From positions 310,001-374,000 of the forward strand of contig NZ_FPAS01000001.1 of the NCBI RefSeq assembly GCF_900116425.1: DNA of 64,000 bases, given 5' to 3'. The notes beneath the pieces are model-generated. The model was not told where the DNA came from. It saw nothing but the letters and a program-made list of their open reading frames with translations, and searched no databases. Origin of the DNA: Lishizhenia tianjinensis. GTDB lineage: Bacteria > Bacteroidota > Bacteroidia > Flavobacteriales_D > Crocinitomicaceae. The position numbers and the translations under genes were made by a program. Shown here in pieces: positions 1 through 64,000 of this stretch. Position 1 is the first letter of the stretch. Each line of letters opens with the position of its first letter.

Positions 1-2208
1 GACTTCTACGGTGATGTGGCCAAATATGAAAACAAAATTGTGCTTTCAAATAATGGGTTACAAGGGGCCGGACAAATTGATTTCATTCAATCGACATCTA
101 TATCTAAAGCCTTTACTTTCTTGCCTGATAGTACCATAGGAATAGTAGAGTTTAGAAATGAACCTTTGGCTACAGGAGTTCAGTTTGCTGAGGCAGAATC
201 GCCAAATGCTTTCATGACTTATCTTCCAAAGAACAAGATGTTGAAGGTGAAATCAACCAGAGATCCTATTGTGATGTATGGTGGAGAAACCAACTTGTTT
301 GGTACTACGATTATTCAACCTTCAGGAATGACAGGTATGGGTAGAGTAGACATGGAGAAAGCCTTGTTGACCTCAAAAGCCTTTGAATTTGATAGATGGG
401 ACATCATTTCAGATTCAGCAGCCTATTACTTGAAAAATTTAGACAAGAAACCGGGAGATTTGATGGCTTCTGAGTACTTGTTGACCAGTGAGAATGTGAA
501 AACGAAAATAGACTTGAAAGGTAGAGAGGGAACCTTCTCTATTATGGATGATGATTCTGAATTGCGTTTCCCTGTAAACGAGTTTAGATGTTCAGTAAAA
601 GATTTCGACTGGAAAATAGATGAAGATGAAATCACACTAGTGAACCCAGAAGAGAAAGCGAAATTCTACGCTTTGCGTCCAGAACAAAAGATGTTGACCA
701 TAGAAAGTGGTAACGCACAGTTCGATATGAAGAAGCGTATCATCAACTGTTATGAAACAGAGTTCGTAGAGATCGCCGATGCTTTGATTTATCCAGATAG
801 TCAGTATGTAGAAATTCAACCTAAAGCGGTAATCGATACCTTGAGAAACTCAATCATTAAATCACGTGACGAAGAAGTATTACACACGATTGTTAATGCA
901 AATACGACCATACAATCAAGCGAAAGTTTCTTGAGTTATGGTGATTACAAGTACTTCGATTTAGACTCAACTTTGCACTACATTCCTATGCACAAGGTGT
1001 ATGTAGACAAAGATTTACAGACCAGGGCCAATGGTAAAGTAGCGGAAGGAACAGACTTCATGCTTTCACCTCAGTTTGATTTCTATGGAGATGTAGAGCT
1101 CTATGCCAACAATCCTTTGATCAACTTTAAAGGAGCTACCAAGATCGTTCACGATTGTGAGGGGATAGCGAAAAACTGGATGGCCTTTAGTTCTGCCATA
1201 GATCCTAAAGATGTTCAAATACCTGTAGGAGAGAATCCTGTAGATTTAGAGGGGAATGCAATTTCAGCAGGACTAGTTTGGAGAAATACAGAGAACATAG
1301 ATTCATTGGAGATCTACCCAACCTTCCTTTCTGCTGTAGAAAACAAAGAAGATACAAAAGTGATTGCAGGTACAGGTTTCTTAAAGTATAACCCTGCTTC
1401 TTACGAGTTCGAAATCGGTAATAAAGAAAAATTATTAGATTTAACGGCTGTTGGAAATTACGTTTCTTTGAATTTGAAGACGTGCGGAATGTACGGTAAC
1501 GGTAAGATTGATTTAGGTATGGACTTCGGGGATTTGGAAATTGCAAGTGTGGGTACTGTGATTTACAACCAAGAGAAGAAGGATGCAAACTTCAATTTAA
1601 CCATGCAGGTGAAGACGCCTATGGACGAGAAAGTATTCGAGGCTGTGGCAAACAAAATTAACTTGCAAAGTAACTTGGTGGCGGCTGATTTAAAATCGAA
1701 TACTTTGGTAGATGCGATTGCAACTTGGTCGTCTGAGAAAGAAGCGAAAGCTTTCTCTGATAAGTTAACAGAAACAGGTGCCGTTAAAAAGTTACCGAAG
1801 GAAATGGAAGCTACTTTCGTTTTCTCAGGTGTACGTTTAAGTACGTATGATTTAGTAGATGATTACCAAAAAGGATTGAAGACAAGCATGTCGAAAGTCA
1901 TTTTAGTTTCTATTAATGATGTACCTGTATTAAAGTATGTCGACTTCAAATTATTCGCCGAGCAACGTGTGTTGTTAGGAGATAAAGTTGGATTCATGAT
2001 AGATATGCCCGGAGGATATGCCTACTACTTCTTCTACGAACAAGGAGAGAAGAGAGGGCAAATGGACATCATCACAAGTGATCAAGAGTTCAATACAAGC
2101 GTAATGGAAATCAAAGAAGATAAAAGAAAAATTAAGAAATTTGAATATGGAATTTCAGACGATTCAGTGTTGAAGAGTCAGTTCCTTAGAATATTTGGAG
2201 GTATTTAA
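1..2208 (+). CDS. Large conserved hypothetical protein, 5' end outside window
   Basis: The frame is open from the first base (it reads DFYGDVAKYENK), so the true start lies upstream and about 735 residues are visible. I do not recognise an enzyme domain. Short glycine-aspartate motifs recur: GAGQIDF near visible residue 22, GMGRVDM near 113, GNGKIDLGM near 498, and DFYGDV at the very start and again near 359. This suggests repeated beta-rich modules. No membrane segment is seen in the visible part. The stop codon overlaps the plsY start by one base (TAATG), so the two genes are probably co-transcribed. Function is unknown; a cell-surface or exported role is only a guess. Confidence 0.7.
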   Translation, partial: DFYGDVAKYENKIVLSNNGLQGAGQIDFIQSTSISKAFTFLPDSTIGIVEFRNEPLATGVQFAEAESPNAFMTYLPKNKMLKVKSTRDPIVMYGGETNLFGTTIIQPSGMTGMGRVDMEKALLTSKAFEFDRWDIISDSAAYYLKNLDKKPGDLMASEYLLTSENVKTKIDLKGREGTFSIMDDDSELRFPVNEFRCSVKDFDWKIDEDEITLVNPEEKAKFYALRPEQKMLTIESGNAQFDMKKRIINCYETEFVEIADALIYPDSQYVEIQPKAVIDTLRNSIIKSRDEEVLHTIVNANTTIQSSESFLSYGDYKYFDLDSTLHYIPMHKVYVDKDLQTRANGKVAEGTDFMLSPQFDFYGDVELYANNPLINFKGATKIVHDCEGIAKNWMAFSSAIDPKDVQIPVGENPVDLEGNAISAGLVWRNTENIDSLEIYPTFLSAVENKEDTKVIAGTGFLKYNPASYEFEIGNKEKLLDLTAVGNYVSLNLKTCGMYGNGKIDLGMDFGDLEIASVGTVIYNQEKKDANFNLTMQVKTPMDEKVFEAVANKINLQSNLVAADLKSNTLVDAIATWSSEKEAKAFSDKLTETGAVKKLPKEMEATFVFSGVRLSTYDLVDDYQKGLKTSMSKVILVSINDVPVLKYVDFKLFAEQRVLLGDKVGFMIDMPGGYAYYFFYEQGEKRGQMDIITSDQEFNTSVMEIKEDKRKIKKFEYGISDDSVLKSQFLRIFGGI

Positions 2209-2843
2209 TGTTTGATTACGTTTTATTTGGAAGTATAGCTTACATCTTGGGATCTATTCCCACAGCCGTTTGGGTAGGAAGAGCAAAGTATGGAGTTGAT
2301 GTTAGAGAACACGGTTCTAAAAATGCAGGAGCTACCAATACTTTCCGTGTGTTGGGAAAGAAGGCAGGTAAAGTTGTACTTACCGTAGATATTATAAAAG
2401 GGGCTTTGGCAGTGCTAATGCCCTTTTTTGTGTCTCAGTACGCTTGGGCCACAGATGATTTAATCCACTTGCAATTAACGGCGGGTATATGTGCCGTTTT
2501 AGGTCACGTATTTCCTCTCTTTGCAGGTTTTAAAGGAGGAAAAGGTGTGGCAACGTCTTTAGGTGTAATTATTGGTTTACACCCTTTAACAGCACTTATT
2601 TGTTTAGGACTTTTCTTAGTCGTATTCATCGCTTCATCCTTCGTGTCTTTAGGAGCAATTACGGCGGCTATTGCATTTCCTTTGGTATTACATTTCGTTT
2701 TCGACAACCATAATGTCGCTTTAACCGTCTTTAGTATCGTGTTAGGTTTGGCAGTAGTCATCACCCACAAAAAGAACATCAAGAGATTGTTGAAAGGAGA
2801 AGAAAACAAGATGTCCCTTTTTGCTAAAAAAGATAAAAACTAG
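2208..2843 (+). CDS. plsY: Glycerol-3-phosphate acyltransferase PlsY
   Basis: PlsY transfers an acyl group from acyl-phosphate to glycerol-3-phosphate, the first step of phospholipid synthesis, in the inner membrane. The 211-residue length fits the family. The three conserved loops are visible: GSIP at 15-18, GSKNAGATN at 36-44 (glycerol-3-phosphate site) and GH followed by FKGGKG at 99-113. Several hydrophobic helices fill the rest. The ATG overlaps the upstream stop codon by one base, which points to translational coupling. The lysine-rich C-terminal tail is typical. Identification is firm. Confidence 0.95.
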   Translation: MFDYVLFGSIAYILGSIPTAVWVGRAKYGVDVREHGSKNAGATNTFRVLGKKAGKVVLTVDIIKGALAVLMPFFVSQYAWATDDLIHLQLTAGICAVLGHVFPLFAGFKGGKGVATSLGVIIGLHPLTALICLGLFLVVFIASSFVSLGAITAAIAFPLVLHFVFDNHNVALTVFSIVLGLAVVITHKKNIKRLLKGEENKMSLFAKKDKN

Positions 2844-2876
2844 AGGGAGGAGGATTATCCTTCCTTGAGAATGCAT

Positions 2877-2884
2877 TAATTTTG
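2877..2884 (+). promoter_or_regulatory. Bacteroidota -7 promoter element of clpS
   Basis: TAATTTTG matches the Bacteroidota -7 consensus TAnnTTTG exactly. It covers a potential GTG start at 2884, so transcription must begin after it. That argues for the ATG at 2905 as the clpS start. No clear -33 box was seen. Confidence 0.65.
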
Positions 2885-2904
2885 TGAATATAAATTTTGA
2901 AAGT

Positions 2905-3177
2905 ATGATTGAAACAGACGTTGAATTTGCAGATGAGGTAGTAGAGAAGTTAGTTAGTGAGAAAAATTTAATTGTCTTCAACGATGACGTAAATACCTTT
3001 GATCATGTAATAGATTCGTTGATTAAAGTTTGTAAACACGATAGCTTACAAGCTGAACAATGTACCCACATTATTCACTTTAACGGGAAGTGTGAAGTGA
3101 AAAGAGGAGAGTACAGCAAACTCGAGCCAATGTGTACAGCATTATTGGATAGAGGGATAAGCGCTGAGATTCAGTAG
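2905..3177 (+). CDS. clpS: ATP-dependent Clp protease adaptor ClpS
   Basis: ClpS binds the N-domain of the Clp unfoldase and delivers N-degron substrates for degradation in the cytoplasm. The protein has the family hallmarks: IVFNDDVNTFDHV (the NDD..T substrate pocket), then an alpha segment with EQCTHIIHFNGKC and the KRGEY stretch. A longer version from GTG 2884 is possible in frame, but that codon lies inside the promoter element, so ATG 2905 (90 residues) is preferred. It stands alone between plsY and the tRNA gene. Confidence 0.92.
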   Translation: MIETDVEFADEVVEKLVSEKNLIVFNDDVNTFDHVIDSLIKVCKHDSLQAEQCTHIIHFNGKCEVKRGEYSKLEPMCTALLDRGISAEIQ

Positions 3178-3223
3178 CTTGTAAAAAAGAAGAAAAAAAG
3201 TTTTAAAAAAGTCACCAAAAAGC

Positions 3224-3254
3224 TTTGTAAAACAGAATAAACTCTGTAGTTTTG
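3224..3254 (+). promoter_or_regulatory. Promoter of tRNA-Arg, both boxes present
   Basis: TTTG at 3224-3227 is followed after exactly 19 bp by TAGTTTTG at 3247-3254. This is the full Bacteroidota vegetative promoter pattern (TTTG, 19 bp, TAnnTTTG). The tRNA begins 15 bp further on. It is the best promoter in the window and supports the phylum assignment. Confidence 0.8.
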
Positions 3255-3269
3255 CACTCGCAAACAAAA

Positions 3270-3343
3270 GGCTCCGTAGCTCAACTGAATAGAGCACTAC
3301 ATTACGGCTGTAGAGGTTTCAGGTTTGAATCCTGACGGGGTCA
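3270..3343 (+). tRNA. tRNA-Arg (anticodon ACG)
   Basis: A complete 74-nt cloverleaf can be folded by eye. The acceptor pairs GGCTCCG with CGGGGTC (two wobble pairs), the D stem is GCTC/GAGC, the anticodon stem is CTACA/TGTAG with loop TTACGGC (anticodon ACG), and the T arm is TCAGG/CCTGA with loop TTTGAAT. The discriminator is A and CCA is not encoded. The ACG anticodon reads CGN arginine codons after A34-to-inosine editing. It is followed at once by a strong terminator and then by an accessory patch. Confidence 0.95.
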
Positions 3344-3350
3344 CAAAAGA

Positions 3351-3381
3351 AAGTCCTTCACGAATAGTGAAGGACTTTTTT
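3351..3381 (+). terminator. Intrinsic terminator of tRNA-Arg
   Basis: An uninterrupted stem (AAGTCCTTCAC paired with GTGAAGGACTT), a 5-nt loop GAATA and a following T run form a classical rho-independent terminator right after the tRNA. Confidence 0.9.
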
Positions 3382-3393
3382 CGTTTTACGTCG

Positions 3394-3421
3394 TCAAGAA
3401 TTGCATTCTTGAAAGGCGGAA
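3394..3421 (+). repeat. Hairpin repeat, copy 1 (palindrome plus AAGGCGGAAA)
   Basis: The palindrome TCAAGAAT-TGC-ATTCTTGA is followed directly by AAGGCGGAAA. A second unit with the same layout, but different stem bases, lies at 3531-3557. The stems covary while the loop (TGC/TAC) and the 3' tag are kept, which suggests a folded element or a mobile repeat rather than chance. Confidence 0.5.
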
Positions 3422-3428
3422 AGCGAAA

Positions 3429-3464
3429 AAAGTCATTATGATACGCGGTATCAGAATGGACTTT
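3429..3464. repeat. Long hairpin between the two repeat copies
   Basis: AAAGTCATTATGATAC and GTATCAGAATGGACTTT are nearly perfect inverted repeats (one bulge, one mismatch) around the loop GCG. The element has no T run and follows the tRNA terminator by about 50 bp. Its function is unknown. Confidence 0.5.
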
Positions 3465-3483
3465 CATGCTTGAGTACTACCAA
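3459..3483 (+). repeat. Imperfect 25-bp direct repeat, left copy
   Basis: This stretch matches 5160-5184 at 21 of 25 positions, and all four differences are transitions. The two copies bracket abiH. The sequence just after this copy, read with one base shift, gives VLQCEEDHA, which resembles the start of a GIY-YIG nuclease. It may therefore be a decayed gene fragment of the kind often found behind tRNA genes in this phylum; that part is inference. Confidence 0.45.
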
Positions 3484-3717
3484 TGCGAAGAGGATCACGC
3501 CAGTAATTCTGATGAAAGCCTTTCTCTAGCTGTGAATTACATTCACATAAGGCGGAAAATGAAATATTAACTTAGAAATTCCTTTTTAGATTGTTTAACC
3601 GAAGATATTACCATGAAAATTGCGTCTAATACTAGTGGAAAAACAACGGTGATTTATAGGGTTAATCAGTAAAAAAGAGATAGGGAGGAGTTTAAAAGTT
3701 TGGTTCTTTAAGAGGTG
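3465..3717. other. Non-coding stretch between tRNA-Arg and abiH
   Basis: Together with the hairpins upstream, this is a gene-free stretch of more than 300 bases (3382-3717). Apart from the repeat copies and a possible GIY-YIG gene remnant at about 3465-3575, I see no open frame with coding character. The last 150 bp before the abiH stop codon hold nothing recognisable. Confidence 0.5.
3531..3557 (+). repeat. Hairpin repeat, copy 2 (palindrome plus AAGGCGGAAA)
   Basis: TGTGAAT-TAC-ATTCACA is followed by TAAGGCGGAAAA. It has the same order of parts as the copy at 3394-3421: palindrome with central GAAT.., three-base loop ending in C, then AAGGCGGAAA. Confidence 0.5.
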
Positions 3718-5049
3718 TTATTCAATAATAGATTTACATAAGACTTTACTAACAACACGTTCTCTCAATTTTGCTTTACTACGAAAATTACGAGATATCG
3801 CCATTGCTAGTTTTGAATAGTTGTCGTTATCATTATCTATTTTTCTGTAAAATGGTTTGATTGAGACACAGTTATCGTGTTCAAAAATAGTATTTAGAAG
3901 AGTTTTGTCGGATTGTCCAAATGATAGTCCGACAGTGTAGACTTGATAGTTTTCAGTTTCTAAAAACTCAAGTAGGCTCCTGTAGCCAAAAGAGTTTAAA
4001 TAGTTAATAGATTTGAAGTTTAACATATAATCATCCTTTTTGGAATTTTCTATCGAAGAATATTGACTGTCAGTTTCATCTCCAAATCCAAATATTATTG
4101 AATCCCGACTTTTAAGTTTACCATGAATATTTAAAATCCTTATATTTTTTGTCCTATCAGTTGAGATTTTTTCCATTGTAATCAACCAATCAATAATCAA
4201 TTTTAAAGTGTTTGTGTAATTGAAATTTACAACTAAAATATTTTCAGGTGAAATAGAAACTAATTCATTTAATTGAGATGTTGATTTTTCATATCTATCC
4301 AATACCTTATTAACGTCTTTTAATCGAGCTTGTTCGATCCCATTATTTAAACAATACTCATTTAATTCAGCTGATAAATCCTCCTTGTATTTGGCTTTAA
4401 ATTCGAACTTGTTATTAGTTTCTGTTATACTTTCAGTATTTAAAAGTAACTCCTCACCAATCATTGTAAAGTATTGATTAATAACTTTTGGTGCGAGGTG
4501 AAAGACGTTAATATCATCTAATAAGTTTTGGGTAATGTTTTGTAATTTATTGAAATCCGAATCCATAGGGTCAAGTGCATTTAATTTTTCAGTGAACTTT
4601 GATTCCTTAATCTTTAGAAATTCAATCAACTTATTTGTAATAAATGTTAAATCTTCATTTAGTTCATCAATAGTAATAAACCCCTCTTTTTGTAAGAATA
4701 TATTGATTAGTAACTCGTAGTATTCTTGTTCAATATCGACCCAATTTTGTATTCTTTGTTTCTTTATTAGTCGTTGAAGAAATTTATTACAAATTCTTGC
4801 CTCGAAAATGTCATTACCAAAATTATTTCCTCTAAATAATATTTGAATTGCGTTAAAGTGATTTATCTCTTTAATAGGGTTACCGATACTCTTTAAATCT
4901 ACAATACCGTTATTATACCGATTTCCAGTTCCATTTATTTCTAGATCTTTAATAGTTTCATCCCTAAGATGTCTGAGAAAGTTATTGTATGAGGATTCAA
5001 AATCGTTTACCAAATCAAATCCATTTCCTAATAAAATGATCCTATTCAT
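3718..5049 (-). CDS. abiH: AbiH-family abortive infection protein
   Basis: This 443-residue protein resembles the AbiH family, first known as a phage abortive infection protein of Lactococcus. The mechanism is not established. It starts with the diagnostic nucleotide-binding-like loop LLGNGFD (residues 7-12). A central WVDIEQEYYE and a C-terminal NFNYTNTL, then NIHGK and IIFGFGDE, are the other family signatures. It is longer than the Lactococcus prototype. It stands alone, AT-richer than its neighbours, directly behind a tRNA gene and between imperfect direct repeats, which suggests acquisition as a defence cargo. Expression is likely from its own promoter upstream of 5049, but no good -7 box was found. 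Confidence 0.85.
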   Translation of the reverse strand: MNRIILLGNGFDLVNDFESSYNNFLRHLRDETIKDLEINGTGNRYNNGIVDLKSIGNPIKEINHFNAIQILFRGNNFGNDIFEARICNKFLQRLIKKQRIQNWVDIEQEYYELLINIFLQKEGFITIDELNEDLTFITNKLIEFLKIKESKFTEKLNALDPMDSDFNKLQNITQNLLDDINVFHLAPKVINQYFTMIGEELLLNTESITETNNKFEFKAKYKEDLSAELNEYCLNNGIEQARLKDVNKVLDRYEKSTSQLNELVSISPENILVVNFNYTNTLKLIIDWLITMEKISTDRTKNIRILNIHGKLKSRDSIIFGFGDETDSQYSSIENSKKDDYMLNFKSINYLNSFGYRSLLEFLETENYQVYTVGLSFGQSDKTLLNTIFEHDNCVSIKPFYRKIDNDNDNYSKLAMAISRNFRSKAKLRERVVSKVLCKSIIE

Positions 5050-5159
5050 GTCTGTTAAAATGGTTTGGTGCTAATTTAACAAGAATTAAAAAAGGAGGTG
5101 AACGTGAATTCCTTGCTTTTAAAAACCTAACCTAAAGTTGAGTGTAACTCTTAGTTAAT

Positions 5160-5184
5160 GACTTCCATACTTGAGCATTACCAA
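5160..5184 (+). repeat. Imperfect 25-bp direct repeat, right copy
   Basis: It matches the left copy at 3459-3483 at 21 of 25 positions, with transitions only. It lies in the gap between the abiH start and the end of the AEC transporter gene and marks the likely right border of the accessory patch. Confidence 0.45.
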
Positions 5185-5201
5185 AACAGTAACTAACCAC
5201 C

Positions 5202-6098
5202 TCACCCCATCACCCCATACAACACCCCACTGGTCAAAAACGAAAGCAATATCGTAGTAAACACAATAGTGTTGCTCAACTTCGGGTTTAGGTTGAATTG
5301 ATCGTTCAAAATTCCTGCAGAGATCATAGTACCCATTCCGGCTTCGAACACGGAGATGGTGCGGGGCATACCTGTTATGTTTAATAGCAAGGCCAAAAGG
5401 AGCACTAAAATAGGCGAGAGGATGAGTTTGTAGATAGAGGCTGCCGCAACGGGTTTCCAAATGCTTTTTAGGTCTTTTAATTCAAACTGAATTCCCACAC
5501 TAAAAATAGCCAAAGGAGATAGCGTCGCAGCCAAAGTTTTGAACAAGGGCTCTATCTGTGTCATATCCATATACCTGGGTAATACAAAAGCTAAAGGCAA
5601 GGCAAAGAAAGGAGGGAAGGTGACAAGCTTTCTTAAAATGAACTTTAAAGACACATTTCCTCCAGGTTCGTTTTTCATGGCCACAAAAGAGGCAAAGACG
5701 GCCAACAAAAAGAAGTTGGCTTGGTCCACAATAGCGGCTATAGACAAATATTCTTCGCCATAATAGGCCGAGATGAGGGGAAAGCCAATAAAGGAAGTAT
5801 TTCCCAAGCCAGTTACAATGAGAAATCCAGCGCGTGTGGGTCTGTCAAATTTGAAATAACGCTGTACACTTTGGGTCAACACCCAAGCTCCTATCCAACA
5901 AATAAGTGGCGTTAATACGGGGAGCCATAGGTCGTTCGACCAAGTGATTTTTGGTAAATAAAACAAAGCGGCTGCAGGCAGGGCTACATAGATAATCCAT
6001 GCGTTTATACCCAAGTGGCTCCCATCCTGTAATACTTTGGTTTTACGCATTACAAAACCTGCCACAAAGCAGATGAGTATCAATAGAAAGTTTGCCAT
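5202..6098 (-). CDS. AEC family permease (auxin efflux carrier-like)
   Basis: The 298-residue protein is almost entirely made of membrane helices (about ten). It carries the family motif GNTSFIGFPL in the first half, where AEC members keep an asparagine-proline type crossover. AEC carriers move organic anions such as malate or auxin-like compounds out of the cell; the substrate here cannot be told. It is a single-gene unit. The start at ATG 6098 gives a normal first helix (residues 2-14). Confidence 0.88.
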   Translation of the reverse strand: MANFLLILICFVAGFVMRKTKVLQDGSHLGINAWIIYVALPAAALFYLPKITWSNDLWLPVLTPLICWIGAWVLTQSVQRYFKFDRPTRAGFLIVTGLGNTSFIGFPLISAYYGEEYLSIAAIVDQANFFLLAVFASFVAMKNEPGGNVSLKFILRKLVTFPPFFALPLAFVLPRYMDMTQIEPLFKTLAATLSPLAIFSVGIQFELKDLKSIWKPVAAASIYKLILSPILVLLLALLLNITGMPRTISVFEAGMGTMISAGILNDQFNLNPKLSNTIVFTTILLSFLTSGVLYGVMG

Positions 6099-6302
6099 GT
6101 CTATTCGTCGTTTTTTACCGCGACAAATATGCGCTATATTTTAGAGATGGGATAGCATTGTTGTCCCTTGATTTAAAATCTAAAAGAATAAAACGATAGC
6201 AGAAGATTGAACATATAGTTCTAGACCCATTCTAAATTAAGCTCACCTACAAAGACCAAAACGAAATTCTCTTATTTTTAATCCACACACGAGATAACTA
6301 CT

Positions 6303-6839
6303 ATGGCTTTTAATCGTTTTGATCATTCTGTTTTGGGAGAAATTCGTCCGCGTTTTGAATTGAAGGTGGAGGTAGAACCCGACAAAGCACTGCAGTATTT
6401 GGAAGATAAAGCCAAGGGCGATCCAACGGTGGTTACAACAAAATCACGTCATTATATTTTTCTTAAAATTCCTACAAGTCAACAACATTACTGGTCGCCA
6501 GAACTCTCCGTGCGTATAGAAAAAGAAGAGTTCTCGGAGGACATCTTGGTGCATTGTTTACTCGGACCCAAGCCTTCTGTTTGGTTGTTCTTCATGTTCT
6601 GCTATGCCTTTATTGTCATCCTTTCTACCATAGGAGGCATCTTTAGTTTAGTAAAATACCAACAGTATGATGACGCGAGTTGGTTATGGGTAATACCTGC
6701 AGGCATAGTTTTAACGGTATCCATCTTTTTTACTTCCAAATTCGGACAAAACAAAGGGCGCGATCAAATGCTCCATTTGGTGAGTTTTCTCTACCACGGT
6801 TTGGATGAAATTACCAGCGTTGAACGCATCCATAAATAG
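6303..6839 (+). CDS. Conserved two-helix membrane protein
   Basis: The function is not recognised. The first 90 residues are soluble and contain a strand-rich domain with KSRHYIFLKIP. Two hydrophobic helices follow (about 95-117 and 126-147). The C-terminal tail is again polar. I believe similar two-helix proteins are common in Flavobacteriales genomes. It has its own space on both sides, so it is probably transcribed alone. Confidence 0.75.
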   Translation: MAFNRFDHSVLGEIRPRFELKVEVEPDKALQYLEDKAKGDPTVVTTKSRHYIFLKIPTSQQHYWSPELSVRIEKEEFSEDILVHCLLGPKPSVWLFFMFCYAFIVILSTIGGIFSLVKYQQYDDASWLWVIPAGIVLTVSIFFTSKFGQNKGRDQMLHLVSFLYHGLDEITSVERIHK

Positions 6840-6992
6840 AACATAAAAAAATTACGATGTAGCTAGCTTTCTTTGTGCAGCTATGTTGATACGAGAAGAT
6901 TCCTTCTTTCCATTTGGGGAGAGGGAATTTTTGTTTGTATTAACTTCCTTTATGTAATTTATTTAGCTATAAAGAAACTCAATAGCTTCTGG

Positions 6993-7023
6993 TTGGTCTT
7001 TTGTACAGAGCTCCCTACTTTTG
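6993..7023 (+). promoter_or_regulatory. Promoter of the FemAB-family gene
   Basis: TACTTTTG at 7016-7023 fits TAnnTTTG, and TTGG at 6993-6996 sits 20 bp upstream as a -33 box. The coding start follows 28 bp after the -7 element, leaving room for an AAGGAAAAGGG ribosome-binding stretch. Confidence 0.65.
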
Positions 7024-7051
7024 CACCCCAAAATAAAAAAAGGAAAAGGGT

Positions 7052-8170
7052 ATGCAGTGTTCGGTAGAGCCGAAAGAGTTAGAGGAAGTAGCAGCAAATA
7101 ATATATTAACACAAGACCCTATTTGGGCAGATATTAAAAGTCGACAAGGTGCACAACCTTTGGCTTTTGAAATCAAAGTAAGCGATGAACTCTTAAATGT
7201 AGAGGGGGAAGAAAACAAATTTCATACAGAAGATTTGATCGTTTATCTCTACGAAATTGGAGCTTCGGCTACTTTTGCCTACGTACCTTATGGCCCAAAC
7301 CTTCTACCCGAAGAAGAGAACTACGGTTTTTTTCTTGAAACCCTTTCCGAACGCATTAAGTCCCAATTGCCAGAAACATGCATTTTCATACGCTACGATT
7401 TACCTTGGGAGAATTTGTGGAGTAAGGAGGATACTTTTTATGATGAAAACAACTACTGGAAAGGTCCACCCGAAAATAAAACGCAAGAGTACAGACTCAA
7501 TTGGAATACAGAATATGGCAAGTTACTCAAAAGCAGAACGGATAACCTTCCCTCCAATACTTTCTTTGTGGATTTAAGACAAGGTGAAGAAGAGATTTTG
7601 GCCCAAATGAAGCCCAAAACGCGCTACAATATTCGTCTTTCTCAACGCAAAGGCGTGGAAGTACAACAGTACGGCATAGAAATGTTGGATGAGTGGTATG
7701 CTTTATATGCAGAAACTACGCAGCGCAATGGCATGCAGCTGCAAGACAAAGAATTCTTTAAAACCGTAATAGAAGCAGAGGGAAGGGGAGTAGACAGCGA
7801 TGTACAGCTATTGATGGCTAGTTATAAAGGAGAGATGCTGGCGGCTATGATTTTTGTAATTTCTAACCGTAGGGCCACTTATTTATATGGAGCATCAACG
7901 GCAAAGCACAGGGGGCTGATGGCGCCGTATTGTTTACAGTGGGAGGCCATACAGCGCGCCAAAAAAGCTGGGTGTGTAGAATATGATATGTTTGGAACCT
8001 CACCCCATCCTTATCCTTCACATCCTATGGCCGGACTCTTTCGTTTCAAACACGGCTTTGGCGCGGAGCTTTTTCACCGCATGGGATGTTGGGATTATCC
8101 ATTAATGGAACAGGAATATAAAATCTATAGAGCGAAAGAAATACAAGCCAAAAGTTTTCATAATAATTAA
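7052..8170 (+). CDS. FemAB/FemX family aminoacyltransferase (lipid II bridge type)
   Basis: The 372-residue protein matches the FemAB family, whose members use aminoacyl-tRNA to add residues to the peptidoglycan stem or carry out related transfers. The two tandem GNAT-like folds are visible. KPKTRYNIRLSQRKGV near residue 190 is the conserved family core, and the second half holds YLYGAS and YDMFG, followed by FKHGFG near the end. The Bacteroidota normally lack peptide bridges, so the real substrate is uncertain. The start ATG 7052 follows a purine-rich stretch and a good promoter. Confidence 0.85.
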   Translation: MQCSVEPKELEEVAANNILTQDPIWADIKSRQGAQPLAFEIKVSDELLNVEGEENKFHTEDLIVYLYEIGASATFAYVPYGPNLLPEEENYGFFLETLSERIKSQLPETCIFIRYDLPWENLWSKEDTFYDENNYWKGPPENKTQEYRLNWNTEYGKLLKSRTDNLPSNTFFVDLRQGEEEILAQMKPKTRYNIRLSQRKGVEVQQYGIEMLDEWYALYAETTQRNGMQLQDKEFFKTVIEAEGRGVDSDVQLLMASYKGEMLAAMIFVISNRRATYLYGASTAKHRGLMAPYCLQWEAIQRAKKAGCVEYDMFGTSPHPYPSHPMAGLFRFKHGFGAELFHRMGCWDYPLMEQEYKIYRAKEIQAKSFHNN

Positions 8171-8403
8171 GATTGTGAATTGAAGTGAGGGTGCTAGCTA
8201 AAAGCAATGGCGGTTCTATGAAGGAGGAATTGTAAGCGTGGGATACGTTTTTTTCATGTAGATCTTAGTGTTTACAGTTACTTCCTTAAGAATGTGAAGG
8301 TTAAAAAACAACATCGTTAGGAAATTACCAACTATGTTTATAATTTAACCGTTGAGTTGCATAGATCTATGATGGTATGGCTCCAAACCTAAATTCACGC
8401 TAT
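8171..8403. other. Intergenic region before the T9SS cargo gene
   Basis: This 233-bp gap has no convincing open frame and no TAnnTTTG match. The promoter of the following gene could not be placed. Confidence 0.4.
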
Positions 8404-11034
8404 ATGAAAGTACTCCTTACTCGCCTTGCATTCATTTTATTCTTTCTATTTTCTAATTTCAGTTATGGTCAGCATTGGACAGGTAACGTAGATTCTGTTT
8501 GGAATAATGCTGCAAATTGGTCGGCATGGCCACTTACAGGACAAGATATTGTAATAGATCCAGCTAATTATACAGGAGTGGCAGCTTCGCCCTTTCTGGA
8601 TAGTATTCCTCTGTTCGTGCCGAATTCTATTCACGTACTCAATGGTGCGTTATTGACCATAGAAACCAATTTAATGGTAAATGAAAATATAATTTGTTCA
8701 GATTCTGGTAGTTTCATCCAAATGAATTCAGGGGTTTTAACCCTTCAAGATTCTGCAGGTACTTTACAATTTCTCAATGAAGCAAGCGCAGATTTTGATT
8801 TCAATAGTTTGATTTTTTATGGGAATATATTTGTAGACCAAGGAGCAACAGTCAGTTTTGATGGTAATGCAACGAACATAGATAGTTTGAGCGTTACAAA
8901 TGGAGGTCAACTTTTAGTGGAGTCCGGAAACTTCTTTCTGGATTATTTAAAGGTAGAAAACGGGTTGTCAACCCAAAACTCTGGAATTACCGTAAATAAT
9001 GCACATTTTTATGTAGAAGGAACAACGACTTATGAAGTGTCTACAGGAAATTATTCACCCTTTTTTAAAACTACAGGCTACGGGGCTTATGTAGTTTTTA
9101 TGGATACTTTTCAGGTGGAAGGTTCAGGAAATTACACGGGTACAGTTGACATAGATTTTATTGAAGGAATTGGTGATTTTTACAATGCAATCCTTAATAC
9201 ATCTCCCAATGATGTGTATTTCAATTTGAATATTGCTGAAACACATTTGTCGTCTTACTTTAAAAATATTTTCTTAAAACTAGATCATCCCCAAGACAGT
9301 ATACAGGCAAAGGGTAATGAGGTGATTTTTTTCAACCATTTGAATCCCAATAATGAACTTTCTATTATAGAGAATGAGGGGTACATGAACATTAGCAGTA
9401 CTGAATTATGGTTTCAAAATGGAGCACATATTTCAGGAAATGGAGCTTTTCAATTTCATAATTTGAGGGTAGATGTAGATACGTCTATTCAACAAAATAC
9501 ACAACAGCCCTTGTATGTTAGTGGCAATTTAAAAATGAAGAACGGTTTGGGCTTAAGTAGTCAGGGTATAGTTCTCAACGGTACGAATGATCAAAGTTTA
9601 AAAGTGGGTTATTTTGGTTCAATTCAAGATACTTTGGCGATGACTTACCTAAGTATAGATAAACCAAGTGGTGAGGTAATCCCTCTAGTGAATTTGAAAA
9701 TAACTGATACCCTAAGGCTCCTTCAGGGTAGTATTGATTTAAGTGATTCTTTGAGCTTTATTTTCGGTGATCAAGCCAATTTTACGGGAGGAAATTCATT
9801 GTCTTACTTGCAAGGGAAGGTTGTTAAAATGAATACCTTGGATTTTACATTTCCTTTAGGAAATGCGGGTATTTACGCACCTATCAGACTTCTTTCCTCA
9901 AATTCAAACCAGAATTACAGTGCCAATTACTTTAGAAATAACCCGGGAAATTTGACCAATTTTTCATCTCCTACTGTAGCTGTAAGCAGTTTAGATTATT
10001 GGGAGGTAAATTGTTTAAACGGAACAAATGAAGTGCAAGTAGGTTTAAATTGGGAGGATGCAGCACAACATGCTTTGGGTACTTGTTCTGGCTTAACTTT
10101 ATTGGGCTTGGATGGTAGCAATTGGCTGAATAATACAGCTACAGTAAACGGAAGTTGTACAGGAAACAATGCAGGTGAATTACTTTCTACAAGCACTAAT
10201 TTGAATTACCAGCGCTATACTTTAGGTTTGGGGTATCAACCCATTCAAGAAGAGTTGGCGATTTGTGTTGGTGATAGTATAATGGTGGGGGGAATTTACT
10301 ATTCAAATCCGCAAAGTGCCTTAGAAACTTACACAGATATTAATGGAAATGATAGCATTGTGATGTATGAACTCAAGCTCCGACCTCATTTTTTTAGTAC
10401 GAAATTCGATACGATATGTAACAATGAAGTATATCAGGTGGGGAATAATAGCTACATGAATATGGAGGGTATTTTTACAGATACCCTACAGTCTATATTT
10501 GGTTGTGATAGCATCGTTGAGTCTCATATTGTTTGGAATGCTATAGAAATAGAAGCCTTTCAAAATCAAAATTACATGGATGGTACGATCAATTTTGTGC
10601 ATTCAGACACCTTTGACTACACCTATCAATGGCTAGATTGTGAAAACAGTTTAACGGATATTCAAGGAGCAACCAATTCTTATTTTATACCCGATACAAG
10701 TGGTGTTTATGCCGTGAGTGTAGAATTAGAAGGTTGCTATGACACGAGTGCTTGTGTAGTGTACACGCGAGATTACTCAGGTGTAGAAGAACAAAAATGG
10801 CGTGAGATTGAGGTTTATCCGAATCCAAATAATGGACATTTTACTTGTGAATTAAAAAACACCTATGACCATGCGCGTATAGAAATTGTAGATATGAGAG
10901 GTAGGGTAGTAGTGCAGAAAGATGTTTCTAACGTATCTACTGTGCATCTCAATTTAGTACTGAATCCAGGAAGCTACATTTTAAAATTCACAACGAATTT
11001 AGGAACCCGAGAAGAGCGTTTGATTATATACTAG
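8404..11034 (+). CDS. Large secreted protein with T9SS type A sorting domain
   Basis: The start at ATG 8404 gives a clean signal peptide (MKVLLTRLAFILFF, cut after SYGQ). An ATG 27 bases earlier would add nine polar residues and is less likely. The 876-residue protein begins with WTGNVDSVWNNAANW, a module often found in surface proteins, then has a long beta-rich region of Asn/Gly/Asp-rich strands. The last about 75 residues form a T9SS type A domain: VYPNPNNGHF, then VDMRGRVV, then the GSYILKF.T turn. The domain directs export by the T9SS and cleavage at the cell surface. The cargo role is unknown, perhaps an adhesin. Confidence 0.85.
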   Translation: MKVLLTRLAFILFFLFSNFSYGQHWTGNVDSVWNNAANWSAWPLTGQDIVIDPANYTGVAASPFLDSIPLFVPNSIHVLNGALLTIETNLMVNENIICSDSGSFIQMNSGVLTLQDSAGTLQFLNEASADFDFNSLIFYGNIFVDQGATVSFDGNATNIDSLSVTNGGQLLVESGNFFLDYLKVENGLSTQNSGITVNNAHFYVEGTTTYEVSTGNYSPFFKTTGYGAYVVFMDTFQVEGSGNYTGTVDIDFIEGIGDFYNAILNTSPNDVYFNLNIAETHLSSYFKNIFLKLDHPQDSIQAKGNEVIFFNHLNPNNELSIIENEGYMNISSTELWFQNGAHISGNGAFQFHNLRVDVDTSIQQNTQQPLYVSGNLKMKNGLGLSSQGIVLNGTNDQSLKVGYFGSIQDTLAMTYLSIDKPSGEVIPLVNLKITDTLRLLQGSIDLSDSLSFIFGDQANFTGGNSLSYLQGKVVKMNTLDFTFPLGNAGIYAPIRLLSSNSNQNYSANYFRNNPGNLTNFSSPTVAVSSLDYWEVNCLNGTNEVQVGLNWEDAAQHALGTCSGLTLLGLDGSNWLNNTATVNGSCTGNNAGELLSTSTNLNYQRYTLGLGYQPIQEELAICVGDSIMVGGIYYSNPQSALETYTDINGNDSIVMYELKLRPHFFSTKFDTICNNEVYQVGNNSYMNMEGIFTDTLQSIFGCDSIVESHIVWNAIEIEAFQNQNYMDGTINFVHSDTFDYTYQWLDCENSLTDIQGATNSYFIPDTSGVYAVSVELEGCYDTSACVVYTRDYSGVEEQKWREIEVYPNPNNGHFTCELKNTYDHARIEIVDMRGRVVVQKDVSNVSTVHLNLVLNPGSYILKFTTNLGTREERLIIY

Positions 11035-11156
11035 GTTTTTCAAAAAATTATAAGCTAAGCTCGTCTTTGGAGGGCTGTTTTTAATTGTAGGAAATTTAGG
11101 GGTAAAAGTTATTCCTTGTGAAGTAAAAGTCGAACTGAATTCGTACTTTTAAAAGC

Positions 11157-11753
11157 ATGAAAACCTTACTTAAAATCATTTTTATTTCTTGCATTACGGG
11201 CAGCGTATTTGCGCTAATTTATCACAGAGAGGCCATAGGTGAAATGGCTGTATTTAAGAACCACGAAGTAGGCGATACTTTGGATGTGCACCGAGGGGTA
11301 GTGGTTTATTACAACGGCTCTACGGGAAATGTTTCGGGTAGAAATACAACGCCAGACGGCTACAACTTGGGCTTAAAATATCAATGTGTAGAGTTTGTTA
11401 AACGCTACTATTATGAAGTTTACAACCATAAAATGCCCAATTCTTACGGTCACGCCAAAGATTTCTTCAATAAAAGTTTAAATGATGCTAGCTTGAATTT
11501 AGATAGAAATTTGATTCAATACAATCATCCTTCAGTTCATCCTCCAAAAGAGGGTGACTTGGTTGTTTTTGACGGATCTATTTTTAATTCTTTCGGACAC
11601 GTAGCTATCATTTCTAAAGTAGAAGAGGATGAGCTAGAATTAGTCCAACAAAATACCGGTAAACAAAGTCGCGTTAACTACAAGATCTCAAAAGAAGAAG
11701 ATGCCTATAAGATTCATGCTACTGGAATATTGGGGTATTTGCGTCGGAAATAG
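11157..11753 (+). CDS. Secreted CHAP-domain amidase/peptidase
   Basis: The 198-residue protein has an N-terminal hydrophobic segment (residues 3-21), so it is exported or membrane-anchored. The CHAP domain follows: catalytic Cys77 in YQCVEFVKRYY and His148 in SFGHVAII, with a polar third residue expected just after. CHAP enzymes cleave peptidoglycan cross-links or glutathionylspermidine; the EFVKRYY form is nearer the latter group. It is preceded by a weak -7-like TACTTTTA right before the ATG. Confidence 0.85.
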   Translation: MKTLLKIIFISCITGSVFALIYHREAIGEMAVFKNHEVGDTLDVHRGVVVYYNGSTGNVSGRNTTPDGYNLGLKYQCVEFVKRYYYEVYNHKMPNSYGHAKDFFNKSLNDASLNLDRNLIQYNHPSVHPPKEGDLVVFDGSIFNSFGHVAIISKVEEDELELVQQNTGKQSRVNYKISKEEDAYKIHATGILGYLRRK

Positions 11754-11787
11754 TACTAGAAAAATATTTTTAGTTGAATATTAATTC

Positions 11788-11823
11788 CTTCCTTACGCTT
11801 ATTGATTGTATAGCGTAGGGAAG
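11788..11823. terminator. Hairpin downstream of the CHAP gene
   Basis: CTTCCTTACGCT and AGCGTAGGGAAG pair over 12 positions with one mismatch, around a 12-nt loop. There is no T run on the plus strand, so it may be a weak terminator or an mRNA 3' protection hairpin. A second short palindrome (GACTAA, six bases, TTAGTC) follows at 11832-11849. Confidence 0.4.
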
Positions 11824-11897
11824 CTTATACCGACTAATTTCGTTTAGTCTAACTGCAAATTCTGAATACCAACAGGGTTTGACAGAAACAACTAAAC

Positions 11898-12878
11898 ATG
11901 AAAAACCTTTTATTGGTTCTCCTTTTTATGGGGGGAATACAGTCTGTACTTTGGTCACAATGTACCGTCGTTTCCAACAATGGAGCTTATTCCTTGAATA
12001 TATATTTAAACCCAGTGCAAATAGTACCGCAACAAAGTGGGTGTCCAAATGGCTATAACTTTAAAGTAATTATCGACTATGTGATTTCTGCCTCACAAGG
12101 ATATACGCAGGGTGATATACTGGCTTTGGATGGTGAATTATATTGTTATGGAGGAACGGGCGCCGGTGTCTTTCCTTTACCACTAGACACGGCAAGTGGA
12201 CAAGTTTATACAACTATCTTTTCTACCAACTCAACAAACTGTGCTTCAGATACGCCTACTGATTTGTTGTGTGATGGTTTTTTCCTTCACATAAATGCAA
12301 AGCAAGTGAGTTCACAATACTTGTTCTGTATACCTGCCGTTCCTTTAAGTACAAGCTTACTGAGTGCAGAGCTTACCCAGAACAATGAAGATCTGAATTT
12401 TGAATGGATCACCGCTACAGAGTCGAATACGGCTACTTATTTAGTAGAGCATTTGTTTGATGAAGAAGATTGGCAAGTGTTAGAAAACATTCCTGCCCAG
12501 GGTTATTCTGAAGTTAAAACCTATTACCAGAGTCAATTGAAAAATGCTCAAGTTGGAAATCACTATTTTAAATTATCGGAAATAGATTTAAATGGGGATA
12601 CCACTTTTTTAAAATTGATGAGCTTTACCAAAAGCGCTCCATCTGATATTCAAGTTTACCCCAATCCTTCTTCAAGTGGAAATTTTACACTTAGTGCCTC
12701 TAATTTGATCCCAAATTCCTTCATTTTATGCAATGCTCAAGGAAATTTGGTGTCGGACGAAAAATTTATTTTGATTCACGAAGGCAATCAAATGAAGATT
12801 CAACTAAATAATCTTCAGAAGGGAGTCTATTATTTAAAGGATGAAAAGGGGAGTTGTTATCGCTTAATCTACGCCTAG
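11898..12878 (+). CDS. T9SS-sorted secreted protein, paralogue 1
   Basis: The signal peptide covers residues 1-20 (cut after VLWSQ). The mature N-terminal half is cysteine-bearing and beta-rich, with TNSTNCASDTP near 110. The middle, from about 165 to 245, fits a beta-sandwich that often precedes sorting domains (FEWITATE, then DLNGDTTFLKLMS). The last about 75 residues form the T9SS type A sorting domain (VYPNPSSSGNF, then LQKGVYYL). It is a tandem paralogue of the gene at 13055. The role is unknown. Confidence 0.83.
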   Translation: MKNLLLVLLFMGGIQSVLWSQCTVVSNNGAYSLNIYLNPVQIVPQQSGCPNGYNFKVIIDYVISASQGYTQGDILALDGELYCYGGTGAGVFPLPLDTASGQVYTTIFSTNSTNCASDTPTDLLCDGFFLHINAKQVSSQYLFCIPAVPLSTSLLSAELTQNNEDLNFEWITATESNTATYLVEHLFDEEDWQVLENIPAQGYSEVKTYYQSQLKNAQVGNHYFKLSEIDLNGDTTFLKLMSFTKSAPSDIQVYPNPSSSGNFTLSASNLIPNSFILCNAQGNLVSDEKFILIHEGNQMKIQLNNLQKGVYYLKDEKGSCYRLIYA

Positions 12879-12975
12879 TTTATTTCTTTTTTGTATACTC
12901 TTACTTGCATAAAGGAGTGGTTTTGAATGTTTAAATTAGTTGAATTAACTATCTAGTTTATAGTGTTTTAGGTTT

Positions 12976-12983
12976 TAGTTTTG
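12976..12983 (+). promoter_or_regulatory. Possible -7 element of the second T9SS paralogue
   Basis: TAGTTTTG fits TAnnTTTG and is part of a palindrome (TTTAGTT/AACTAAA, 12974-12990). It is 72 bp before the start codon. No -33 box was seen. Confidence 0.4.
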
Positions 12984-13054
12984 AACTAAATATTTTTTTT
13001 ATTCAAAAGCTTTTGTCGTAAATTGTTGTTCTAAACCTTTTTTACAACTTTACT

Positions 13055-14047
13055 ATGAGACGCTTAATACTTCTCTTAAGCCTCCCTATGCTTCTATGCT
13101 CCAAGAATTTGGGCGCGCAGTGTTGGGTTGAGGCGAGCAATCACACCTACATGGTTTTTTTCGATTTCACGATTTTACAAGTGAATCCTGTGCAAGCAAG
13201 TTGTACCACGGGCTACGATTTTACCGTGGATATACAATACGCCATCACCTCTTCTGGAAATTACAAGGCAGGAAATATACACAGTATAGATACGGAGTTA
13301 AATTGTTACGGCGCGATAGCCCCAAATAACACTTCTTTTCCCTTACCTACAGACACGGCATCAGGTTTAACCGTTACTAGTTCCCTTAGCACCAATTCTA
13401 CCAATTGTGCCTCAGATACACCAGTAAGTTTGCTGTGCAACCAAGTAATCATTACTGCCATAGGAAAAATGTTCGCTACCTATGATCAAATTTGTTTGCC
13501 CGGTTTTGCTCTTTTCACGGAATTATATAGTACCGATATTCGGTCAACTGAAATGGGAGATATAACCTTTGAATGGACTACTGCTGTTGAAAGAGATACC
13601 AAATCCTATCTGGTAGAACACCTTTACGAGGGCGATGAGTTTGAATTGTTAGAAGAGGTTCAAGCGCAGGGAAACTCAGAAGTCAAAACCGATTATGCCG
13701 TAACTCTGCCATTAGCAAAAAGTGGAGTGCATTACTTTAAATTGATGGAGGTGGATTTAAATGGTGATACCACCTTTTTAAAGTTGATGTCCTACAAACT
13801 CAAAGAAAAAGATGAAGTAGTGTTGTTTCCCAATCCATCTGTGGATGGTAAATTCATTTTAGAGGGGAAAGCTGTAGAACAACAGAATTACAAGGTATTC
13901 AATGCTCAAGGACAAATTATTTCACCTGATAAATACCTCCAGTCCATGGGAGAAAATCGCGTGATTTTTGATCTAAGTAACCTTCCGAAAGGGGTTTACC
14001 ATCTTAGGAGTTCAGAAATGAAAGATTATAGTTTGGTGGTGGTATAG
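13055..14047 (+). CDS. T9SS-sorted secreted protein, paralogue 2
   Basis: This 330-residue protein has the same architecture as the preceding one: signal peptide (residues 1-21, cut after LGAQ), cysteine-bearing N-terminal domain with TNSTNCASDTP, beta-sandwich with FEWTTAVE and DLNGDTTFLKLMS, and a T9SS type A domain (LFPNPSVDGKF, then LPKGVYHLR). The shared segments show a tandem duplication. The N-terminal part has drifted more than the C-terminal half, as expected if the ligand-facing part is under different selection. Confidence 0.83.
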   Translation: MRRLILLLSLPMLLCSKNLGAQCWVEASNHTYMVFFDFTILQVNPVQASCTTGYDFTVDIQYAITSSGNYKAGNIHSIDTELNCYGAIAPNNTSFPLPTDTASGLTVTSSLSTNSTNCASDTPVSLLCNQVIITAIGKMFATYDQICLPGFALFTELYSTDIRSTEMGDITFEWTTAVERDTKSYLVEHLYEGDEFELLEEVQAQGNSEVKTDYAVTLPLAKSGVHYFKLMEVDLNGDTTFLKLMSYKLKEKDEVVLFPNPSVDGKFILEGKAVEQQNYKVFNAQGQIISPDKYLQSMGENRVIFDLSNLPKGVYHLRSSEMKDYSLVVV

Positions 14048-14123
14048 TTAATTTACAATTAATAGAGCTCAAATTTAGAAAGCTTTCAAGACTTTATTTT
14101 ATTTTTAAACCAAAGCATTGAAG

Positions 14124-14969
14124 ATGTACGAAAATTTGGTTTTTAAAGGAGGTGGTGTCCTTGGAATGGCCTATGCAGGGGCTATTGATGTTTTGGAAGA
14201 GAAAGGACTTTTGAGTAACATTCAACGTGTTGCAGGTACATCCGCTGGAGCCTTAACTGCATTGAGTTTATGCTTGGGGTACACGGCGAATGACCTAAAG
14301 GAATTAATGGCCCAAACCAATTTTAAAAAATTTCAGAAAGAGACCAACTACCTGAAAATTACACATGATTATGGGTTGTATAAGGGGAATTTTTTGTTGA
14401 CCTGGATCAAAGAAATCATTGCAGCAAAGGATAAAGACCCAGAAATGACTTTTAAAGATCTTAACGCCTGCGATTGTTGGGATTTAAAGGTTTTTGCCTG
14501 TAATCTAAATACTACCGGACTCCAAGAGTTTTCCTTTGAACAAACTCCGCATATTAAAATTGCAGAAGCAATCAGAGCCTCTATGTCCATTCCCTTTTTT
14601 TTCAATGCTTGGCAGTTCCCAAATGGAGACATGAATAAACACATTTTCATCGATGGTGGAGTGTTGTATAATTATCCCATATCAGCCTTTGACAATTTGG
14701 ATAAAACTCTTGGATTGTATATCAATACCGAAGATAAGGATGAAGACTTGGGCTTTGATCAGATAGGGAGTTACATTAAACGTTTGTTTAAGGCCGTCTT
14801 AAAGGGGCAAGACATGGATATGTTTAAATCAGATGAAGTAAGAAAGCGCACAATTTTCTTAGATAATTTGCACATTTCATCTACGCATTTCGATATCACT
14901 AAAGAAGAGCAGGAAAGTTTGTTTAACAAAGCGAAAGAACTTACAGAGAATTTCTGCAGTAAGCTTTAA
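14124..14969 (+). CDS. Patatin-like phospholipase
   Basis: The protein (about 281 residues) has the full patatin catalytic set: the oxyanion loop GGGVLGMAYAGA at 9-20, nucleophile Ser40 in GTSAG, and Asp177 in the DGG motif (IDGGVLYNYP). It should hydrolyse acyl esters of membrane lipids through a Ser-Asp dyad. There is no signal peptide, so it is cytoplasmic or peripheral. A TTG six bases upstream is in frame, but ATG 14124 is the normal choice. The gene stands alone. Confidence 0.92.
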   Translation: MYENLVFKGGGVLGMAYAGAIDVLEEKGLLSNIQRVAGTSAGALTALSLCLGYTANDLKELMAQTNFKKFQKETNYLKITHDYGLYKGNFLLTWIKEIIAAKDKDPEMTFKDLNACDCWDLKVFACNLNTTGLQEFSFEQTPHIKIAEAIRASMSIPFFFNAWQFPNGDMNKHIFIDGGVLYNYPISAFDNLDKTLGLYINTEDKDEDLGFDQIGSYIKRLFKAVLKGQDMDMFKSDEVRKRTIFLDNLHISSTHFDITKEEQESLFNKAKELTENFCSKL

Positions 14970-15046
14970 GATAGTGAGGTAAAACTGGGTTTAAGCAGCG
15001 CATATATTTATTTTTCCTCCCCGGTATTTGGAATTTCTTTTTGGTG

Positions 15047-15054
15047 TAATTTTG
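15047..15054 (+). promoter_or_regulatory. -7 element of the 2OG-Fe(II) oxygenase gene
   Basis: TAATTTTG fits the consensus exactly. A TTTG at 15027-15030 could be the -33 box, though the 16-bp spacing is short. The element lies inside an upstream in-frame extension of the gene, so it decides where translation can start. Confidence 0.55.
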
Positions 15055-15072
15055 CGCACCTTATTTATTGAA

Positions 15073-15696
15073 TTGAAAGCATACTCAGACGAGGTCTACC
15101 TTCAGTGGTTTGACGAATTGGCACAAAAGGATTTTGTGGTAATTGATGATTATTTAAGCGAAGAAATCTTTGCTAAAGTTTTTGATTTTTTTCAAGTGAA
15201 ACGTGATGATGACGCCCTTGCAAAAGCAGGGATAGGAACGTTAGGAGATCACACGATAGCCAAAGAAATTAGAGGAGATTATGTGTATTGGATAGACAAA
15301 AATACCGATACAGAATTGGATGCACTTCACGTTCAAATGGACGATTTAGTGGCCAAAGTTAATCGCTACCTGTTCTTAAGTATTTCAGATTTTGAATACC
15401 ACTTGGCTTTTTACCCCAAAGGAACTTATTATCAAAAGCATTTAGACCAGTTTAAGGGTAGAAATAACCGACAACTTTCTTACGTTTTGTACCTCAACAA
15501 AGATTGGCAACAAGGCGATGGTGGAGAATTGAGAATTTTTAGAGAGGAAGGAGATTTAGACATTGCTCCGAAGGCAAATCGTTTGGTACTTTTTAAAAGT
15601 GGAGTAGTAGAACACGAAGTGCTTACCACAGAAACAGGTAGGATGAGTTTAACCGGTTGGATGTTGAATAACCCCGTTGGTTTAGGATTCTTGTAG
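15073..15696 (+). CDS. 2OG-Fe(II) oxygenase (prolyl 4-hydroxylase/SM-20 type)
   Basis: Counted from TTG 15073 the iron ligands are His123 and Asp125 (KHLDQF) and His181 (VEHEVL), and Arg190 (GRMSLTGW) binds 2-oxoglutarate. Such enzymes hydroxylate protein side chains or small molecules in the cytoplasm. The frame is open further upstream to 15028, but that part carries the promoter element at 15047-15054. The TTG (L-K-A-Y-S-D) is therefore the most likely start, although no ATG exists in this region and the exact start is uncertain. Confidence 0.82.
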   Translation: MKAYSDEVYLQWFDELAQKDFVVIDDYLSEEIFAKVFDFFQVKRDDDALAKAGIGTLGDHTIAKEIRGDYVYWIDKNTDTELDALHVQMDDLVAKVNRYLFLSISDFEYHLAFYPKGTYYQKHLDQFKGRNNRQLSYVLYLNKDWQQGDGGELRIFREEGDLDIAPKANRLVLFKSGVVEHEVLTTETGRMSLTGWMLNNPVGLGFL

Positions 15697-15764
15697 TGGA
15701 GCATAATTTCACCAAAAAATGATAATTATCCTTCCATTTTTCAACTGAGAAATGGAGGAAAGAT

Positions 15765-15772
15765 TAATTTTG
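15765..15772 (+). promoter_or_regulatory. -7 element at the head of the metal-acquisition locus
   Basis: TAATTTTG is an exact TAnnTTTG match only 9 bp before ATG 15782. It lies within the longer in-frame version starting at ATG 15752, so that start is unlikely. The leader would be only a few nucleotides long. Confidence 0.6.
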
Positions 15773-15781
15773 TCGGCAGGT

Positions 15782-16189
15782 ATGAGAATATTTGCCGGCA
15801 TAGTAATCCTTATTTACGTTTTCTCTTTGAGTAAGCCCGTGCAAACCATCCTTCATTTTACGCAAAATCAAGAACAAATTGCCGAAGAACTTTGTGAGAA
15901 CAAAGACCAAGAAGAATTAGAGTGTAACGGTAAGTGTTATTTGATGAAAGAGTTGGCCAACGAAGTTAACGATGATCAAGCCTTAAACTCCGAGGAGAAT
16001 TCCAAACCCTCAAAGAAAGATTCAAAATCTCAGTTCAAACAAAAAGACTACGAACGTTTAAACAATCCTGTAGATTTACCAATTTACTTTTTAGAGAAGG
16101 ACGAAAAGAATTTTATTCCCTACAGCTATCATTTAGCTACGTTTACTGGAGATATCACCGTTCCACCTCCCCAAGTTTTGTACATATAA
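15782..16189 (+). CDS. Small exported NGKC protein with C-terminal PPPQ motif
   Basis: The family is found, as far as I know, beside TonB receptors and copper genes in Bacteroidota, but it has no assigned function. The start at ATG 15782 gives a hydrophobic signal (MRIFAGIVILIYVFSL). Next comes a charged segment with two cysteines (ELCENKD, then ECNGKCYLMKEL), possibly a metal or thiol site. A lysine/serine-rich linker follows, and the chain ends in PPPQVLYI. The 183-residue protein at 19565 ends in the same kind of motif (PPPQFLAFI). It is the first gene of the 9.4-kb same-strand cluster. Confidence 0.75.
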   Translation: MRIFAGIVILIYVFSLSKPVQTILHFTQNQEQIAEELCENKDQEELECNGKCYLMKELANEVNDDQALNSEENSKPSKKDSKSQFKQKDYERLNNPVDLPIYFLEKDEKNFIPYSYHLATFTGDITVPPPQVLYI

Positions 16190-16213
16190 GTTAAAAATCA
16201 TGCTAGAAATTGC

Positions 16214-16253
16214 TTTGCGAAGAAACCCATCGCAGGCGTGCGCCTATGCGCAA
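16214..16253 (+). promoter_or_regulatory. Possible RNA hairpin in the mbnP leader
   Basis: TTTGCG and CGCAAA flank an inner stem with CGC-AGGC, loop GTGC, GCCT and GCG with a two-base bulge. It is the only GC-rich patch in the gap before mbnP. It could be a leader hairpin or an operator; nothing more can be said. Confidence 0.3.
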
Positions 16254-16271
16254 AATTTAATGTACAAAACA

Positions 16272-17117
16272 ATGAAAAAAATTATAGGAATGTTCGCTAT
16301 AGCAGTGTTTGCTGTGGCGTGTAAGAAAGAAGATATTCAACAAAATCAAAACGAATACAAAGGTGAAATCTTGGTGAATTTTGATTTGAAAGCGGGAAGT
16401 TCTCCGCTTGCGTTAAGAGCAGCTGGGGATACTGTAAATTATGATTACAATACATCAAATAACCAGGCTTTTAACGTCTCAAATTTTGGTTTTTATGTAA
16501 GTGCTTTCACGCTAAGTGGACCTAACGGTGAGAGCTATACCCAAGAAATGAAAGCTACGGCTGAATCGGCTAAAGGGTATTATAAAGTGGAAGCGAGTAA
16601 TCCATCATCTAGTTTTATTAACCTTGATAATATTCCAGAAGGAAGTTACGATCAAGTGAGCTTCACCATAGGTGTAGGTGAAGAAGGAGTGCAATCTGGA
16701 GCTTCTGGTGGTGTTTTGGATCCTGCCAATGGAGCATGGTTCTGGAATTGGAATGCAGGTTACATAGCCATGAAAGTAGAAGGCAGTGCTGCCGATTCTC
16801 CGCAAGAATTTGTTGACCAAGGAAACGGATCAAGTATCCCTGCAAAACGCATGGAATTTCATGTAGGTGGTTGGAAAGATGTGGAAGGAAGTATGTTTGT
16901 GAACAACCTGAAAACCTTAACCTTAGATTTTGGTTCACCTATTTTAATCGGTGAGAAATATGCTCCCGAAGCACACGTAGTGGTTGATGTATTGCCTTTC
17001 TTCAATGCTTCAAACAACGATTTTACAACTTCTTATTCTGTACATTCTCCTATGGCGGGGGCTCCTTTTGCAGCTACTTTCCAAAGTATGTTTGTCATGG
17101 ATCACGTACACCAATAA
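16272..17117 (+). CDS. mbnP: MbnP-family copper-binding lipoprotein
   Basis: MbnP proteins bind copper in the periplasm through a kynurenine made from a tryptophan by the partner MbnH. The start at ATG 16272 gives a lipoprotein signal (MKKIIGMFAIAVFAVAC, lipid Cys17). The hallmark is the tryptophan-rich strand NGAWFWNWNAGYIAMKVEG at 153-171, with Trp156, 158 and 160; one of these is the candidate for oxidation. FNVSNFGFYVSAFTL at 67-81 and EFHVGG later also fit the family. An in-frame ATG 72 bases upstream (16200) would add a polar extension and is rejected. It is followed after one base by mbnH. Confidence 0.85.
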   Translation: MKKIIGMFAIAVFAVACKKEDIQQNQNEYKGEILVNFDLKAGSSPLALRAAGDTVNYDYNTSNNQAFNVSNFGFYVSAFTLSGPNGESYTQEMKATAESAKGYYKVEASNPSSSFINLDNIPEGSYDQVSFTIGVGEEGVQSGASGGVLDPANGAWFWNWNAGYIAMKVEGSAADSPQEFVDQGNGSSIPAKRMEFHVGGWKDVEGSMFVNNLKTLTLDFGSPILIGEKYAPEAHVVVDVLPFFNASNNDFTTSYSVHSPMAGAPFAATFQSMFVMDHVHQ

Positions 17118-17118
17118 G

Positions 17119-18159
17119 ATGAAAAGGACATATAAATTGAGCTACGCGTGCATGACATGCGTAGTTCTTGTTTTGCTTTCTTGTAGTAAGAATCGTGGTG
17201 AAATTCAGTCTTTTGCTTTCGTAAAACCTGAGCATTTCCCAAATACTACCTATGATTTTTCTAAGAATGAAATCACCGAAGAAGGATTTTTATTGGGGAG
17301 AAAGTTATTCTATGATCCATTACTTTCTCTAGATGGTAGTGTGGCTTGTGCGAATTGTCACCAGCAAGGAACTGCCTTTGCAGACGGACAACAGCATCCT
17401 TTTTCCATAGGGGTAGACAATGAAGTGGGAATCAGAAATGCTCCAATGTTAACCAATTTGGCCTTTTTCAAAGAGTTCTTTTGGGATGGAGGAGTAACGC
17501 ATTTGGACTTTGTACCCATCAATGCCATTGAGTCTGAGATAGAAATGAAAGAATCCTTAAGTAATGTGGTGAGTAAACTCAATGCAAACGCTGAGTATCT
17601 ACTTGCATTTAAAAAGGCCTTTGATGTGGATAGTATAAGTTCTCCTTATCTCTTAAAAGCTTTGAGTCAGTTTACTTTGATGATGGTAAGTGCAAGTAGT
17701 CCTTACGACAAATGGTTGAATCATAGTGGCGAGTTAACGCAACAAGAACAAGAAGGTTTGAACTTGTTTCAGAGTAAATGTGCTACTTGTCATACAGGTG
17801 TTTTGTTTACTAACCACGAATATAGAAACATAGGGTTGGACAGCATCTATCCCGATAAAGGCAGAGCCCTGATTTCAGAAAATCCTTTGGACGACGGCAA
17901 GTTTCGCGTACCGAGTTTGCGCAACGTGGCTTTAACAGCACCTTACATGCATAACGCCAGATTTTGGAGTTTAAAAGAGGTGTTGGACCATTATGACACA
18001 GGTGTTTTGGAGGTTGAAAATTTAGCGCCAGAACTTAGAAACGAGCCTCAAATTGGAATTCCGCTCTCAGAGGTGGAGAAGGAAGCAATTATTTCATTTT
18101 TAAAAACTTTAAGTGATGTTGACTTTATACAAGATCAAAAATTTGTGGAGTACAATTAG
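17119..18159 (+). CDS. mbnH: MbnH-type di-haem enzyme (MauG/cytochrome c peroxidase family)
   Basis: This 346-residue periplasmic lipoprotein (lipobox VLLSC, Cys22) has two c-type haem sites, CANCH at 77-81 and CATCH at 221-225. The methionine ligand segment APYMHNARF follows, and the C-terminal half has LKEVLDHYD. These are the marks of the CCP/MauG superfamily. Its place one base after mbnP makes MbnH, which oxidises a tryptophan of MbnP, more likely than a plain hydrogen peroxide-detoxifying peroxidase. The next gene overlaps its 3' end by 44 bp. Confidence 0.88.
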   Translation: MKRTYKLSYACMTCVVLVLLSCSKNRGEIQSFAFVKPEHFPNTTYDFSKNEITEEGFLLGRKLFYDPLLSLDGSVACANCHQQGTAFADGQQHPFSIGVDNEVGIRNAPMLTNLAFFKEFFWDGGVTHLDFVPINAIESEIEMKESLSNVVSKLNANAEYLLAFKKAFDVDSISSPYLLKALSQFTLMMVSASSPYDKWLNHSGELTQQEQEGLNLFQSKCATCHTGVLFTNHEYRNIGLDSIYPDKGRALISENPLDDGKFRVPSLRNVALTAPYMHNARFWSLKEVLDHYDTGVLEVENLAPELRNEPQIGIPLSEVEKEAIISFLKTLSDVDFIQDQKFVEYN

Positions 18160-19060
18160 CCTCTTAGCCTTACTACTTATCACTCCCGATGCAAAAGCCT
18201 GTGATGTTTGTGGATGTGCAGTAGGAGGGATGAGCATGGGCTTGGGGATGGAAACGACCAATAACTACTTCGGTTTGCGCTATTCACATGTACAGTTCAA
18301 TGCGCAAATCAACTACAACAGTCAATATTTGGAAGATATATATTCGAACGATAGCTATCACAGAATGGAGCTCACTTCCAAATATCATTTTACTCCGAAA
18401 ATCTATGGAATGGCCATTTTACCTGTGGTGTACAATACCATGCGAGGGAATACAGAAAATATAGCGCATGCTAGTTTAGGAGACGCTTCCTTAGGGTTAG
18501 CGTACCGACTAATTTCTCCTCCCATGGATACAACAAAAATTCGAGGTCATCTTTTAGATATTGGAGCGAATATTAGTTTGCCAACAGGCGCTTATCAACT
18601 GGAACATGAAGGTGAAATCGTCAACAGAAATTTTCAAGCCGGAAAAGGTAGTTTTGCTTATTCCGCGGTAGTGAAATATATGTTTATGTTTAAAAAATGG
18701 CGCTATACAACGGATTTATCTTATGGATGGAATACTGTAAATAAAGATGATTATCACTTTGGTAATCAGTTGAATGTGTTTGCTTCTTTCGGTCGGTTGT
18801 TTAACTGGGGAAATACAACGATTTATCCTTCTTTAGGTGCGTACTTTGAACACGGAGAGCAGCATACAGAAGACGGTAAAATTGTTTTTAATACAGGAGG
18901 AAATGCTGTTTTAGCAGATATTGGCGTGGCCGTTAAAACCTCAAAACTGACCTATTGGATGAAGTTTCTTCCAGTGATTCATCAATCTTACAATGTAGAT
19001 GCATTGAGTACTATTCGTGGAGGAAAGCGATTGAATTTGGGAATTAGGTATAGGTTTTAA
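18116..19060 (+). CDS. Outer-membrane beta-barrel protein with CDVCGC N-terminus
   Basis: A signal peptide (residues 1-28) ends just before CDVCGCAVGGMSMGLGM, so the mature protein begins with three cysteines and several methionines, a plausible soft-metal (Cu) site. The remainder alternates aromatic and polar residues in about 12 strands and ends in RYRF, as expected for an outer-membrane barrel. ATG 18116 is preferred to the GTG three bases earlier. The gene starts within mbnH, so the three genes mbnP, mbnH and this one form a coupled unit. No solved relative is known to me. Confidence 0.75.
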   Translation: MLTLYKIKNLWSTISLLALLLITPDAKACDVCGCAVGGMSMGLGMETTNNYFGLRYSHVQFNAQINYNSQYLEDIYSNDSYHRMELTSKYHFTPKIYGMAILPVVYNTMRGNTENIAHASLGDASLGLAYRLISPPMDTTKIRGHLLDIGANISLPTGAYQLEHEGEIVNRNFQAGKGSFAYSAVVKYMFMFKKWRYTTDLSYGWNTVNKDDYHFGNQLNVFASFGRLFNWGNTTIYPSLGAYFEHGEQHTEDGKIVFNTGGNAVLADIGVAVKTSKLTYWMKFLPVIHQSYNVDALSTIRGGKRLNLGIRYRF

Positions 19061-19127
19061 TTGTAATTCCATGACATTCATTGAACTAAAAGAAATGGAG
19101 AAAGGCTTACTATTACCTACAAATCTC

Positions 19128-19135
19128 TATATTTG
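19128..19135 (+). promoter_or_regulatory. -7 element before the small His/Glu-rich gene
   Basis: TATATTTG fits TAnnTTTG. It sits 12 bp before ATG 19148 and overlaps an alternative TTG start at 19133, ruling that start out. It suggests a second transcription start inside the metal locus. Confidence 0.5.
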
Positions 19136-19147
19136 TTCACCGCGAGA

Positions 19148-19504
19148 ATGAAATTATTTACTAACATATTGAAGAGTAGTGGACTACGGTTTTTAATCGT
19201 ATTGGTCGCTGCTCTTTTTTTTGTTGATTATTCTCATGCAGCGCATACTTCAACGCTCTCTTCTGAAATTCTAAGTGTTTCAAACAATGAGGATGATACC
19301 CATAAAATGGAATACATCAACATTGAAGAGCAGGAAGAAGAAAACGAAGAACATGTGAATGCTGATGATTTTCATGAAGGAATAGCTACGCATGCCTTTG
19401 TTCAATATCCCAGTTTAGTCCTTGGAAAAGGGATGCGTGTATCACATTCGAATAGGGTGTTTGCTGTACTTTTCATTAAGCATGTCTGTTTAAAAATTCC
19501 CTAG
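19148..19504 (+). CDS. Small exported acidic protein of the metal locus
   Basis: The 118-residue protein starts with a signal peptide (MKLFTNILKSSGLRFLIVLV, cut near SHAA). The mature part is acidic and contains scattered histidines (DDTHKME, EEQEEENEEHVN, DDFHEG, THAF). That composition could bind divalent metals, but it is not diagnostic. It is not recognised as a named family. It lies between the CDVCGC barrel and the 183-residue protein, on the same strand, in the same transcription direction. Confidence 0.6.
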   Translation: MKLFTNILKSSGLRFLIVLVAALFFVDYSHAAHTSTLSSEILSVSNNEDDTHKMEYINIEEQEEENEEHVNADDFHEGIATHAFVQYPSLVLGKGMRVSHSNRVFAVLFIKHVCLKIP

Positions 19505-19564
19505 TTGAATTTTTAAGATCAACACGCTATCCACCCTCCTCATTTTTATTCATTTTACTTTGCG

Positions 19565-20116
19565 TTGAAAAAACACATCTTACATACGGTTATCGTGGTA
19601 TTTTCCATCGTTTTACTCTTTCCTTTTATAGGATTGAGGGTGATGTATGGTGTGCAAAAGAAAGCGGTAAGACACGAGGTAAGATCCATGATCAAAGCCG
19701 GTGCTGCAGAGGATGAATTAGTGAATTTCACATTTGCTCTAAAAGATACTGCTCACATCATGGAGTGGAAACACGCGCGTGAATTCAAGTATCAAGAGAT
19801 GATGTATGATATCGTACATCGCGTTTATGAGGGCGACAGTGTGCTTTACAAATGTTGGAAAGATACCAAAGAAACGGTATTGAGTCAGCGCTATACGGCA
19901 TGGTTTCAGGCTGCATTGAATCAAAATAGTCCGCTACAAAAATCGAAAACCCATGTCTTGTGTACAGCAGATAAATGGAACAATTCCTTTCCTGTATATG
20001 TAATCACTGAGCATTTTCCTGTTGATAGGGAATGGACGAATTCCTACTTCATTAACTATACTTCTCGCTTTGGAGAAGTCCATTCACCGCCCCCACAATT
20101 CCTTGCCTTTATTTAA
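19565..20116 (+). CDS. Exported protein with C-terminal PPPQ motif
   Basis: The start is a TTG at 19565; no ATG exists before residue 27, which lies after the hydrophobic signal (residues 5-25). The mature domain has WKHAREFKYQEMMYDIVHR and YKCWKDTKE, a pattern I associate with unnamed small proteins near Bacteroidota TonB receptors. The C-terminus, GEVHSPPPQFLAFI, matches GDITVPPPQVLYI of the first gene of the locus. A TACTTTG sequence just before the start is one base short of the -7 consensus. Confidence 0.65.
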   Translation: MKKHILHTVIVVFSIVLLFPFIGLRVMYGVQKKAVRHEVRSMIKAGAAEDELVNFTFALKDTAHIMEWKHAREFKYQEMMYDIVHRVYEGDSVLYKCWKDTKETVLSQRYTAWFQAALNQNSPLQKSKTHVLCTADKWNNSFPVYVITEHFPVDREWTNSYFINYTSRFGEVHSPPPQFLAFI

Positions 20117-20123
20117 GCATTAA

Positions 20124-20146
20124 GCACTTCAGTTTTGTTGAAGTGC
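20124..20146. promoter_or_regulatory. Hairpin upstream of the TonB receptor gene
   Basis: GCACTTCA and TGAAGTGC form an 8-bp perfect palindrome around GTTTTGT. No T run follows. It may be an operator for metal regulation or a weak terminator between the 183-residue gene and the receptor gene. Confidence 0.4.
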
Positions 20147-20200
20147 ACATTAATAACATGAGGTATAATTCCCTTGCATTCTAGGGATAAAAGGAAACTA

Positions 20201-22525
20201 ATGAATAAATTTTTCACATTATTTGTTCTAATGGCATCGTTGTATGCTGTTGGACAGGATTCTCTGCGTGGAATCATTATAGACAACTACACGCAAACAC
20301 CAATTAACGAAGCAATTGTAAGTAACGGTATAAAAACTGTCATCACCCAAGCGGATGGACGCTTTGCTTTTGCCTGTACAGAAAAAACAAACATCATCGT
20401 AACACATGAAAACTATGTTAGCTGGAAGGCTATGGGAATCACGTGTACAGATGACCTAGTAATACGTATGAACTCAACCGCTTTAAACCTCAGTACTTTT
20501 GAAGTGAAGGGGGAAAAGATGGTCAACCAAACGGATGCCTCAACGGCGCAATCTGTTAACGTACTTTCTGAAAAGGACTTGAAGCGTACAACAGGTTTAT
20601 TCTTGGAAGAGGCAGTGAACTTGCAAACCGGAGTTCGTATGGAAAAGCGTACCATGAGTGGTGGACAACGTTTTACCATTCGTGGGTATGGGAACAACAC
20701 CAACTTCAACGGAATGGGGTACAAGGCGTACTTAAACGGTATTCCCTTAACAGATGCAAACGGTACCACAATTTTAGATGACATCGATTTTTCTACCTTG
20801 GGTAAAGTTGAGATCATCAAAGGGCCAGCCTCTAGTTTGTACGGAACAGGTATAGGGGGTGTAGTTAATATGTATACTGCAAAACCGAAACAATATGGAA
20901 CTTCTTTGGAGGAAAATGTAATTGCAGGTAGCTACGGATTAATGCGTTCGACTACTTCATTAAAAAGCAATACAGCAAGTTCTAATGTTGCGCTAAATTA
21001 TGGAGTTCAAAATTACGATGGCTATAGAGTTCATTCGGCTTCTCAAAAAAGATACTTATCGTTTATCGGTGATTTTAACGTAAGCGAAAAGCAAAGTTTA
21101 TCAACCTATTTCGCTTACAATAATTCTTACGAGGAGTTGGCCGGACAACTAGACAGTGCTCAATTCTTTGGTCGACAAAACATAGGTGAAGATAAATACC
21201 TAAACAACGACGGTCATGTTGAAGTGGAGAGCTACAGAGCAGGTTTGACCCACAACTACACCTTTAACAAATACCTCTCTAACCAAACTACGGCCTTCTT
21301 GTCCAGTAGTACGTTGAGTCAAGCGTATGCCGTAGGTTTATCGGATAACATTTCACAAAATGTAGGTGGTCGTTCTGTATTCACGTTGTTCTTCCCGCTA
21401 GGTAAGAAGTATGAATTAACAGGTAATCTTGGAGCTGAAGTTCAGCAATCAAAAGGGAACTACAAATCTTTTGGTTTAAGCAATGCTGTGCTAGGAGATT
21501 TAAGAGCGAATAACGACATCACTGCTTTCCAAGGAAACTATTTTATGGAGTGGAATTTGACCATGCCACATCGTTTTAGATTAAGTGCGGGAGTGAGTGC
21601 CAATCAAATTAACTACACGGTGTGGGATAGAATGGCAACGTCAGGAAATGCCAATCATTTAGATGGTTCAGGATCGCACAAGTTCAACACGGTTGTTACA
21701 CCCCGCATTGCTTTGGAAAAAGAGTTGGGTAAACATCAAATGGTGTTTGTGAATGTAGCACAAGGATATTCGCCTCCAACAACATCAGAATTTGTAATTG
21801 CTTACACGGGAGAAATCAACAAAGCTTTGAAACCAGAAATGGCCACACAGTTTGAGGTGGGAACACGTGGAAGTGCATTGAAAAATAAATTGTCGTGGCA
21901 AGTGGCTTTGTTTGACATCAACATCAAAGATAAAATCACTTCTAAAGCAGTAGTAGATACTTCTGGAACTGTACTTTATTCCTACGGTGTAAATGCAGGA
22001 GATCAAAGAAATTTAGGTGCTGAAATCGCCCTTTCTTATGTGATTATTAAGGATGAAAAGAAAACGCTTTCATTGTTGCGTCCGTTTGCCAACTTTACCT
22101 ACAATGCGTTTACTTATAGCAATTTTAAGAGTGATTCTAATGATAACGCTAATACAAGAGATTACACGGGAAATACCGTAATTGGAGTTCCACCTATGGT
22201 GTTCAATGCAGGTATAGATGCGCAAACTAAATTTGGAGCATACGTCAATGTAAACTTCCAATTTGTTGATGAGATGTATGTTACTTTTGATAATGCACAC
22301 AGCGCTCCAGCCTATACTTTGGTAAATGCTAAAGTAGGATATAACCAAATGTTCGGAGAGCACTTTATGGTAGATGCCTTTGTAGGTGGAAATAACCTTA
22401 CGAATTCATTGTATTACAACATGGTGTTTGTGAACTGGGAAAAAGGTCCAAAACCAGCTATTTACGCTCCGGGTGCTTACCAAGCATTGTTCTACGGAGG
22501 TGTTAAATTGAAGTATACTTTTTAA
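20201..22525 (+). CDS. TonB-dependent outer-membrane receptor
   Basis: Counted from ATG 20201 it has about 774 residues. A signal peptide (MNKFFTLFVLMASLYAVGQ) is followed by a carboxypeptidase-like regulatory domain (DSLRGIIIDNYTQTPINEA, about 20-100). The plug domain (about 110-220) holds FTIRGYGNN and VEIIKGPASSLYGTG, and a 22-strand barrel ends in KYTF with the terminal aromatic residue. TonB receptors take up iron-siderophore, haem, cobalamin or copper complexes. The ABC importer downstream favours a haem- or corrinoid-like ligand, while MbnPH upstream favours copper; the sequence alone does not decide. Confidence 0.93.
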   Translation: MNKFFTLFVLMASLYAVGQDSLRGIIIDNYTQTPINEAIVSNGIKTVITQADGRFAFACTEKTNIIVTHENYVSWKAMGITCTDDLVIRMNSTALNLSTFEVKGEKMVNQTDASTAQSVNVLSEKDLKRTTGLFLEEAVNLQTGVRMEKRTMSGGQRFTIRGYGNNTNFNGMGYKAYLNGIPLTDANGTTILDDIDFSTLGKVEIIKGPASSLYGTGIGGVVNMYTAKPKQYGTSLEENVIAGSYGLMRSTTSLKSNTASSNVALNYGVQNYDGYRVHSASQKRYLSFIGDFNVSEKQSLSTYFAYNNSYEELAGQLDSAQFFGRQNIGEDKYLNNDGHVEVESYRAGLTHNYTFNKYLSNQTTAFLSSSTLSQAYAVGLSDNISQNVGGRSVFTLFFPLGKKYELTGNLGAEVQQSKGNYKSFGLSNAVLGDLRANNDITAFQGNYFMEWNLTMPHRFRLSAGVSANQINYTVWDRMATSGNANHLDGSGSHKFNTVVTPRIALEKELGKHQMVFVNVAQGYSPPTTSEFVIAYTGEINKALKPEMATQFEVGTRGSALKNKLSWQVALFDINIKDKITSKAVVDTSGTVLYSYGVNAGDQRNLGAEIALSYVIIKDEKKTLSLLRPFANFTYNAFTYSNFKSDSNDNANTRDYTGNTVIGVPPMVFNAGIDAQTKFGAYVNVNFQFVDEMYVTFDNAHSAPAYTLVNAKVGYNQMFGEHFMVDAFVGGNNLTNSLYYNMVFVNWEKGPKPAIYAPGAYQALFYGGVKLKYTF

Positions 22526-22537
22526 TCATTAAAACCT

Positions 22538-22565
22538 ATCGGGGACCTTGGTCCCCGATTTTTTA
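22538..22565 (+). terminator. Strong intrinsic terminator or attenuator between receptor and ABC genes
   Basis: ATCGGGGACC and GGTCCCCGAT pair perfectly and are followed by a T run. The next start codon (22570) lies directly after it with no room for a promoter. The importer genes must be transcribed by read-through, so this hairpin lowers their level relative to the receptor. Confidence 0.88.
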
Positions 22566-22569
22566 TCAC

Positions 22570-23460
22570 ATGAAAAATTTAGTTAAAATAATAGCTGCTG
22601 GTGTTTTATTGGTGGCTTGTAATGCCCAAGAGGATAGGGCGGTTGTAAGCGAATTAGGAAAGGATACACAACCCAGAATCATTAGTGCCTCTAAGCAATA
22701 CACAGAGTTTATCTATGCCTTAGGAGCCGAAGAAAATTTGGTAGGTGTAGATTTGAGTAGTACTTATCCAAAAGCTGCTAGAGCATTGCCGAATATAGGG
22801 TATCATATGCACCTCGGTTTAGAAGGAATTATGTCCCTAAAACCTAGTTTGCTCTTGCACAAAGGTGGACATTTCAGCATAGGTCCAGAGCAAGTGGTTA
22901 CACAACTGGAGAACTTAAATCTTCCTTTGCTATCCTTTGAAAACAAAGCCAAAGACATCCCATCTACAAAAGCTCTTTTAAGAGAAATGGGCGCTTATTT
23001 TGGGAAACAAAAGGAGGCGGATTCTTTGTGTTCTAAGCTCGATAGAGATTTGGTTGAAGCGCAAAAACAATTGGGCAAGCAAGAAGATACTGTGAAAGTT
23101 GTCGTGATTCATTTTGGTCAGGCCATGAACATATATTTGGCTGTAGGAGCTGAAAGTGTAGCTGGTAAAATGGTAGAAATGGCCGGTGGTAAAATATGCT
23201 TGGATAAAAAGGGCATGGAACGTATCACCTCTCCAGAACTCATTGCCCAAGCCAATCCAGATGTAATCTTGTTAACCGACTTTGGGTACGACAGATTAGG
23301 GAGCAAAGAAAAGGTGATGGAATTACCCGGTATTGCGGAAACGAATGCTGCCAAAAATGGAAAGATCTATAGAATTGAGGGTTATGACCTGATTTACTTT
23401 GGTCCAAGAACAGGGGAGAATGTGTTAAAACTTCACGAAATCATTCACCGCAATGACTAA
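22570..23460 (+). CDS. ABC importer substrate-binding lipoprotein (BtuF/HmuT-like)
   Basis: The 296-residue protein is a lipoprotein (lipobox LLVAC). It has the two-lobed helical-backbone fold of metal-chelate binding proteins: ASKQYTEFIYALGAEENLVGV in lobe 1 and PDVILLTDFG in lobe 2. It should pass haem, cobalamin or a siderophore from the outer-membrane receptor to the FecCD-like permease. Its stop overlaps the permease start. The haem-binding Tyr/His pair of HmuT cannot be assigned with certainty. Confidence 0.87.
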   Translation: MKNLVKIIAAGVLLVACNAQEDRAVVSELGKDTQPRIISASKQYTEFIYALGAEENLVGVDLSSTYPKAARALPNIGYHMHLGLEGIMSLKPSLLLHKGGHFSIGPEQVVTQLENLNLPLLSFENKAKDIPSTKALLREMGAYFGKQKEADSLCSKLDRDLVEAQKQLGKQEDTVKVVVIHFGQAMNIYLAVGAESVAGKMVEMAGGKICLDKKGMERITSPELIAQANPDVILLTDFGYDRLGSKEKVMELPGIAETNAAKNGKIYRIEGYDLIYFGPRTGENVLKLHEIIHRND

Positions 23461-24463
23461 GGCTGTTTGGATATTTATTTTAGGATGTGGGGTATTGCTA
23501 TCCGTAATGCTTGCCGCTGTAAAATTGGGTGCCGTAGAGGTGAATACGAATGAAATTCTCCAAGCCCTTTCTAAGTTGGGGACACAAGAAAGTTTAACGA
23601 CCAACGAAGCTATTTTTATGAATATCCGTTTGCCACGAGTTTTGCTCACAGCTGTGGTAGGAGCCATTCTAGCCTTAGGAGGAGTATTGTTACAAGCCTT
23701 GTTTTTAAACCCTATAGTTGAGCCAGGTTTGGTTGGAACCTCTAGTGGTGCTGCTTTTGGAGCAGCACTTTATTTTACTTTAGGGGTGAACCTACCTTTG
23801 GGCGAATTTGGTTTGCCATTCATGGCTTTTTTAGGAGGGGTACTTTCAACCGCTCTAGTGTTTTTGCTATCTCAAAATAAAAAAGGAAAATTGGCCATCG
23901 TTGCCTTGTTACTTTCTGGTTTGGCCATCAATGCCTTGTTTTTAAGTGGTGTAGGTTTTCTATCTTACTTGGCCAGAGATCCTCAAGCAAGGTCCATTAC
24001 TTTTTGGAATTTAGGTACAACTTCAGGTGCAAATTGGGATAATTTAAAAGTGGTGAGTGTAGCCTTTGTAATTTGTTTGGTGATCTCTCTGCGCTATGCT
24101 AAATCTTTAAATGCCCTAATTCTAGGAGAGGATGAAGCTGTATATCTAGGTGTGAATGTAAAACGTTTAAAATTCGTTATTCTCTTTTTAAATGTGTTGA
24201 TGATAGCCGTGGCAACTGCTTTTACTGGGGTGATAAGTTTTGTAGGCTTGGTGGTCCCGCATTTGGTCCGCATGTTTTTAGGTTCGGAAAATAAACGTTT
24301 GATGTGGATCAGTACTTTGGTGGGAGCGGTATTGTTATGTTTGTCCGATTTACTTTCACGCACCTTATTTGCACCTGCAGAATTACCCATAGGTATCCTT
24401 ACTACACTCATAGGAGTTCCCGTTTTTATTTACCTCTTACGCAAGAATAATTATCAATTTTAG
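23453..24463 (+). CDS. FecCD-family ABC permease (HmuU/BtuC-like)
   Basis: The 336-residue protein is built from about ten membrane helices and has the family signatures RLPRVLLTAVVGAILALGG in the first half, EPGLVGTSSGAAFGAAL in the middle and FVGLVVPHLVR near 265. It forms the membrane channel with the ATPase encoded next; the two genes touch without a gap. It overlaps the binding-protein gene by 8 bp. Confidence 0.93.
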   Translation: MTKAVWIFILGCGVLLSVMLAAVKLGAVEVNTNEILQALSKLGTQESLTTNEAIFMNIRLPRVLLTAVVGAILALGGVLLQALFLNPIVEPGLVGTSSGAAFGAALYFTLGVNLPLGEFGLPFMAFLGGVLSTALVFLLSQNKKGKLAIVALLLSGLAINALFLSGVGFLSYLARDPQARSITFWNLGTTSGANWDNLKVVSVAFVICLVISLRYAKSLNALILGEDEAVYLGVNVKRLKFVILFLNVLMIAVATAFTGVISFVGLVVPHLVRMFLGSENKRLMWISTLVGAVLLCLSDLLSRTLFAPAELPIGILTTLIGVPVFIYLLRKNNYQF

Positions 24464-25231
24464 ATGAAAATAGAAGGAGTAGAATTCAGTATTAAGCAAC
24501 AATTAATCGCTCAAGTTGAGGATGCTTACCTCGAAAAAGGAAAGATACATTTTGTGGTGGGTAAAAATGGAGCGGGTAAAACATCACTACTTAAAATATT
24601 AAGTGGTTTAGAACCCAATTACAAAGGTGAAGTTTCTTTTTTAGGAAGGGGTTTAAGAGATTGGAAAATGGAGGAATTAGCCCAAAGAAGAGCGGTGTTA
24701 TCACAGTCTAATTTCAATGCTTTTCCTATTAAAGTGGAAGAATTAGTAATGATGGGCCGCTATCCTTTTTTTCAACAAAATGCCACGCAAAAAGATAAAG
24801 AAATTGTAGCGAAAGCCCTTGCGCTCTTTGAATTGCAAAAGTTTGTGGGAAGAGATTTCTTGAGTTTGAGCGGTGGTGAAAGACAGCGTGTTTTGTTTGC
24901 AAAATGCATTGCTCAAATTTGGGGAAAAGAAGGGCACAGGAAGTACTTGTTCTTAGATGAACCTTTAACTTACTTGGATGTAGAGTATCAAGTGCAGTTT
25001 TTACAATTGCTTCGCGATTTAATAGAACGATTTAACCTCACTATAGTGGGGGTAATTCATGATATCAATTTGGCCATTAATTATGGTGACAATTTTTTAT
25101 TGATGCATGCAGGTAAATGTGTGGAACAGGGGGATGGAAGTAGAGTTTTAAGCAGGGAAAATATGCAGAAGTACTTCAAGGTTGAGCCTCACGTGCTTGA
25201 ACACCAGGGTAGGGACTTCTTTGTGTTTTAG
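24464..25231 (+). CDS. Haem/cobalamin-type ABC transporter ATPase (HmuV-like)
   Basis: Walker A is GKNGAGKTS at 33-41, the signature is LSGGERQRV near 137, Walker B is YLFLDEP near 163, and the switch histidine is in GVIHDINLA. The 255-residue length is normal for the FepC/HmuV group. It powers import together with the FecCD permease just upstream, and is the last gene of the plus-strand cluster. The gene on the other strand ends 3 bp further, so no terminator fits between them. Confidence 0.93.
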   Translation: MKIEGVEFSIKQQLIAQVEDAYLEKGKIHFVVGKNGAGKTSLLKILSGLEPNYKGEVSFLGRGLRDWKMEELAQRRAVLSQSNFNAFPIKVEELVMMGRYPFFQQNATQKDKEIVAKALALFELQKFVGRDFLSLSGGERQRVLFAKCIAQIWGKEGHRKYLFLDEPLTYLDVEYQVQFLQLLRDLIERFNLTIVGVIHDINLAINYGDNFLLMHAGKCVEQGDGSRVLSRENMQKYFKVEPHVLEHQGRDFFVF

Positions 25232-25233
25232 AC

Positions 25234-25575
25234 TTAATTTTCTAATTGATAATATTGTAAAACCTCATTCAAAACGCGATCTGAAACTTTAAAATTGAAA
25301 TGTTTGTCCAAGAAAAGTTTATCTATTAAAATCTTTGCATCTTCTGCGATTTTTTGATAATCCTTATCGCCATAACTTTTGTCAAAGGGTATTCTTAAAA
25401 CGCGGTGAAGTTTTTTAGAACTATGCAGAAAGTTTGTGGTGAATTCAATTTGTTTGATTTCAGTTGAAACAGAAAGTTCTAGGATGAGCTCATGCAATAT
25501 TAAATGCAAAATTTCCTTGGCACTTTGAAGCTCATTACTGTGATCTACTGTTTTATTTTCTGATTTAAACGACAT
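25234..25575 (-). CDS. Hypothetical small protein
   Basis: A 113-residue soluble protein, largely helical by composition, that I do not recognise. It has no signal peptide. It is convergent with the ABC ATPase gene at a 3-bp distance. Upstream of its start there is a small palindrome (ATACAA, TT, TTGTAT) near 25576-25590 that could be a regulatory site. Confidence 0.6.
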   Translation of the reverse strand: MSFKSENKTVDHSNELQSAKEILHLILHELILELSVSTEIKQIEFTTNFLHSSKKLHRVLRIPFDKSYGDKDYQKIAEDAKILIDKLFLDKHFNFKVSDRVLNEVLQYYQLEN

Positions 25576-25684
25576 ACAATTTTGTATATGGTTTAAAGGA
25601 AAAGATAGGAGCAGCGAATATAAAGACTCCGAAAAGAAAGTGAAGTGTATTTAGACCAACGTCAAGTTTTAATAGACAAGTAAC

Positions 25685-26803
25685 CTATTTTTTTATATGT
25701 TGGACGAGTAGGTCTTCTAAAGCTTCGCACACGGCCTGTTTACTAAACGTTTTTAATGCCTTTTTACGAGCGTTTTCACCCATCAAAGTGGCTTGGTCGT
25801 AGGCATTGTATATACTCGAAAATTGCATAGAGAAATCTTCAAGGTTGTTAACTTCATACAGTTTCCCAAACTTTCCTTCACCTAAGATTTCTGGTGTTCC
25901 TGCAGAACGAGTTCCTATAATGGGAAGTCCGTAACTCATAGCTTCTATGGTAACCATACCAAAGGTTTCTCCTTCAGATGCCATTACAAAAAGATCTATA
26001 CCCTTGTAAAATGCTTCTGTATCTTTCATAAAGGGTCTGAAGTGAACTTTAGAAGAGAGGCCTAAATTTTTAACTTCATCTTGAAGGAGTTGGTAATAAT
26101 CTTCGCCTTCATTGTGGGTTAAATCTCCTACGATGAGTAATTCTACATCTTGGTGTTTTTTTTCTAACTCCGCCAGTGCTTTGATTAGAAAATGTTGACC
26201 TTTTAAAGGATCCAGACGTCCGAGTATACCCAAAATAAATTTGTCCTGAGGAAGGTTTAATAGCGCTCGGGCTTCTTCTTTAGATAATTTCGTTCCTGCA
26301 ACTTTGTCTGTAGCTAAAGGAATTTGATGAATTTTATGTGCTGGAAAATTCGTGTTTTCTTTTACTTGTTCTGCCAAAAACTTTAGCGGTGATATCCATA
26401 AATCTATTTTGGCAAATCTTCGTGTGTGAAAAAGGTCCTTCTTTTTAACATCTATCTGCATGGCTTGTTGGTAGAGGATTTTGAAGTCTTTCTTCATTTT
26501 AGACTTCACCAAGCCCATAATGTTCATGTCGCGTCTGTCTCTAATCCAAACGGCTGTTACATTGTCTTTTTTGAATTGTTTACCGACTTTACTGGCGTTG
26601 GAGTAATCAAAATACTTTTTATTGTGGGCTACGTAGCGTACAGGAATTTGGTATTCCTTGTTTTTCTCATCGATATAAGCATCTTTAACGCAGTACAATA
26701 CCACATTAAAACCACGTTCGTGCATCCAGTATGCGTAGCGGATAAAGTTCATTTCTAAACCTCCCCAGCTCACCGAACTACAATAAAAAGCAAGTGTTTC
26801 CAT
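25685..26803 (-). CDS. Glycosyltransferase family 4 protein
   Basis: The GT-B fold is visible in this 372-residue protein. The N-terminal lobe has SSVSWGGLEMNFIRYAYW, while the C-terminal lobe begins with ILGILGRLDPLKGQ near 193 and has the catalytic ASEGETFGMVTIEAMSYGLP (the E-x7-E type sugar-nucleotide site) near 275. It transfers a sugar from a nucleotide donor, perhaps in lipopolysaccharide or capsule synthesis. No glycan cluster surrounds it. Confidence 0.9.
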   Translation of the reverse strand: METLAFYCSSVSWGGLEMNFIRYAYWMHERGFNVVLYCVKDAYIDEKNKEYQIPVRYVAHNKKYFDYSNASKVGKQFKKDNVTAVWIRDRRDMNIMGLVKSKMKKDFKILYQQAMQIDVKKKDLFHTRRFAKIDLWISPLKFLAEQVKENTNFPAHKIHQIPLATDKVAGTKLSKEEARALLNLPQDKFILGILGRLDPLKGQHFLIKALAELEKKHQDVELLIVGDLTHNEGEDYYQLLQDEVKNLGLSSKVHFRPFMKDTEAFYKGIDLFVMASEGETFGMVTIEAMSYGLPIIGTRSAGTPEILGEGKFGKLYEVNNLEDFSMQFSSIYNAYDQATLMGENARKKALKTFSKQAVCEALEDLLVQHIKK

Positions 26804-26842
26804 ATTTTTAAGTCAGCGCTAAAATACAGCTTTTTCTAGGCT

Positions 26843-27184
26843 TTAGGCGATGCGCGCACCGTTTTTCAATTTCAAGCCAGGTTCAATGAGGGTTACATCT
26901 TTGTTTTCACCCAAAGCGCCAAGCACTAAACATTCGCTCATAATGTTGGCGATTTGTTTCGGTGGAAAATTAACCACGGCTACAATTTGTTTTCCGATAA
27001 GATCTTCAGGTTGGTATAAAGCAGTGATTTGTGCAGATGTTTTGCGTTTACCTAAGGGACCAAAATCTATGATCATTTTATAGGCAGGGTTTTTAACTTC
27101 CTTGAAAATTTCAGCACTTTCTATAGTTCCTATGCGCATTTCAACTTTGGTGAATTCTTCCCAAGTGAGCTTGTTTTCTTCCAT
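26843..27184 (-). CDS. csaA: CsaA-like tRNA-binding protein
   Basis: The 113 residues form a single EMAP/tRNA-binding OB-fold: VEMRIGTIESAE at the start, VVNFPPKQIANIMSECLVLGA in the middle, and a short tail that closes a homodimer. This fits the CsaA family, tRNA-binding chaperone-like proteins. It is read after the ktrA-like gene on the same strand, with a 49-bp gap. Confidence 0.9.
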   Translation of the reverse strand: MEENKLTWEEFTKVEMRIGTIESAEIFKEVKNPAYKMIIDFGPLGKRKTSAQITALYQPEDLIGKQIVAVVNFPPKQIANIMSECLVLGALGENKDVTLIEPGLKLKNGARIA

Positions 27185-27233
27185 GTTATTCTGTAATAAG
27201 TGAATTGTGTTTTTTAATTGATTTTGTCCTTTC

Positions 27234-27911
27234 TTACTTCAAAAAGCTATTGATATCAGTATTTCTTCCATAAACCACCAATATTTCATCTTTGTTAATT
27301 CGCGTTTCAGAGGAAGCCACACCGCTACTTCTTTTGTCCAATTTAATTTCTGGAAATTCAGAATCTGTATTAGGCATTAGGGTAGTTAATACAATGAGGT
27401 TGTACTTGCGACGTATGTTGAGTTCTTTTAAGGTTTTACCTTCAAATTCTTGAGGAGCCTGAATTTCAACTATGCTGTAATTATCACTCAACTGAAAGGA
27501 GTCAACAACACGAGATAAACAGAGCTTTTTAGACCATCGTTCCGCTGTTTCTTCTTCAGGATGTACAATTTCATGCACGCCAATTGCTTTCAATACTTTT
27601 TCGTGTAAGGTGTTTATCGCTCTGCTAATTAAACGTTTTACTTTCAGGTTTTTTAGCAGTGCCGTTACCATAATGTTCGCACCTTCATTTTCACCTATAG
27701 CTACAATAACTACGTCTGTATCGTCTAAGGGTAAACCAGAAACGGTAAGCTCATCGGTAGCGTCCATGCATATGGTATGGGTAATCTTTTCCTTTAAGGC
27801 ATCTACCTTTTCCATGCGTTTGTCTACACCTATAACTTCATGACCACGACTGGTTAATTTTTCTGCTAAACTCGATCCAAAACTACCGAGTCCGAATACT
27901 ATATATTTCAT
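27234..27911 (-). CDS. ktrA: TrkA/KtrA-family potassium uptake regulator
   Basis: An RCK_N Rossmann domain starts with GLGSFGSSLAE (7-17) and an acidic residue at the end of strand 2 (VDKR), the NAD/ATP-binding pattern. The C-terminal RCK_C domain follows from about 140. It forms a cytosolic gating ring on the potassium channel encoded just upstream (1-bp gap). The 225-residue single-RCK length is the KtrA form rather than the two-RCK TrkA form. Confidence 0.9.
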   Translation of the reverse strand: MKYIVFGLGSFGSSLAEKLTSRGHEVIGVDKRMEKVDALKEKITHTICMDATDELTVSGLPLDDTDVVIVAIGENEGANIMVTALLKNLKVKRLISRAINTLHEKVLKAIGVHEIVHPEEETAERWSKKLCLSRVVDSFQLSDNYSIVEIQAPQEFEGKTLKELNIRRKYNLIVLTTLMPNTDSEFPEIKLDKRSSGVASSETRINKDEILVVYGRNTDINSFLK

Positions 27912-27912
27912 A

Positions 27913-29685
27913 TCAATTAATGCTAATTTCTTCCATTGGATAGCGGTAATTCTTATGCTTTGTGCGTTTGAATAGGGCTATCAAAATACTTAACATGCTT
28001 ACACGTCCAACGAACATAAGCACAATAATTACAATTTTACTTAAGGAACTGAGTTTTGCTGTGATTCCAACGGTGAGTCCCACTGTACTGTATGCTGAAA
28101 AACATTCAAAGGCGATATCTTTTAGGGTTAGTTCAGGGTTAAAGATGCTCACCAACATTATTCCGAAGCCGATAACCATAAGGGACAGTGAAATTACTGC
28201 AAATGCTCGCTGAACTGTTCGCATGGATATTTCTCTGCGGTAAATTTCTATCCTACTTTTTCCTTTTGCAATGGATAGAAGGTTTAAGGTAGCAATGGCT
28301 AGGGTCGTGGTTTTAATACCACCCCCTGTAGAACCAGGAGAAGCACCCACCCACATCAAGAACATGATAAGCATAAAAGTAGAGAAACGTAAGGCACCGA
28401 AATCAAATGTGTTGAATCCAGCAGTTCTGGGTGTGGTTGCTCCAAAGAGAGCGGTCACAAACTTCCCGTAAAAACTATCGTGTTCAGCAAGTGTATTGTC
28501 ATATTCTAATTCTAAAAAGAAGAGGGTTCCAAAAAAGATTAGAAAGAAGGTTGTGATAAGAATTATTCTGCTGTTTAAATTAAGCACCCAGGGTTTGTTT
28601 TCTAATTGTTTTTTTCGCCAAAAAAAGAGTTTGCGAATTACAAAGCGACGTGTATAGGTAAATACATTGGAGAAGATGGGAAAACCTAAACCTCCAAGGA
28701 TAAATAAACTTATCAATATCATTTGAAAACCATAATTGAATTTAAAATGGTTATCCGCTATTCCATCACTTAAGGTGGAAAACCCAGCGTTACAAAAGGC
28801 AGAGATAGAGTGAAAAACCGCGAAAAAAAGTTGATCTCCAGCATGCGAAAAATCATGTTTATTTAAATTGAAATAAATGAGTAGAGCTCCCAAGATCTCT
28901 ATGCCAAAAGTTATAATTATGATGCGTTTAAAGGTGGAAAATACCTCGGAGAGTCTTTTTGCGTTGGTAATCTCACTTAAGGTCAATTGATTTTCATAGG
29001 AGCTTTTACCTTTAAAAAAGAAACTGAAATAGCTGGCAAAAGTTAGAATGCCCAAACCTCCCACTTGAATAAGTATCATGAGAATAGTTTGCCCAAATTG
29101 TGTAAATGCAGTTGCGGTGTCTACTACAATTAATCCAGTTACACAAACGGCACTTGTAGAGGTAAATAAAGCGTCTAAAAAGTTGATGCCATGACTCGTT
29201 GCCAATGGTAATTTAAGGAGTAGTGCACCCACCAATATAATGAAGAGAAAACTAAGAATGAATAATTGCGCGGGGTTCAAAAGTGTTCTTTTGTATTGTA
29301 TGCGAATTTCAGAAAACTCTCTGATGAACATCAAGAAGACAGCTAGAGACAACCATGTATCATGGTGAAGAAAATTGTAATCTACCTTTCCTAAAAGGTG
29401 GATGAGTTGGTTAACTATTATCATCAAGGTATATAGCGTGCTGAGCGTGTCAAATAGGAAAACTGGAATTTTGGGTTTATGTGCCATGCGCAGTAATCGA
29501 AGTACTACAGCCAAAACTCCAAAAGAAAGTGTTACTTGATAAAATACGACCAAGTTTACCTCTATGTCTATCGTCTTTTGAAAACCATAATCAAAGAGTA
29601 GAGCAGCGCAAGCGATTATACTTAGGATAAAAGTAAACTTGAAATAGGCTTTGAGGCTAACCGTTTTGGTTATGAATTTTTTCAC
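27913..29685 (-). CDS. ktrB: TrkH/KtrB-family potassium transporter
   Basis: The 590-residue membrane protein contains the four pore loops of the family: TSAVCVTGL, SAFCNAGFS, PRTAGFNT and YSTVGLTVG, each with the key glycine. It carries potassium across the inner membrane, with KtrA as cytoplasmic regulator. The chain has four or more extra N-terminal helices (residues 15-165), longer than Bacillus KtrB. It is the first gene of the ktrBA pair. Confidence 0.92.
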   Translation of the reverse strand: MKKFITKTVSLKAYFKFTFILSIIACAALLFDYGFQKTIDIEVNLVVFYQVTLSFGVLAVVLRLLRMAHKPKIPVFLFDTLSTLYTLMIIVNQLIHLLGKVDYNFLHHDTWLSLAVFLMFIREFSEIRIQYKRTLLNPAQLFILSFLFIILVGALLLKLPLATSHGINFLDALFTSTSAVCVTGLIVVDTATAFTQFGQTILMILIQVGGLGILTFASYFSFFFKGKSSYENQLTLSEITNAKRLSEVFSTFKRIIIITFGIEILGALLIYFNLNKHDFSHAGDQLFFAVFHSISAFCNAGFSTLSDGIADNHFKFNYGFQMILISLFILGGLGFPIFSNVFTYTRRFVIRKLFFWRKKQLENKPWVLNLNSRIILITTFFLIFFGTLFFLELEYDNTLAEHDSFYGKFVTALFGATTPRTAGFNTFDFGALRFSTFMLIMFLMWVGASPGSTGGGIKTTTLAIATLNLLSIAKGKSRIEIYRREISMRTVQRAFAVISLSLMVIGFGIMLVSIFNPELTLKDIAFECFSAYSTVGLTVGITAKLSSLSKIVIIVLMFVGRVSMLSILIALFKRTKHKNYRYPMEEISIN

Positions 29686-29882
29686 AGCGTCTTTTTGTTA
29701 AATGTAAAGAATGCATAACTAAAAATGAAGGGAAATGAAAGAAGTCTTTGTATTTCGGCGATTTCTTTTTTTATGAGTATGAAAACGATAAAAATACTTG
29801 ATGTGGAAGAGGATTTAAAGTCTTAACTTAAGTCAATGCATAAACTTCTGTTTCTCCAGAACTTTGTAAAAAAAAGTAACAG

Positions 29883-30563
29883 ATGGAAACAATGAAATTT
29901 GCAAGAACAGCCGGAGTGCTTTATTTCTTGATTGCGATTATTGGTGGATTTAGCATAATGTACGTAGGAGAAAGCCTTTTTGTTGAAGGGGATGCTAAGG
30001 CCACTTTTCAGAATTTGATAGACAAAGAAGGACTATTTCAATTGGGTTTAACCGGAGACCTACTCATTATTTTAATTGAATCTTTGCTCACGGTTATGTT
30101 GATGCGCTTATTCAAAGATTTCAATCCCACCGCGGTAAACGTCGCTGGATTTAGTAGAATAGCTATGGCTATAATTATGAGTGTGAACTTGATTTTTTAT
30201 GTGGCTCCTTATATAATGATGAAGTCGGGTTTAGCTTTAGAGCAAACGGATTTGGAAAACTGGAGTTATTTGTTTTTAGAGCTACATGGGATGGGCGTAT
30301 TTGCTTGGCAAGTATTTTTTGCTGTACACATGATTGCCTTGTCTTTTCTGATTTGTAAAACACAAATTGCCAAATGGATGCAGGGCTTTGTATTCTTAGG
30401 AGGAATAGGATATTTTACGGACTGTTTGTATCATTTCTTTTTCGCTGAAAATGAAATGTGGAGCATTGTCAATGGGGTGCTACTGGGATGTGCCGTAATA
30501 GGAGAACTTGGTTTTGCCCTTCACTTAATCCTCAAAGGCAACAAAAAAATCATCCCCGCGTAG
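29883..30563 (+). CDS. DUF4386-family membrane protein
   Basis: The protein has 226 residues and about six membrane helices. ARTAGVLYFLIAIIGGF at the start and the FSRIAMAI segment match DUF4386, a family without known function. A GAACTTTG just upstream (29858-29865) differs from the -7 consensus in its first base. ATG 29883 follows a purine-rich stretch; a second in-frame ATG 9 bases later is equally possible. Confidence 0.85.
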   Translation: METMKFARTAGVLYFLIAIIGGFSIMYVGESLFVEGDAKATFQNLIDKEGLFQLGLTGDLLIILIESLLTVMLMRLFKDFNPTAVNVAGFSRIAMAIIMSVNLIFYVAPYIMMKSGLALEQTDLENWSYLFLELHGMGVFAWQVFFAVHMIALSFLICKTQIAKWMQGFVFLGGIGYFTDCLYHFFFAENEMWSIVNGVLLGCAVIGELGFALHLILKGNKKIIPA

Positions 30564-30610
30564 GCGCAGCTTTTCGAGTCGCTCACATGTACAAGGCATA
30601 TGTATCCCCC

Positions 30611-30649
30611 CCCGTAAGGGTCGACCCGCGTGTCGACCCACCCCAAAAC
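30611..30649. repeat. Palindromic GTCGACCC repeat, copy 1
   Basis: The segment CCCGTAAGGGTCGACCCGCG continues with TGTCGACCC, ACC and CCCAAAAC. GGGTCGAC and GTCGACCC can pair around the loop CCGCGT. A nearly identical copy in the same orientation lies at 31584-31626. The two bracket a two-gene unit. The GC content is far above the surroundings, as for REP-type elements. Confidence 0.6.
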
Positions 30650-31038
30650 TACACCCGCACCCCAGAACCTCTTCCAGCCCCCTTCATCCAATGGTAAACA
30701 AGCGTAAAAAGAACAAAAGGTATAAGGGTGATAAGGGGAAACAAATACTGCCATATCCCAATTTTTGGAAATTGACCTAAAAGGAAAACGTGAAGCACAG
30801 CTAGGCCTATATAGTAGAACCATATCTGTTTTTTACGTTGAGCGATCTGAATTTCTTTTTTAGTGATATCAGCCTTAATTGTAGTATGATTTTTACTTTG
30901 TCGTTTAAGTTTTCTATGTTGAGCCTTTAAATGTTGATGTGTTTTCGAATTGTAGCTGGCAAAAATTACAAAGACAATGAAATGCAAGAGAGCGAATAGT
31001 AGGTTATAGGTAACTTTTATTTCTTCTGGATCGCGCAT
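30649..31038 (-). CDS. Hypothetical membrane protein
   Basis: Counted from ATG 31038 it has 129 residues: a first helix (about 14-30), a basic, heptad-like middle (QHRKLKRQSKNHTTIK), and two further helices (about 75-115). It is unrecognised. The start lies inside the end of the upstream gene (22-bp overlap), so translation is probably coupled. The alternative start at 31074 is also in frame but lies deeper in the upstream gene. Confidence 0.6.
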   Translation of the reverse strand: MRDPEEIKVTYNLLFALLHFIVFVIFASYNSKTHQHLKAQHRKLKRQSKNHTTIKADITKKEIQIAQRKKQIWFYYIGLAVLHVFLLGQFPKIGIWQYLFPLITLIPFVLFTLVYHWMKGAGRGSGVRV

Positions 31039-31559
31039 GCTGCTTGAGTAGTTTTGTTGCGCCACTGTATCCAATATTCTTGGAGACCTTCCGGTGTTTT
31101 AGTTAAGGGACTAATATCTAAATTTTCTCCGGGAAGTAATGCTTTTTGTAACTGTTTTTTGCGCGCAGAAAGGGCAGGGGCATGGTTCCACCCTCCGCTG
31201 TGGTCGAAGCTAGTTCTGGCAGCGCAAGAGTCGCTTACTTTTATAAAGGGTATGGTGAGTTTATAGGTGACTTTTCCTGAGCCCATGCCAACGGTAGACA
31301 TTTTAAGGGAATTGAAATCAACCTTTACGTAGTTTTTTTCCTTATAGAGTTTTTTGAGTTGGTCGCCTACTTTGGCCGACATGGTATTGGAGAATTGATG
31401 GGCAATATCATCACCCTTTATGAATTCTGGACCTTGGTAATAGCCATAGCAGCTGTCTTGATTACAATCTACATGCTCCGTGAATTCACCATGTTCCCTT
31501 TGAGAAGCAAAGGATAAAAATATCCCTACAAACAATATAGCACCCCCAATCAATTTCAT
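31017..31559 (-). CDS. Exported hypothetical protein
   Basis: Counted from ATG 31559 the protein has 180 residues and starts with a signal peptide (MKLIGGAILFVGIFLSFAS). The mature part has four cysteines (CNQDSCYG, then SDSCAARTS, near the end CAIQKK) and no recognised domain. An in-frame ATG further upstream (31640) would translate through the palindromic repeat and is rejected. It shares a unit with the 129-residue membrane protein. Confidence 0.65.
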   Translation of the reverse strand: MKLIGGAILFVGIFLSFASQREHGEFTEHVDCNQDSCYGYYQGPEFIKGDDIAHQFSNTMSAKVGDQLKKLYKEKNYVKVDFNSLKMSTVGMGSGKVTYKLTIPFIKVSDSCAARTSFDHSGGWNHAPALSARKKQLQKALLPGENLDISPLTKTPEGLQEYWIQWRNKTTQAACAIQKK

Positions 31560-31583
31560 TTCCCTATGAAAATACAAAAAACT

Positions 31584-31626
31584 CCCGTACGGTGTCGACC
31601 CGCGTGTCGACCCGATACCCCAAAAC
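31584..31626. repeat. Palindromic GTCGACCC repeat, copy 2
   Basis: CCCGTACGGTGTCGACCCGC continues with GTGTCGACCC, GATA and CCCCAAAAC. It is the same element as at 30611-30649 with small changes in the linkers. It lies between the terminator of the E1 gene and the start of the exported protein gene. Confidence 0.6.
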
Positions 31627-31656
31627 CAAAAAAAACGCACCCCTAAGGATGCGTTT
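31627..31656 (-). terminator. Intrinsic terminator of the E1 gene
   Basis: Read on the minus strand, AAACGCATCC and GGGTGCGTTT pair over ten positions (one wobble) around TTAG, followed by a T run. It lies 25 bp after the stop codon. Confidence 0.8.
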
Positions 31657-31680
31657 CTAAATCTATAAAAGTCTTTCTCC

Positions 31681-34125
31681 TTAAAACAAAGCAGGGAAAT
31701 CTGTTGGATTCGCTTCGTGCATCATGCCGTAAGCTGTTTCAAAGATATCGTCTACGTTTGGTTTAGAGAAGTAATCTCCATCTGTTGAGTAAGCTGGACG
31801 GTGATCCTTCGCACTCAAAGTAATTGGTTGAGAATCCAAGTGGTAATAACCACCTTGTTTCACCAAAATTTGATCTAAGATAAATGCTGTAGCACCAGAG
31901 CTCACGTCTTCATCAACGATCATCAAACGGTTAGTTTTCTTCAAGGATTCAACAATCATGTGGTTCACGTCAAAAGGTAACAAGGTTTGAACGTCTATTA
32001 ATTCTACATTCATTCCTGTTTCTGCCATTAACTTTTCAGCTTGCACACATAAGTTAAAAGTAGAACCGTAAGAAACGATGGTTAAATCAGTACCTTCTTT
32101 CACGATTTCCGGAACTCCCAATGGAATTTTGTATTCTCCTAAGTTGCTTGGCTTTTGTTCTTTTGATCTGTATCCGTTCAAAGGTTCAATAACCAATGCT
32201 GGCTCATCTGCTTCCATCAACAAGTTGTACATACCCGCTGCTTGCACCATGTTTCTAGGAACACAAACGTGCATACCACGAATCGCGTTGATGATCATTC
32301 CCATAGGAGAACCTGAGTGCCAGATTCCTTCTAAACGGTGACCACGTGTACGAATGATTAATGGCGCTTTTTGTCCACCAGCTGTTCTGTATTGTACAGT
32401 TGCTAAATCGTCAGACATAATCTGAATAGCGTACAACAAATAGTCTAAGTATTGGATTTCAGCGATAGGACGTAAACCCCTCATGGCCATACCTATACCT
32501 TGACCAAGGATGGTAGCCTCTCTAATTCCAGTATCAGAAACTCTTAATTCACCGAATTTCTCTTGCATACCTTCCATAGATTGGTTTACACCACCAATCT
32601 TACCTGTATCTTCACCAAAAGTCAAGGCTTCTGGGTACTTTTCAAATATCTTCTCGAAGTTATCTCTCAATACAATTCTTCCATCAACCATTTCTTCTCC
32701 TTCAAATGTTGGAGCAACTGGAGTGATGTTAGCAATGCTGTATTTAGATGAAGAGTAAAGGGCAGAACTGTAACGATTTGCGTTGTTGTTCAACTGTGTA
32801 TGTAACCAGTTTACCAAAGCAGTTTTCGCTGCGTTTTCTTCACCTCTTACCTTGCGGATAACACTTCTAACTACGTTTAATACATCCTTACGAATAGGTT
32901 CGAATGCATTTTCCAAGGCTTCAATCTCTTTGTTGATGAAAGCTTTGTTTGGAGAGGCGTCTGCTACGTTCTTCATCAATTGAACGGCAGTTGAAAGATC
33001 TGCTAACAAATCTGTTGTGAAAGCTTTCCACGCAGCATTTTTAGCATTTCTAACTTCTTTTTTCGCTTCTTTTTCTATGGCTTCTAATTCCTCAAGAGTT
33101 GCAATAGCTGCATCTTCACCAAGGCTTGTAGAAGTAATCCATTGTTTGAATTTCTCTATACAGTCGAAATCTTTCTCCCACTGTAATCTTTCTTCAGATT
33201 TGTAACGCTCGTGAGATCCAGAAGTAGAGTGACCTTGCGGTTGGTTTACTTCTTTTACGTGAACTAAAACAGGAATCTGCTCTTCACGTGCTAATTTCAC
33301 TGCTTTTTCGTAAGTGATACAAAGGTCAGCGTAATCCCATCCTTTGGTTACGAAAATTTCAAATCCTGGCGTATCTTCTGTTCTTTGGAAACCAGCCAAA
33401 GCTTCAGAGATAGAGTTTTTCGTTGTTTGGTGATCTCTAGAAACAGAGATTCCGTATCCATCATCCCAAACACTCATTACCATAGGTACTTGTAATACAC
33501 CTGCAGCATTCATTGTTTCCCAGAAAGGACCTTCTGATGTTGAGGCATCTCCAATTGTACCGAAAGCAACTTCATTTCCACCATTGGTGAATTTTTTGAA
33601 GTCTTCTAATTCTTTTAATGAAGGATGATTTCTATACACTTTAGATGCTTGCGCCAATCCTAATAAACGAGGCATTTGTCCGGCAGTAGGAGAGATGTCT
33701 GCAGAAGAGTTCTTCTGTTCCATCAAGTTTTTCCACTCTCCGTTCTCATCTATGTTACGCGTTGCAAAGTGTCCACCCATTTGACGTCCACCTGATGCAG
33801 GCTCATGTTCTACATCTGTGTGTGCGTAAAGGGCAGCAAAATATTGTTGTACATTTAATTGATCTATGGCCATCATCAGAGTTTGATCTCTGTAGTAACC
33901 GCTTCTAAAGTCTCCGTTTTGGAACTGCTTTGCTAAAGCGATTTGTGCCAATTCTTTCCCATCTCCAAAAATACCGAACTTCGCTTTACCGGTAAGAACT
34001 TCTCGTCTTCCCAATAAAGAAGTTTCTCTTGAAATACAAGCCAATCTGTAATCGTTAATGATTTCGTTTTTGTATGCTTGTAAATCTGTATTTGTAGTCT
34101 CGAGAGTCTCAGTGTTTTTCGTCAT
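31681..34125 (-). CDS. Fused 2-oxoacid dehydrogenase E1 (alpha-beta), branched-chain type
   Basis: The protein of about 814 residues joins both E1 subunits. The alpha half has the thiamine diphosphate motif GDASTSEG...N near 205-225 and SGGRQMGGH before it. The beta half (from about 480) has FGEDTGKIGGVN, EIQYLDYL and GTDLTIVSYG. It decarboxylates branched-chain 2-oxoacids or pyruvate and reduces E2 lipoate. ATG 34125 is the start, because the longer frame to 34170 runs over the -7 element at 34146. E2/E3 genes are not in the window. Confidence 0.92.
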   Translation of the reverse strand: MTKNTETLETTNTDLQAYKNEIINDYRLACISRETSLLGRREVLTGKAKFGIFGDGKELAQIALAKQFQNGDFRSGYYRDQTLMMAIDQLNVQQYFAALYAHTDVEHEPASGGRQMGGHFATRNIDENGEWKNLMEQKNSSADISPTAGQMPRLLGLAQASKVYRNHPSLKELEDFKKFTNGGNEVAFGTIGDASTSEGPFWETMNAAGVLQVPMVMSVWDDGYGISVSRDHQTTKNSISEALAGFQRTEDTPGFEIFVTKGWDYADLCITYEKAVKLAREEQIPVLVHVKEVNQPQGHSTSGSHERYKSEERLQWEKDFDCIEKFKQWITSTSLGEDAAIATLEELEAIEKEAKKEVRNAKNAAWKAFTTDLLADLSTAVQLMKNVADASPNKAFINKEIEALENAFEPIRKDVLNVVRSVIRKVRGEENAAKTALVNWLHTQLNNNANRYSSALYSSSKYSIANITPVAPTFEGEEMVDGRIVLRDNFEKIFEKYPEALTFGEDTGKIGGVNQSMEGMQEKFGELRVSDTGIREATILGQGIGMAMRGLRPIAEIQYLDYLLYAIQIMSDDLATVQYRTAGGQKAPLIIRTRGHRLEGIWHSGSPMGMIINAIRGMHVCVPRNMVQAAGMYNLLMEADEPALVIEPLNGYRSKEQKPSNLGEYKIPLGVPEIVKEGTDLTIVSYGSTFNLCVQAEKLMAETGMNVELIDVQTLLPFDVNHMIVESLKKTNRLMIVDEDVSSGATAFILDQILVKQGGYYHLDSQPITLSAKDHRPAYSTDGDYFSKPNVDDIFETAYGMMHEANPTDFPALF

Positions 34126-34145
34126 AGATGTATTTTTAAGCCTTG

Positions 34146-34153
34146 CAAAGATA
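34146..34153 (-). promoter_or_regulatory. -7 element of the E1 gene
   Basis: TATCTTTG on the minus strand fits TAnnTTTG. It lies 20 bp before the start codon at 34125 and excludes the start at 34170. Confidence 0.6.
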
Positions 34154-34335
34154 ATAAAAAAAGCCTGCAATTCGTAGTGTCTGAATCACAGGCTCTTGTC
34201 TGTTTTTGGTTAGAAAACTCAATTGTTCATTGAGATGCGTTAGAAGTTGCTGATTTTCAAGTTAAACTTAGGAATACACTACTGAAAAAAGTGCATTTTC
34301 TTACGCTGTTGTTTGCTGCTAAAACAATTTATTGA

Positions 34336-35910
34336 TCAAAAGTTTATATTCACTTCATGTTTACCGGTTTGTTTGTCTTCTCGGATGTGTACACCTCTTC
34401 CATAATGTCTGTGGTATTCGTAATCATCCTCTTCACCATTGTAGGTTCTTGTTGAATGAAGTTCCTTATTGATATAGGTTTGAATGACCACATTTTTAGG
34501 TTTGTAAATGTCTATTTCTGCTTCTTGACCTCTGATTTTATCCTCGGCAGGGAAGCTGTAATCTAAGTCGACAAAAAGCTTATTTCCTTCCATGAAAACA
34601 TTGTGTTTGATGTGTTCTAAATGCTCATAAGCATCCACTGATGTTGAACCATTTGCCTTTAGGGTATGATAGATTCTTGTGATACTATCTTCTCCCGTGC
34701 GGTAATCCATATCCTCAAAGCGCAAACTAATTCGGTTTTGTTCTAAACGTAAAACTTCATCGCGTTCTGGGTTATATAGAACATTAGTGCCCACCGGTCT
34801 TTCACTGATGTAGTGAACCTCTAAAGTATCTGTTACAAGTGAACCTACCTCTATTTTGTTTTCTGCCGAAGCTTCAAATTGTAGTGCTGTCTTGATGCCG
34901 ATAGCTATGCTTGAAATGAAGGTAACGATGAAGAGTACAAAGAGGAAAATGCTAAAGTATCTGATGCTCTTGGATTTAAGGTTCCAAATTAAACGTACCC
35001 CGGTGAGGATTAAGAGTAGAATGATACTGAACTTGGCCACATAAACACAGGTCCAGGCCAAGGTTTTTACCAAGTTGTTTTCGAAGAAAATACCTGATAA
35101 ATCGAAGAGAGATAAAAGTTCACCTTGTCCATTGCTTCCTACAATTCCAAATCCTCCTACAAAAAAGGTAAGGAAACTAAGGATAAGCGAGAGTCCCATA
35201 AAAATAAGGGCTATTCCCACAAGCGTAAGTATAAAGCGCACGAGTTTATGCATACTTTCCTTCCCATCTCCTTGAAAATGACGTGAAATTTTACGTCCTG
35301 TTGATTTTACTTTTTCTCCTGTATTGTTGAGTTCTCTTTTGATGTTTTCAACCGTAACGGGTACTCCTTTCATTTTTAGTTTATCACTGGTTGTTGTAGC
35401 GGGGGGAATAACCACAACCAAAACAAGGTAGAGTATAATTCCTAAAGTAAGTAACGTGGTTAGCGCGAATAGAACAAACAAAACTCTCACGATATCTACG
35501 TTAATTTGATAGTGATGAGCTAAACCTGCACAAACACCCGCAATTTGAGCGTTTTCTACATCGCGATAAAGTTGGTTTCTTTCTCTGCCTTGTGAACTTT
35601 CTTCGGTAGAGCTTCTTCTTCCTTTGTCACCCTCGTTTTCGTCTTCATCCTCGTCAGGTGCATAGGCTGTAGCTTCTCCCATTACGGCAACCACATAGTC
35701 TACGTCTTCGCAGGTAACCGGACCGCCACTGGATCTTTCTGTGAAAATTTCTGCGATACGCAATTCAACATCCTCCAACACCATGTCGGCCTCGTCGCTG
35801 TTTTTAAATTGGGCGCGGATGTTTTCTAAGTATGATTTGAGTTTTTCATAACCTTCTTCTTCCACATAGAAGATGATTCCGCTTAAATTTATAGATATCG
35901 TCTTGTTCAT
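34336..35910 (-). CDS. PspC-domain membrane protein
   Basis: The 524-residue protein starts with a soluble domain (1-100), then an acidic linker (DEDEDENEGDKG). The PspC domain (about 112-172) has VENAQIAGVCAGLAHHYQIN and one helix. At least three more helices follow (about 225-345), and a soluble C-terminal beta domain carries a final stretch of histidines and charged residues. PspC proteins act in envelope stress. It overlaps the PadR gene by 4 bp (ATGA), so the pair is co-transcribed. Confidence 0.88.
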   Translation of the reverse strand: MNKTISINLSGIIFYVEEEGYEKLKSYLENIRAQFKNSDEADMVLEDVELRIAEIFTERSSGGPVTCEDVDYVVAVMGEATAYAPDEDEDENEGDKGRRSSTEESSQGRERNQLYRDVENAQIAGVCAGLAHHYQINVDIVRVLFVLFALTTLLTLGIILYLVLVVVIPPATTTSDKLKMKGVPVTVENIKRELNNTGEKVKSTGRKISRHFQGDGKESMHKLVRFILTLVGIALIFMGLSLILSFLTFFVGGFGIVGSNGQGELLSLFDLSGIFFENNLVKTLAWTCVYVAKFSIILLLILTGVRLIWNLKSKSIRYFSIFLFVLFIVTFISSIAIGIKTALQFEASAENKIEVGSLVTDTLEVHYISERPVGTNVLYNPERDEVLRLEQNRISLRFEDMDYRTGEDSITRIYHTLKANGSTSVDAYEHLEHIKHNVFMEGNKLFVDLDYSFPAEDKIRGQEAEIDIYKPKNVVIQTYINKELHSTRTYNGEEDDYEYHRHYGRGVHIREDKQTGKHEVNINF

Positions 35911-36236
35911 GATTTCTGAGTAATAATGTTAACGGCTGTGCTTAGTTCATTCCACGTCGCGTTTAATTCAGCCAAGAAATTTTCACCTTCTGTGGTGAGT
36001 GAATAGTATTTTCTGGGGGGACCACTCGTTGATTCTTCCCATCTATAACCGAGTAAATCGGCTTTGAGTAGTCGCGTTAATAGGGGATAAAGTGTTCCTT
36101 CTACAACGATCATTTTGGCGGCTTTCAATTGGTCTATTATTTCCGAAGGATAGGCCTCCTTAACGTTGAGTATAGAAAGAATACAATACTCCAATATCCC
36201 TTTACGCATCTGAGCTTTTGTATTTTCTAATTTCAT
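35907..36236 (-). CDS. PadR-family transcriptional regulator
   Basis: The 109-residue protein is a short PadR: MRKGILEYCILSIL at the start of the winged helix, EGTLYPLLTRLLKADLLGYRW at the wing and the RKYYSLT motif after. It lacks the long C-terminal dimer helix of larger PadR proteins. It is the first gene of the PadR-PspC pair and probably regulates it through the palindromes just upstream (36249-36256 and 36287-36307). Confidence 0.9.
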   Translation of the reverse strand: MKLENTKAQMRKGILEYCILSILNVKEAYPSEIIDQLKAAKMIVVEGTLYPLLTRLLKADLLGYRWEESTSGPPRKYYSLTTEGENFLAELNATWNELSTAVNIITQKS

Positions 36237-36265
36237 ATTTCGATTCTTATAGTACTAATACATAA

Positions 36266-36273
36266 CAAAGATA
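36266..36273 (-). promoter_or_regulatory. -7 element of the padR-pspC operon
   Basis: TATCTTTG on the minus strand fits TAnnTTTG and lies 29 bp before the start codon. No -33 box was seen at the normal distance. TAGTACTA, a short palindrome, lies between it and the start. Confidence 0.55.
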
Positions 36274-36286
36274 TAGTTTTTAAAAG

Positions 36287-36307
36287 GTACTTTGCATTGC
36301 AAGGTAC
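36287..36307. promoter_or_regulatory. Probable PadR operator (21-bp palindrome)
   Basis: The palindrome GTAC-T-TTGCA-T-TGCAA-G-GTAC has only one mismatched pair besides its central base. It lies directly upstream of the -7 element of the padR gene, where a PadR repressor is expected to bind. The flanking TAGTACTA repeats the GTAC core. Confidence 0.5.
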
Positions 36308-36608
36308 TATATTTCTTTGTTTTTAATACATGAATGGTTGTATAGAGGTATAAAAGGTTTTGAGTGGTGTTTTTAAGATAAGTATTGAATGAAACCTTTG
36401 GGTAGAAATGTGAAAAGTCTGCTCGTAGAATTTTAAGGGACTTAATAGAAAGAAGTATTTTCTGCCCTGGATAGCAACGGCAGCTTTCTAGGATGGCATT
36501 TTAGTAAACACACCTAAAAAAGCACGACTTTAGAAGTGTTGTTTTAGGGGAATGTGCACTTAAATGCAAGACTAGGAACTAAAGTGAATAGCCAGAAATG
36601 GCAGCCTG
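36308..36608. other. Gene-free stretch with possible folded RNA
   Basis: This gap (372 bp between genes in all) contains no open frame with coding character. From 36462 it has a G/C-richer segment with CTGCC.../GGCAG pairing, a 7-bp stem (CCTAAAA/TTTTAGG, 36513-36548) with inner pairs, and a closing copy of GGCAGC at 36600-36605. This could be a structured RNA of unknown kind and strand. Confidence 0.35.
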
Positions 36609-37139
36609 TTACATTTTATTTTTCTTGCAAAATGCTTTATAACGCGCTCGGATGGCTGGTGTGAAATTGTCTTGCTGCATTTCCATGATTTGCTTTATTT
36701 CACCCAATAGCTCTGGATAATTGGGTATGAATTTTTGTAGATTTTCCAAGGCATGGACTTTAACAGCCACTTTAACTTCAGCTGCTGCTAAATCCTTAAA
36801 TAACTTATCTAGAAATTCTCCTTGTTTGTAGGCGATGAGAGGACAAAAGGTGAGTGATTTTAAGACGTTTCTTTGTAAACCCGGATTTTCGTGGTTTAAA
36901 TAAAGGTCTAAAAGTTCTTTTTGAATAGTGTGTAAGGGGTAACTTTTGGCTTCTGCAACTTTGCTGAGGTACCAAGTGCTGTATTCTGGAAAAGGGTAGG
37001 TGGTGCGCAAAGCGATGTTGGCCAAGGCTTTCAAAAACTCGGTGTTTTTAGCTAAACCTATGGTTTCCTTAACGTGTCTGTACTTTCTAAAATCGAGTAC
37101 AAAGGCTTCAATTTCTGCTGGAGTATAGTCGCTGCGCAT
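36609..37139 (-). CDS. Hypothetical HEAT-like helical protein
   Basis: The 176-residue soluble protein consists of repeated helix pairs with leucine spacing (ELLDLYLNHENPGLQRNVLK, then LEFLDKLFKDLAAAEVKV-type segments), which resembles HEAT/armadillo repeats. The function is unknown. TATTTTTG at 37145-37152 sits only a few bases before the ATG, so the message may be nearly leaderless. Confidence 0.7.
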   Translation of the reverse strand: MRSDYTPAEIEAFVLDFRKYRHVKETIGLAKNTEFLKALANIALRTTYPFPEYSTWYLSKVAEAKSYPLHTIQKELLDLYLNHENPGLQRNVLKSLTFCPLIAYKQGEFLDKLFKDLAAAEVKVAVKVHALENLQKFIPNYPELLGEIKQIMEMQQDNFTPAIRARYKAFCKKNKM

Positions 37140-37144
37140 GTTGC

Positions 37145-37152
37145 CAAAAATA
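37145..37152 (-). promoter_or_regulatory. -7 element next to the start codon
   Basis: TATTTTTG on the minus strand fits TAnnTTTG. The ATG follows after 5 bp, which would leave almost no leader. Confidence 0.45.
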
Positions 37153-37197
37153 GCAAATGCTTTAATAGCTTAGGTCGTAAATCTGAAGATAAATGTG

Positions 37198-37398
37198 CTA
37201 TTGATTTAATTTCTTACGCTCGTAGAAATAAGAGGAAAGTACTCCAATAATTACGGCCACATTACTTATGAGCATGAGGTAAGAGGATTTGTTTTCATCC
37301 CAACTTAGGTTGTTGAAATTCATAAGAACAGTGAGGTTGAGTATTGCCAGCGCCGCAGCTAGTGTAATTACAAAAATTCTGATTTTTTGGAGGTCCAT
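37198..37398 (-). CDS. Small two-helix membrane protein
   Basis: The 66 residues hold two hydrophobic helices (about 7-27 and 41-58) separated by a polar loop and end in a basic tail (YERKKLNQ). It is not recognised. It has its own spacing from both neighbours, so it may be transcribed alone. Confidence 0.6.
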   Translation of the reverse strand: MDLQKIRIFVITLAAALAILNLTVLMNFNNLSWDENKSSYLMLISNVAVIIGVLSSYFYERKKLNQ

Positions 37399-37520
37399 GC
37401 AGTTTGAGTTTACTTTTAGTGTTCTAAAAATAAATAAAATAATTCATGGATTGTAACTTTCAGGTGCTTGAATTACTGAAATGTTTAGTCTACTATTTAA
37501 ACGGTAATTGTTATGCTATG

Positions 37521-38261
37521 TTAAGGATAATTGATGTCTATTAGATCGCTAAACGTTGCAATGAATTCATTAGAGAATGTTCTTGTTTGAGGCAATAACC
37601 AAATAGATTCTAGTGCTCCAGGATATTTGAACATTAGACCGAAACCTCTCAGCGTATCGCCCTTACTTACATAACTATAGGAAGTGCTTATTTCTTCTTC
37701 GTCCATGAATAAATCATAAAGGGTTAAGGTTTCCAAGTCAACTACCATGCGCGTTAACATTCCCTCCAAGCTTCCTAGAAAAGCATCCTCTACTAAAAGT
37801 GTATCGGTTTTTACTTTGGATTGAATAACAGAGATGGTTCTGCTGTCTTCATTGTCTGTGTACATGTTGAGCTCAGTGTAAAGGTTTTCGAGTCCTGCTG
37901 GAACTACTGAACTGTATAAGGTTAACTGTGTTGGACTTTCAAATTCGAATTGACCAATTTTTTGTTCTAACCAGTCTTGTTCTAATAATTCTTCATCGCT
38001 TAAGGAAGGAGTAAAAGCCAATAAAGGGATGAGTATAATGGTTAACATCCCTATTAATGCTCCAACCTTAGTACTTGTTGATTTCTTTTTCACCCATTGG
38101 TGGGTACCAAATCCTAGTAAAGTTCCTACAAAAGAGAAGAGCACTTGCCAGGCAAAGGTCTCCATGGTAGAATTCCCAAAATCATTACCAATCACTTGCG
38201 CGATGACAACGGGCAAGAGAATAAAGGACATCAACCAAATTTCTTTCGATTGCTTTTTCAT
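37521..38261 (-). CDS. Hypothetical membrane-anchored protein
   Basis: Counted from ATG 38261 the protein has 246 residues. Three hydrophobic helices lie in the first about 95 residues (starting with SKEIWLMSFILLPVVIAQ), followed by a soluble domain with no recognised motif. The start seven bases after the preceding stop suggests an operon with the gene at 38269. A longer in-frame start (38357) would overlap that gene heavily and is rejected. Confidence 0.65.
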   Translation of the reverse strand: MKKQSKEIWLMSFILLPVVIAQVIGNDFGNSTMETFAWQVLFSFVGTLLGFGTHQWVKKKSTSTKVGALIGMLTIILIPLLAFTPSLSDEELLEQDWLEQKIGQFEFESPTQLTLYSSVVPAGLENLYTELNMYTDNEDSRTISVIQSKVKTDTLLVEDAFLGSLEGMLTRMVVDLETLTLYDLFMDEEEISTSYSYVSKGDTLRGFGLMFKYPGALESIWLLPQTRTFSNEFIATFSDLIDINYP

Positions 38262-38268
38262 AATCTTT

Positions 38269-39465
38269 TTATTCTTGTAGATTATCAGTTTGAGCTTTGT
38301 AAATATAGAGTTGAATCGCATTTGTAGAGGCTGTTGCCGTTGCAATTCGTTGGTCAACTAGGGGTTGAAGAATAAAATATCCTAAGAAAGGATACTCGTC
38401 ATCATACACTAGCTTTCCACTTTGTGCGTCGAACACCTGTAAAAACTCCTTGCGATTTTTGAAAATTTCTGATTGTTCAAGTTCTTTAATCGTTCTAGAA
38501 CCACATACAAACGCTGTTGGTTCTTCCGTTTTCGGCATCACAACACTGGTGTCTTCAACAGCAGGGTAATAGTAGCGGTAAATTAGCTTGCCGGTACCCA
38601 AAGAACGAAGTTGAGAATAGTGATAGTTTTCCAAGTGTAGGGTGTTGAGCATTTCGAAATCTATGAGGGTATCAATAGAGTTTAATTCATTTTGCGCTTG
38701 TGTTATGCATTTTCCAGGGATATGATAGACCTTTTCTAATTCACCTTGGAGGGAGTAGATTTTTATGTCGTGACTCAAATTTTGAGAAAATAGTACAGAT
38801 TGATCTTGTACCGTAAAGTAACTGTCTGCATAGTATTGATAGTTTCCTTGGTAATACAGGCTATCAAAATCTCCAAAATATTTCGTGCGTTTTCCTTTCG
38901 CATTGATACGGACAATACGCGGAGTTTCAACTACATGTTTACGGTAGTGATTTTTCCTGTAGTCGTACTTTTTTGGATCGTAGGAAGGACTTAGATTTAA
39001 AAAGTAAGATTTACTAGGAGGATGATAATAAGGATAGCTTTTGTTTGGGAAATTATATTTTGAAAAGAAATGAGCCGTTTTCATTCTTTTAACTTCCTTA
39101 CCCTCCCAAGAAAATTGTATGATTTCTTGGTTGCGTGTGATATAATGAATGAGGCTGTCATCAAGGATAATATTAGAATTATAAGGTAGACTTTCTTTTT
39201 CTATTACTTCGAAATGTAAACTATCTATGGCTTGATTTTGTATATCATAGCTGTAGAGTGTTTTTGTTTTGAGTGTAAAAAGGTAAAGTTTGTTTTGGTG
39301 TGTTTTAAGATGGTAACCGTATGCAAAATCGTTCAGTGGAGCAAACTTTTCTAAATCTAGTGAAATACTGTCTTCCAATTGGTAGTTGAATTGTGCATGT
39401 GTTTTAGGAATAAATGCTAGGGTACCTAGAATACACAGCATACGGAATAAATTAAGTGGCTTCAT
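38269..39465 (-). CDS. Exported hypothetical protein, probable beta-propeller
   Basis: The ATG at 39465 gives a signal peptide (MKPLNLFRMLCILGTLAFI, cut after THAQ). The rest of the 398-residue protein is built from strand repeats of the 6-bladed propeller type (NKLYLFTLKTKTLYSYDI, SVLFSQNLSHDIKIYSL), a composition shared with 6-bladed proteins of Bacteroidota. No catalytic motif was seen. It precedes the membrane protein gene at 37521, with 7 bp between them. Confidence 0.65.
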   Translation of the reverse strand: MKPLNLFRMLCILGTLAFIPKTHAQFNYQLEDSISLDLEKFAPLNDFAYGYHLKTHQNKLYLFTLKTKTLYSYDIQNQAIDSLHFEVIEKESLPYNSNIILDDSLIHYITRNQEIIQFSWEGKEVKRMKTAHFFSKYNFPNKSYPYYHPPSKSYFLNLSPSYDPKKYDYRKNHYRKHVVETPRIVRINAKGKRTKYFGDFDSLYYQGNYQYYADSYFTVQDQSVLFSQNLSHDIKIYSLQGELEKVYHIPGKCITQAQNELNSIDTLIDFEMLNTLHLENYHYSQLRSLGTGKLIYRYYYPAVEDTSVVMPKTEEPTAFVCGSRTIKELEQSEIFKNRKEFLQVFDAQSGKLVYDDEYPFLGYFILQPLVDQRIATATASTNAIQLYIYKAQTDNLQE

Positions 39466-39656
39466 ACTGTTTGTTGATCTTTTGATTTCGATAGTTATAA
39501 GTAACAAAGCCGGTGAAGTTACAGAATACTTCAATTTTTAAGAACTAAAAATCTAACTGTTTTTCACCAAGCATTATGAATTGTTGTATAAGTTTTTGAA
39601 CCCTAAGGGCTTGTTGTTTTTAAAGGAAGAAATGTTTCCATCTGCTTTTTTGAGGC

Positions 39657-41108
39657 TTAAGGTTTATCCTTACTAATTGGCGCATTAAAGCCTACGCGTG
39701 TTTGTGTTCCCCACGCACTTTTCTTGCGTACGAATTTGTCCCAGTTTCCCTTAACGGCTGCCCAGACACCTATGGGGTGAAAAAACAGCGGCTCGAGTAT
39801 GGCTACGCCAAGTAAAGTAAACAAGGATTTATAGCCCTTGTATTCTCTGTAGGTTATTTCTTCAATTAAGATGGTAAACCATGATAATAATACGGCAAAG
39901 GAATATACCATTCCTAAAAGTAAAAGAAAGTGAGGCCAATTCACCCATCCTAAACAAACGAGTACTAAAAAGTAAACCAAGCCTAAAAACTCTATGATAG
40001 GAGCTAACCATTCGTAAAACAACCAAAAGGGATAACTCAACATTCCGAGTATGCCATATTTGGGGTTCATAAACATATCCTTGTGCATACGAAGGGTTTC
40101 AATTGTGCCTCTTGTCCATCGGTTACGTTGTCTGTCCAATACTTTTGCAGATGCTGGTACTTCTGTCCAACACAAAGGGTCTGGTACATAGGTTACCGAG
40201 TATTTTTCCTTTTTTTGGTGCATGAGTTTTCTCATTCTCACCACAAGCTCCATGTCTTCACCCACGGTTTTAGGGTTGTAACCTCCAGCTTCTATGAGTA
40301 TCTTTTTGTCAAAGAGTCCGAAGGCACCGGAAATGATCAAAAGTCCATTGAGTCTACTCCAAGCCATTCTTCCCAAAAGAAAGGCGCGCAAATATTCTAA
40401 TGTTTGATAGAGCGGAAGTAAAGTTTTCGGAAGCCTCACATTTAAAATTCTTCCGTTACTGATTTCGCAATTGTTGGCAATACGCACTACACCGCCTGCG
40501 GCAATCACTTTTTTATCTATGGATTGTAAGAAAGGTTCTATCATGCGCAAGAGAGCATCATCCTCTATGATACAATCCACATCTATGTTGGCCACATATT
40601 TGGCATTGGTATAATTAATTCCTGCATTGAGTGAGTCTGCCTTACCGCCATTTTCCTTGTCTATAACCACCAAATTGTGAAAGGCTTTGTTGGTAGATTT
40701 GTAAATTGCTCTAATTGGGGCATGCTTGAGTTTACTCTTGGCTTTTACCTTGCTTTCAACCAAATCGTAGGCGGCAATCATTTTCTCCAAACAATCATCT
40801 TTACTGCCGTCATTTACTATGATGATATCGTAGTTGTTGTATTTTAAAGAAAGGAGGGATCTTATATTTTCTACGATGGTAGCACTTTCATTAAATGCCG
40901 GTGCTATTACTGCAATTTTTGGGGCTAAAGATGACCTTAGTATGTGTTCAAAGTTGACAGATTTTCCTCTTTTTAAATGATTGGATATAGCCAGTATGGA
41001 AAAGATGGCCAATATGAAATAAAAACTCATAATGGTCAAGGCATACCAAAAGATAAAGTACTCAAAAAAGGATGAAATATTCTCGTAGGTAAATATATTA
41101 TTGAACAT
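39657..41108 (-). CDS. Processive family 2 glycosyltransferase
   Basis: A 483-residue inner-membrane enzyme. It has an N-terminal helix (about 18-42), a GT2 domain with VNDGS (98-102), DVD at 176-178, GED at 283-285 and QRNRW at 327-331 (the QxxRW motif of processive synthases), and three or more C-terminal helices. This is the layout of poly-N-acetylglucosamine and cellulose synthases. It overlaps the HEAT-repeat gene by 11 bp and is the last gene of the operon starting at 42976. It should make or extend an exopolysaccharide. Confidence 0.9.
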   Translation of the reverse strand: MFNNIFTYENISSFFEYFIFWYALTIMSFYFILAIFSILAISNHLKRGKSVNFEHILRSSLAPKIAVIAPAFNESATIVENIRSLLSLKYNNYDIIIVNDGSKDDCLEKMIAAYDLVESKVKAKSKLKHAPIRAIYKSTNKAFHNLVVIDKENGGKADSLNAGINYTNAKYVANIDVDCIIEDDALLRMIEPFLQSIDKKVIAAGGVVRIANNCEISNGRILNVRLPKTLLPLYQTLEYLRAFLLGRMAWSRLNGLLIISGAFGLFDKKILIEAGGYNPKTVGEDMELVVRMRKLMHQKKEKYSVTYVPDPLCWTEVPASAKVLDRQRNRWTRGTIETLRMHKDMFMNPKYGILGMLSYPFWLFYEWLAPIIEFLGLVYFLVLVCLGWVNWPHFLLLLGMVYSFAVLLSWFTILIEEITYREYKGYKSLFTLLGVAILEPLFFHPIGVWAAVKGNWDKFVRKKSAWGTQTRVGFNAPISKDKP

Positions 41109-41799
41109 AAACCGTTGTTTCTAATTCGTTAGCTAATTCTTTGATGTAGGTGTTTTTAGCTTCTTTTAAGGAAGAAAGCTCAAGTTCAGAGAGCTTCACA
41201 GGGTTGCGCTTTAGGGTTGCAATGATGTTAATGAAGGTCCAAAGCGACATGCTCCCTTCCAAATCTTTCAAAGCAATCAAAGCTTCTTTCCTTTTTATTT
41301 TTACCAAGGATACACGGGCATTTCTTTTCACATCATCGTTGGGGTGATTTATGTATGCAGCAATGGCATCGAAGGCTTCTTCGTACTCTAAAGTAGAGAG
41401 TTCATACATCCCTCTTATTTTTTGGTGCCATTTTCTACTTTTTAGTTTGGCCATAGAAACTTCTTGAAGGGCTAAAGCTTCATAAAGGTCATAGGCTTTT
41501 TCGGCGTAAACCCCGGAGAAATTATGGTTTAAATTGAGCAGTAATTCTATGGTTATGTTTTGGTTGGTTTTAGATTTCATCAATTTCTGTATCCTAGCAA
41601 AGGCTCTGTCTGCTATTTCATTTTCATGCAAGAGAAAATCAACTAAACAATCTTCCAGAACATTGGTTAATTGCTTAATGTGTTTATCGCGTTCAATAAA
41701 GTAAAATTTGATGCTCACAATAAGAAGGAATACTACTAGGGCAGACCCCAGTGTTAAGCCGACGATGAGGAGCAAAATACTATCCGTGTTTACCACCAT
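41098..41799 (-). CDS. Membrane-anchored HEAT-repeat protein
   Basis: One N-terminal helix (about 8-31) anchors a 200-residue helical repeat domain (EAFDAIAAYINHPNDDVKRN is one clear repeat). HEAT domains usually serve as docking scaffolds. It overlaps both neighbours (11 and 10 bp) in the operon with the glycosyltransferase and YaiO-like barrel, so it probably links the synthase to the receiver-like protein. Confidence 0.8.
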   Translation of the reverse strand: MVVNTDSILLLIVGLTLGSALVVFLLIVSIKFYFIERDKHIKQLTNVLEDCLVDFLLHENEIADRAFARIQKLMKSKTNQNITIELLLNLNHNFSGVYAEKAYDLYEALALQEVSMAKLKSRKWHQKIRGMYELSTLEYEEAFDAIAAYINHPNDDVKRNARVSLVKIKRKEALIALKDLEGSMSLWTFINIIATLKRNPVKLSELELSSLKEAKNTYIKELANELETTVYVQ

Positions 41800-42602
41800 G
41801 TGTACATCAATTTTAAACTGTAGAGAAATTGTGAGCGTTGGTTGCTGACAAAGGTGTATTTAATCATGTCAGCCCGAGCTTCAAGGAAAAAACGACTCCC
41901 TATAGCTTGTTGGGTACTAACTCCCAGGCTAAAGGTTTTGTTTTGCGCTACCGCAGTTGTTGTGTTTCCATTCAGTATTACAGCACTAGGGTCGAAACCA
42001 TAGGAAATATTAACGGCAGAAAAGGCCAAGTCACTGTGGTAATAACGTTGCTGTATACTTGCCGAAAGTATATTAGGGGTGATACTGTTTTGCACACCAA
42101 GGTTGGCACGGAGTAAAGTATAGTACTTACCGCTGTATTTAGATAAACTAGCCGTAAGCAAACTGACATCAATATTGCCGTTGTAGTGCATGTATTTTAA
42201 ACCAACAGAATGTTCCCATACCTTGGCAAAGGTGTTGAAATACTCAGCATCAAAACGACGATGGGCAAATACCTCAGAAGCGGAATAGGCTCCCTTCAGG
42301 TAGAAGTAATCCTTATTAACGCATTTTTTGTAGAGGTCTAACTCTGTAAACCATGCCTTTTGCTCAAAGCGTTCTGAATAGGACAACTTTGGGAGGAAAA
42401 CCCAAGATTTGTGTAAGAGTTGACTCTCCAAGGCAACCGTTTTCCATGCCTTAAGATCTTTACTGAAATGTGCATATTCCCCTTGGAGACCCACATAATT
42501 TCTTTGGGTTAAGGGAAGGGTATCTCCACTGGCCGACGAAGGCTGGGCGAAAGTGTACAGGTGTAGGGTTAAAAGCAGGACAATATATATTCCTTTCATC
42601 AT
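41790..42602 (-). CDS. YaiO-family outer-membrane beta-barrel protein
   Basis: The 270-residue protein has a signal peptide (cut after LYTFAQ) and the strand pattern of the YaiO family (YVGLQGEYAHFSKDLKAWK, VGLKYMHYNG). In E. coli yaiO also lies beside a GT2 gene, yaiP. The barrel could serve as a polysaccharide channel or periplasmic/outer-membrane partner of the synthase. It overlaps its neighbours on both sides (10 bp and 4 bp). Confidence 0.85.
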   Translation of the reverse strand: MMKGIYIVLLLTLHLYTFAQPSSASGDTLPLTQRNYVGLQGEYAHFSKDLKAWKTVALESQLLHKSWVFLPKLSYSERFEQKAWFTELDLYKKCVNKDYFYLKGAYSASEVFAHRRFDAEYFNTFAKVWEHSVGLKYMHYNGNIDVSLLTASLSKYSGKYYTLLRANLGVQNSITPNILSASIQQRYYHSDLAFSAVNISYGFDPSAVILNGNTTTAVAQNKTFSLGVSTQQAIGSRFFLEARADMIKYTFVSNQRSQFLYSLKLMYTWW

Positions 42603-42976
42603 GCACGGTGGTGTTTAAAAATGTTTTTAATTCTTACCACGAGTTCATTAGGACTGTAAGGTTTGTCTATAAAATCATAGGCCCCCAAATCGAAGGCTTC
42701 TAGTATTTTATTTTCTAAATCAGAGTCGGAGATAATAATAGAAGGGATGTCTTTTTGATCACAGATTTCTATGATCTCGAAACCACTTTTAAAAGGAAGC
42801 ATTTCTTCTGTAACCATTAGGTTAATTTTCCCTTCTTCTATGAGGGTTAGGGCATCATTACCATTGGAGGCAACATTCACCTTGCATCCTTCGCTTTTTA
42901 AGCGTTTTTTTATGATTTTCTGTATCAATCTGTCGGGCGAACAAAAAAGCACACATTGTTTTTGATTTTCTTCCAT
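42599..42976 (-). CDS. Stand-alone receiver protein with degenerate phosphorylation site
   Basis: The 125-residue protein has the receiver fold, but the active site is changed. The phosphoacceptor Asp is Glu57 (TEEMLP), the acidic pair is Ser13-Pro14 (FCSPD), and Ser83 and Lys105 (DKPYSP) remain. It is therefore unlikely to be phosphorylated; Glu could mimic the active state. It is the first gene of the operon with YaiO, HEAT protein and GT2, with no output domain and no kinase nearby. A TATTTTAG upstream resembles a -7 box. Confidence 0.85.
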   Translation of the reverse strand: MEENQKQCVLFCSPDRLIQKIIKKRLKSEGCKVNVASNGNDALTLIEEGKINLMVTEEMLPFKSGFEIIEICDQKDIPSIIISDSDLENKILEAFDLGAYDFIDKPYSPNELVVRIKNIFKHHRA

Positions 42977-43202
42977 GCAGTTCTAAAATAGATGAACATT
43001 TCATTTTTCATACCTACGGACACTCTGTCATAAGGGATGAAGCTACTTAACATGTTCAGCTTGTTCCAAAATTTAAGTTTGAAATTAAGTATTATTCTAT
43101 AGTCGACATAGTTATGGTCCAATAAATTGGAAGAAAAAAAATGGTGCAATAGGGGAAGAATTGTTTTAACTTGTCTATACATAAACACGTAGATTCTTCA
43201 AC

Positions 43203-44015
43203 ATGAAAAAGTTATTAATGGGGCTTTTGGGCCTTGGAATGTTTACCAGCGCACTTGCACAAAAAAGTGTTGGTTTAAGCTGGGGTACCGGACACTTGCA
43301 AAGACAAGATTTGTCTTTTTCATCGATGAAGCACAGCACAATTTCTCCTTTAAACTTGACAGGAACTTTTAACTATCAAAATTCGTTTCAAGAACACCTG
43401 ATACAAATAGGCTTTGCGACCTATTCACCTTCTTTGGTAGAACCTTTCACTTTCTATACAGAAGGGGGAGACAGCTCTACTTCGTACCGTCACAATTTTA
43501 AACAGTTAAACCTGGGCTATACCTTTTTGTACACGATTTATGAGAATGGAAATTTAAAAGTGAAAGCTGGACTTAACCAAGAGAATAGACTCATTGCCTC
43601 AGAATACTATTATGCCATTTCCTCTAGCTTTTCTTACTATTTCTCTTTTGGTGTAAATGCGGCAGTTAAAGCCGAGTATGCGTGGAAGGAAGAAAACAAA
43701 TTCACCCTAATGGGAAGAGCATCCTTGTTTGCCTTTAATGCCCGGTCTCCTTATTTGGGAATAGATGATCATTATTTAGAGGATAACTACAGCCATAAAT
43801 CCTTCAATGCTTTTTTGAACTATATCTCTAACGCTAGATTTCAATCTTTAGGAAAATACCAATACCTAGATATTCTGATGGTTTATGATAGGACCTTAAA
43901 TGATAAATGGAGTTTTAATGCGAGTTATCAATTAGGACTGAACTTTAATCAATCACCCACACATTTTGCTTCCGTTCTTAATGTTCTGTACTTAGGAATG
44001 AATTATACACTTTAA
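43203..44015 (+). CDS. Outer-membrane beta-barrel protein, unassigned
   Basis: A signal peptide (residues 1-19, cut after SALAQ) leads into about 250 residues of alternating strands rich in Tyr, Phe, Asn and Ser, ending in MNYTL. This fits a monomeric barrel of about 10-12 strands with an unknown ligand. Only 11 bp separate it from the S41 protease gene, so the two are probably co-transcribed. Confidence 0.72.
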   Translation: MKKLLMGLLGLGMFTSALAQKSVGLSWGTGHLQRQDLSFSSMKHSTISPLNLTGTFNYQNSFQEHLIQIGFATYSPSLVEPFTFYTEGGDSSTSYRHNFKQLNLGYTFLYTIYENGNLKVKAGLNQENRLIASEYYYAISSSFSYYFSFGVNAAVKAEYAWKEENKFTLMGRASLFAFNARSPYLGIDDHYLEDNYSHKSFNAFLNYISNARFQSLGKYQYLDILMVYDRTLNDKWSFNASYQLGLNFNQSPTHFASVLNVLYLGMNYTL

Positions 44016-44026
44016 TCAAGGAAAAA

Positions 44027-45040
44027 ATGAAATATTCTTTATACATCGTATTCAGTGTTTTGCTTGTAAGCGCAAGTGCTTGTAAAAAAATGACTTTTCA
44101 ACCCCAACCCGAAAATTCACAAACTGCAATTTTTGATTACTTCTATAAGGCCTATCAAGAAGATTATGTGTTGTTTGATCAGAGAAATGTAAACTGGGAA
44201 GATCAGTACAATACCTACAGACCTATGGTAAGCGATGAAATGAGTGATGCAGATTTATTTGAAAGATTGAAGGACATGGTCGCGCCTTTAAATGATGGTC
44301 ACGTTAAACTTATAGCTCCCAATGAAATACAATATACCCCTAACATATATTATCAAACGCGATTAGAGGATGACCTGTTTGATTTGGAACTCATTAAAAG
44401 TAAATATTTGAAGGACGATTACGAGGTGAACGGTTACGGTTTCAATACCTATGGTATGATAGAGAATGATATTGCTTATGTGCACATGGTATGGACTTCT
44501 GATAACTGGGAAGGAATGGATGAAATATTAAGTTACAGTGATCCTGCCAAAGGGCTAATTATAGATCTCAGACACAATGGAGGAGGGGATTTTACCCTGG
44601 CCTTTTCACGCATGGGAAGATTTACGCAGGAAGAACGTTTGGCTTTTACCTCTAAAACAAAAAATGGAGCTGGACCGAATGATTTTACAGCGCCTTATGC
44701 TTGGAAAATCTATCCAGAGGGTGAGTATTTCGACAAAAAGATAATGGTATTGACGGATAGATATACTATAAGTGCCGGGGAACGTTTGGTTATGGCCTTG
44801 CAAACTTTACCCAACGTAACGACGGTAGGAGATACGACCAATGGCTCTATTTCCTCTATGATACTAAGAGAGCTACCCAATGCCTGGAATTTTTCAGTTT
44901 GTCCACAACAGGTAGAAAGTCATGATGGAATGAATTATGAAGGTATAGGACTTATACCAGACGTGCTCATAGAAAATACAAGTGCCCAAATGCAAGCTAA
45001 AACAGATGCTACTTTAGAACATGCCTTGAGTTTGTTTTAG
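44027..45040 (+). CDS. S41-family C-terminal processing-type peptidase, lipoprotein
   Basis: The N-terminus is a lipoprotein signal (lipobox SASAC). The core has the S41 features: APLNDGHVKL near 88, GLIIDLRHNGGGD near 180-192, and the catalytic serine region YTISAGERLV near 245. There is no PDZ domain, as in the short Bacteroidota S41 group. It should act as an envelope peptidase. Its partner in the operon is the barrel protein upstream. Confidence 0.85.
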   Translation: MKYSLYIVFSVLLVSASACKKMTFQPQPENSQTAIFDYFYKAYQEDYVLFDQRNVNWEDQYNTYRPMVSDEMSDADLFERLKDMVAPLNDGHVKLIAPNEIQYTPNIYYQTRLEDDLFDLELIKSKYLKDDYEVNGYGFNTYGMIENDIAYVHMVWTSDNWEGMDEILSYSDPAKGLIIDLRHNGGGDFTLAFSRMGRFTQEERLAFTSKTKNGAGPNDFTAPYAWKIYPEGEYFDKKIMVLTDRYTISAGERLVMALQTLPNVTTVGDTTNGSISSMILRELPNAWNFSVCPQQVESHDGMNYEGIGLIPDVLIENTSAQMQAKTDATLEHALSLF

Positions 45041-45066
45041 GATAAATAATAGGGTTGATAAGCATT

Positions 45067-45099
45067 AAAAAAGGAAGAGTAATCAAGCTCTTCCTTTTT
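45067..45099. terminator. Bidirectional intrinsic terminator
   Basis: AAAAAGGAAGAG and CTCTTCCTTTTT pair perfectly around TAATCAAG. It lies between the convergent S41 protease gene and the gene at 45139 and has a T run in both directions. Confidence 0.88.
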
Positions 45100-45138
45100 G
45101 GTTTATATGGTTTAAAGTAACAATTGGAGGTATATCTT

Positions 45139-45918
45139 TTACCAACCCTCTACCGTAAAAGCCAAGTCATTTATATGCTTTTTGTAATATTTTCGGAGTC
45201 CCTTTTTTAAAGCTTTGCTCTTCTCCATATCGCGGTAAATTTGATTTTGCACCTTGCTTATATATAGGTCTGAGTCTATTAGATCTGCTTCGAATTTTGA
45301 TTGAGCTTTATTTATGTTCTGGTCGAAATCATTCATAACGGGGGAATTATTTTCTAGGAGGTCATCAAAAAGTGCTTCAATGGCAAAAGCCTCCGCGAGG
45401 GTTCTATCTTCGTGCCAATCTCCTTTCTCAACTTCGTTAATCCCTAAACAAATGTGCCATTGAATACTTGTATCTGGATTCACGTCATGACAATAGAAAA
45501 ATCTTGCAGCAACTTCCATCACCTCAGCTTCTTTAAAAGTACTTTTCTTTATTTCTGCATTGTTGAAGATACCGGCATAAGTGGTTTGAAAATAATGGTT
45601 TAGTAGTGTGTCTTCGGTTAATAAATTCATAAAGGCTTGGTCCATTGCTGCAGTGTCGGGATAGAGCGCAAGTACTTTTTTTGTGTTTTCAAAATGCGGA
45701 GCCTTGTAAAAATGACCTTTCTTTATTAAAAGGTAGTCAAAGCGCATATTAAAAGGACTCAAGTCACCTTCGCTTTTCATTCGCGGCGTAATGGATGCAT
45801 GTGTTTCTCCTTGGTATTCATAGGTGCTTCTATCTAACAATACGTATTCACGAATGATTGACGAGCCGCTTTTATTTACCAAAAGTGCAGTAGTGATAAG
45901 GAGTATTAAAAGTTTCAT
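45139..45918 (-). CDS. Exported hypothetical protein
   Basis: The 259-residue protein has a short signal peptide (residues 1-19) and an otherwise soluble, helical body with KGLRKYYKKHINDLAF near the C-terminus. It is not recognised. A -7 box (TAGATTTG, 45941-45948) lies 23 bp upstream of the start. It ends at a shared bidirectional terminator. Confidence 0.65.
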   Translation of the reverse strand: MKLLILLITTALLVNKSGSSIIREYVLLDRSTYEYQGETHASITPRMKSEGDLSPFNMRFDYLLIKKGHFYKAPHFENTKKVLALYPDTAAMDQAFMNLLTEDTLLNHYFQTTYAGIFNNAEIKKSTFKEAEVMEVAARFFYCHDVNPDTSIQWHICLGINEVEKGDWHEDRTLAEAFAIEALFDDLLENNSPVMNDFDQNINKAQSKFEADLIDSDLYISKVQNQIYRDMEKSKALKKGLRKYYKKHINDLAFTVEGW

Positions 45919-45940
45919 ATTAGATGGGTTTTGTTGGTTT

Positions 45941-45948
45941 CAAATCTA
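45941..45948 (-). promoter_or_regulatory. -7 element of the gene ending at 45139
   Basis: TAGATTTG on the minus strand fits TAnnTTTG at a normal distance (22 bp) from the start codon at 45918. No clear -33 box was found. Confidence 0.5.
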
Positions 45949-46070
45949 TGGATTAAACCTACATTAAAGCGTTAAAGAAATACAAAAATATCTCTAGGCT
46001 ATTATAAATTGAACTCCTATTTTTTGCATGTATTCTGAAGTAAACTTGTACTTACTAAAATATACTTCAT

Positions 46071-46682
46071 TTACTTATCTATGAGTATATTGTATTCCTT
46101 TGGGATGAGGTAACCTTCTCCGAAGTTCGTCAACCCTAAGAGTATTGTAATTCCTAATAGTACACCCAAAATCAGTAGGATAAAAGCTTGTTGATGAGGT
46201 GTTAATCCGCCTAACTTTTTCTTCATTTTGAGGGCGTGAATGGAGGCAATATGACCAAAAAATGCGAATACGGCGAGCGAATAATAGGGCAGGAAAAATA
46301 AGAGATGGGGAAATGTATTTAGTCCTGCAATCCCAAAATAGAAATTTGTATCAAGGTCTAAAAGATATCGACCAAATAGAATTGCGCTTACATGAATTAG
46401 TAGAAAGAAAGCTAAATAAAGTCCAGAGTAAATTTGAATTTTTTCGAAAAGAGTGGCTTTTACTTTTTTAGTTTTAAAAAACAGTTGCATTCCTGTTGTT
46501 ATCTGAACAATTACGGCGAGTAATATGATTAGTTCTGAAAAGGGATTTCTGTAGATTACTCTTAGAACTCCCATTTTTTCTATATGCAATTCGGGTGAGA
46601 AAATACTGAGGAAGTGGTTGAATAAATGTATCCCAATAAAGAGACTTATTGTAATTCCGGAAAAGTAATGAAAACGTTTCAT
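46071..46682 (-). CDS. Cytochrome-b-like integral membrane protein
   Basis: The 203-residue protein has about five helices. Histidines lie within helices at 19, 23, 97, 126, 144 and 149 (GIHLFNHF, LLIHVSAILFGR, GHIASIH), a pattern like the di-haem b subunits of succinate/fumarate dehydrogenases. No flavoprotein genes are nearby, so the partner is unknown. A -7 box and a perfect FNR-type palindrome lie upstream, and a Crp/Fnr gene precedes it on the same strand. The haem assignment is inference. Confidence 0.65.
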   Translation of the reverse strand: MKRFHYFSGITISLFIGIHLFNHFLSIFSPELHIEKMGVLRVIYRNPFSELIILLAVIVQITTGMQLFFKTKKVKATLFEKIQIYSGLYLAFFLLIHVSAILFGRYLLDLDTNFYFGIAGLNTFPHLLFFLPYYSLAVFAFFGHIASIHALKMKKKLGGLTPHQQAFILLILGVLLGITILLGLTNFGEGYLIPKEYNILIDK

Positions 46683-46692
46683 ATTTTATTTA

Positions 46693-46700
46693 CAAAACTA
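46693..46700 (-). promoter_or_regulatory. -7 element of the cytochrome-b-like gene
   Basis: TAGTTTTG on the minus strand fits TAnnTTTG. It is 10 bp from the start codon. There is no TTTG at the -33 place; the FNR-like palindrome lies there instead, as expected for an activator-dependent promoter. Confidence 0.6.
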
Positions 46701-46722
46701 CTAGGGGGGGAGGTGCTGTCAT

Positions 46723-46736
46723 TTGATATAAATCAA
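46723..46736. promoter_or_regulatory. Perfect FNR/CRP-type palindrome TTGAT-N4-ATCAA
   Basis: TTGAT-ATAA-ATCAA is the exact FNR consensus half-site pair. Its centre is about 30 bp upstream of the far edge of the -7 box, which puts it near -41, the class II activation position. The adjacent Crp/Fnr protein has the matching recognition helix. Confidence 0.65.
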
Positions 46737-46742
46737 ATTGTG

Positions 46743-47306
46743 TTAGGATTTTAGAAGTTTTCCCCTTATTCGACTCAAAGTTTCTAGAGTGATACCAAGG
46801 TAAGAGGCTATATGTGTGAGTGGCACTCTTTGGGTAATTCCGGGGTAATTGTCCAACATTTGGTGGTACCTATTTTCAGCTCTCTGAAAAAGTATTGCAT
46901 TTAAACGTCGCTGTTGTTGGAGCATCGTATTTGTGATAATTTGACGGTACAAAACTTCAAAATCAGCGTGTTTTATTGCTAGCTCTTCTATAGCATCTTT
47001 TGAAATAACTAGAAGTTTTGAGGGTTCTAACGTTTCAATGAAGTGTGGACTCGGTTCTGCACTAAAGAAGCTGACGATGGCACTAATAAAGTCATTTTCT
47101 AAGGCAAACCAATCGGTAATGTCTTTACCTTCCTTTAGATAATAAGCTCTGGCGCTACCCTCAAGAATGAAAAAAGCTTTGTTGGCATATTCACCTTCTC
47201 TAACCAATAGCTCGTTCGTTTTGGTTTGAATATAATTTACCGCTTCTTTTAAGTCTACCAAACAACTTTCTGAAAGTTGTGGGAATTGTTGTTTAAGTTC
47301 AATCAT
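46743..47306 (-). CDS. Crp/Fnr-family regulator with E..SR recognition helix
   Basis: The 187-residue protein has a cyclic-nucleotide-type beta-roll (about 20-105), a dimer helix, and a C-terminal HTH. The recognition helix GITLETLSRIRGKL has Glu175, Ser178 and Arg179, the residues that read TTGAT in FNR. The N-terminal cysteine cluster of FNR is absent, with one Cys only (15), so it is not a typical oxygen sensor. Its own stop lies just before the FNR box and the cytochrome-b-like gene, a likely target. Confidence 0.88.
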   Translation of the reverse strand: MIELKQQFPQLSESCLVDLKEAVNYIQTKTNELLVREGEYANKAFFILEGSARAYYLKEGKDITDWFALENDFISAIVSFFSAEPSPHFIETLEPSKLLVISKDAIEELAIKHADFEVLYRQIITNTMLQQQRRLNAILFQRAENRYHQMLDNYPGITQRVPLTHIASYLGITLETLSRIRGKLLKS

Positions 47307-47336
47307 TATTTACCTTTTAACTGAGGAGCCTTTCCT

Positions 47337-47924
47337 TTAGTATATCCCTAAATCTGAAGTAAATGAATCTGTAAGTTGAATTTCTTTGATATCCATTCCT
47401 ATTTGTTCGTTTATAATTCCACAAAGTATGCGTTTTACGTCATATAAAGCTGATATTTCCTGAATCGTAATAAACTTCTTCCAATTTAAAGAATAGGTCC
47501 AAGCTACTAAAGTTTCAAAGCTTGATGAATTCAAATCGGGGATAGGGCGTTGAGTATAGAATTTAAAATCCTTCCATCTAGAATGGGCATATTTCTCTTT
47601 TTTACTTGGTTTGGGAAGCTTTAATGAACTTTGGCTTCTGAAGTCGTTCCACATAGTTGTAAAAACTTCGGTTTGAAAAATATCACCCAATAAGCTTTGG
47701 GGTTTTAGCGCTATTTCACAAGAAAGAAATGAGTTTATTTCCGCTTTTAAGTGTTGCGAAATTTGGTCATATACCTTAGAATCAACCGTTGATAAAGTAA
47801 TTTTAGCACCAAGCGCGTTTACCATTTCTTCAATGGTATGGATATGCGCCGCTTCATAATCACTGAATTCCACGTTAAAAGTTTTTTCTATGGAAACAAG
47901 AAGATCAACACTGTCTAGGCCCAT
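47337..47924 (-). CDS. Acyl-carrier-like protein with permuted halves
   Basis: The protein begins with GLDSVDLLVSIEKTF, the helix-II half of an acyl carrier protein, with Ser5 as the likely phosphopantetheine site. It ends with EIQLTDSFTSDLGIY, which looks like the helix-I half that normally comes before that serine. Between them lie 120 residues without a recognised domain. Stop codons directly upstream exclude a missing N-terminus. It may be a dedicated carrier or only ACP-like. It ends close to the crp/fnr gene on the same strand. Confidence 0.6.
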   Translation of the reverse strand: MGLDSVDLLVSIEKTFNVEFSDYEAAHIHTIEEMVNALGAKITLSTVDSKVYDQISQHLKAEINSFLSCEIALKPQSLLGDIFQTEVFTTMWNDFRSQSSLKLPKPSKKEKYAHSRWKDFKFYTQRPIPDLNSSSFETLVAWTYSLNWKKFITIQEISALYDVKRILCGIINEQIGMDIKEIQLTDSFTSDLGIY

Positions 47925-47970
47925 TATATTTTCTTATTAGATCTTGCTATTTGTAGTAAAATAGGTTTTT

Positions 47971-48507
47971 TCATGCTTGTATTTTTAATAAACTTGTGCG
48001 CTTAAAAATGAGATATATAAACACGGTTGTTAGTGTAAAATCAACAACAGCAAAAAGAGCTTGTGAAAACGTATTTATCGAAAATAGCACCAAAGGGGTT
48101 GACGTACTTCCTCTATGCAGGGAAGTAAGATAAAGAATGCTTTCACTCTTATCTATAAAAAGCAACAGTAGTATTAGAATTCTAAATATTGTACCCTTTC
48201 TCATTGGTTTAAACCAAAGGCTTTGGGTGAGTACGGTAGTAAAACATTGAAGAATGAAGTAAGGAGATGCAGCGTATAGGGTTTGCTGCGTATAGGTATT
48301 CTCCAATTCATGCGGAAGTAGGAAATCTAGAAGAACAAAAAGGAAATAGAGCAGCGAAAAAAAAGCGGTTCCCTTACTCGCAATTGTATCAAAGCTTAGA
48401 AAATCAAAGGAGGAATGCTTTATGAGTTTTTTCTTTAAAAGAATCCAAATCAGTGAGTAAATAGCAAAACCTGTTAGGTAGTATTGTAGAAAAGTAGCGA
48501 AGTACAT
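47971..48507 (-). CDS. Hypothetical membrane protein
   Basis: The 178 residues contain about five hydrophobic helices (first at about 5-23) with charged ends. It is unrecognised. It is followed after 46 bp by the ACP-like gene, on the same strand, and may share a transcript with it. Confidence 0.6.
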   Translation of the reverse strand: MYFATFLQYYLTGFAIYSLIWILLKKKLIKHSSFDFLSFDTIASKGTAFFSLLYFLFVLLDFLLPHELENTYTQQTLYAASPYFILQCFTTVLTQSLWFKPMRKGTIFRILILLLLFIDKSESILYLTSLHRGSTSTPLVLFSINTFSQALFAVVDFTLTTVFIYLIFKRTSLLKIQA

Positions 48508-48610
48508 GAGGTTGTTTTTATCCTATAAATTAATTAATCCTTATCCCAATTACATCTCTAGACCTTTTAAAATCGCCTATCCATAATTCCACATTCATAA
48601 TTCTAAACGC

Positions 48611-48639
48611 TTAACTCTTAACTCTTAATTCTGAATTAA
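48611..48639. repeat. Short tandem TTAACTC-like repeat
   Basis: TTAACTCTTAACTC continues into TTAATTCTGAATTAA. Simple repeats of this kind lie in many Bacteroidota intergenic gaps. No function is claimed. Confidence 0.4.
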
Positions 48640-48643
48640 AACG

Positions 48644-49189
48644 TTATCCTCTCGCTCCTCTTAATTTCACCGCCAAATATTTCAAGCCATAGAAATTATA
48701 AATGAGTTTGTTGTACCATTTGGGAAATGCTCTGTAAGAGGGATGTGAAAACTCAAAGTTGACATCTGTAGTGTATGGGCTGTTTTTACGCTCAAATAAA
48801 TAGTCATAACGCTGCCATGTGTTATCCACATGTACTTCTACCAAGGTATGGTGGGCAATACCATCTGTACCTATTAAGTCGACCAATCTACTTTCATACC
48901 CCAACAAATAGGAGAGATGCGCAATGAGTATGGCGCCTTCATCGCAAGACAAAGCCAAATTTTCTTCGAGTAAATATTGGGGAGAGCAATAGAGGCAAGA
49001 ACCTGTGTTTTTCTCACGTGTAGACGGAGTTTCATTGATGATGAATTCATAAATATCATCAGGATTTTCGAGTTGGTGATCAGAAATAATTCCCCTTAAA
49101 TAGGCGTAGTCACTGAAATACCAATTGAATAGAACCAAGGTTATCATTAGTCCGAGGTAGGATAAAAATTTAATTTTTCTTCTGTGCAT
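48644..49189 (-). CDS. Transglutaminase-like membrane-anchored protein
   Basis: The 181-residue protein has one N-terminal helix (about 8-24) and then a transglutaminase/protease-like core. The triad is Cys82 (LSCDEGA), His114 (AHHTLVEV) and Asp129 (RYDYLF), with LGYESRLVDL between them. It could cleave or cross-link peptides in the periplasm. The domain is short but complete. It is alone on its strand between long gaps. Confidence 0.8.
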   Translation of the reverse strand: MHRRKIKFLSYLGLMITLVLFNWYFSDYAYLRGIISDHQLENPDDIYEFIINETPSTREKNTGSCLYCSPQYLLEENLALSCDEGAILIAHLSYLLGYESRLVDLIGTDGIAHHTLVEVHVDNTWQRYDYLFERKNSPYTTDVNFEFSHPSYRAFPKWYNKLIYNFYGLKYLAVKLRGARG

Positions 49190-49342
49190 TCATTTTGGTT
49201 CTTACGACGAATATATTATTAAAAAGTCAAGAGTAATCTCATCTTGTTGAGAAAAATAGGAAGAGATAATACCTATCGGTTGAGAAGGATAATTAATTAA
49301 AAGCTTATTTTTAAACCATCGTTTCTAACTAACTCATTAAAA

Positions 49343-51991
49343 ATGAAACACTGCTTAAGTCTTATTGTTCTCATGGTATTATCCTCATTTACTCTATTGG
49401 GGCAATTGGATAGGGTTAATCTTTATCCCTATCATGTTATAGCACCTAAAAATATTCAAGGAAATAAAGGTGCCCACGAAAATCTAAATGAAATCATTTT
49501 ACACTCGGATGTTTGGGTTCAAATAGACAAGGATTTACAATATAGACTTGCTGGTGAGGCAACTTTTCAAGGTTTTTCCTATTGGAGAAGAAATGGGAAT
49601 TTTAAATCGTCTATTATCATACAACCCGGACAATTAAAAGAAGATTTGTCCAAATTTAGATTTAAAATTAGACTTGATTATACGGTTTCCTCAAAATACG
49701 GGTCGGAGAGTAAAACAGAATACATGAACATTAATCATGGGGTCATTAAAAAGAATACCGCAATGATTATTTCGAATACATATCTGAATAAAGCCAAGGA
49801 AGCACTTCGTAAAAAAGGAAGTACAGATTTTTCAATCGGAAATTTAATAGCTGAAGCAAATTTAAAATTTGAAGTAACAGAGGTGAAGATTTCCTTGGAA
49901 ATGGGACAACATATCATTGATAAATATTTACAAAATCTAGAAGAAAAAGCGGAAAATAAAGCCTTAGATAACTCTACTGAAATAGAAAACGCTGCGGAAC
50001 CCAATGACAATACAAACAACACTAGATCCAATTCGTTTAGTTCTACCCCAACGGAAAATAAATCTACTGAGCTTCTTGATTTTCAAACTAGGATGAACAA
50101 TTATGAGCAATCAAGCACTCAAAACTTAGATATAATTTATCACCAATTTTCTAAGGTTCAACCGGTTCAAGTAGATATTTCTCAAATCCGAACTTCGAGT
50201 TCTCCACAAGAAGCCTTACAAAATACTGAGAATATTATCAACGCTTATAAAATGAGGGTGAAACAAACCAATGAGGCGTTTTACAATTCAACCTTTCAAA
50301 TTTTAAATAATAGTACGGGTACTAAGGAGGATTTAACTGTTGACCTCCTATCTGTTGGTTTTACTGCGGCTGTGACGATAGGTTCATCAATGGAAGCAAA
50401 AAGGGAGTTGAAAGCGGCTGAATTAGCAAAGCAAAAAATGTTTAATCAATTCGGGAACGAGCTTTTGACCGAGTATAGTAAAGCACGTTTCACTTTCTTA
50501 GATCAAGCAGCATTTGCAGAATCATTGAAAGATGAGTCCCTTGCTTTCGAATATGCCAAATATTATCTGTGTTTAGAAAACGAATTACGCAGTAGCTTTA
50601 ATTATAAAGATGCAAGTTGGTTTAACCCTTCTAATCGATGTGGAATTCCTAAGGAAGTTTCAGAAAACTCTAGTATAACCAGAATGGATATGGTAGAAAG
50701 GAAGTTAGACTATTTTGATCAACTTAATTATAATCCCTTTAAAGAGTCAGCAATTAACTTGTTAAATCAAGAAATTTCAGAAACCAATTCTCCACGAGCA
50801 TTGATTATGCGAGCAAAAGTGGCTACAAATAATTTACCACATCGAATAGCAGATTTATATGCAGCAAAAGAATTGCTACTAACAGATTTTGAGGAGGATG
50901 AAATGTTGTTGGAACTGGAGAATGAGTTTAACCATCAATATTATAAAGCGATAAGAGAGGATAATGTACTTTTTCTAATGCAAGCTGGGATTGTGAATGT
51001 CTTACCAACCGCTTCCTCTGATTTGATCTCTATGTGGCCTTTATCCTATAGTATTGCTCTTAAAAGTAATCAGTGCTTCGAATATTTAATTGATCAATAT
51101 TCTGATGTGTTTACATCAAAAATGGCGGACTATTATTTACTAGCCGCTAAATACAATGCTTTAGATGTTTTTAAAATGATAAATAAATCAATCCAAACTG
51201 ACAAAGAAAAACTAAATAATAAGGCAGCTTCTTATGCTTTTAAATTTAATAGCCCAGATGTTTTTGTTTGGTTATTAAACGAAGGTGTATCATATCAGAT
51301 TGTCACTATTAATAACCATCAGGATGAAAAAAAAATAGCTGAATATTTGTTGAGTGCTGGGCTTAAAAATAATGATAAGAATCTAATGTTAAAGGCGCTT
51401 TCTTCAAATATGTTAGACGACCAAAAAATGATTGAATGTTACTTGAATTATGGCTTGGAAAGCGAAGAGAAGTTTCTACTGTTAGATTATATTTCAGATA
51501 AAAGTATGGTAATTAATGGAAGGAGCTTATATCAAATTTGTATGGAGGTAGATGATGTCGATTTTTTTCTAAAACTGAAGGAACTTGATTTTAAGTTTGT
51601 ATGTGCTAACCAAATTGAAAGTATCTATGCAACCATTAGCAAACTTAGTCCTATTGATATTTGTAGAAGCAATTTAGCGTTGTCAGGTTTCGATTTGAAT
51701 ACCTTAGATGAAAATGGAAAAGGTTTAATACACTATTGTATTGAGAATTCAACTTTGGAGCTCTTGGATTTACTGCTTAAAAGGGGATGGCTTGATCCCA
51801 ATCAAATGGATACAGAGGGAAATACCCCCTTGCACTATGCTTTGCATTTAAATAGTGGATTGTCCACTTTATTAGTTTTGTGTGAATATGGTGCAAATCC
51901 CAGACTTACTAATAAATTCGGAATTTCGGCTTTAGCTTATGCAAAAAAAGAGGGGTTCAAGTCTTATGTAGATGTATTAAAAAAAAGGTAG
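49343..51991 (+). CDS. Exported protein with C-terminal ankyrin repeats
   Basis: The 882-residue protein has a signal peptide (residues 1-21, cut after LLGQ). A strand-rich domain follows, then a Thr/Asn-rich linker (about 215-245), a helical region and, from about 590, degenerate ankyrin repeats. The last two repeats are clear (GNTPLHYALHLNSG, YGANPRL, FGISALAYAKKEG). The lipoprotein gene starts 5 bp after it, so the two are an operon. Ankyrin domains bind proteins; an exported one may act on the cell surface or on host/prey proteins. Low GC and its gene-poor setting suggest accessory DNA. Confidence 0.75.
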   Translation: MKHCLSLIVLMVLSSFTLLGQLDRVNLYPYHVIAPKNIQGNKGAHENLNEIILHSDVWVQIDKDLQYRLAGEATFQGFSYWRRNGNFKSSIIIQPGQLKEDLSKFRFKIRLDYTVSSKYGSESKTEYMNINHGVIKKNTAMIISNTYLNKAKEALRKKGSTDFSIGNLIAEANLKFEVTEVKISLEMGQHIIDKYLQNLEEKAENKALDNSTEIENAAEPNDNTNNTRSNSFSSTPTENKSTELLDFQTRMNNYEQSSTQNLDIIYHQFSKVQPVQVDISQIRTSSSPQEALQNTENIINAYKMRVKQTNEAFYNSTFQILNNSTGTKEDLTVDLLSVGFTAAVTIGSSMEAKRELKAAELAKQKMFNQFGNELLTEYSKARFTFLDQAAFAESLKDESLAFEYAKYYLCLENELRSSFNYKDASWFNPSNRCGIPKEVSENSSITRMDMVERKLDYFDQLNYNPFKESAINLLNQEISETNSPRALIMRAKVATNNLPHRIADLYAAKELLLTDFEEDEMLLELENEFNHQYYKAIREDNVLFLMQAGIVNVLPTASSDLISMWPLSYSIALKSNQCFEYLIDQYSDVFTSKMADYYLLAAKYNALDVFKMINKSIQTDKEKLNNKAASYAFKFNSPDVFVWLLNEGVSYQIVTINNHQDEKKIAEYLLSAGLKNNDKNLMLKALSSNMLDDQKMIECYLNYGLESEEKFLLLDYISDKSMVINGRSLYQICMEVDDVDFFLKLKELDFKFVCANQIESIYATISKLSPIDICRSNLALSGFDLNTLDENGKGLIHYCIENSTLELLDLLLKRGWLDPNQMDTEGNTPLHYALHLNSGLSTLLVLCEYGANPRLTNKFGISALAYAKKEGFKSYVDVLKKR

Positions 51992-51995
51992 TAAA

Positions 51996-52460
51996 ATGAT
52001 CATTTTAAAAAAGAGAATATTTAAAGCACTTTCACTGTTAATACTAGTATGTGGTACAAACTCGTGTGCTACTATTGTGAATGGAAATGAGTCAATTGTT
52101 TCTATAGAAACTACAAACATTTTACCTCAAAATTCAACTGGAGCCACTTATAAGATTTTTACAGAGTATGGTGAATTGCTCAGGGAGGGGAGGTGCCCAG
52201 AACAGGTGGTGCTTAAAGCTGGAGGATTCTATTTTAAGCGGTTTGTCTATCACATTAAGATTGAACAACCCGGTTTTGATCCAAAATACTTTGTCTTGAG
52301 GCCAAGAGTAGATGGGCTTTATGGTTGGAATATTTTATTTGGTGGTGGAGCATTAGGATTGTTGTTAGTAGACCCAGTTTCTGGCGCTATGTACACTCTT
52401 GAAGGGCAGAATGTTAGTGAATATTTAACTCCATCATCATTGAATTCAGACTACAAGTAG
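51996..52460 (+). CDS. Small lipoprotein (CATIVNG type)
   Basis: The 154-residue protein has a lipobox near LVCGTNSCATIVNG, where the Cys is lipidated. The mature part has a PEGA-like beta domain and a hydrophobic GGGALGLLLVDPVSGAMY segment near the C-terminus, a combination common in small lipoproteins. Start ATG 51996 follows the ankyrin-protein stop by 4 bp. Confidence 0.75.
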   Translation: MIILKKRIFKALSLLILVCGTNSCATIVNGNESIVSIETTNILPQNSTGATYKIFTEYGELLREGRCPEQVVLKAGGFYFKRFVYHIKIEQPGFDPKYFVLRPRVDGLYGWNILFGGGALGLLLVDPVSGAMYTLEGQNVSEYLTPSSLNSDYK

Positions 52461-52472
52461 GTCAGAAAGTAA

Positions 52473-53516
52473 TTAATTCAACGGCAACTGTATACTAAAG
52501 GTAGATCCTTTGTTGGGACCCTCACTGCTTGCTTCTAAAGTACCAGAATGTTTGTTGATAAAGCGTCGTGAGATAAAAAGCCCCATTCCACCGCTCATTT
52601 CATCCTGGGTTCCTTTGCGCGAGTGTTCAGTAAAAGGTTTGAATAAAGCTTCTGCATCTTTCTTATCGAAGCCTAAACCTTGGTCTACAAAGTCTATATG
52701 CATCTCTTTGTCCAAGATTTTTGCAATAATTTTTATTTCACTGTTGAGCTCAGAAAATTTAATGGCGTTGTTAATCAGGTTGGCAAATACCTGACGAAAT
52801 GCAGCTTCATTTCCTGTAAAAGGTAATTCGGAGGAAGGGTTGAAATTGAGTTGAATGTTTTTGTTCTCCATGGCCACTTTTTGCGAGGCTATTACCTCTA
52901 GGAGTATTTCCTTTAGTTTCAATTGCTCTTTGTGAAGTTTCCCATTGGTTTGGGTTTCATTTTTAAGGTTTTCCAAGGTAGAACTTATCAATTGTAACTG
53001 CTCATTTACCGTGGTTTTGATATGCTCTATGACCACAGCTTTTTCTTCATCACTTTTCTTTTTTTGAAGCATATCGGTGAGCATATTGATGGTAATCGAA
53101 GGACTCCTTAAGTCGTGTGATAAAACCTCTATGGTATTTTGTTTGGTCTCTAAGAGCTGATCAAGGGTTTGAATAGAAAATTGTAAATCCTTCAAGAGCT
53201 CTCCAACTTCATCCTTATAATCCAGTGGTAATTGGGGTATTTCTTGATTCTCTAAATAGTTCTTTAAGGATGACTTTGCCAATTTTAGGGGAGCCAATAA
53301 TTTGTTGAGCACATAAAGAGTAACTCCTGTTGCGGCAAGAGTAAGTAATAGAGTTAAAACGATTACAGAAGTGGATGAAAGTGCTCCTTCGTTGAAAATA
53401 ACGAACAAAATTATTCCTATTAACGGCACGTGAATTCCTAAGAAAGCGACAGCTAGAAATTTGGATGCATAGTTTTTAAGAAAGCCTACTTTCGAAAGTT
53501 TTGCGTAAAGATTCAT
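52473..53516 (-). CDS. Orphan sensor histidine kinase
   Basis: The 347-residue kinase has two N-terminal helices (about 20-42 and 49-70), a HAMP-like linker, and a dimerisation domain with His134 in LSHDLRSP. The ATPase has N-box NLINNAIKFSE, G1 DQGLGFD and G2 GMGLFIS. It autophosphorylates and hands the phosphate to an unknown response regulator; none is encoded nearby. It has almost no periplasmic loop, so it likely senses a membrane or cytoplasmic cue. Confidence 0.9.
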   Translation of the reverse strand: MNLYAKLSKVGFLKNYASKFLAVAFLGIHVPLIGIILFVIFNEGALSSTSVIVLTLLLTLAATGVTLYVLNKLLAPLKLAKSSLKNYLENQEIPQLPLDYKDEVGELLKDLQFSIQTLDQLLETKQNTIEVLSHDLRSPSITINMLTDMLQKKKSDEEKAVVIEHIKTTVNEQLQLISSTLENLKNETQTNGKLHKEQLKLKEILLEVIASQKVAMENKNIQLNFNPSSELPFTGNEAAFRQVFANLINNAIKFSELNSEIKIIAKILDKEMHIDFVDQGLGFDKKDAEALFKPFTEHSRKGTQDEMSGGMGLFISRRFINKHSGTLEASSEGPNKGSTFSIQLPLN

Positions 53517-53707
53517 TTATTGTTATACCGTTAATTATCAAGTGTGTATGTAGGTTGTTGCGATAAGCGGAAGGATTTTCGTGACCAATATACGGTTTTA
53601 ATAAATTGAATTTTATTTTCTTCCTTGAAAAATTAACGAGGACTTGTAATGCCAATTTTATAAACTTATTGAAAGTTAATAGTTTATGTTTAGCTGAAAT
53701 TATGCAA

Positions 53708-54253
53708 TTAATGGATGTTGCCCTTATTCTGGCATAATGTGTTGTAGTCTTCTTTGAGCAGTTGGTAACGTCTATCTGTGGACTTATCCCTTTCATTGTA
53801 AAATTCACGTACAGGCGTAAAACATTTCTCCAAGACTTTTACAGATCCTATATTTTCAATATTTACATCAGCGGTAACAAGTTCTAATCCTAAGTTCTTA
53901 AAGCAGTAGTGTATCATCCCCTGGGTTAGCTCAGTGGCGTAACCTTTACCCCAATATTTCTTACGGAAACGATAGCCAATTTCGGGTTGGTCTTCATCGT
54001 TACGCAGTAGGGCGCAGAGTCCAATTAATTCCTTTTTTCCTTGCTCAAAGATTCCCCAGACCGCTCTGCTTTTAGCTTCGGAATATTCCTGATACTTCGA
54101 GAATTCCTTAAAATTCTCATCAATTTTTTCTTTTGACCAAGGTTCATGAGGAACGGGGTTTACAATTTCAGGAGCAGTGACCAATTCAACAAAATAAGGA
54201 AAGTCCTTTTGCGAAAGTGATTTGATCTCAAGTCGTGGAAGAGGAAAGGGCAT
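53708..54253 (-). CDS. RimJ/RimL-type GNAT acetyltransferase
   Basis: The 181-residue protein has the GNAT acetyl-CoA site GYRFRKKYWGKGYATELTQG (Q/R-x-x-G-x-G/A) near 92-111 and the N-terminal EIKSLSQKDF of the RimJ/RimL group. The later NIENIGSVKVLEKC strand-helix completes the fold. Its substrate is unknown (N-terminal amine, antibiotic or other). It is transcribed alone. Confidence 0.88.
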   Translation of the reverse strand: MPFPLPRLEIKSLSQKDFPYFVELVTAPEIVNPVPHEPWSKEKIDENFKEFSKYQEYSEAKSRAVWGIFEQGKKELIGLCALLRNDEDQPEIGYRFRKKYWGKGYATELTQGMIHYCFKNLGLELVTADVNIENIGSVKVLEKCFTPVREFYNERDKSTDRRYQLLKEDYNTLCQNKGNIH

Positions 54254-54276
54254 AAGTTGAAAGTTCCTTTACATTG

Positions 54277-54372
54277 TTAGAACTTCAAGGATGAAAGAAG
54301 TGAACATCCTACAATAAGCGGTAGAAGACTTAGGCATGTGATTAAGAAGAGCTTGTTTTTTGTTCGTTTCAT
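54277..54372 (-). CDS. Very small lipoprotein, ATGA-coupled to the upstream gene
   Basis: A 31-residue frame starts at ATG 54372, overlapping the stop of the 364-residue lipoprotein gene as ATGA. It has a basic N-terminus (MKRTKNK), a hydrophobic stretch and the lipobox PLIVGC, leaving a mature peptide of only nine residues (CSLLSSLKF). This is the form of entericidin- or toxin-like lipopeptides. It has a stop-to-start overlap typical of coupled genes, so I think it is real, but translation is not proven. Confidence 0.5.
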   Translation of the reverse strand: MKRTKNKLFLITCLSLLPLIVGCSLLSSLKF

Positions 54373-55463
54373 TTATTTAGGGCGTTAATTTTTGTTTTCA
54401 ATTCGTTTTGGTCAATGGGCTTGAAACTGACCGGAAGAGCTGTATTACTCGCTTTTACTGTAGCTTCAAAATACTGGGCTTGCTGATTTAATGAACTAAT
54501 ACCTATAATTATCAAATCTTCACCCTCTGGTAATTGGTTGAAATAAAGGGTGTCGGCATGTCCCTTCCAATAATTCACTTGCATCAAACTGTTGATATCT
54601 TTAAAAACAGCATAGAAACGGGCGCTCATAATAGATTCATTTTGAACGATCAAAGCTTGGTTCACTTTGGGTCTAGTATCCTCGTAAAAACGATCGCAAT
54701 TGATGAAACCGAAAGTAGATAAGTCGACAGCCGCATAAGTTCTATTCATTTGCTCAAAGGCGATAAGGTTCTGCTCATATTCTTCTCGTTGTTTCTGGTA
54801 TTCAGTATATTCGGCTTCTGTAAAATCTTCCAATTCTTTACCGTCAACAAAATCAAAAATAGCATCTATGGCCGTGGTCTGTCTTTTTACTTTCTTTTTA
54901 ACCGGTTCTTTGGGTTCTACAGGCTCTTCTAATTCTTTTGCTTGAAAATTATCTTTGGTAGCTACCCAGTTGATTTGACCCAAACTATCTCGCTGACCCA
55001 CAAAAAGTCTCATTTCATCCTCCGTTAGTTTCGGAAATTCAACAGCCAGACCTTGACCTTCTTTTATCTTTAACGATTTACCTTCAGCGCTCATATTGAT
55101 GTAATAAGCTCCACCTGTTACCAGCATTTTTCCATTAGAAACTGTAGGTGTGTTATGCGTAAGCATGCTCGCTTGGTCTGTCAATTCCAATAGCTTAACG
55201 TCTATTGTGTTCCCTATTGGAGAACCATCCATTGTTTCTAGCTGACTTGGATCTACATGAATAACCGTACCTTTTTCTCCCGTAATTGTGCTCAAAGTAT
55301 CAGAAGGAACTGTGAAATTTTGAGTAGGTGTTGCGAGCGTATTTAGAAGTGAATCCACCGGAGCTAAGGCCTGTAAAGGTTCTATTTTTAGGGGGGATTC
55401 AGTGGTACAATTGGTAAGGGTACTTCCAAGGATTAGGGACAAAAAGATGGTTTTGATTTGCAT
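54369..55463 (-). CDS. Exported lipoprotein, hypothetical
   Basis: The 364-residue protein has a lipoprotein signal (LTNC, residue 19). The middle has a ZU5/GAIN-like strand region (EKGTVIHVDPSQLETMDGSP, then GGAYYINMSAEGK), and an acidic/basic linker (EEPVEPKEPVKKKVKR) precedes the C-terminal domain. ZU5-like segments are protein-binding. It overlaps the 31-residue lipoprotein gene (ATGA). Its promoter lies within 55464-55540, where TATATTTC is one base off the -7 consensus. Confidence 0.68.
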   Translation of the reverse strand: MQIKTIFLSLILGSTLTNCTTESPLKIEPLQALAPVDSLLNTLATPTQNFTVPSDTLSTITGEKGTVIHVDPSQLETMDGSPIGNTIDVKLLELTDQASMLTHNTPTVSNGKMLVTGGAYYINMSAEGKSLKIKEGQGLAVEFPKLTEDEMRLFVGQRDSLGQINWVATKDNFQAKELEEPVEPKEPVKKKVKRQTTAIDAIFDFVDGKELEDFTEAEYTEYQKQREEYEQNLIAFEQMNRTYAAVDLSTFGFINCDRFYEDTRPKVNQALIVQNESIMSARFYAVFKDINSLMQVNYWKGHADTLYFNQLPEGEDLIIIGISSLNQQAQYFEATVKASNTALPVSFKPIDQNELKTKINALNK

Positions 55464-55579
55464 AGGGTGTTCTTTGTTATATGAAGTGTGAAGGAAATAT
55501 ACGAAAAATAATACTTCATCTTACCTTGGTTTTTAGGTGATGCGATGGTTTTAAAAATCAAATCTTTGTATGCTTTTAT

Positions 55580-55882
55580 TCATCCTCCCAAGGCACATTT
55601 TAAACATTGAAGGTTCTGAAATTGATAGCCCCAATAGCTGCTGATTAGCGCAAGAGTGAAAAATACTAGAAAGGAAAGGACGGTTTTGGTTTTAAGGAAT
55701 TGATATCCCCCTAAGAGAATGAAAACGAAGCTTAAAGCATAAAACAAATATCCAATTGCAGGACCACAATTCATATGTTGATTGGCCGTATGTTGTGCAT
55801 AGGGGAGTATACTAACGTAGATCAAGACATTGGCAATAACAAAGAGAAGGGTGAGAAGGAGATGCTTCTTTTTAATTTTCAT
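55580..55882 (-). CDS. Small three-helix membrane protein
   Basis: The 100 residues form three hydrophobic segments (about 8-28, 42-60 and 69-85) with a short loop containing HTANQHMNCGPAIG and a C-terminal CLKC. The cysteine pair (QCLKCAL) might bind metal. It is not recognised, and lies downstream of a frameshifted gene on the same strand. Confidence 0.62.
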   Translation of the reverse strand: MKIKKKHLLLTLLFVIANVLIYVSILPYAQHTANQHMNCGPAIGYLFYALSFVFILLGGYQFLKTKTVLSFLVFFTLALISSYWGYQFQNLQCLKCALGG

Positions 55883-55896
55883 TCATTTAGGTGTGT

Positions 55897-56419
55897 TTAA
55901 GCGTTTTTGGAAAAACTAAAAGCACTCAAAGTAAATTCATTCTGATTCGTCATTTTTACACGTTGTAGATAAGTAGAATAATCTTCTGTGTGTTTCTCTT
56001 CTAAGGCAAAGGTCAGTTCAACGCCACTTTGAAGAATAAGTTCAATTTTTTTGGCTCAACTTTAATCGTTTTTTTATAAAATCTATGTGAAGCTTGTTCA
56101 GTTGAGATAGGATGTCTATCAGCTTAAGCTCATCGATGTTTTCAAGAAAGGATTTTTTCAATTCCAACTGTTCTCCACCGCTCAGTTCAGTGATGTAATC
56201 TGAATATATCAAGAACAGTTTATCCTCTTCAAAATGGAGTTCTAAATTGCCGTAAAACCATATATCTCTATCAATGGTTTCTTTATCATCTTCCATTCCA
56301 TCAGGATCCGGAAAATTATTGAGCACCCATTCCTTGGTTTTACCCAGTTGCAGGTAATCAAATTTTCCTGTCCTAAAAAAGTCTTCAAAGTCTATGGTGA
56401 TTTTGTGATTAAATTTCAT
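55897..56419 (-). pseudogene. Conserved hypothetical gene split by a homopolymer frameshift
   Basis: The uninterrupted first part (56042-56419) codes for 125 residues with LGKTKEWVLNNFPDPDGM and IWFYGNLELHFEEDKLFLIY. It ends early within a run of seven A (plus strand T run 56046-56052). If one A is removed, the frame continues as RLKLSQKIELILQSGVELTF and onward for 47 residues to a stop at 55897. The restored length is about 173 residues, the size I associate with this Flavobacteriales family. Causes could be a real mutation, transcript slippage or a base-calling error. Confidence 0.7.
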
Positions 56420-56458
56420 GTTTAAATGACGTATAGTATTTTTGCTTTGGGAAGAACT

Positions 56459-57490
56459 TTACTTTCTTATTGCTTCAAAATTCAGTGAGTTGTTGGATTT
56501 AGAATCGGTCCATGTACCTGTTAATCCTTTACCTGTTTTCTCAAAACTTATTTTTCCAGTGGATTCTGTATAGAAATCCCATTCCTTCATTGTGAAAGTA
56601 TTTAAATTGTATTCTCCTTCTAGGTTGATGCCTAAACCATATTTTTGATAAGCATAGATTCCGTAGCAGGTATTTTGATTTGAGGGTTTATATAAAAGAA
56701 CAAAGGGGTATTTATGATCAATCTTACCGAAATAAAGCTGTGGCTCATGTTGAGAATAATAGGAGGAAAGCCTATTTCCTGTAAGTAAAGCTCCTTTTCC
56801 ATGTGCGTTCAATAAGTATTTGATGTCCGAAATTGCTATAGCAGTGAGATGATCTAGTTCCATAAATTTCTCATGTTTGGTTAACAAATGATCACTATCT
56901 ACATAAATGGAATCCTTTGTGAAATAAAATTCAGAAAGTCCATCATCTGTAATGGAGCTAATCATGCTTTCTAAAAATTTTTGGTGGTATTCAGTCATCC
57001 CTGCTTTGTTAAGTTCAGATTTTAGCTTGCTTATTCTTTTGGTTGTGAGAATTTTTTGGAAGCTTTTAAATGCTGTGCTGTCAAAAAAATCTTGCTGAAA
57101 ATACCGCTCGCCATTTTGAGGATTGAAATTGTAGTACCTGGACCAATAGCGTACAGTAATGCCAGAACTTATTTCATCAAATTTTACAGAAAAATTATGT
57201 GATGAGTTTTGTAGTATTTCATATTTGATATCAACCTTTCTACCATATAGGGTTTCAATTTCTCAGTTTACGCGTTCAAATATATGCTCTTTTTCATGCC
57301 CTTTTAAAAGTTCAAGTTCAGCCAATTGTAAGTAAGTGTTGATTTTGAGTTCAACCAAACTGTCTTTCGCTAGGACTAATGGAAAAGCGAAATCTTCATC
57401 CTCAGTTATTGTTTCAACGTATAGATAGTTGCCTTGACTAAGAAGAAGGTTGTAAAATGTTACAAAAAGGAAAAGTAGAAGTGGTTTCAT
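56459..57490 (-). pseudogene. Exported hypothetical gene with an in-frame TGA
   Basis: The frame starts at ATG 57490 with a signal peptide (MKPLLLFLFVTFYNLLLSQG) and reads to a TGA at 57263-57265. The same frame then continues without further stops (EIETLYGRKVDIKYEI) through YYNFNPQNGERYFQQDFF and on to ATG 56998 and the stop at 56459. Total length would be 343 residues, with CYGIYAYQKYGLGINLEGEY in the last third. A conserved family of this design, with the pattern LQLAELELLKGH, exists in Flavobacteriales. One nonsense mutation has thus split it. Re-initiation at 56998 could still give the C-terminal 179 residues. Confidence 0.75.
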
Positions 57491-57535
57491 GATATAAAAT
57501 TACTAATGAATTTCTGATGCTTGAAGGTTAATTGA

Positions 57536-57862
57536 TTATTTTTTGTTTAAACGAAAAGCAGCACCTTTTTCATCTGGTTTCCACCCCAATTTCAATGCTT
57601 CGTGTATGAATTTTGCTATATCTGCAGGTGTTAAAGTGATGTATTCCCTCGAATCATGTTTATCTATATTAGAGGCATCTAGCCAAAAATCTCGAGTTTG
57701 AAAGCCTTCTACAACTAAATAGGATCCTGTTCCAGAAGCGATTTGTATGGTTACCTTAAGTTGGAAGATTTCAGGATTCGCCGTAGAACTTTGAGATATG
57801 CTGTACCTGTAGGTTTTGTTTTTTACCGTAATTGAACGACTCTTTTTTTTAGTTAAGGACAT
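57536..57862 (-). CDS. Hypothetical small protein
   Basis: The 108-residue protein starts with a basic tail (MSLTKKKSRS) and has a beta-rich middle (YRYSISQSSTANPEIF) and an alpha-helical end (LTPADIAKFIHEALKLGWKP). I believe related small proteins lie near toxin/immunity genes in Flavobacteriales, but I cannot name it. It stands between the broken gene at 57490 and the 297-residue gene. Confidence 0.6.
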   Translation of the reverse strand: MSLTKKKSRSITVKNKTYRYSISQSSTANPEIFQLKVTIQIASGTGSYLVVEGFQTRDFWLDASNIDKHDSREYITLTPADIAKFIHEALKLGWKPDEKGAAFRLNKK

Positions 57863-57894
57863 AGATAAGATTTAAAATGAGGGGGGGATATGTA

Positions 57895-58788
57895 TTAACC
57901 CACCGTGTCTGCAGAAAAATAGGCATGTTCTGGGTTGAGTGTAACTTGAATTTCATGGTCACCAAATAAATCATTCACTTTATAGTAGAGGTGAGCACTT
58001 CCATCTTCGAATATTGTTACTCCATAGCATCTAATTTGTTTTTTGAATTCTTCTGCATTGGCTAAATGAGTTTCGTATACATAAGGTAACATCTCTGCTA
58101 TCATTTTACTTTCAATATCCTCTAAATCGATCGCAATGTTTTGAGTGTTTTTGATGTTGATTTTGAGTTGATCCATGGTCGTATTCTTGAAAGAATATTT
58201 AATTCTATCTTTCGTTACGGTATACCAATCGAGCTCTTCATTGTATAGGATGCAACCAAAGAAATTATCTTCTATTTTAAGAACCTTGGAATTGTCATTG
58301 TGTTGAGGAGCTTCTTTGTAGTTCTGTAAAGTATTGAATCTATTCAAAATCTCCTTTTGAGTGAGGTTTTCAATGGACCCTAATTTATGTAGTTCTTCGT
58401 AATTGGTGGTTGTGGTTCCTTTGGTATGATGGAGGGTGATGGTATCCTTATCCATGCTTAGTTTTGCATATTTTAAGGAATTGGGTAGGAATATATTTTG
58501 ACTAGAGGCCCCATGTTCTGAGATAGAAATCAAGGTCATACCATACTGTGAAAGTGGAAAGTTTTCTTGATCATAATACTCATGCGCATTGAGCATTTCA
58601 ATTTTCCCATTCATCTCCCGAGCAGCGTACTTCCTGATGATTACAAACCTGTCCTTGGCAAGATTTAGCGCACTTAAAGCATAGGATTTCGAGTACTTCT
58701 CCAATTTCGATGGTTTTTTTTCCAACAGAGCTAATAAGTCGGGAAGTTCCCAACCATTTTTCTTTTTATTGAAAAAGTAGAGTTTCAT
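57895..58788 (-). CDS. Hypothetical protein with DUF2262/DUF6985-like C-terminus
   Basis: The 297-residue protein has no signal peptide. The C-terminal 85 residues (ESKMIAEMLPYVYETHLANA, then YGVTIFEDGSAHLYYKVNDL, FGDHEIQVTLN) resemble DUF2262/DUF6985 domains, which are found in polymorphic-toxin immunity proteins. The N-terminal two thirds are unknown. The resemblance is by eye only. It lies in the accessory run with no clear operon partner. Confidence 0.55.
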   Translation of the reverse strand: MKLYFFNKKKNGWELPDLLALLEKKPSKLEKYSKSYALSALNLAKDRFVIIRKYAAREMNGKIEMLNAHEYYDQENFPLSQYGMTLISISEHGASSQNIFLPNSLKYAKLSMDKDTITLHHTKGTTTTNYEELHKLGSIENLTQKEILNRFNTLQNYKEAPQHNDNSKVLKIEDNFFGCILYNEELDWYTVTKDRIKYSFKNTTMDQLKINIKNTQNIAIDLEDIESKMIAEMLPYVYETHLANAEEFKKQIRCYGVTIFEDGSAHLYYKVNDLFGDHEIQVTLNPEHAYFSADTVG

Positions 58789-58807
58789 TTAGGATGGATT
58801 CTATCAG

Positions 58808-59332
58808 TTAGTTTTTCGCTTCAAAAGAAGTTACAATGGGTGCGAAAACACACCAGTCGGGCGCTATGTTTTGGTCGTTACGTTTTCCGAAGATCATGTG
58901 GTAGACATACTCTTTCTTGGTGTCATAGAGTTTAATTTCACTCCTCCAGTATACGGTGCTATCTCCAGGGAATAGATCATTTCTTATCAGGTGAATTCCT
59001 TGCAATCCTTTGTATTGTATCCTCTCAAAGCTAAAATATTCAATACCCGGATTCCTTTTCAGATAATAATCTTGGTAGGGGAGTACGCTTAACATAAAAT
59101 CGATTTTTACAGAATCTTTGTCGAATTGCGCGATATCTATTCCCTGTACCATTTTAAATTTACTGTCATCTATCCATTCGTTCGTAAAACCAATCTCAAA
59201 AAGCTCGTGGTTTACTAGGGTGTCAATAGAACTTGTTTTACATTCCTCAAAGTAGGAGAATGCATCGTTTTCATTTGGGTTTGAACATGCAGCGAATAGT
59301 ACAATAATAAGAAGTGAGTATATATTTTTCAT
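58808..59332 (-). CDS. Small lipoprotein, hypothetical
   Basis: The 174-residue protein has a lipobox at LFAAC (residue 16). The mature part has NHELFEIGFTNEWIDDSKF and VYWRSEIKLYDTKKEY. It is not recognised. It precedes the 297-residue gene by 20 bp. Confidence 0.65.
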   Translation of the reverse strand: MKNIYSLLIIVLFAACSNPNENDAFSYFEECKTSSIDTLVNHELFEIGFTNEWIDDSKFKMVQGIDIAQFDKDSVKIDFMLSVLPYQDYYLKRNPGIEYFSFERIQYKGLQGIHLIRNDLFPGDSTVYWRSEIKLYDTKKEYVYHMIFGKRNDQNIAPDWCVFAPIVTSFEAKN

Positions 59333-59373
59333 GGTTTTACAACAGTAGTGAAATTATTAAAGAGTACCTAGGT

Positions 59374-60120
59374 TTACAATTCAAGAATCAATTCTCGGTT
59401 ATATCCATTATAAGGTTCGTCTAAGTATCCATGTGGATTCCAAATAATTCGTGTTTTATCAATTAGATAATTTTTAGGTTCGTGAATATGACCATGAATC
59501 CAATAATTGGGTTGAAACGTTGTAATTAAGTCCTCTAAGTTAGAAGCATATGCGGTCGATATAGGATTTTCTTGAAACTGATGGGGTACAGACTTCAAAC
59601 TCGGAGCGTGATGTGTAATAACAACATTGACGGCACTTTCACTTTCTTCCAAACTAAGCGCTAGCCACTTCACTGATTTGTTATGGATCTGGTAAGTATC
59701 TATAGATCTCAGTTTGGAATAACTTGGATCACGACGAATTTTCTTGTAGTCGTTCATTTTACTTTGGCAGAGTGAACCATAAATTTTAGGATTTCCAAAA
59801 AGTGAAAAATCCGTCCATAATGTGGCACCATGAAAACGTATACCATCAAGTGTGATTGCTTTATTTTCTAAGACGTGAATATGGGTTGATTCAGAAAGAG
59901 CTTGAATTTTATGCAGTGTTTTTGGATAAGATCCTTTGTAATATTCGTGATTTCCTAGCACGTAAAGGATGGGTTTGTTCTTTAAAGTTGATTTCATCCA
60001 TTCTATGCCCTTAGTTCCAAGATTAATATCACCGGCAAAAATTACGATGTCAGCCTGATCAAAAGACAAATCTGTTAATCCGAATTCTTGGTGTAAATCG
60101 CTAATGATTTGTATTCTCAT
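59374..60120 (-). CDS. Calcineurin-type metallophosphoesterase
   Basis: The five metal motifs of the family are visible: SDLHQ (Asp8, His10), FAGDI, GNHEYY, ITHHAP and the final GHIHEP. The 248-residue length is normal. The enzyme hydrolyses phosphoesters or phosphodiesters with a dinuclear metal centre in the cytoplasm; the substrate is unknown. It is a single-gene unit. Confidence 0.92.
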   Translation of the reverse strand: MRIQIISDLHQEFGLTDLSFDQADIVIFAGDINLGTKGIEWMKSTLKNKPILYVLGNHEYYKGSYPKTLHKIQALSESTHIHVLENKAITLDGIRFHGATLWTDFSLFGNPKIYGSLCQSKMNDYKKIRRDPSYSKLRSIDTYQIHNKSVKWLALSLEESESAVNVVITHHAPSLKSVPHQFQENPISTAYASNLEDLITTFQPNYWIHGHIHEPKNYLIDKTRIIWNPHGYLDEPYNGYNRELILEL

Positions 60121-60176
60121 TTAATTAGTTAATATTTTCAATAATTGATAAACGGGCAAATTTTATGTTCATGCAA

Positions 60177-60566
60177 TCAATCCTCCAGTGCCTTTTTCTC
60201 TTTTCGCCAGTGTCTTGTATTACGGGTACATTGACTCGTGGTTAATTCTTCACCCACTTTATTTGCGTAAATAACATAGTTTTTTTCTAATTTAAAAGGA
60301 AAACTGCAAGATGGAGAAGGAGGTGCTGTTTTTATAGAAATTAATTGGGTTTTAATTTCTCCTTTTAAAATTTCTTTGATTTGAAAAGTATAGATGTAAT
60401 ACTCTCCATCGTTGGCATTTATCCATTTTTCAGAAATAACTTTTCCAATTATAACGACCTCGTGTTTTTTCATTTCTGCTTTTGCACTTCCTGGAAAAGG
60501 ACAATTACATGCCCATCCTATACTCGCAAATAAGGATAGTATAAAACAAATAATAATTTTCTTCAT
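60177..60566 (-). CDS. Secreted cysteine-rich protein, TIMP/NTR-like
   Basis: After a signal peptide (residues 1-19) the mature protein starts at CNCPFPGSAKA. The N-terminal CxC is the mark of TIMP/netrin-like (NTR) domains. IIGKVISEKW and the later SPSCSFPFK and TSQCTRNT give the OB-fold strands and further cysteines. Animal TIMPs use the free N-terminal Cys to chelate the zinc of metalloproteases; whether this bacterial protein does so is unknown. Confidence 0.65.
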   Translation of the reverse strand: MKKIIICFILSLFASIGWACNCPFPGSAKAEMKKHEVVIIGKVISEKWINANDGEYYIYTFQIKEILKGEIKTQLISIKTAPPSPSCSFPFKLEKNYVIYANKVGEELTTSQCTRNTRHWRKEKKALED

Positions 60567-60620
60567 AGAGGGTAGTTTTTCATATTCACCAAGCCTGTAC
60601 TTCCTCGAATCAACCCTTTT

Positions 60621-61871
60621 TTATTTTTCAAATTCCTGTTGTATTTTCCTTATCAAATTAGTGGTCTCTTGATAATTCAATCCTTTTTCCTTGGCGATAT
60701 CTATGGCTATTTCAGCCTGTTCTAAAGATGATTTGTAATCTTTTAATTTGTAGAGTAAGGCAGCGTAGGTATCATGGTTAGCATAATTGCTGTCTAGCGC
60801 TATAGATCTTTTTACCCAAGTTATGGCCAATGATATTTGTTGAGCATCGTTGTATTGCTCATAATAATTCCAAGCTATTTGATTCAAAGCTTCAGCATCA
60901 TCCCATATTTTGGAGATGTAACGTTCAAGGGTTTCCTGGTACTTCACTGTGTCTCCAGCCTTTTTGTAATAGAGCATTAGAGAAGTTAAGGCCAAAGATT
61001 TACTGGTCATTATTCCAGTAGTTCTGCCATCCATTTCCTTGAATAAATAAGTTTTCCCCGTGTCGTAAGGACTTCTCTTTTCCATCAACATATTAAATCT
61101 TTTCTCATCTTGATTTTCAATGGCCTCATAAATAGCACTGCTGAGTATCCAAACAATTCTTGTCTCCACCTGTTCTGGGTCAAAGTATTTTGCAAATAAG
61201 TCCTGATTCTGCAGCATAAATTGAAAAGCTTCACTGTCGTAAGGCATGAATATATCATAATGATAGATGGCAAATTCATAGATGAATTTAATGTTGTGCT
61301 CTTGCGCTAAGTCCGCCTTAGATTGTGTATTTATATACTCAACGATATGCAGTGAATCAATTTCATAAGCATCTTGGAGTCGGTAACAATAGTCCAAAAG
61401 AAATTTAGGGTCTCTATTTCCTTGTTGATATTGTTCTATATAACTGTTTAATGTATTTTTTTGCTCCAATGCGTTTTTGGCTTCTTGTATAAATTGAACT
61501 GGACTAAAAGAACCAACAATTTTATGGACATCTTCTCCTGTTTTATCTAAGAAAAGAAAGGTAGGATGCATTTGTATACCATAAATTTTATTGGTTTCTA
61601 TACCTTCACCTTCTCGGGTATTTACCTCAAAGCAAATAAAGTTTTTGTTGTAAAAATTGGCAACGGCACTGTCCACAAAAACATTCTTTTCCATGTTTAT
61701 ACAGCCCCCACATCCATTAAAGTGAAAGTAGAGCAGTACAGGTTTGTTTTCTTGCTTAGCCACTTCAAAAACACTTGAGTAAGGGATATCTCTAAAGATA
61801 ATCGTGCTATCTGAAGCTTTGCTAGAATTAATGAGCGTGAAAAGACAAAGTAATGTAGTGATTAGTTTCAT
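60621..61871 (-). CDS. Exported thioredoxin-fold protein with TPR-like tail
   Basis: The 416-residue protein has a signal peptide (residues 1-19). A thioredoxin-like domain (about 25-130) carries the redox pair in FNGCGGCINMEKN (CGGC) and MHPTFLFLD with the cis-proline. The rest is helical, ending in TPR-like repeats (AITWVKRSIALDSNYANH, then LKDYKSSLEQAEIAIDIAKE). It probably works as a periplasmic thiol oxidoreductase with a protein-binding tail. Confidence 0.85.
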   Translation of the reverse strand: MKLITTLLCLFTLINSSKASDSTIIFRDIPYSSVFEVAKQENKPVLLYFHFNGCGGCINMEKNVFVDSAVANFYNKNFICFEVNTREGEGIETNKIYGIQMHPTFLFLDKTGEDVHKIVGSFSPVQFIQEAKNALEQKNTLNSYIEQYQQGNRDPKFLLDYCYRLQDAYEIDSLHIVEYINTQSKADLAQEHNIKFIYEFAIYHYDIFMPYDSEAFQFMLQNQDLFAKYFDPEQVETRIVWILSSAIYEAIENQDEKRFNMLMEKRSPYDTGKTYLFKEMDGRTTGIMTSKSLALTSLMLYYKKAGDTVKYQETLERYISKIWDDAEALNQIAWNYYEQYNDAQQISLAITWVKRSIALDSNYANHDTYAALLYKLKDYKSSLEQAEIAIDIAKEKGLNYQETTNLIRKIQQEFEK

Positions 61872-62096
61872 AGTTGAGTTTTTTATAGTTTGGTTTTTAG
61901 GGTTTTAATCTCTTTGACCTTTAACCTCTTTTTCCATAAAGTTATTTAATTCAATTAAGTTACGGAAGAGCTTAAGAAAGTAACATTTTATATCTAAGAA
62001 CATGTTTTTATTTTTCCAGTAGTATTTTTTTTAAGATTGTTTTTTATCAATATCTGTCAGTTATAAATTCCTTTAAATACACACGATAACCCTATT
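61872..62096. other. AT-rich intergenic gap
   Basis: The 225-bp gap has a very high A/T content and no frame with coding character. The T runs on both sides could act as weak terminators; nothing else is visible. Confidence 0.4.
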
Positions 62097-63314
62097 TCAT
62101 TTATTGTTCTTGTTGGTGACATTTTCAAATATCAAGGTACGAATCGGTTTTTTGTTCAAAGAATAATGTGTTTCATTTATTTCCTTGAGGGGGGATTTGG
62201 ATTTTACTACTGTGTATTTAATATACGGTGTAAAAACTCTTCCTCTGTAATGATCAATGATAAAATTCTGGTTTCTATCTAAGGTGATGATAAGTAAATT
62301 TTTATCCGGTCGTCCAATTCCGGGTGTTAAGTAGCTTCTAAGCTCTATTTTGTTTGATACATATTTTTGGAAACCATTTTCTTCATGTATCCATAGTTGA
62401 TAGGATTCGCCTTCTTTAACAACGAAACATCCATTAAAGAAAGGAATTGCATAAACAGAATCAATTTCTGAAGCAATTAATGTGTGGGAGGGTGGTAAAA
62501 GATTCTCAGAGTTACTGGATTGGTAAACATTCCAACCCTGATCGAGCTTAAAGGCATAGGTGAATTTACTCAGCTTTTTAGTTTCCTCAATGCGCTTTGA
62601 ACAAAGGTGAGCATCTCGAAGTTGAAATTCATACCCATACTTCTCAACCTTCAGCGTGTCTGAATAACATACGGTCAGTATCCCCGCTTCGAATTGATAG
62701 GTAGTAAATGTGGTAAGCGTTTCGTAAGAATCATAGATAATCTGTTCGGTTCTGTTATAACCAATAACGATGTCTTCAATAACTTGTAAAAATTGGTGCG
62801 AATTTAAAAGTAGATTTTTGTTCGTACTTATATCTATTATACACGACCTGCTTTCTCCTGGGGATTCTCCGGGATAGAGAATATAACCCTCCGAAGAAAA
62901 GGAGTCGAGGAATGGGGCGCTGGTATAACGAATGGGGAAGTTGGAACAATTTTCGGATGGATGGAAGTCGTTGAAAATAAAATGTGAAGCACCGAGATAT
63001 ATTAAAGAGATCATTCGATTGGAATTACAATATCTCTGGTACCTGTAATAGTCTGCTGGTGACAGATCGTAATTCAAACATTTTTCTTCTAGGAAGATAA
63101 GGGAATCGGATTCATTAATATTGATATTAAACGTTTGACTCAAGGGGTAGCTACCAAGGAGTTTGTCCTTACAATAAAAATGTATAGAATCGCTGATTTT
63201 AAAGCGAAGATGATTGACTCCCAGTGAAATAGTTTTGGATTCTGGTTGTCCAAAACTGCAAAAGGGAGACAGTACTAATAGTGCTAGAATAAATGCTTTA
63301 AAGGTAGGGTTCAT
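62097..63314 (-). CDS. Exported hypothetical protein
   Basis: Start ATG 63314 gives a signal peptide (MNPTFKAFILALLVL, cut after SFGQ); an ATG 24 bases upstream (63338) would add MDQKKLGY and is less likely. The remaining about 380 residues are strand-rich with Cys residues (YCKDKL, EEKCLNYD, ENCSNFP, SRSCIID), and no domain is recognised. The 3' end of the zinc-ribbon gene lies 46 bp upstream. Confidence 0.62.
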   Translation of the reverse strand: MNPTFKAFILALLVLSPFCSFGQPESKTISLGVNHLRFKISDSIHFYCKDKLLGSYPLSQTFNININESDSLIFLEEKCLNYDLSPADYYRYQRYCNSNRMISLIYLGASHFIFNDFHPSENCSNFPIRYTSAPFLDSFSSEGYILYPGESPGESRSCIIDISTNKNLLLNSHQFLQVIEDIVIGYNRTEQIIYDSYETLTTFTTYQFEAGILTVCYSDTLKVEKYGYEFQLRDAHLCSKRIEETKKLSKFTYAFKLDQGWNVYQSSNSENLLPPSHTLIASEIDSVYAIPFFNGCFVVKEGESYQLWIHEENGFQKYVSNKIELRSYLTPGIGRPDKNLLIITLDRNQNFIIDHYRGRVFTPYIKYTVVKSKSPLKEINETHYSLNKKPIRTLIFENVTNKNNK

Positions 63315-63360
63315 GTAGCCTAATTTTTTTTGATCCATTGGATTAGGAATTTATTTGGGG

Positions 63361-63996
63361 TTATCGTACAGGAAGGACATGGTTTTGTCCAGCTTGGAAT
63401 TCTCGTTTGAGCTTGGATAATTTCTTTACAATGATTTTACGATTTTTACCGGACTTTACCCAATGCGGTAAATTCCTTATCATGGAATATTTATGTCTTC
63501 CATTATCTTCTCGTAGCGTTGCATTTACGTATTCCATTAAATAATCCAAATGATCGATATTATACACCCAAAGTACATTTTCTTTTATACTGGTTTGTAG
63601 CCACAAATCAAAACCAAAAAAGGGGTCTGTGGGTTTGTCCTCTCTATAGCGATACCATTTAAGGTTATATTCTTGCGTTGATTTACACACCTCACAAGTG
63701 ATTTCTGACTTGATGTAGGGTTCTTTTGTAGGTTCTGTTGCGTAGGATATTCCACTCCCACAATGTCCACACACATTTTTAAGGAACCCTTGAAGATATC
63801 CTGACCAATGATTCTCATCGATTTCGTGAAAACCGCAGTAGGCACAGTTACAGGCGGATTGATGCCCCCGAGGAAAGGGGATCTTGTATTGTGGTAATTT
63901 GGTTTTAGCCAAAGCGGCTTTAAAACATTTAGGACATTTTACCCAAATTTCTTCGCTAAAGTATACTGTTGGATATGCTGGTTTGTTAAATCTCAT
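63361..63996 (-). CDS. Hypothetical protein with four CxxC zinc-ribbon motifs
   Basis: The 211-residue protein carries CPKC near 19, CAYC near 52, CGHC near 75 and CEVC near 100, which would make two zinc ribbons of four ligands each. After these comes a W/Y-rich segment (KWYRYREDKPTDP) and a basic C-terminus (GKNRKIIVKKLSKLKREF). A TAA in frame directly upstream of the ATG (63997-63999) shows the start is within the window. It is unrecognised, perhaps a nucleic-acid- or protein-binding protein. Confidence 0.65.
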   Translation of the reverse strand: MRFNKPAYPTVYFSEEIWVKCPKCFKAALAKTKLPQYKIPFPRGHQSACNCAYCGFHEIDENHWSGYLQGFLKNVCGHCGSGISYATEPTKEPYIKSEITCEVCKSTQEYNLKWYRYREDKPTDPFFGFDLWLQTSIKENVLWVYNIDHLDYLMEYVNATLREDNGRHKYSMIRNLPHWVKSGKNRKIIVKKLSKLKREFQAGQNHVLPVR

Positions 63997-64000
63997 TTAT

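Follow-up and report, generated by a model that had tools for sequence, protein, structure and literature searches.

The window analysed here is a stretch of 64,000 nucleotides from the genome of Lishizhenia tianjinensis. A check of its open reading frames and profile matches confirmed ten genes between positions 15782 and 25231, all on the + strand and with the assignments and domain content proposed in an earlier note made from the letters alone. The first of these, gene A, encodes a small exported protein, a putative leader (15752–16189, +) with a CxN..CxGxC motif (C48, C58, C62) and the C-terminal end PPPQVLYI. The start given in the earlier note, 15782, proved to be an internal ATG of the same frame. 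Better starts were also assigned to the genes of the MbnP-like lipoprotein (16272–17117, +) and the MbnH-like di-haem protein (17119–18159, +), which follow gene A and are themselves followed by a gene for an outer-membrane barrel-like protein with an N-terminal CDVCGC motif (about 18113–19060, +). Next come gene E, for a small exported acidic protein (19148–19504, +), and gene F, for a small membrane-anchored candidate leader protein with a TTG start and the end PPPQFLAFI (19565–20116, +). The remaining genes encode a TonB-dependent receptor (20201–22525, +, start likewise reassigned; PF00593 and PF07715), a haem-type substrate-binding lipoprotein (22570–23460, +; PF01497), a FecCD permease (23453–24463, +; PF01032, E 3e-89) and an HmuV-type ABC ATPase (24464–25231, +). 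Generic promoter and terminator scans gave results near shuffled expectation. The gap between the receptor and the binding-protein gene holds a strong, symmetric hairpin with a 9 bp stem and a T-rich tail (22538–22559, +), a possible attenuator of the ABC genes. Elsewhere in the window, two tandem similar secreted proteins of 326 and 330 aa (11898–14047) apparently represent a duplication.

The MbnP-like protein belongs to PF20243 (E 9e-39; 133.8 bits, gathering cut-off 27), yet it scores only 33.7 bits against the copper-binding equivalog TIGR04052, for which the cut-off is 140. Its sole cysteine lies in the lipobox, so that the four-Cys motif of TIGR04052 is absent, and the WxW..GY motif is present, with Trp156, 158 and 160 numbered as in the earlier note. 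The MbnH-like protein (PF03150, CCP_MauG) has TIGR04039 as its best match among all NCBIfam models, but at 197.5 bits against a cut-off of 362.85. Since both proteins fall below the NCBIfam equivalog cut-offs, they are regarded as relatives and not as proven equivalents. Cytochrome c peroxidase and MauG are relatives of MbnH among structures in the PDB; for MbnP, no solved structure was matched by sequence. The barrel has no Pfam match, and CxxCGC was found in 20 of its 43 homologues. Compared with the MbnP/MbnH proteins of methanobactin and related loci (PMC3621798), the pair shares domain content and the order MbnP–MbnH and differs in its scores below the equivalog cut-offs and in its Bacteroidota setting, with a leader at the head and a CDVCGC barrel. 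Two further MbnPH pairs occur elsewhere in the same genome, one of them 3' of an HlyD-type protein. The interval between an HlyD-type gene and the genome's own second MbnPH pair encodes a small protein (L002:859–1314) that is rich in Cys, has DAPPP close to the C-terminus and gave no relevant NCBIfam match. A further small protein, which contains Cys and is rich in PP at its end (L050:1527–1982, at about C2:1348527 of the same genome), is also encoded upstream of this MbnPH copy, and an RND-like gene follows it after 57 nt.

The earlier note had read all ten genes as one metal-acquisition locus, and had named rare co-occurrence of MbnPH with the TonB/ABC part in gene-order surveys as an outcome that would speak against it; on the gene-order side, this is largely what was found. 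A sample of 104 MbnP-bearing loci was assembled from about 100 loci with flanks in genomes of the same family, two MAG loci (an Owenweeksia and a Saprospiraceae bacterium) and the two further copies from the same genome. On the same strand and within 6 kb of MbnP, MbnH was present in 89 of these loci, A in 43 and the barrel in 27, and the proposal that MbnPH goes together with the CDVCGC barrel and with a small exported protein is thereby upheld. BtuF or FecCD adjoined MbnP in none of the 104. Two apparent counter-examples were dismissed, FecCD in L079 because unrelated genes lie between it and MbnP, and BtuF–FecCD in L242 because these genes are part of a NikR–TonB unit. The 16 loci found by way of the binding protein, two of them on short contigs, carried no MbnPH, A or barrel. 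In the one near relative with an unbroken contig (G005), the orthologous F–TonB–BtuF–FecCD–HmuV operon stands alone on a 754-kb contig, 214 kb from MbnH. A single system that takes up a copper complex or cofactor and hands the metal to MbnP would be consistent with the common strand, the short gaps and the exported or outer-membrane metal-type genes in both halves, and the contigs of two other near relatives (G024 and G054) end just where MbnPH could continue, which would allow adjacency there; no contig-end overlap joining MbnPH to the importer was found in G024. Against it stand the 104 MbnP loci, the solitary importer of G005, the similarity of the binding protein to haem proteins and the presence of a separate leader gene for each half, with gene F positioned between the two. 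A single ten-gene system was therefore dropped on the gene order and is held to be very improbable. The parsimonious view is one of two neighbouring functional units, the first, copper-linked, consisting of leader A, MbnP, MbnH and the CDVCGC barrel, and the second of gene E, leader F, the TonB receptor and the haem-type ABC importer.

The assignment of this importer to the haem/cobalamin class agrees with its nearest relatives. The closest PDB entry to the binding protein is 5gj3 (E 8e-32), followed by haem-binding HmuT-type proteins, and the best NCBIfam match of the ATPase is the haem ABC transporter ATPase model (239 bits, cut-off 261). The binding protein and ATPase are thus closest to haem members and the permease is nearest to BtuC models, with all three below the curated cut-offs. 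A cobalamin riboswitch had been considered as a marker of the substrate and was dropped, as neither the window nor any of eight importer loci yielded one. Going by these sequence relationships, the cargo is likely to be haem or a haem-like chelate, and copper is not indicated. The classes of binding protein, FecCD permease and ATPase are those of HmuTUV-type haem importers with a TonB receptor; the receptor of the window differs in having PqqU/YncD as its nearest solved relative and in being preceded by E and F. In the L242 locus (364–8272), an A member without a terminal PP heads a YtkA–TonB pair, and the adjoining genes encode NikR, a second TonB receptor, BtuF and FecCD, which suggests an importer of this ABC class for nickel.

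Gene A belongs to a phylum-wide family without a Pfam model, which was found in 122 of 296 Bacteroidota genomes. Its members start with a membrane or signal segment (the N-terminal hydrophobic segment was judged by eye) and carry PP or PPP a few residues before the stop. The only invariant columns of the A1 alignment are C48, N50, C58, G60, C62, P138 and P139, and it is because the relatives share almost nothing except the Cys motif and the terminal PP that the family is of interest. PP lies within the last 12 residues of 88 of the 90 A proteins, the other two lacking it near the stop, compared with 5 of the 1231 long ORFs that served as background in these loci, and the distance from CxGxC to PP is 67.8 ± 3.1 residues. 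These genes head MbnPH, barrel or TonB operons, with MbnPH, TonB, PepSY_TM, SCO1, COX1 and YtkA among their neighbours.

Gene F represents a second phylum-wide family without a Pfam model, with members in 48 of the 296 phylum genomes and in 58 of 120 genomes of the bacterial family to which L. tianjinensis belongs. These proteins, too, begin with a membrane or signal segment and have PP or PPP a few residues before the stop, PP falling within the last 12 residues in 20 of 21 (again compared with 5 of 1231 background ORFs). A conserved D..ET motif, located after MYDVV, precedes PP by 73.5 ± 2.5 residues. The protein is 183 aa long here and 165–226 aa in its relatives, and has no conserved Cys pair. 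Wherever the next gene could be read it was that of a TonB receptor, identified by profile or by its start sequence. Gene E, by comparison, has no family match in Pfam or NCBIfam; in another locus (L034:7848–8213) an exported acidic protein occupies a similar place ahead of F, and neither has a PP end.

In both junctions of the window, the 3' end of the candidate leader gene is predicted to form base pairs with the next gene's start region. In gene A, the 5' arm (16175–16192, +), comprising its 3' end and stop, lies right after the PPP codons (16163–16171, +), the invariant prolines of which mark the proposed ribosome pause site. This arm pairs over 17 bp with a 3' arm (16254–16270, +) directly ahead of the MbnP ATG at 16272, in stems of 11 bp (16175–16185 with 16260–16270) and 6 bp (16187–16192 with 16254–16259). 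The modelled unpaired probability of 16254–16274 rises from 0.18 to 0.53 when a ribosome is placed on PPP. At the F–TonB junction (20099–20196, +) the predicted stems join 20099–20104 with 20191–20196 and 20105–20109 with 20160–20164, a further hairpin being predicted at 20124–20146 (+), and the model predicts no unmasking when a ribosome pauses there (0.43 to 0.43). Since unmasking in the window is clear for A and absent for F, the case for F rests on its family.

Across the families, start codons for the pairing tests were picked from protein features only. Sliding the arm position over the leader placed the peak of complementarity to the following start at −3 to +21 nt from the PP codons, with values near zero elsewhere and z of −1.15 ± 0.19 for A (n = 71) and −1.32 ± 0.28 for F (n = 20); when the target was slid, complementarity was located only at −30 to −5 from the next ATG. 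Own partners differed from swapped partners with p of about 2e-5, and this held with A clustered below 38% identity. A set of 17 new F loci, fetched afterwards, had PP ends in 17 of 17 and gave z of −1.75 ± 0.42 (p 2e-5). By partition-function modelling, start accessibility at the A loci rose modestly, from 0.44 to 0.55, with the ribosome on PP, compared with 0.45 when it was placed 60 nt upstream; the modelled gain was weak in the first F set (p 0.03 and 0.12). The gap between leader and next gene reaches 200–300 nt in a few leaders. Judged from sequence, this pattern would be the signature of a stalling ribosome by which the start downstream becomes accessible, a mechanism proposed for CutF.

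An alternative is that A and F act as mature accessory proteins in the periplasm, such as chaperones or metal carriers, and that PP and the pairing serve ordinary translational coupling, in which the terminating ribosome opens the next start. Such a ribosome would open the stem too, and at 263 control junctions, drawn from these loci and likewise followed by a gene for an exported protein, a small signal (−0.28) was seen just past the stop. The coding end of these control junctions, however, shows no complementarity signal, and it is there, at a position set by the PP codons, that the arm of the leaders is found; in A, moreover, PP is invariant while most of the protein is not. Coupling of this kind is consequently considered an unlikely explanation.

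Two copper-sensing leader proteins of Proteobacteria, CruR and CutF, offer the nearest comparisons (PMC9426467, PMC9973294). The CutF protein of the Rhodobacter capsulatus cutFOG operon resembles A in being a small exported protein with a Cys motif, a Pro-rich C-terminus, a stem-loop shielding the next start region and copper-linked neighbours, whereas A has CxN..CxGxC in place of CxxxC and a spacing near 68 and not 45 (PMC9973294). The catalogue of CutF-like proteins in that paper was defined by a length of <150 aa and PP in the last 15 residues, and about 40% of its entries are from Bacteroidota; given this large share, A may be in the list. A CutF-like sensor is, in addition, expected to be exported and to have a same-strand downstream gene within 1000 nt. 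With 145 aa, its N-terminal hydrophobic segment, its PPPQVLYI end, MbnP 82 nt downstream and a stem over the next start with the 5' arm beside the Pro codons, A agrees with the CutF-like features of size, end, neighbour and stem. F, in contrast, taken in this comparison at 170–195 aa, exceeds the <150 aa filter and lacks a Cys or His metal motif of the CutF-like kind; it is taken to work like a CutF-type leader but is not filed in that family. Intergenic lengths are given in that paper, and a phylum-wide stem test was not found in the part of its text available (PMC9973294).

CruR of Bordetella pertussis, a DUF2946 protein, is the first gene of copper operons that include TonB, PepSY_TM, SCO and MbnPH, neighbours much like those of A (PMC9426467). 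It has CXXC and a C-terminal RAPP pause motif, whereas the A proteins have CxGxC with mostly FHPP or FRPP (FHPP in the comparison with CruR), and membership of A in this family was ruled out, as no A1 member matches DUF2946 (PF11162). CruR works through Rho, and A and F might do the same, with the pairing being secondary; the similar operons headed by CruR, MbnPH among them, and the gaps of >150 nt behind some leaders would suit this, but the sharp complementarity to the start region points to control of translation initiation, and Rho-dependent termination is thought improbable here. Copper has opposite effects in these two known leaders, the CruR pause being relieved and the CutF pause prolonged (PMC9426467, PMC9973294). 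A C-terminal pause also controls the next gene in SecM, VemP, MifM and the NAP/NSP-stop leaders of Bacteroidota, some of which end in proline, although these leaders precede sec genes and monitor export while A and F precede copper and TonB genes (PMC10987492). Copper leaders with RAPP or RGPP have been reported not to be found in Bacteroidota, and the open-access literature held no closer precedent for TonB leaders of this phylum. Going by that literature, three points are new: the F class, the connection of A with MbnPH and the barrel, and the complementarity, seen across the phylum, of the leader end to the start that follows it. Control by proline-pause leaders has not yet been described in Bacteroidota on such a scale.

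The reading favoured here, to which we give a probability of roughly 0.7, is that A and F are leader proteins controlling the next gene by a proline pause and unmasking of its start. Conservation, contexts, spacing and complementarity are what the analysis observed, and from these we infer the stalling, the ligands and the direction of the response. Both proteins would be exported leaders that sense something while still being made. The conserved motif, CxN..CxGxC in A and D..ET in F, lies ~68–74 residues ahead of the C-terminal PP/PPP, a distance which roughly fits the ribosome tunnel plus the Sec channel, so that the motif would just reach the periplasm with the ribosome on the prolines. A ribosome paused there would cover the next 15–20 bases, otherwise paired with the start region of the following gene, and the next gene could then be translated; a ligand bound by the exported part would alter the pause. 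For A, scarce copper would lead to a pause and to production of MbnPH, and copper on the Cys motif would relieve the pause and mask the start again. As the MbnPH and TonB/PepSY_TM operons look like acquisition operons, this order of low copper, pause and expression is favoured and regarded as likely. FHPP differs from RAPP, the motif for which arrest has been demonstrated, and some nascent-chain context is presumably needed. F may stand for a class of exported arrest peptides, spread through the phylum and so far unrecognised, that senses the substrate or working state of TonB receptors generally, and not metals alone, a proposal we advance tentatively and at slightly less than even odds.

A third leader family is possible in small proteins with a hydrophobic start encoded directly before an apparent SulP-type permease gene (L066:13394–13750, end TPPPEFYIS; L146:1377–1718, end SPPPELYI).

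Shine-Dalgarno sequences are little used in Bacteroidota, and structure at the start site matters more. If the favoured reading is right, two abundant unannotated families of this phylum would be regulators with a predicted pause site, RNA target and sensing motif, and nascent-chain metal sensing would be extended from Proteobacteria to Bacteroidota. It would also offer a way to learn which stimuli MbnPH and orphan TonB receptors answer to. Should the proposal for F be true as well, the start codons of many nutrient receptors in Bacteroidota would be unmasked by a pause of a nascent chain, and the receptors controlled in this way.
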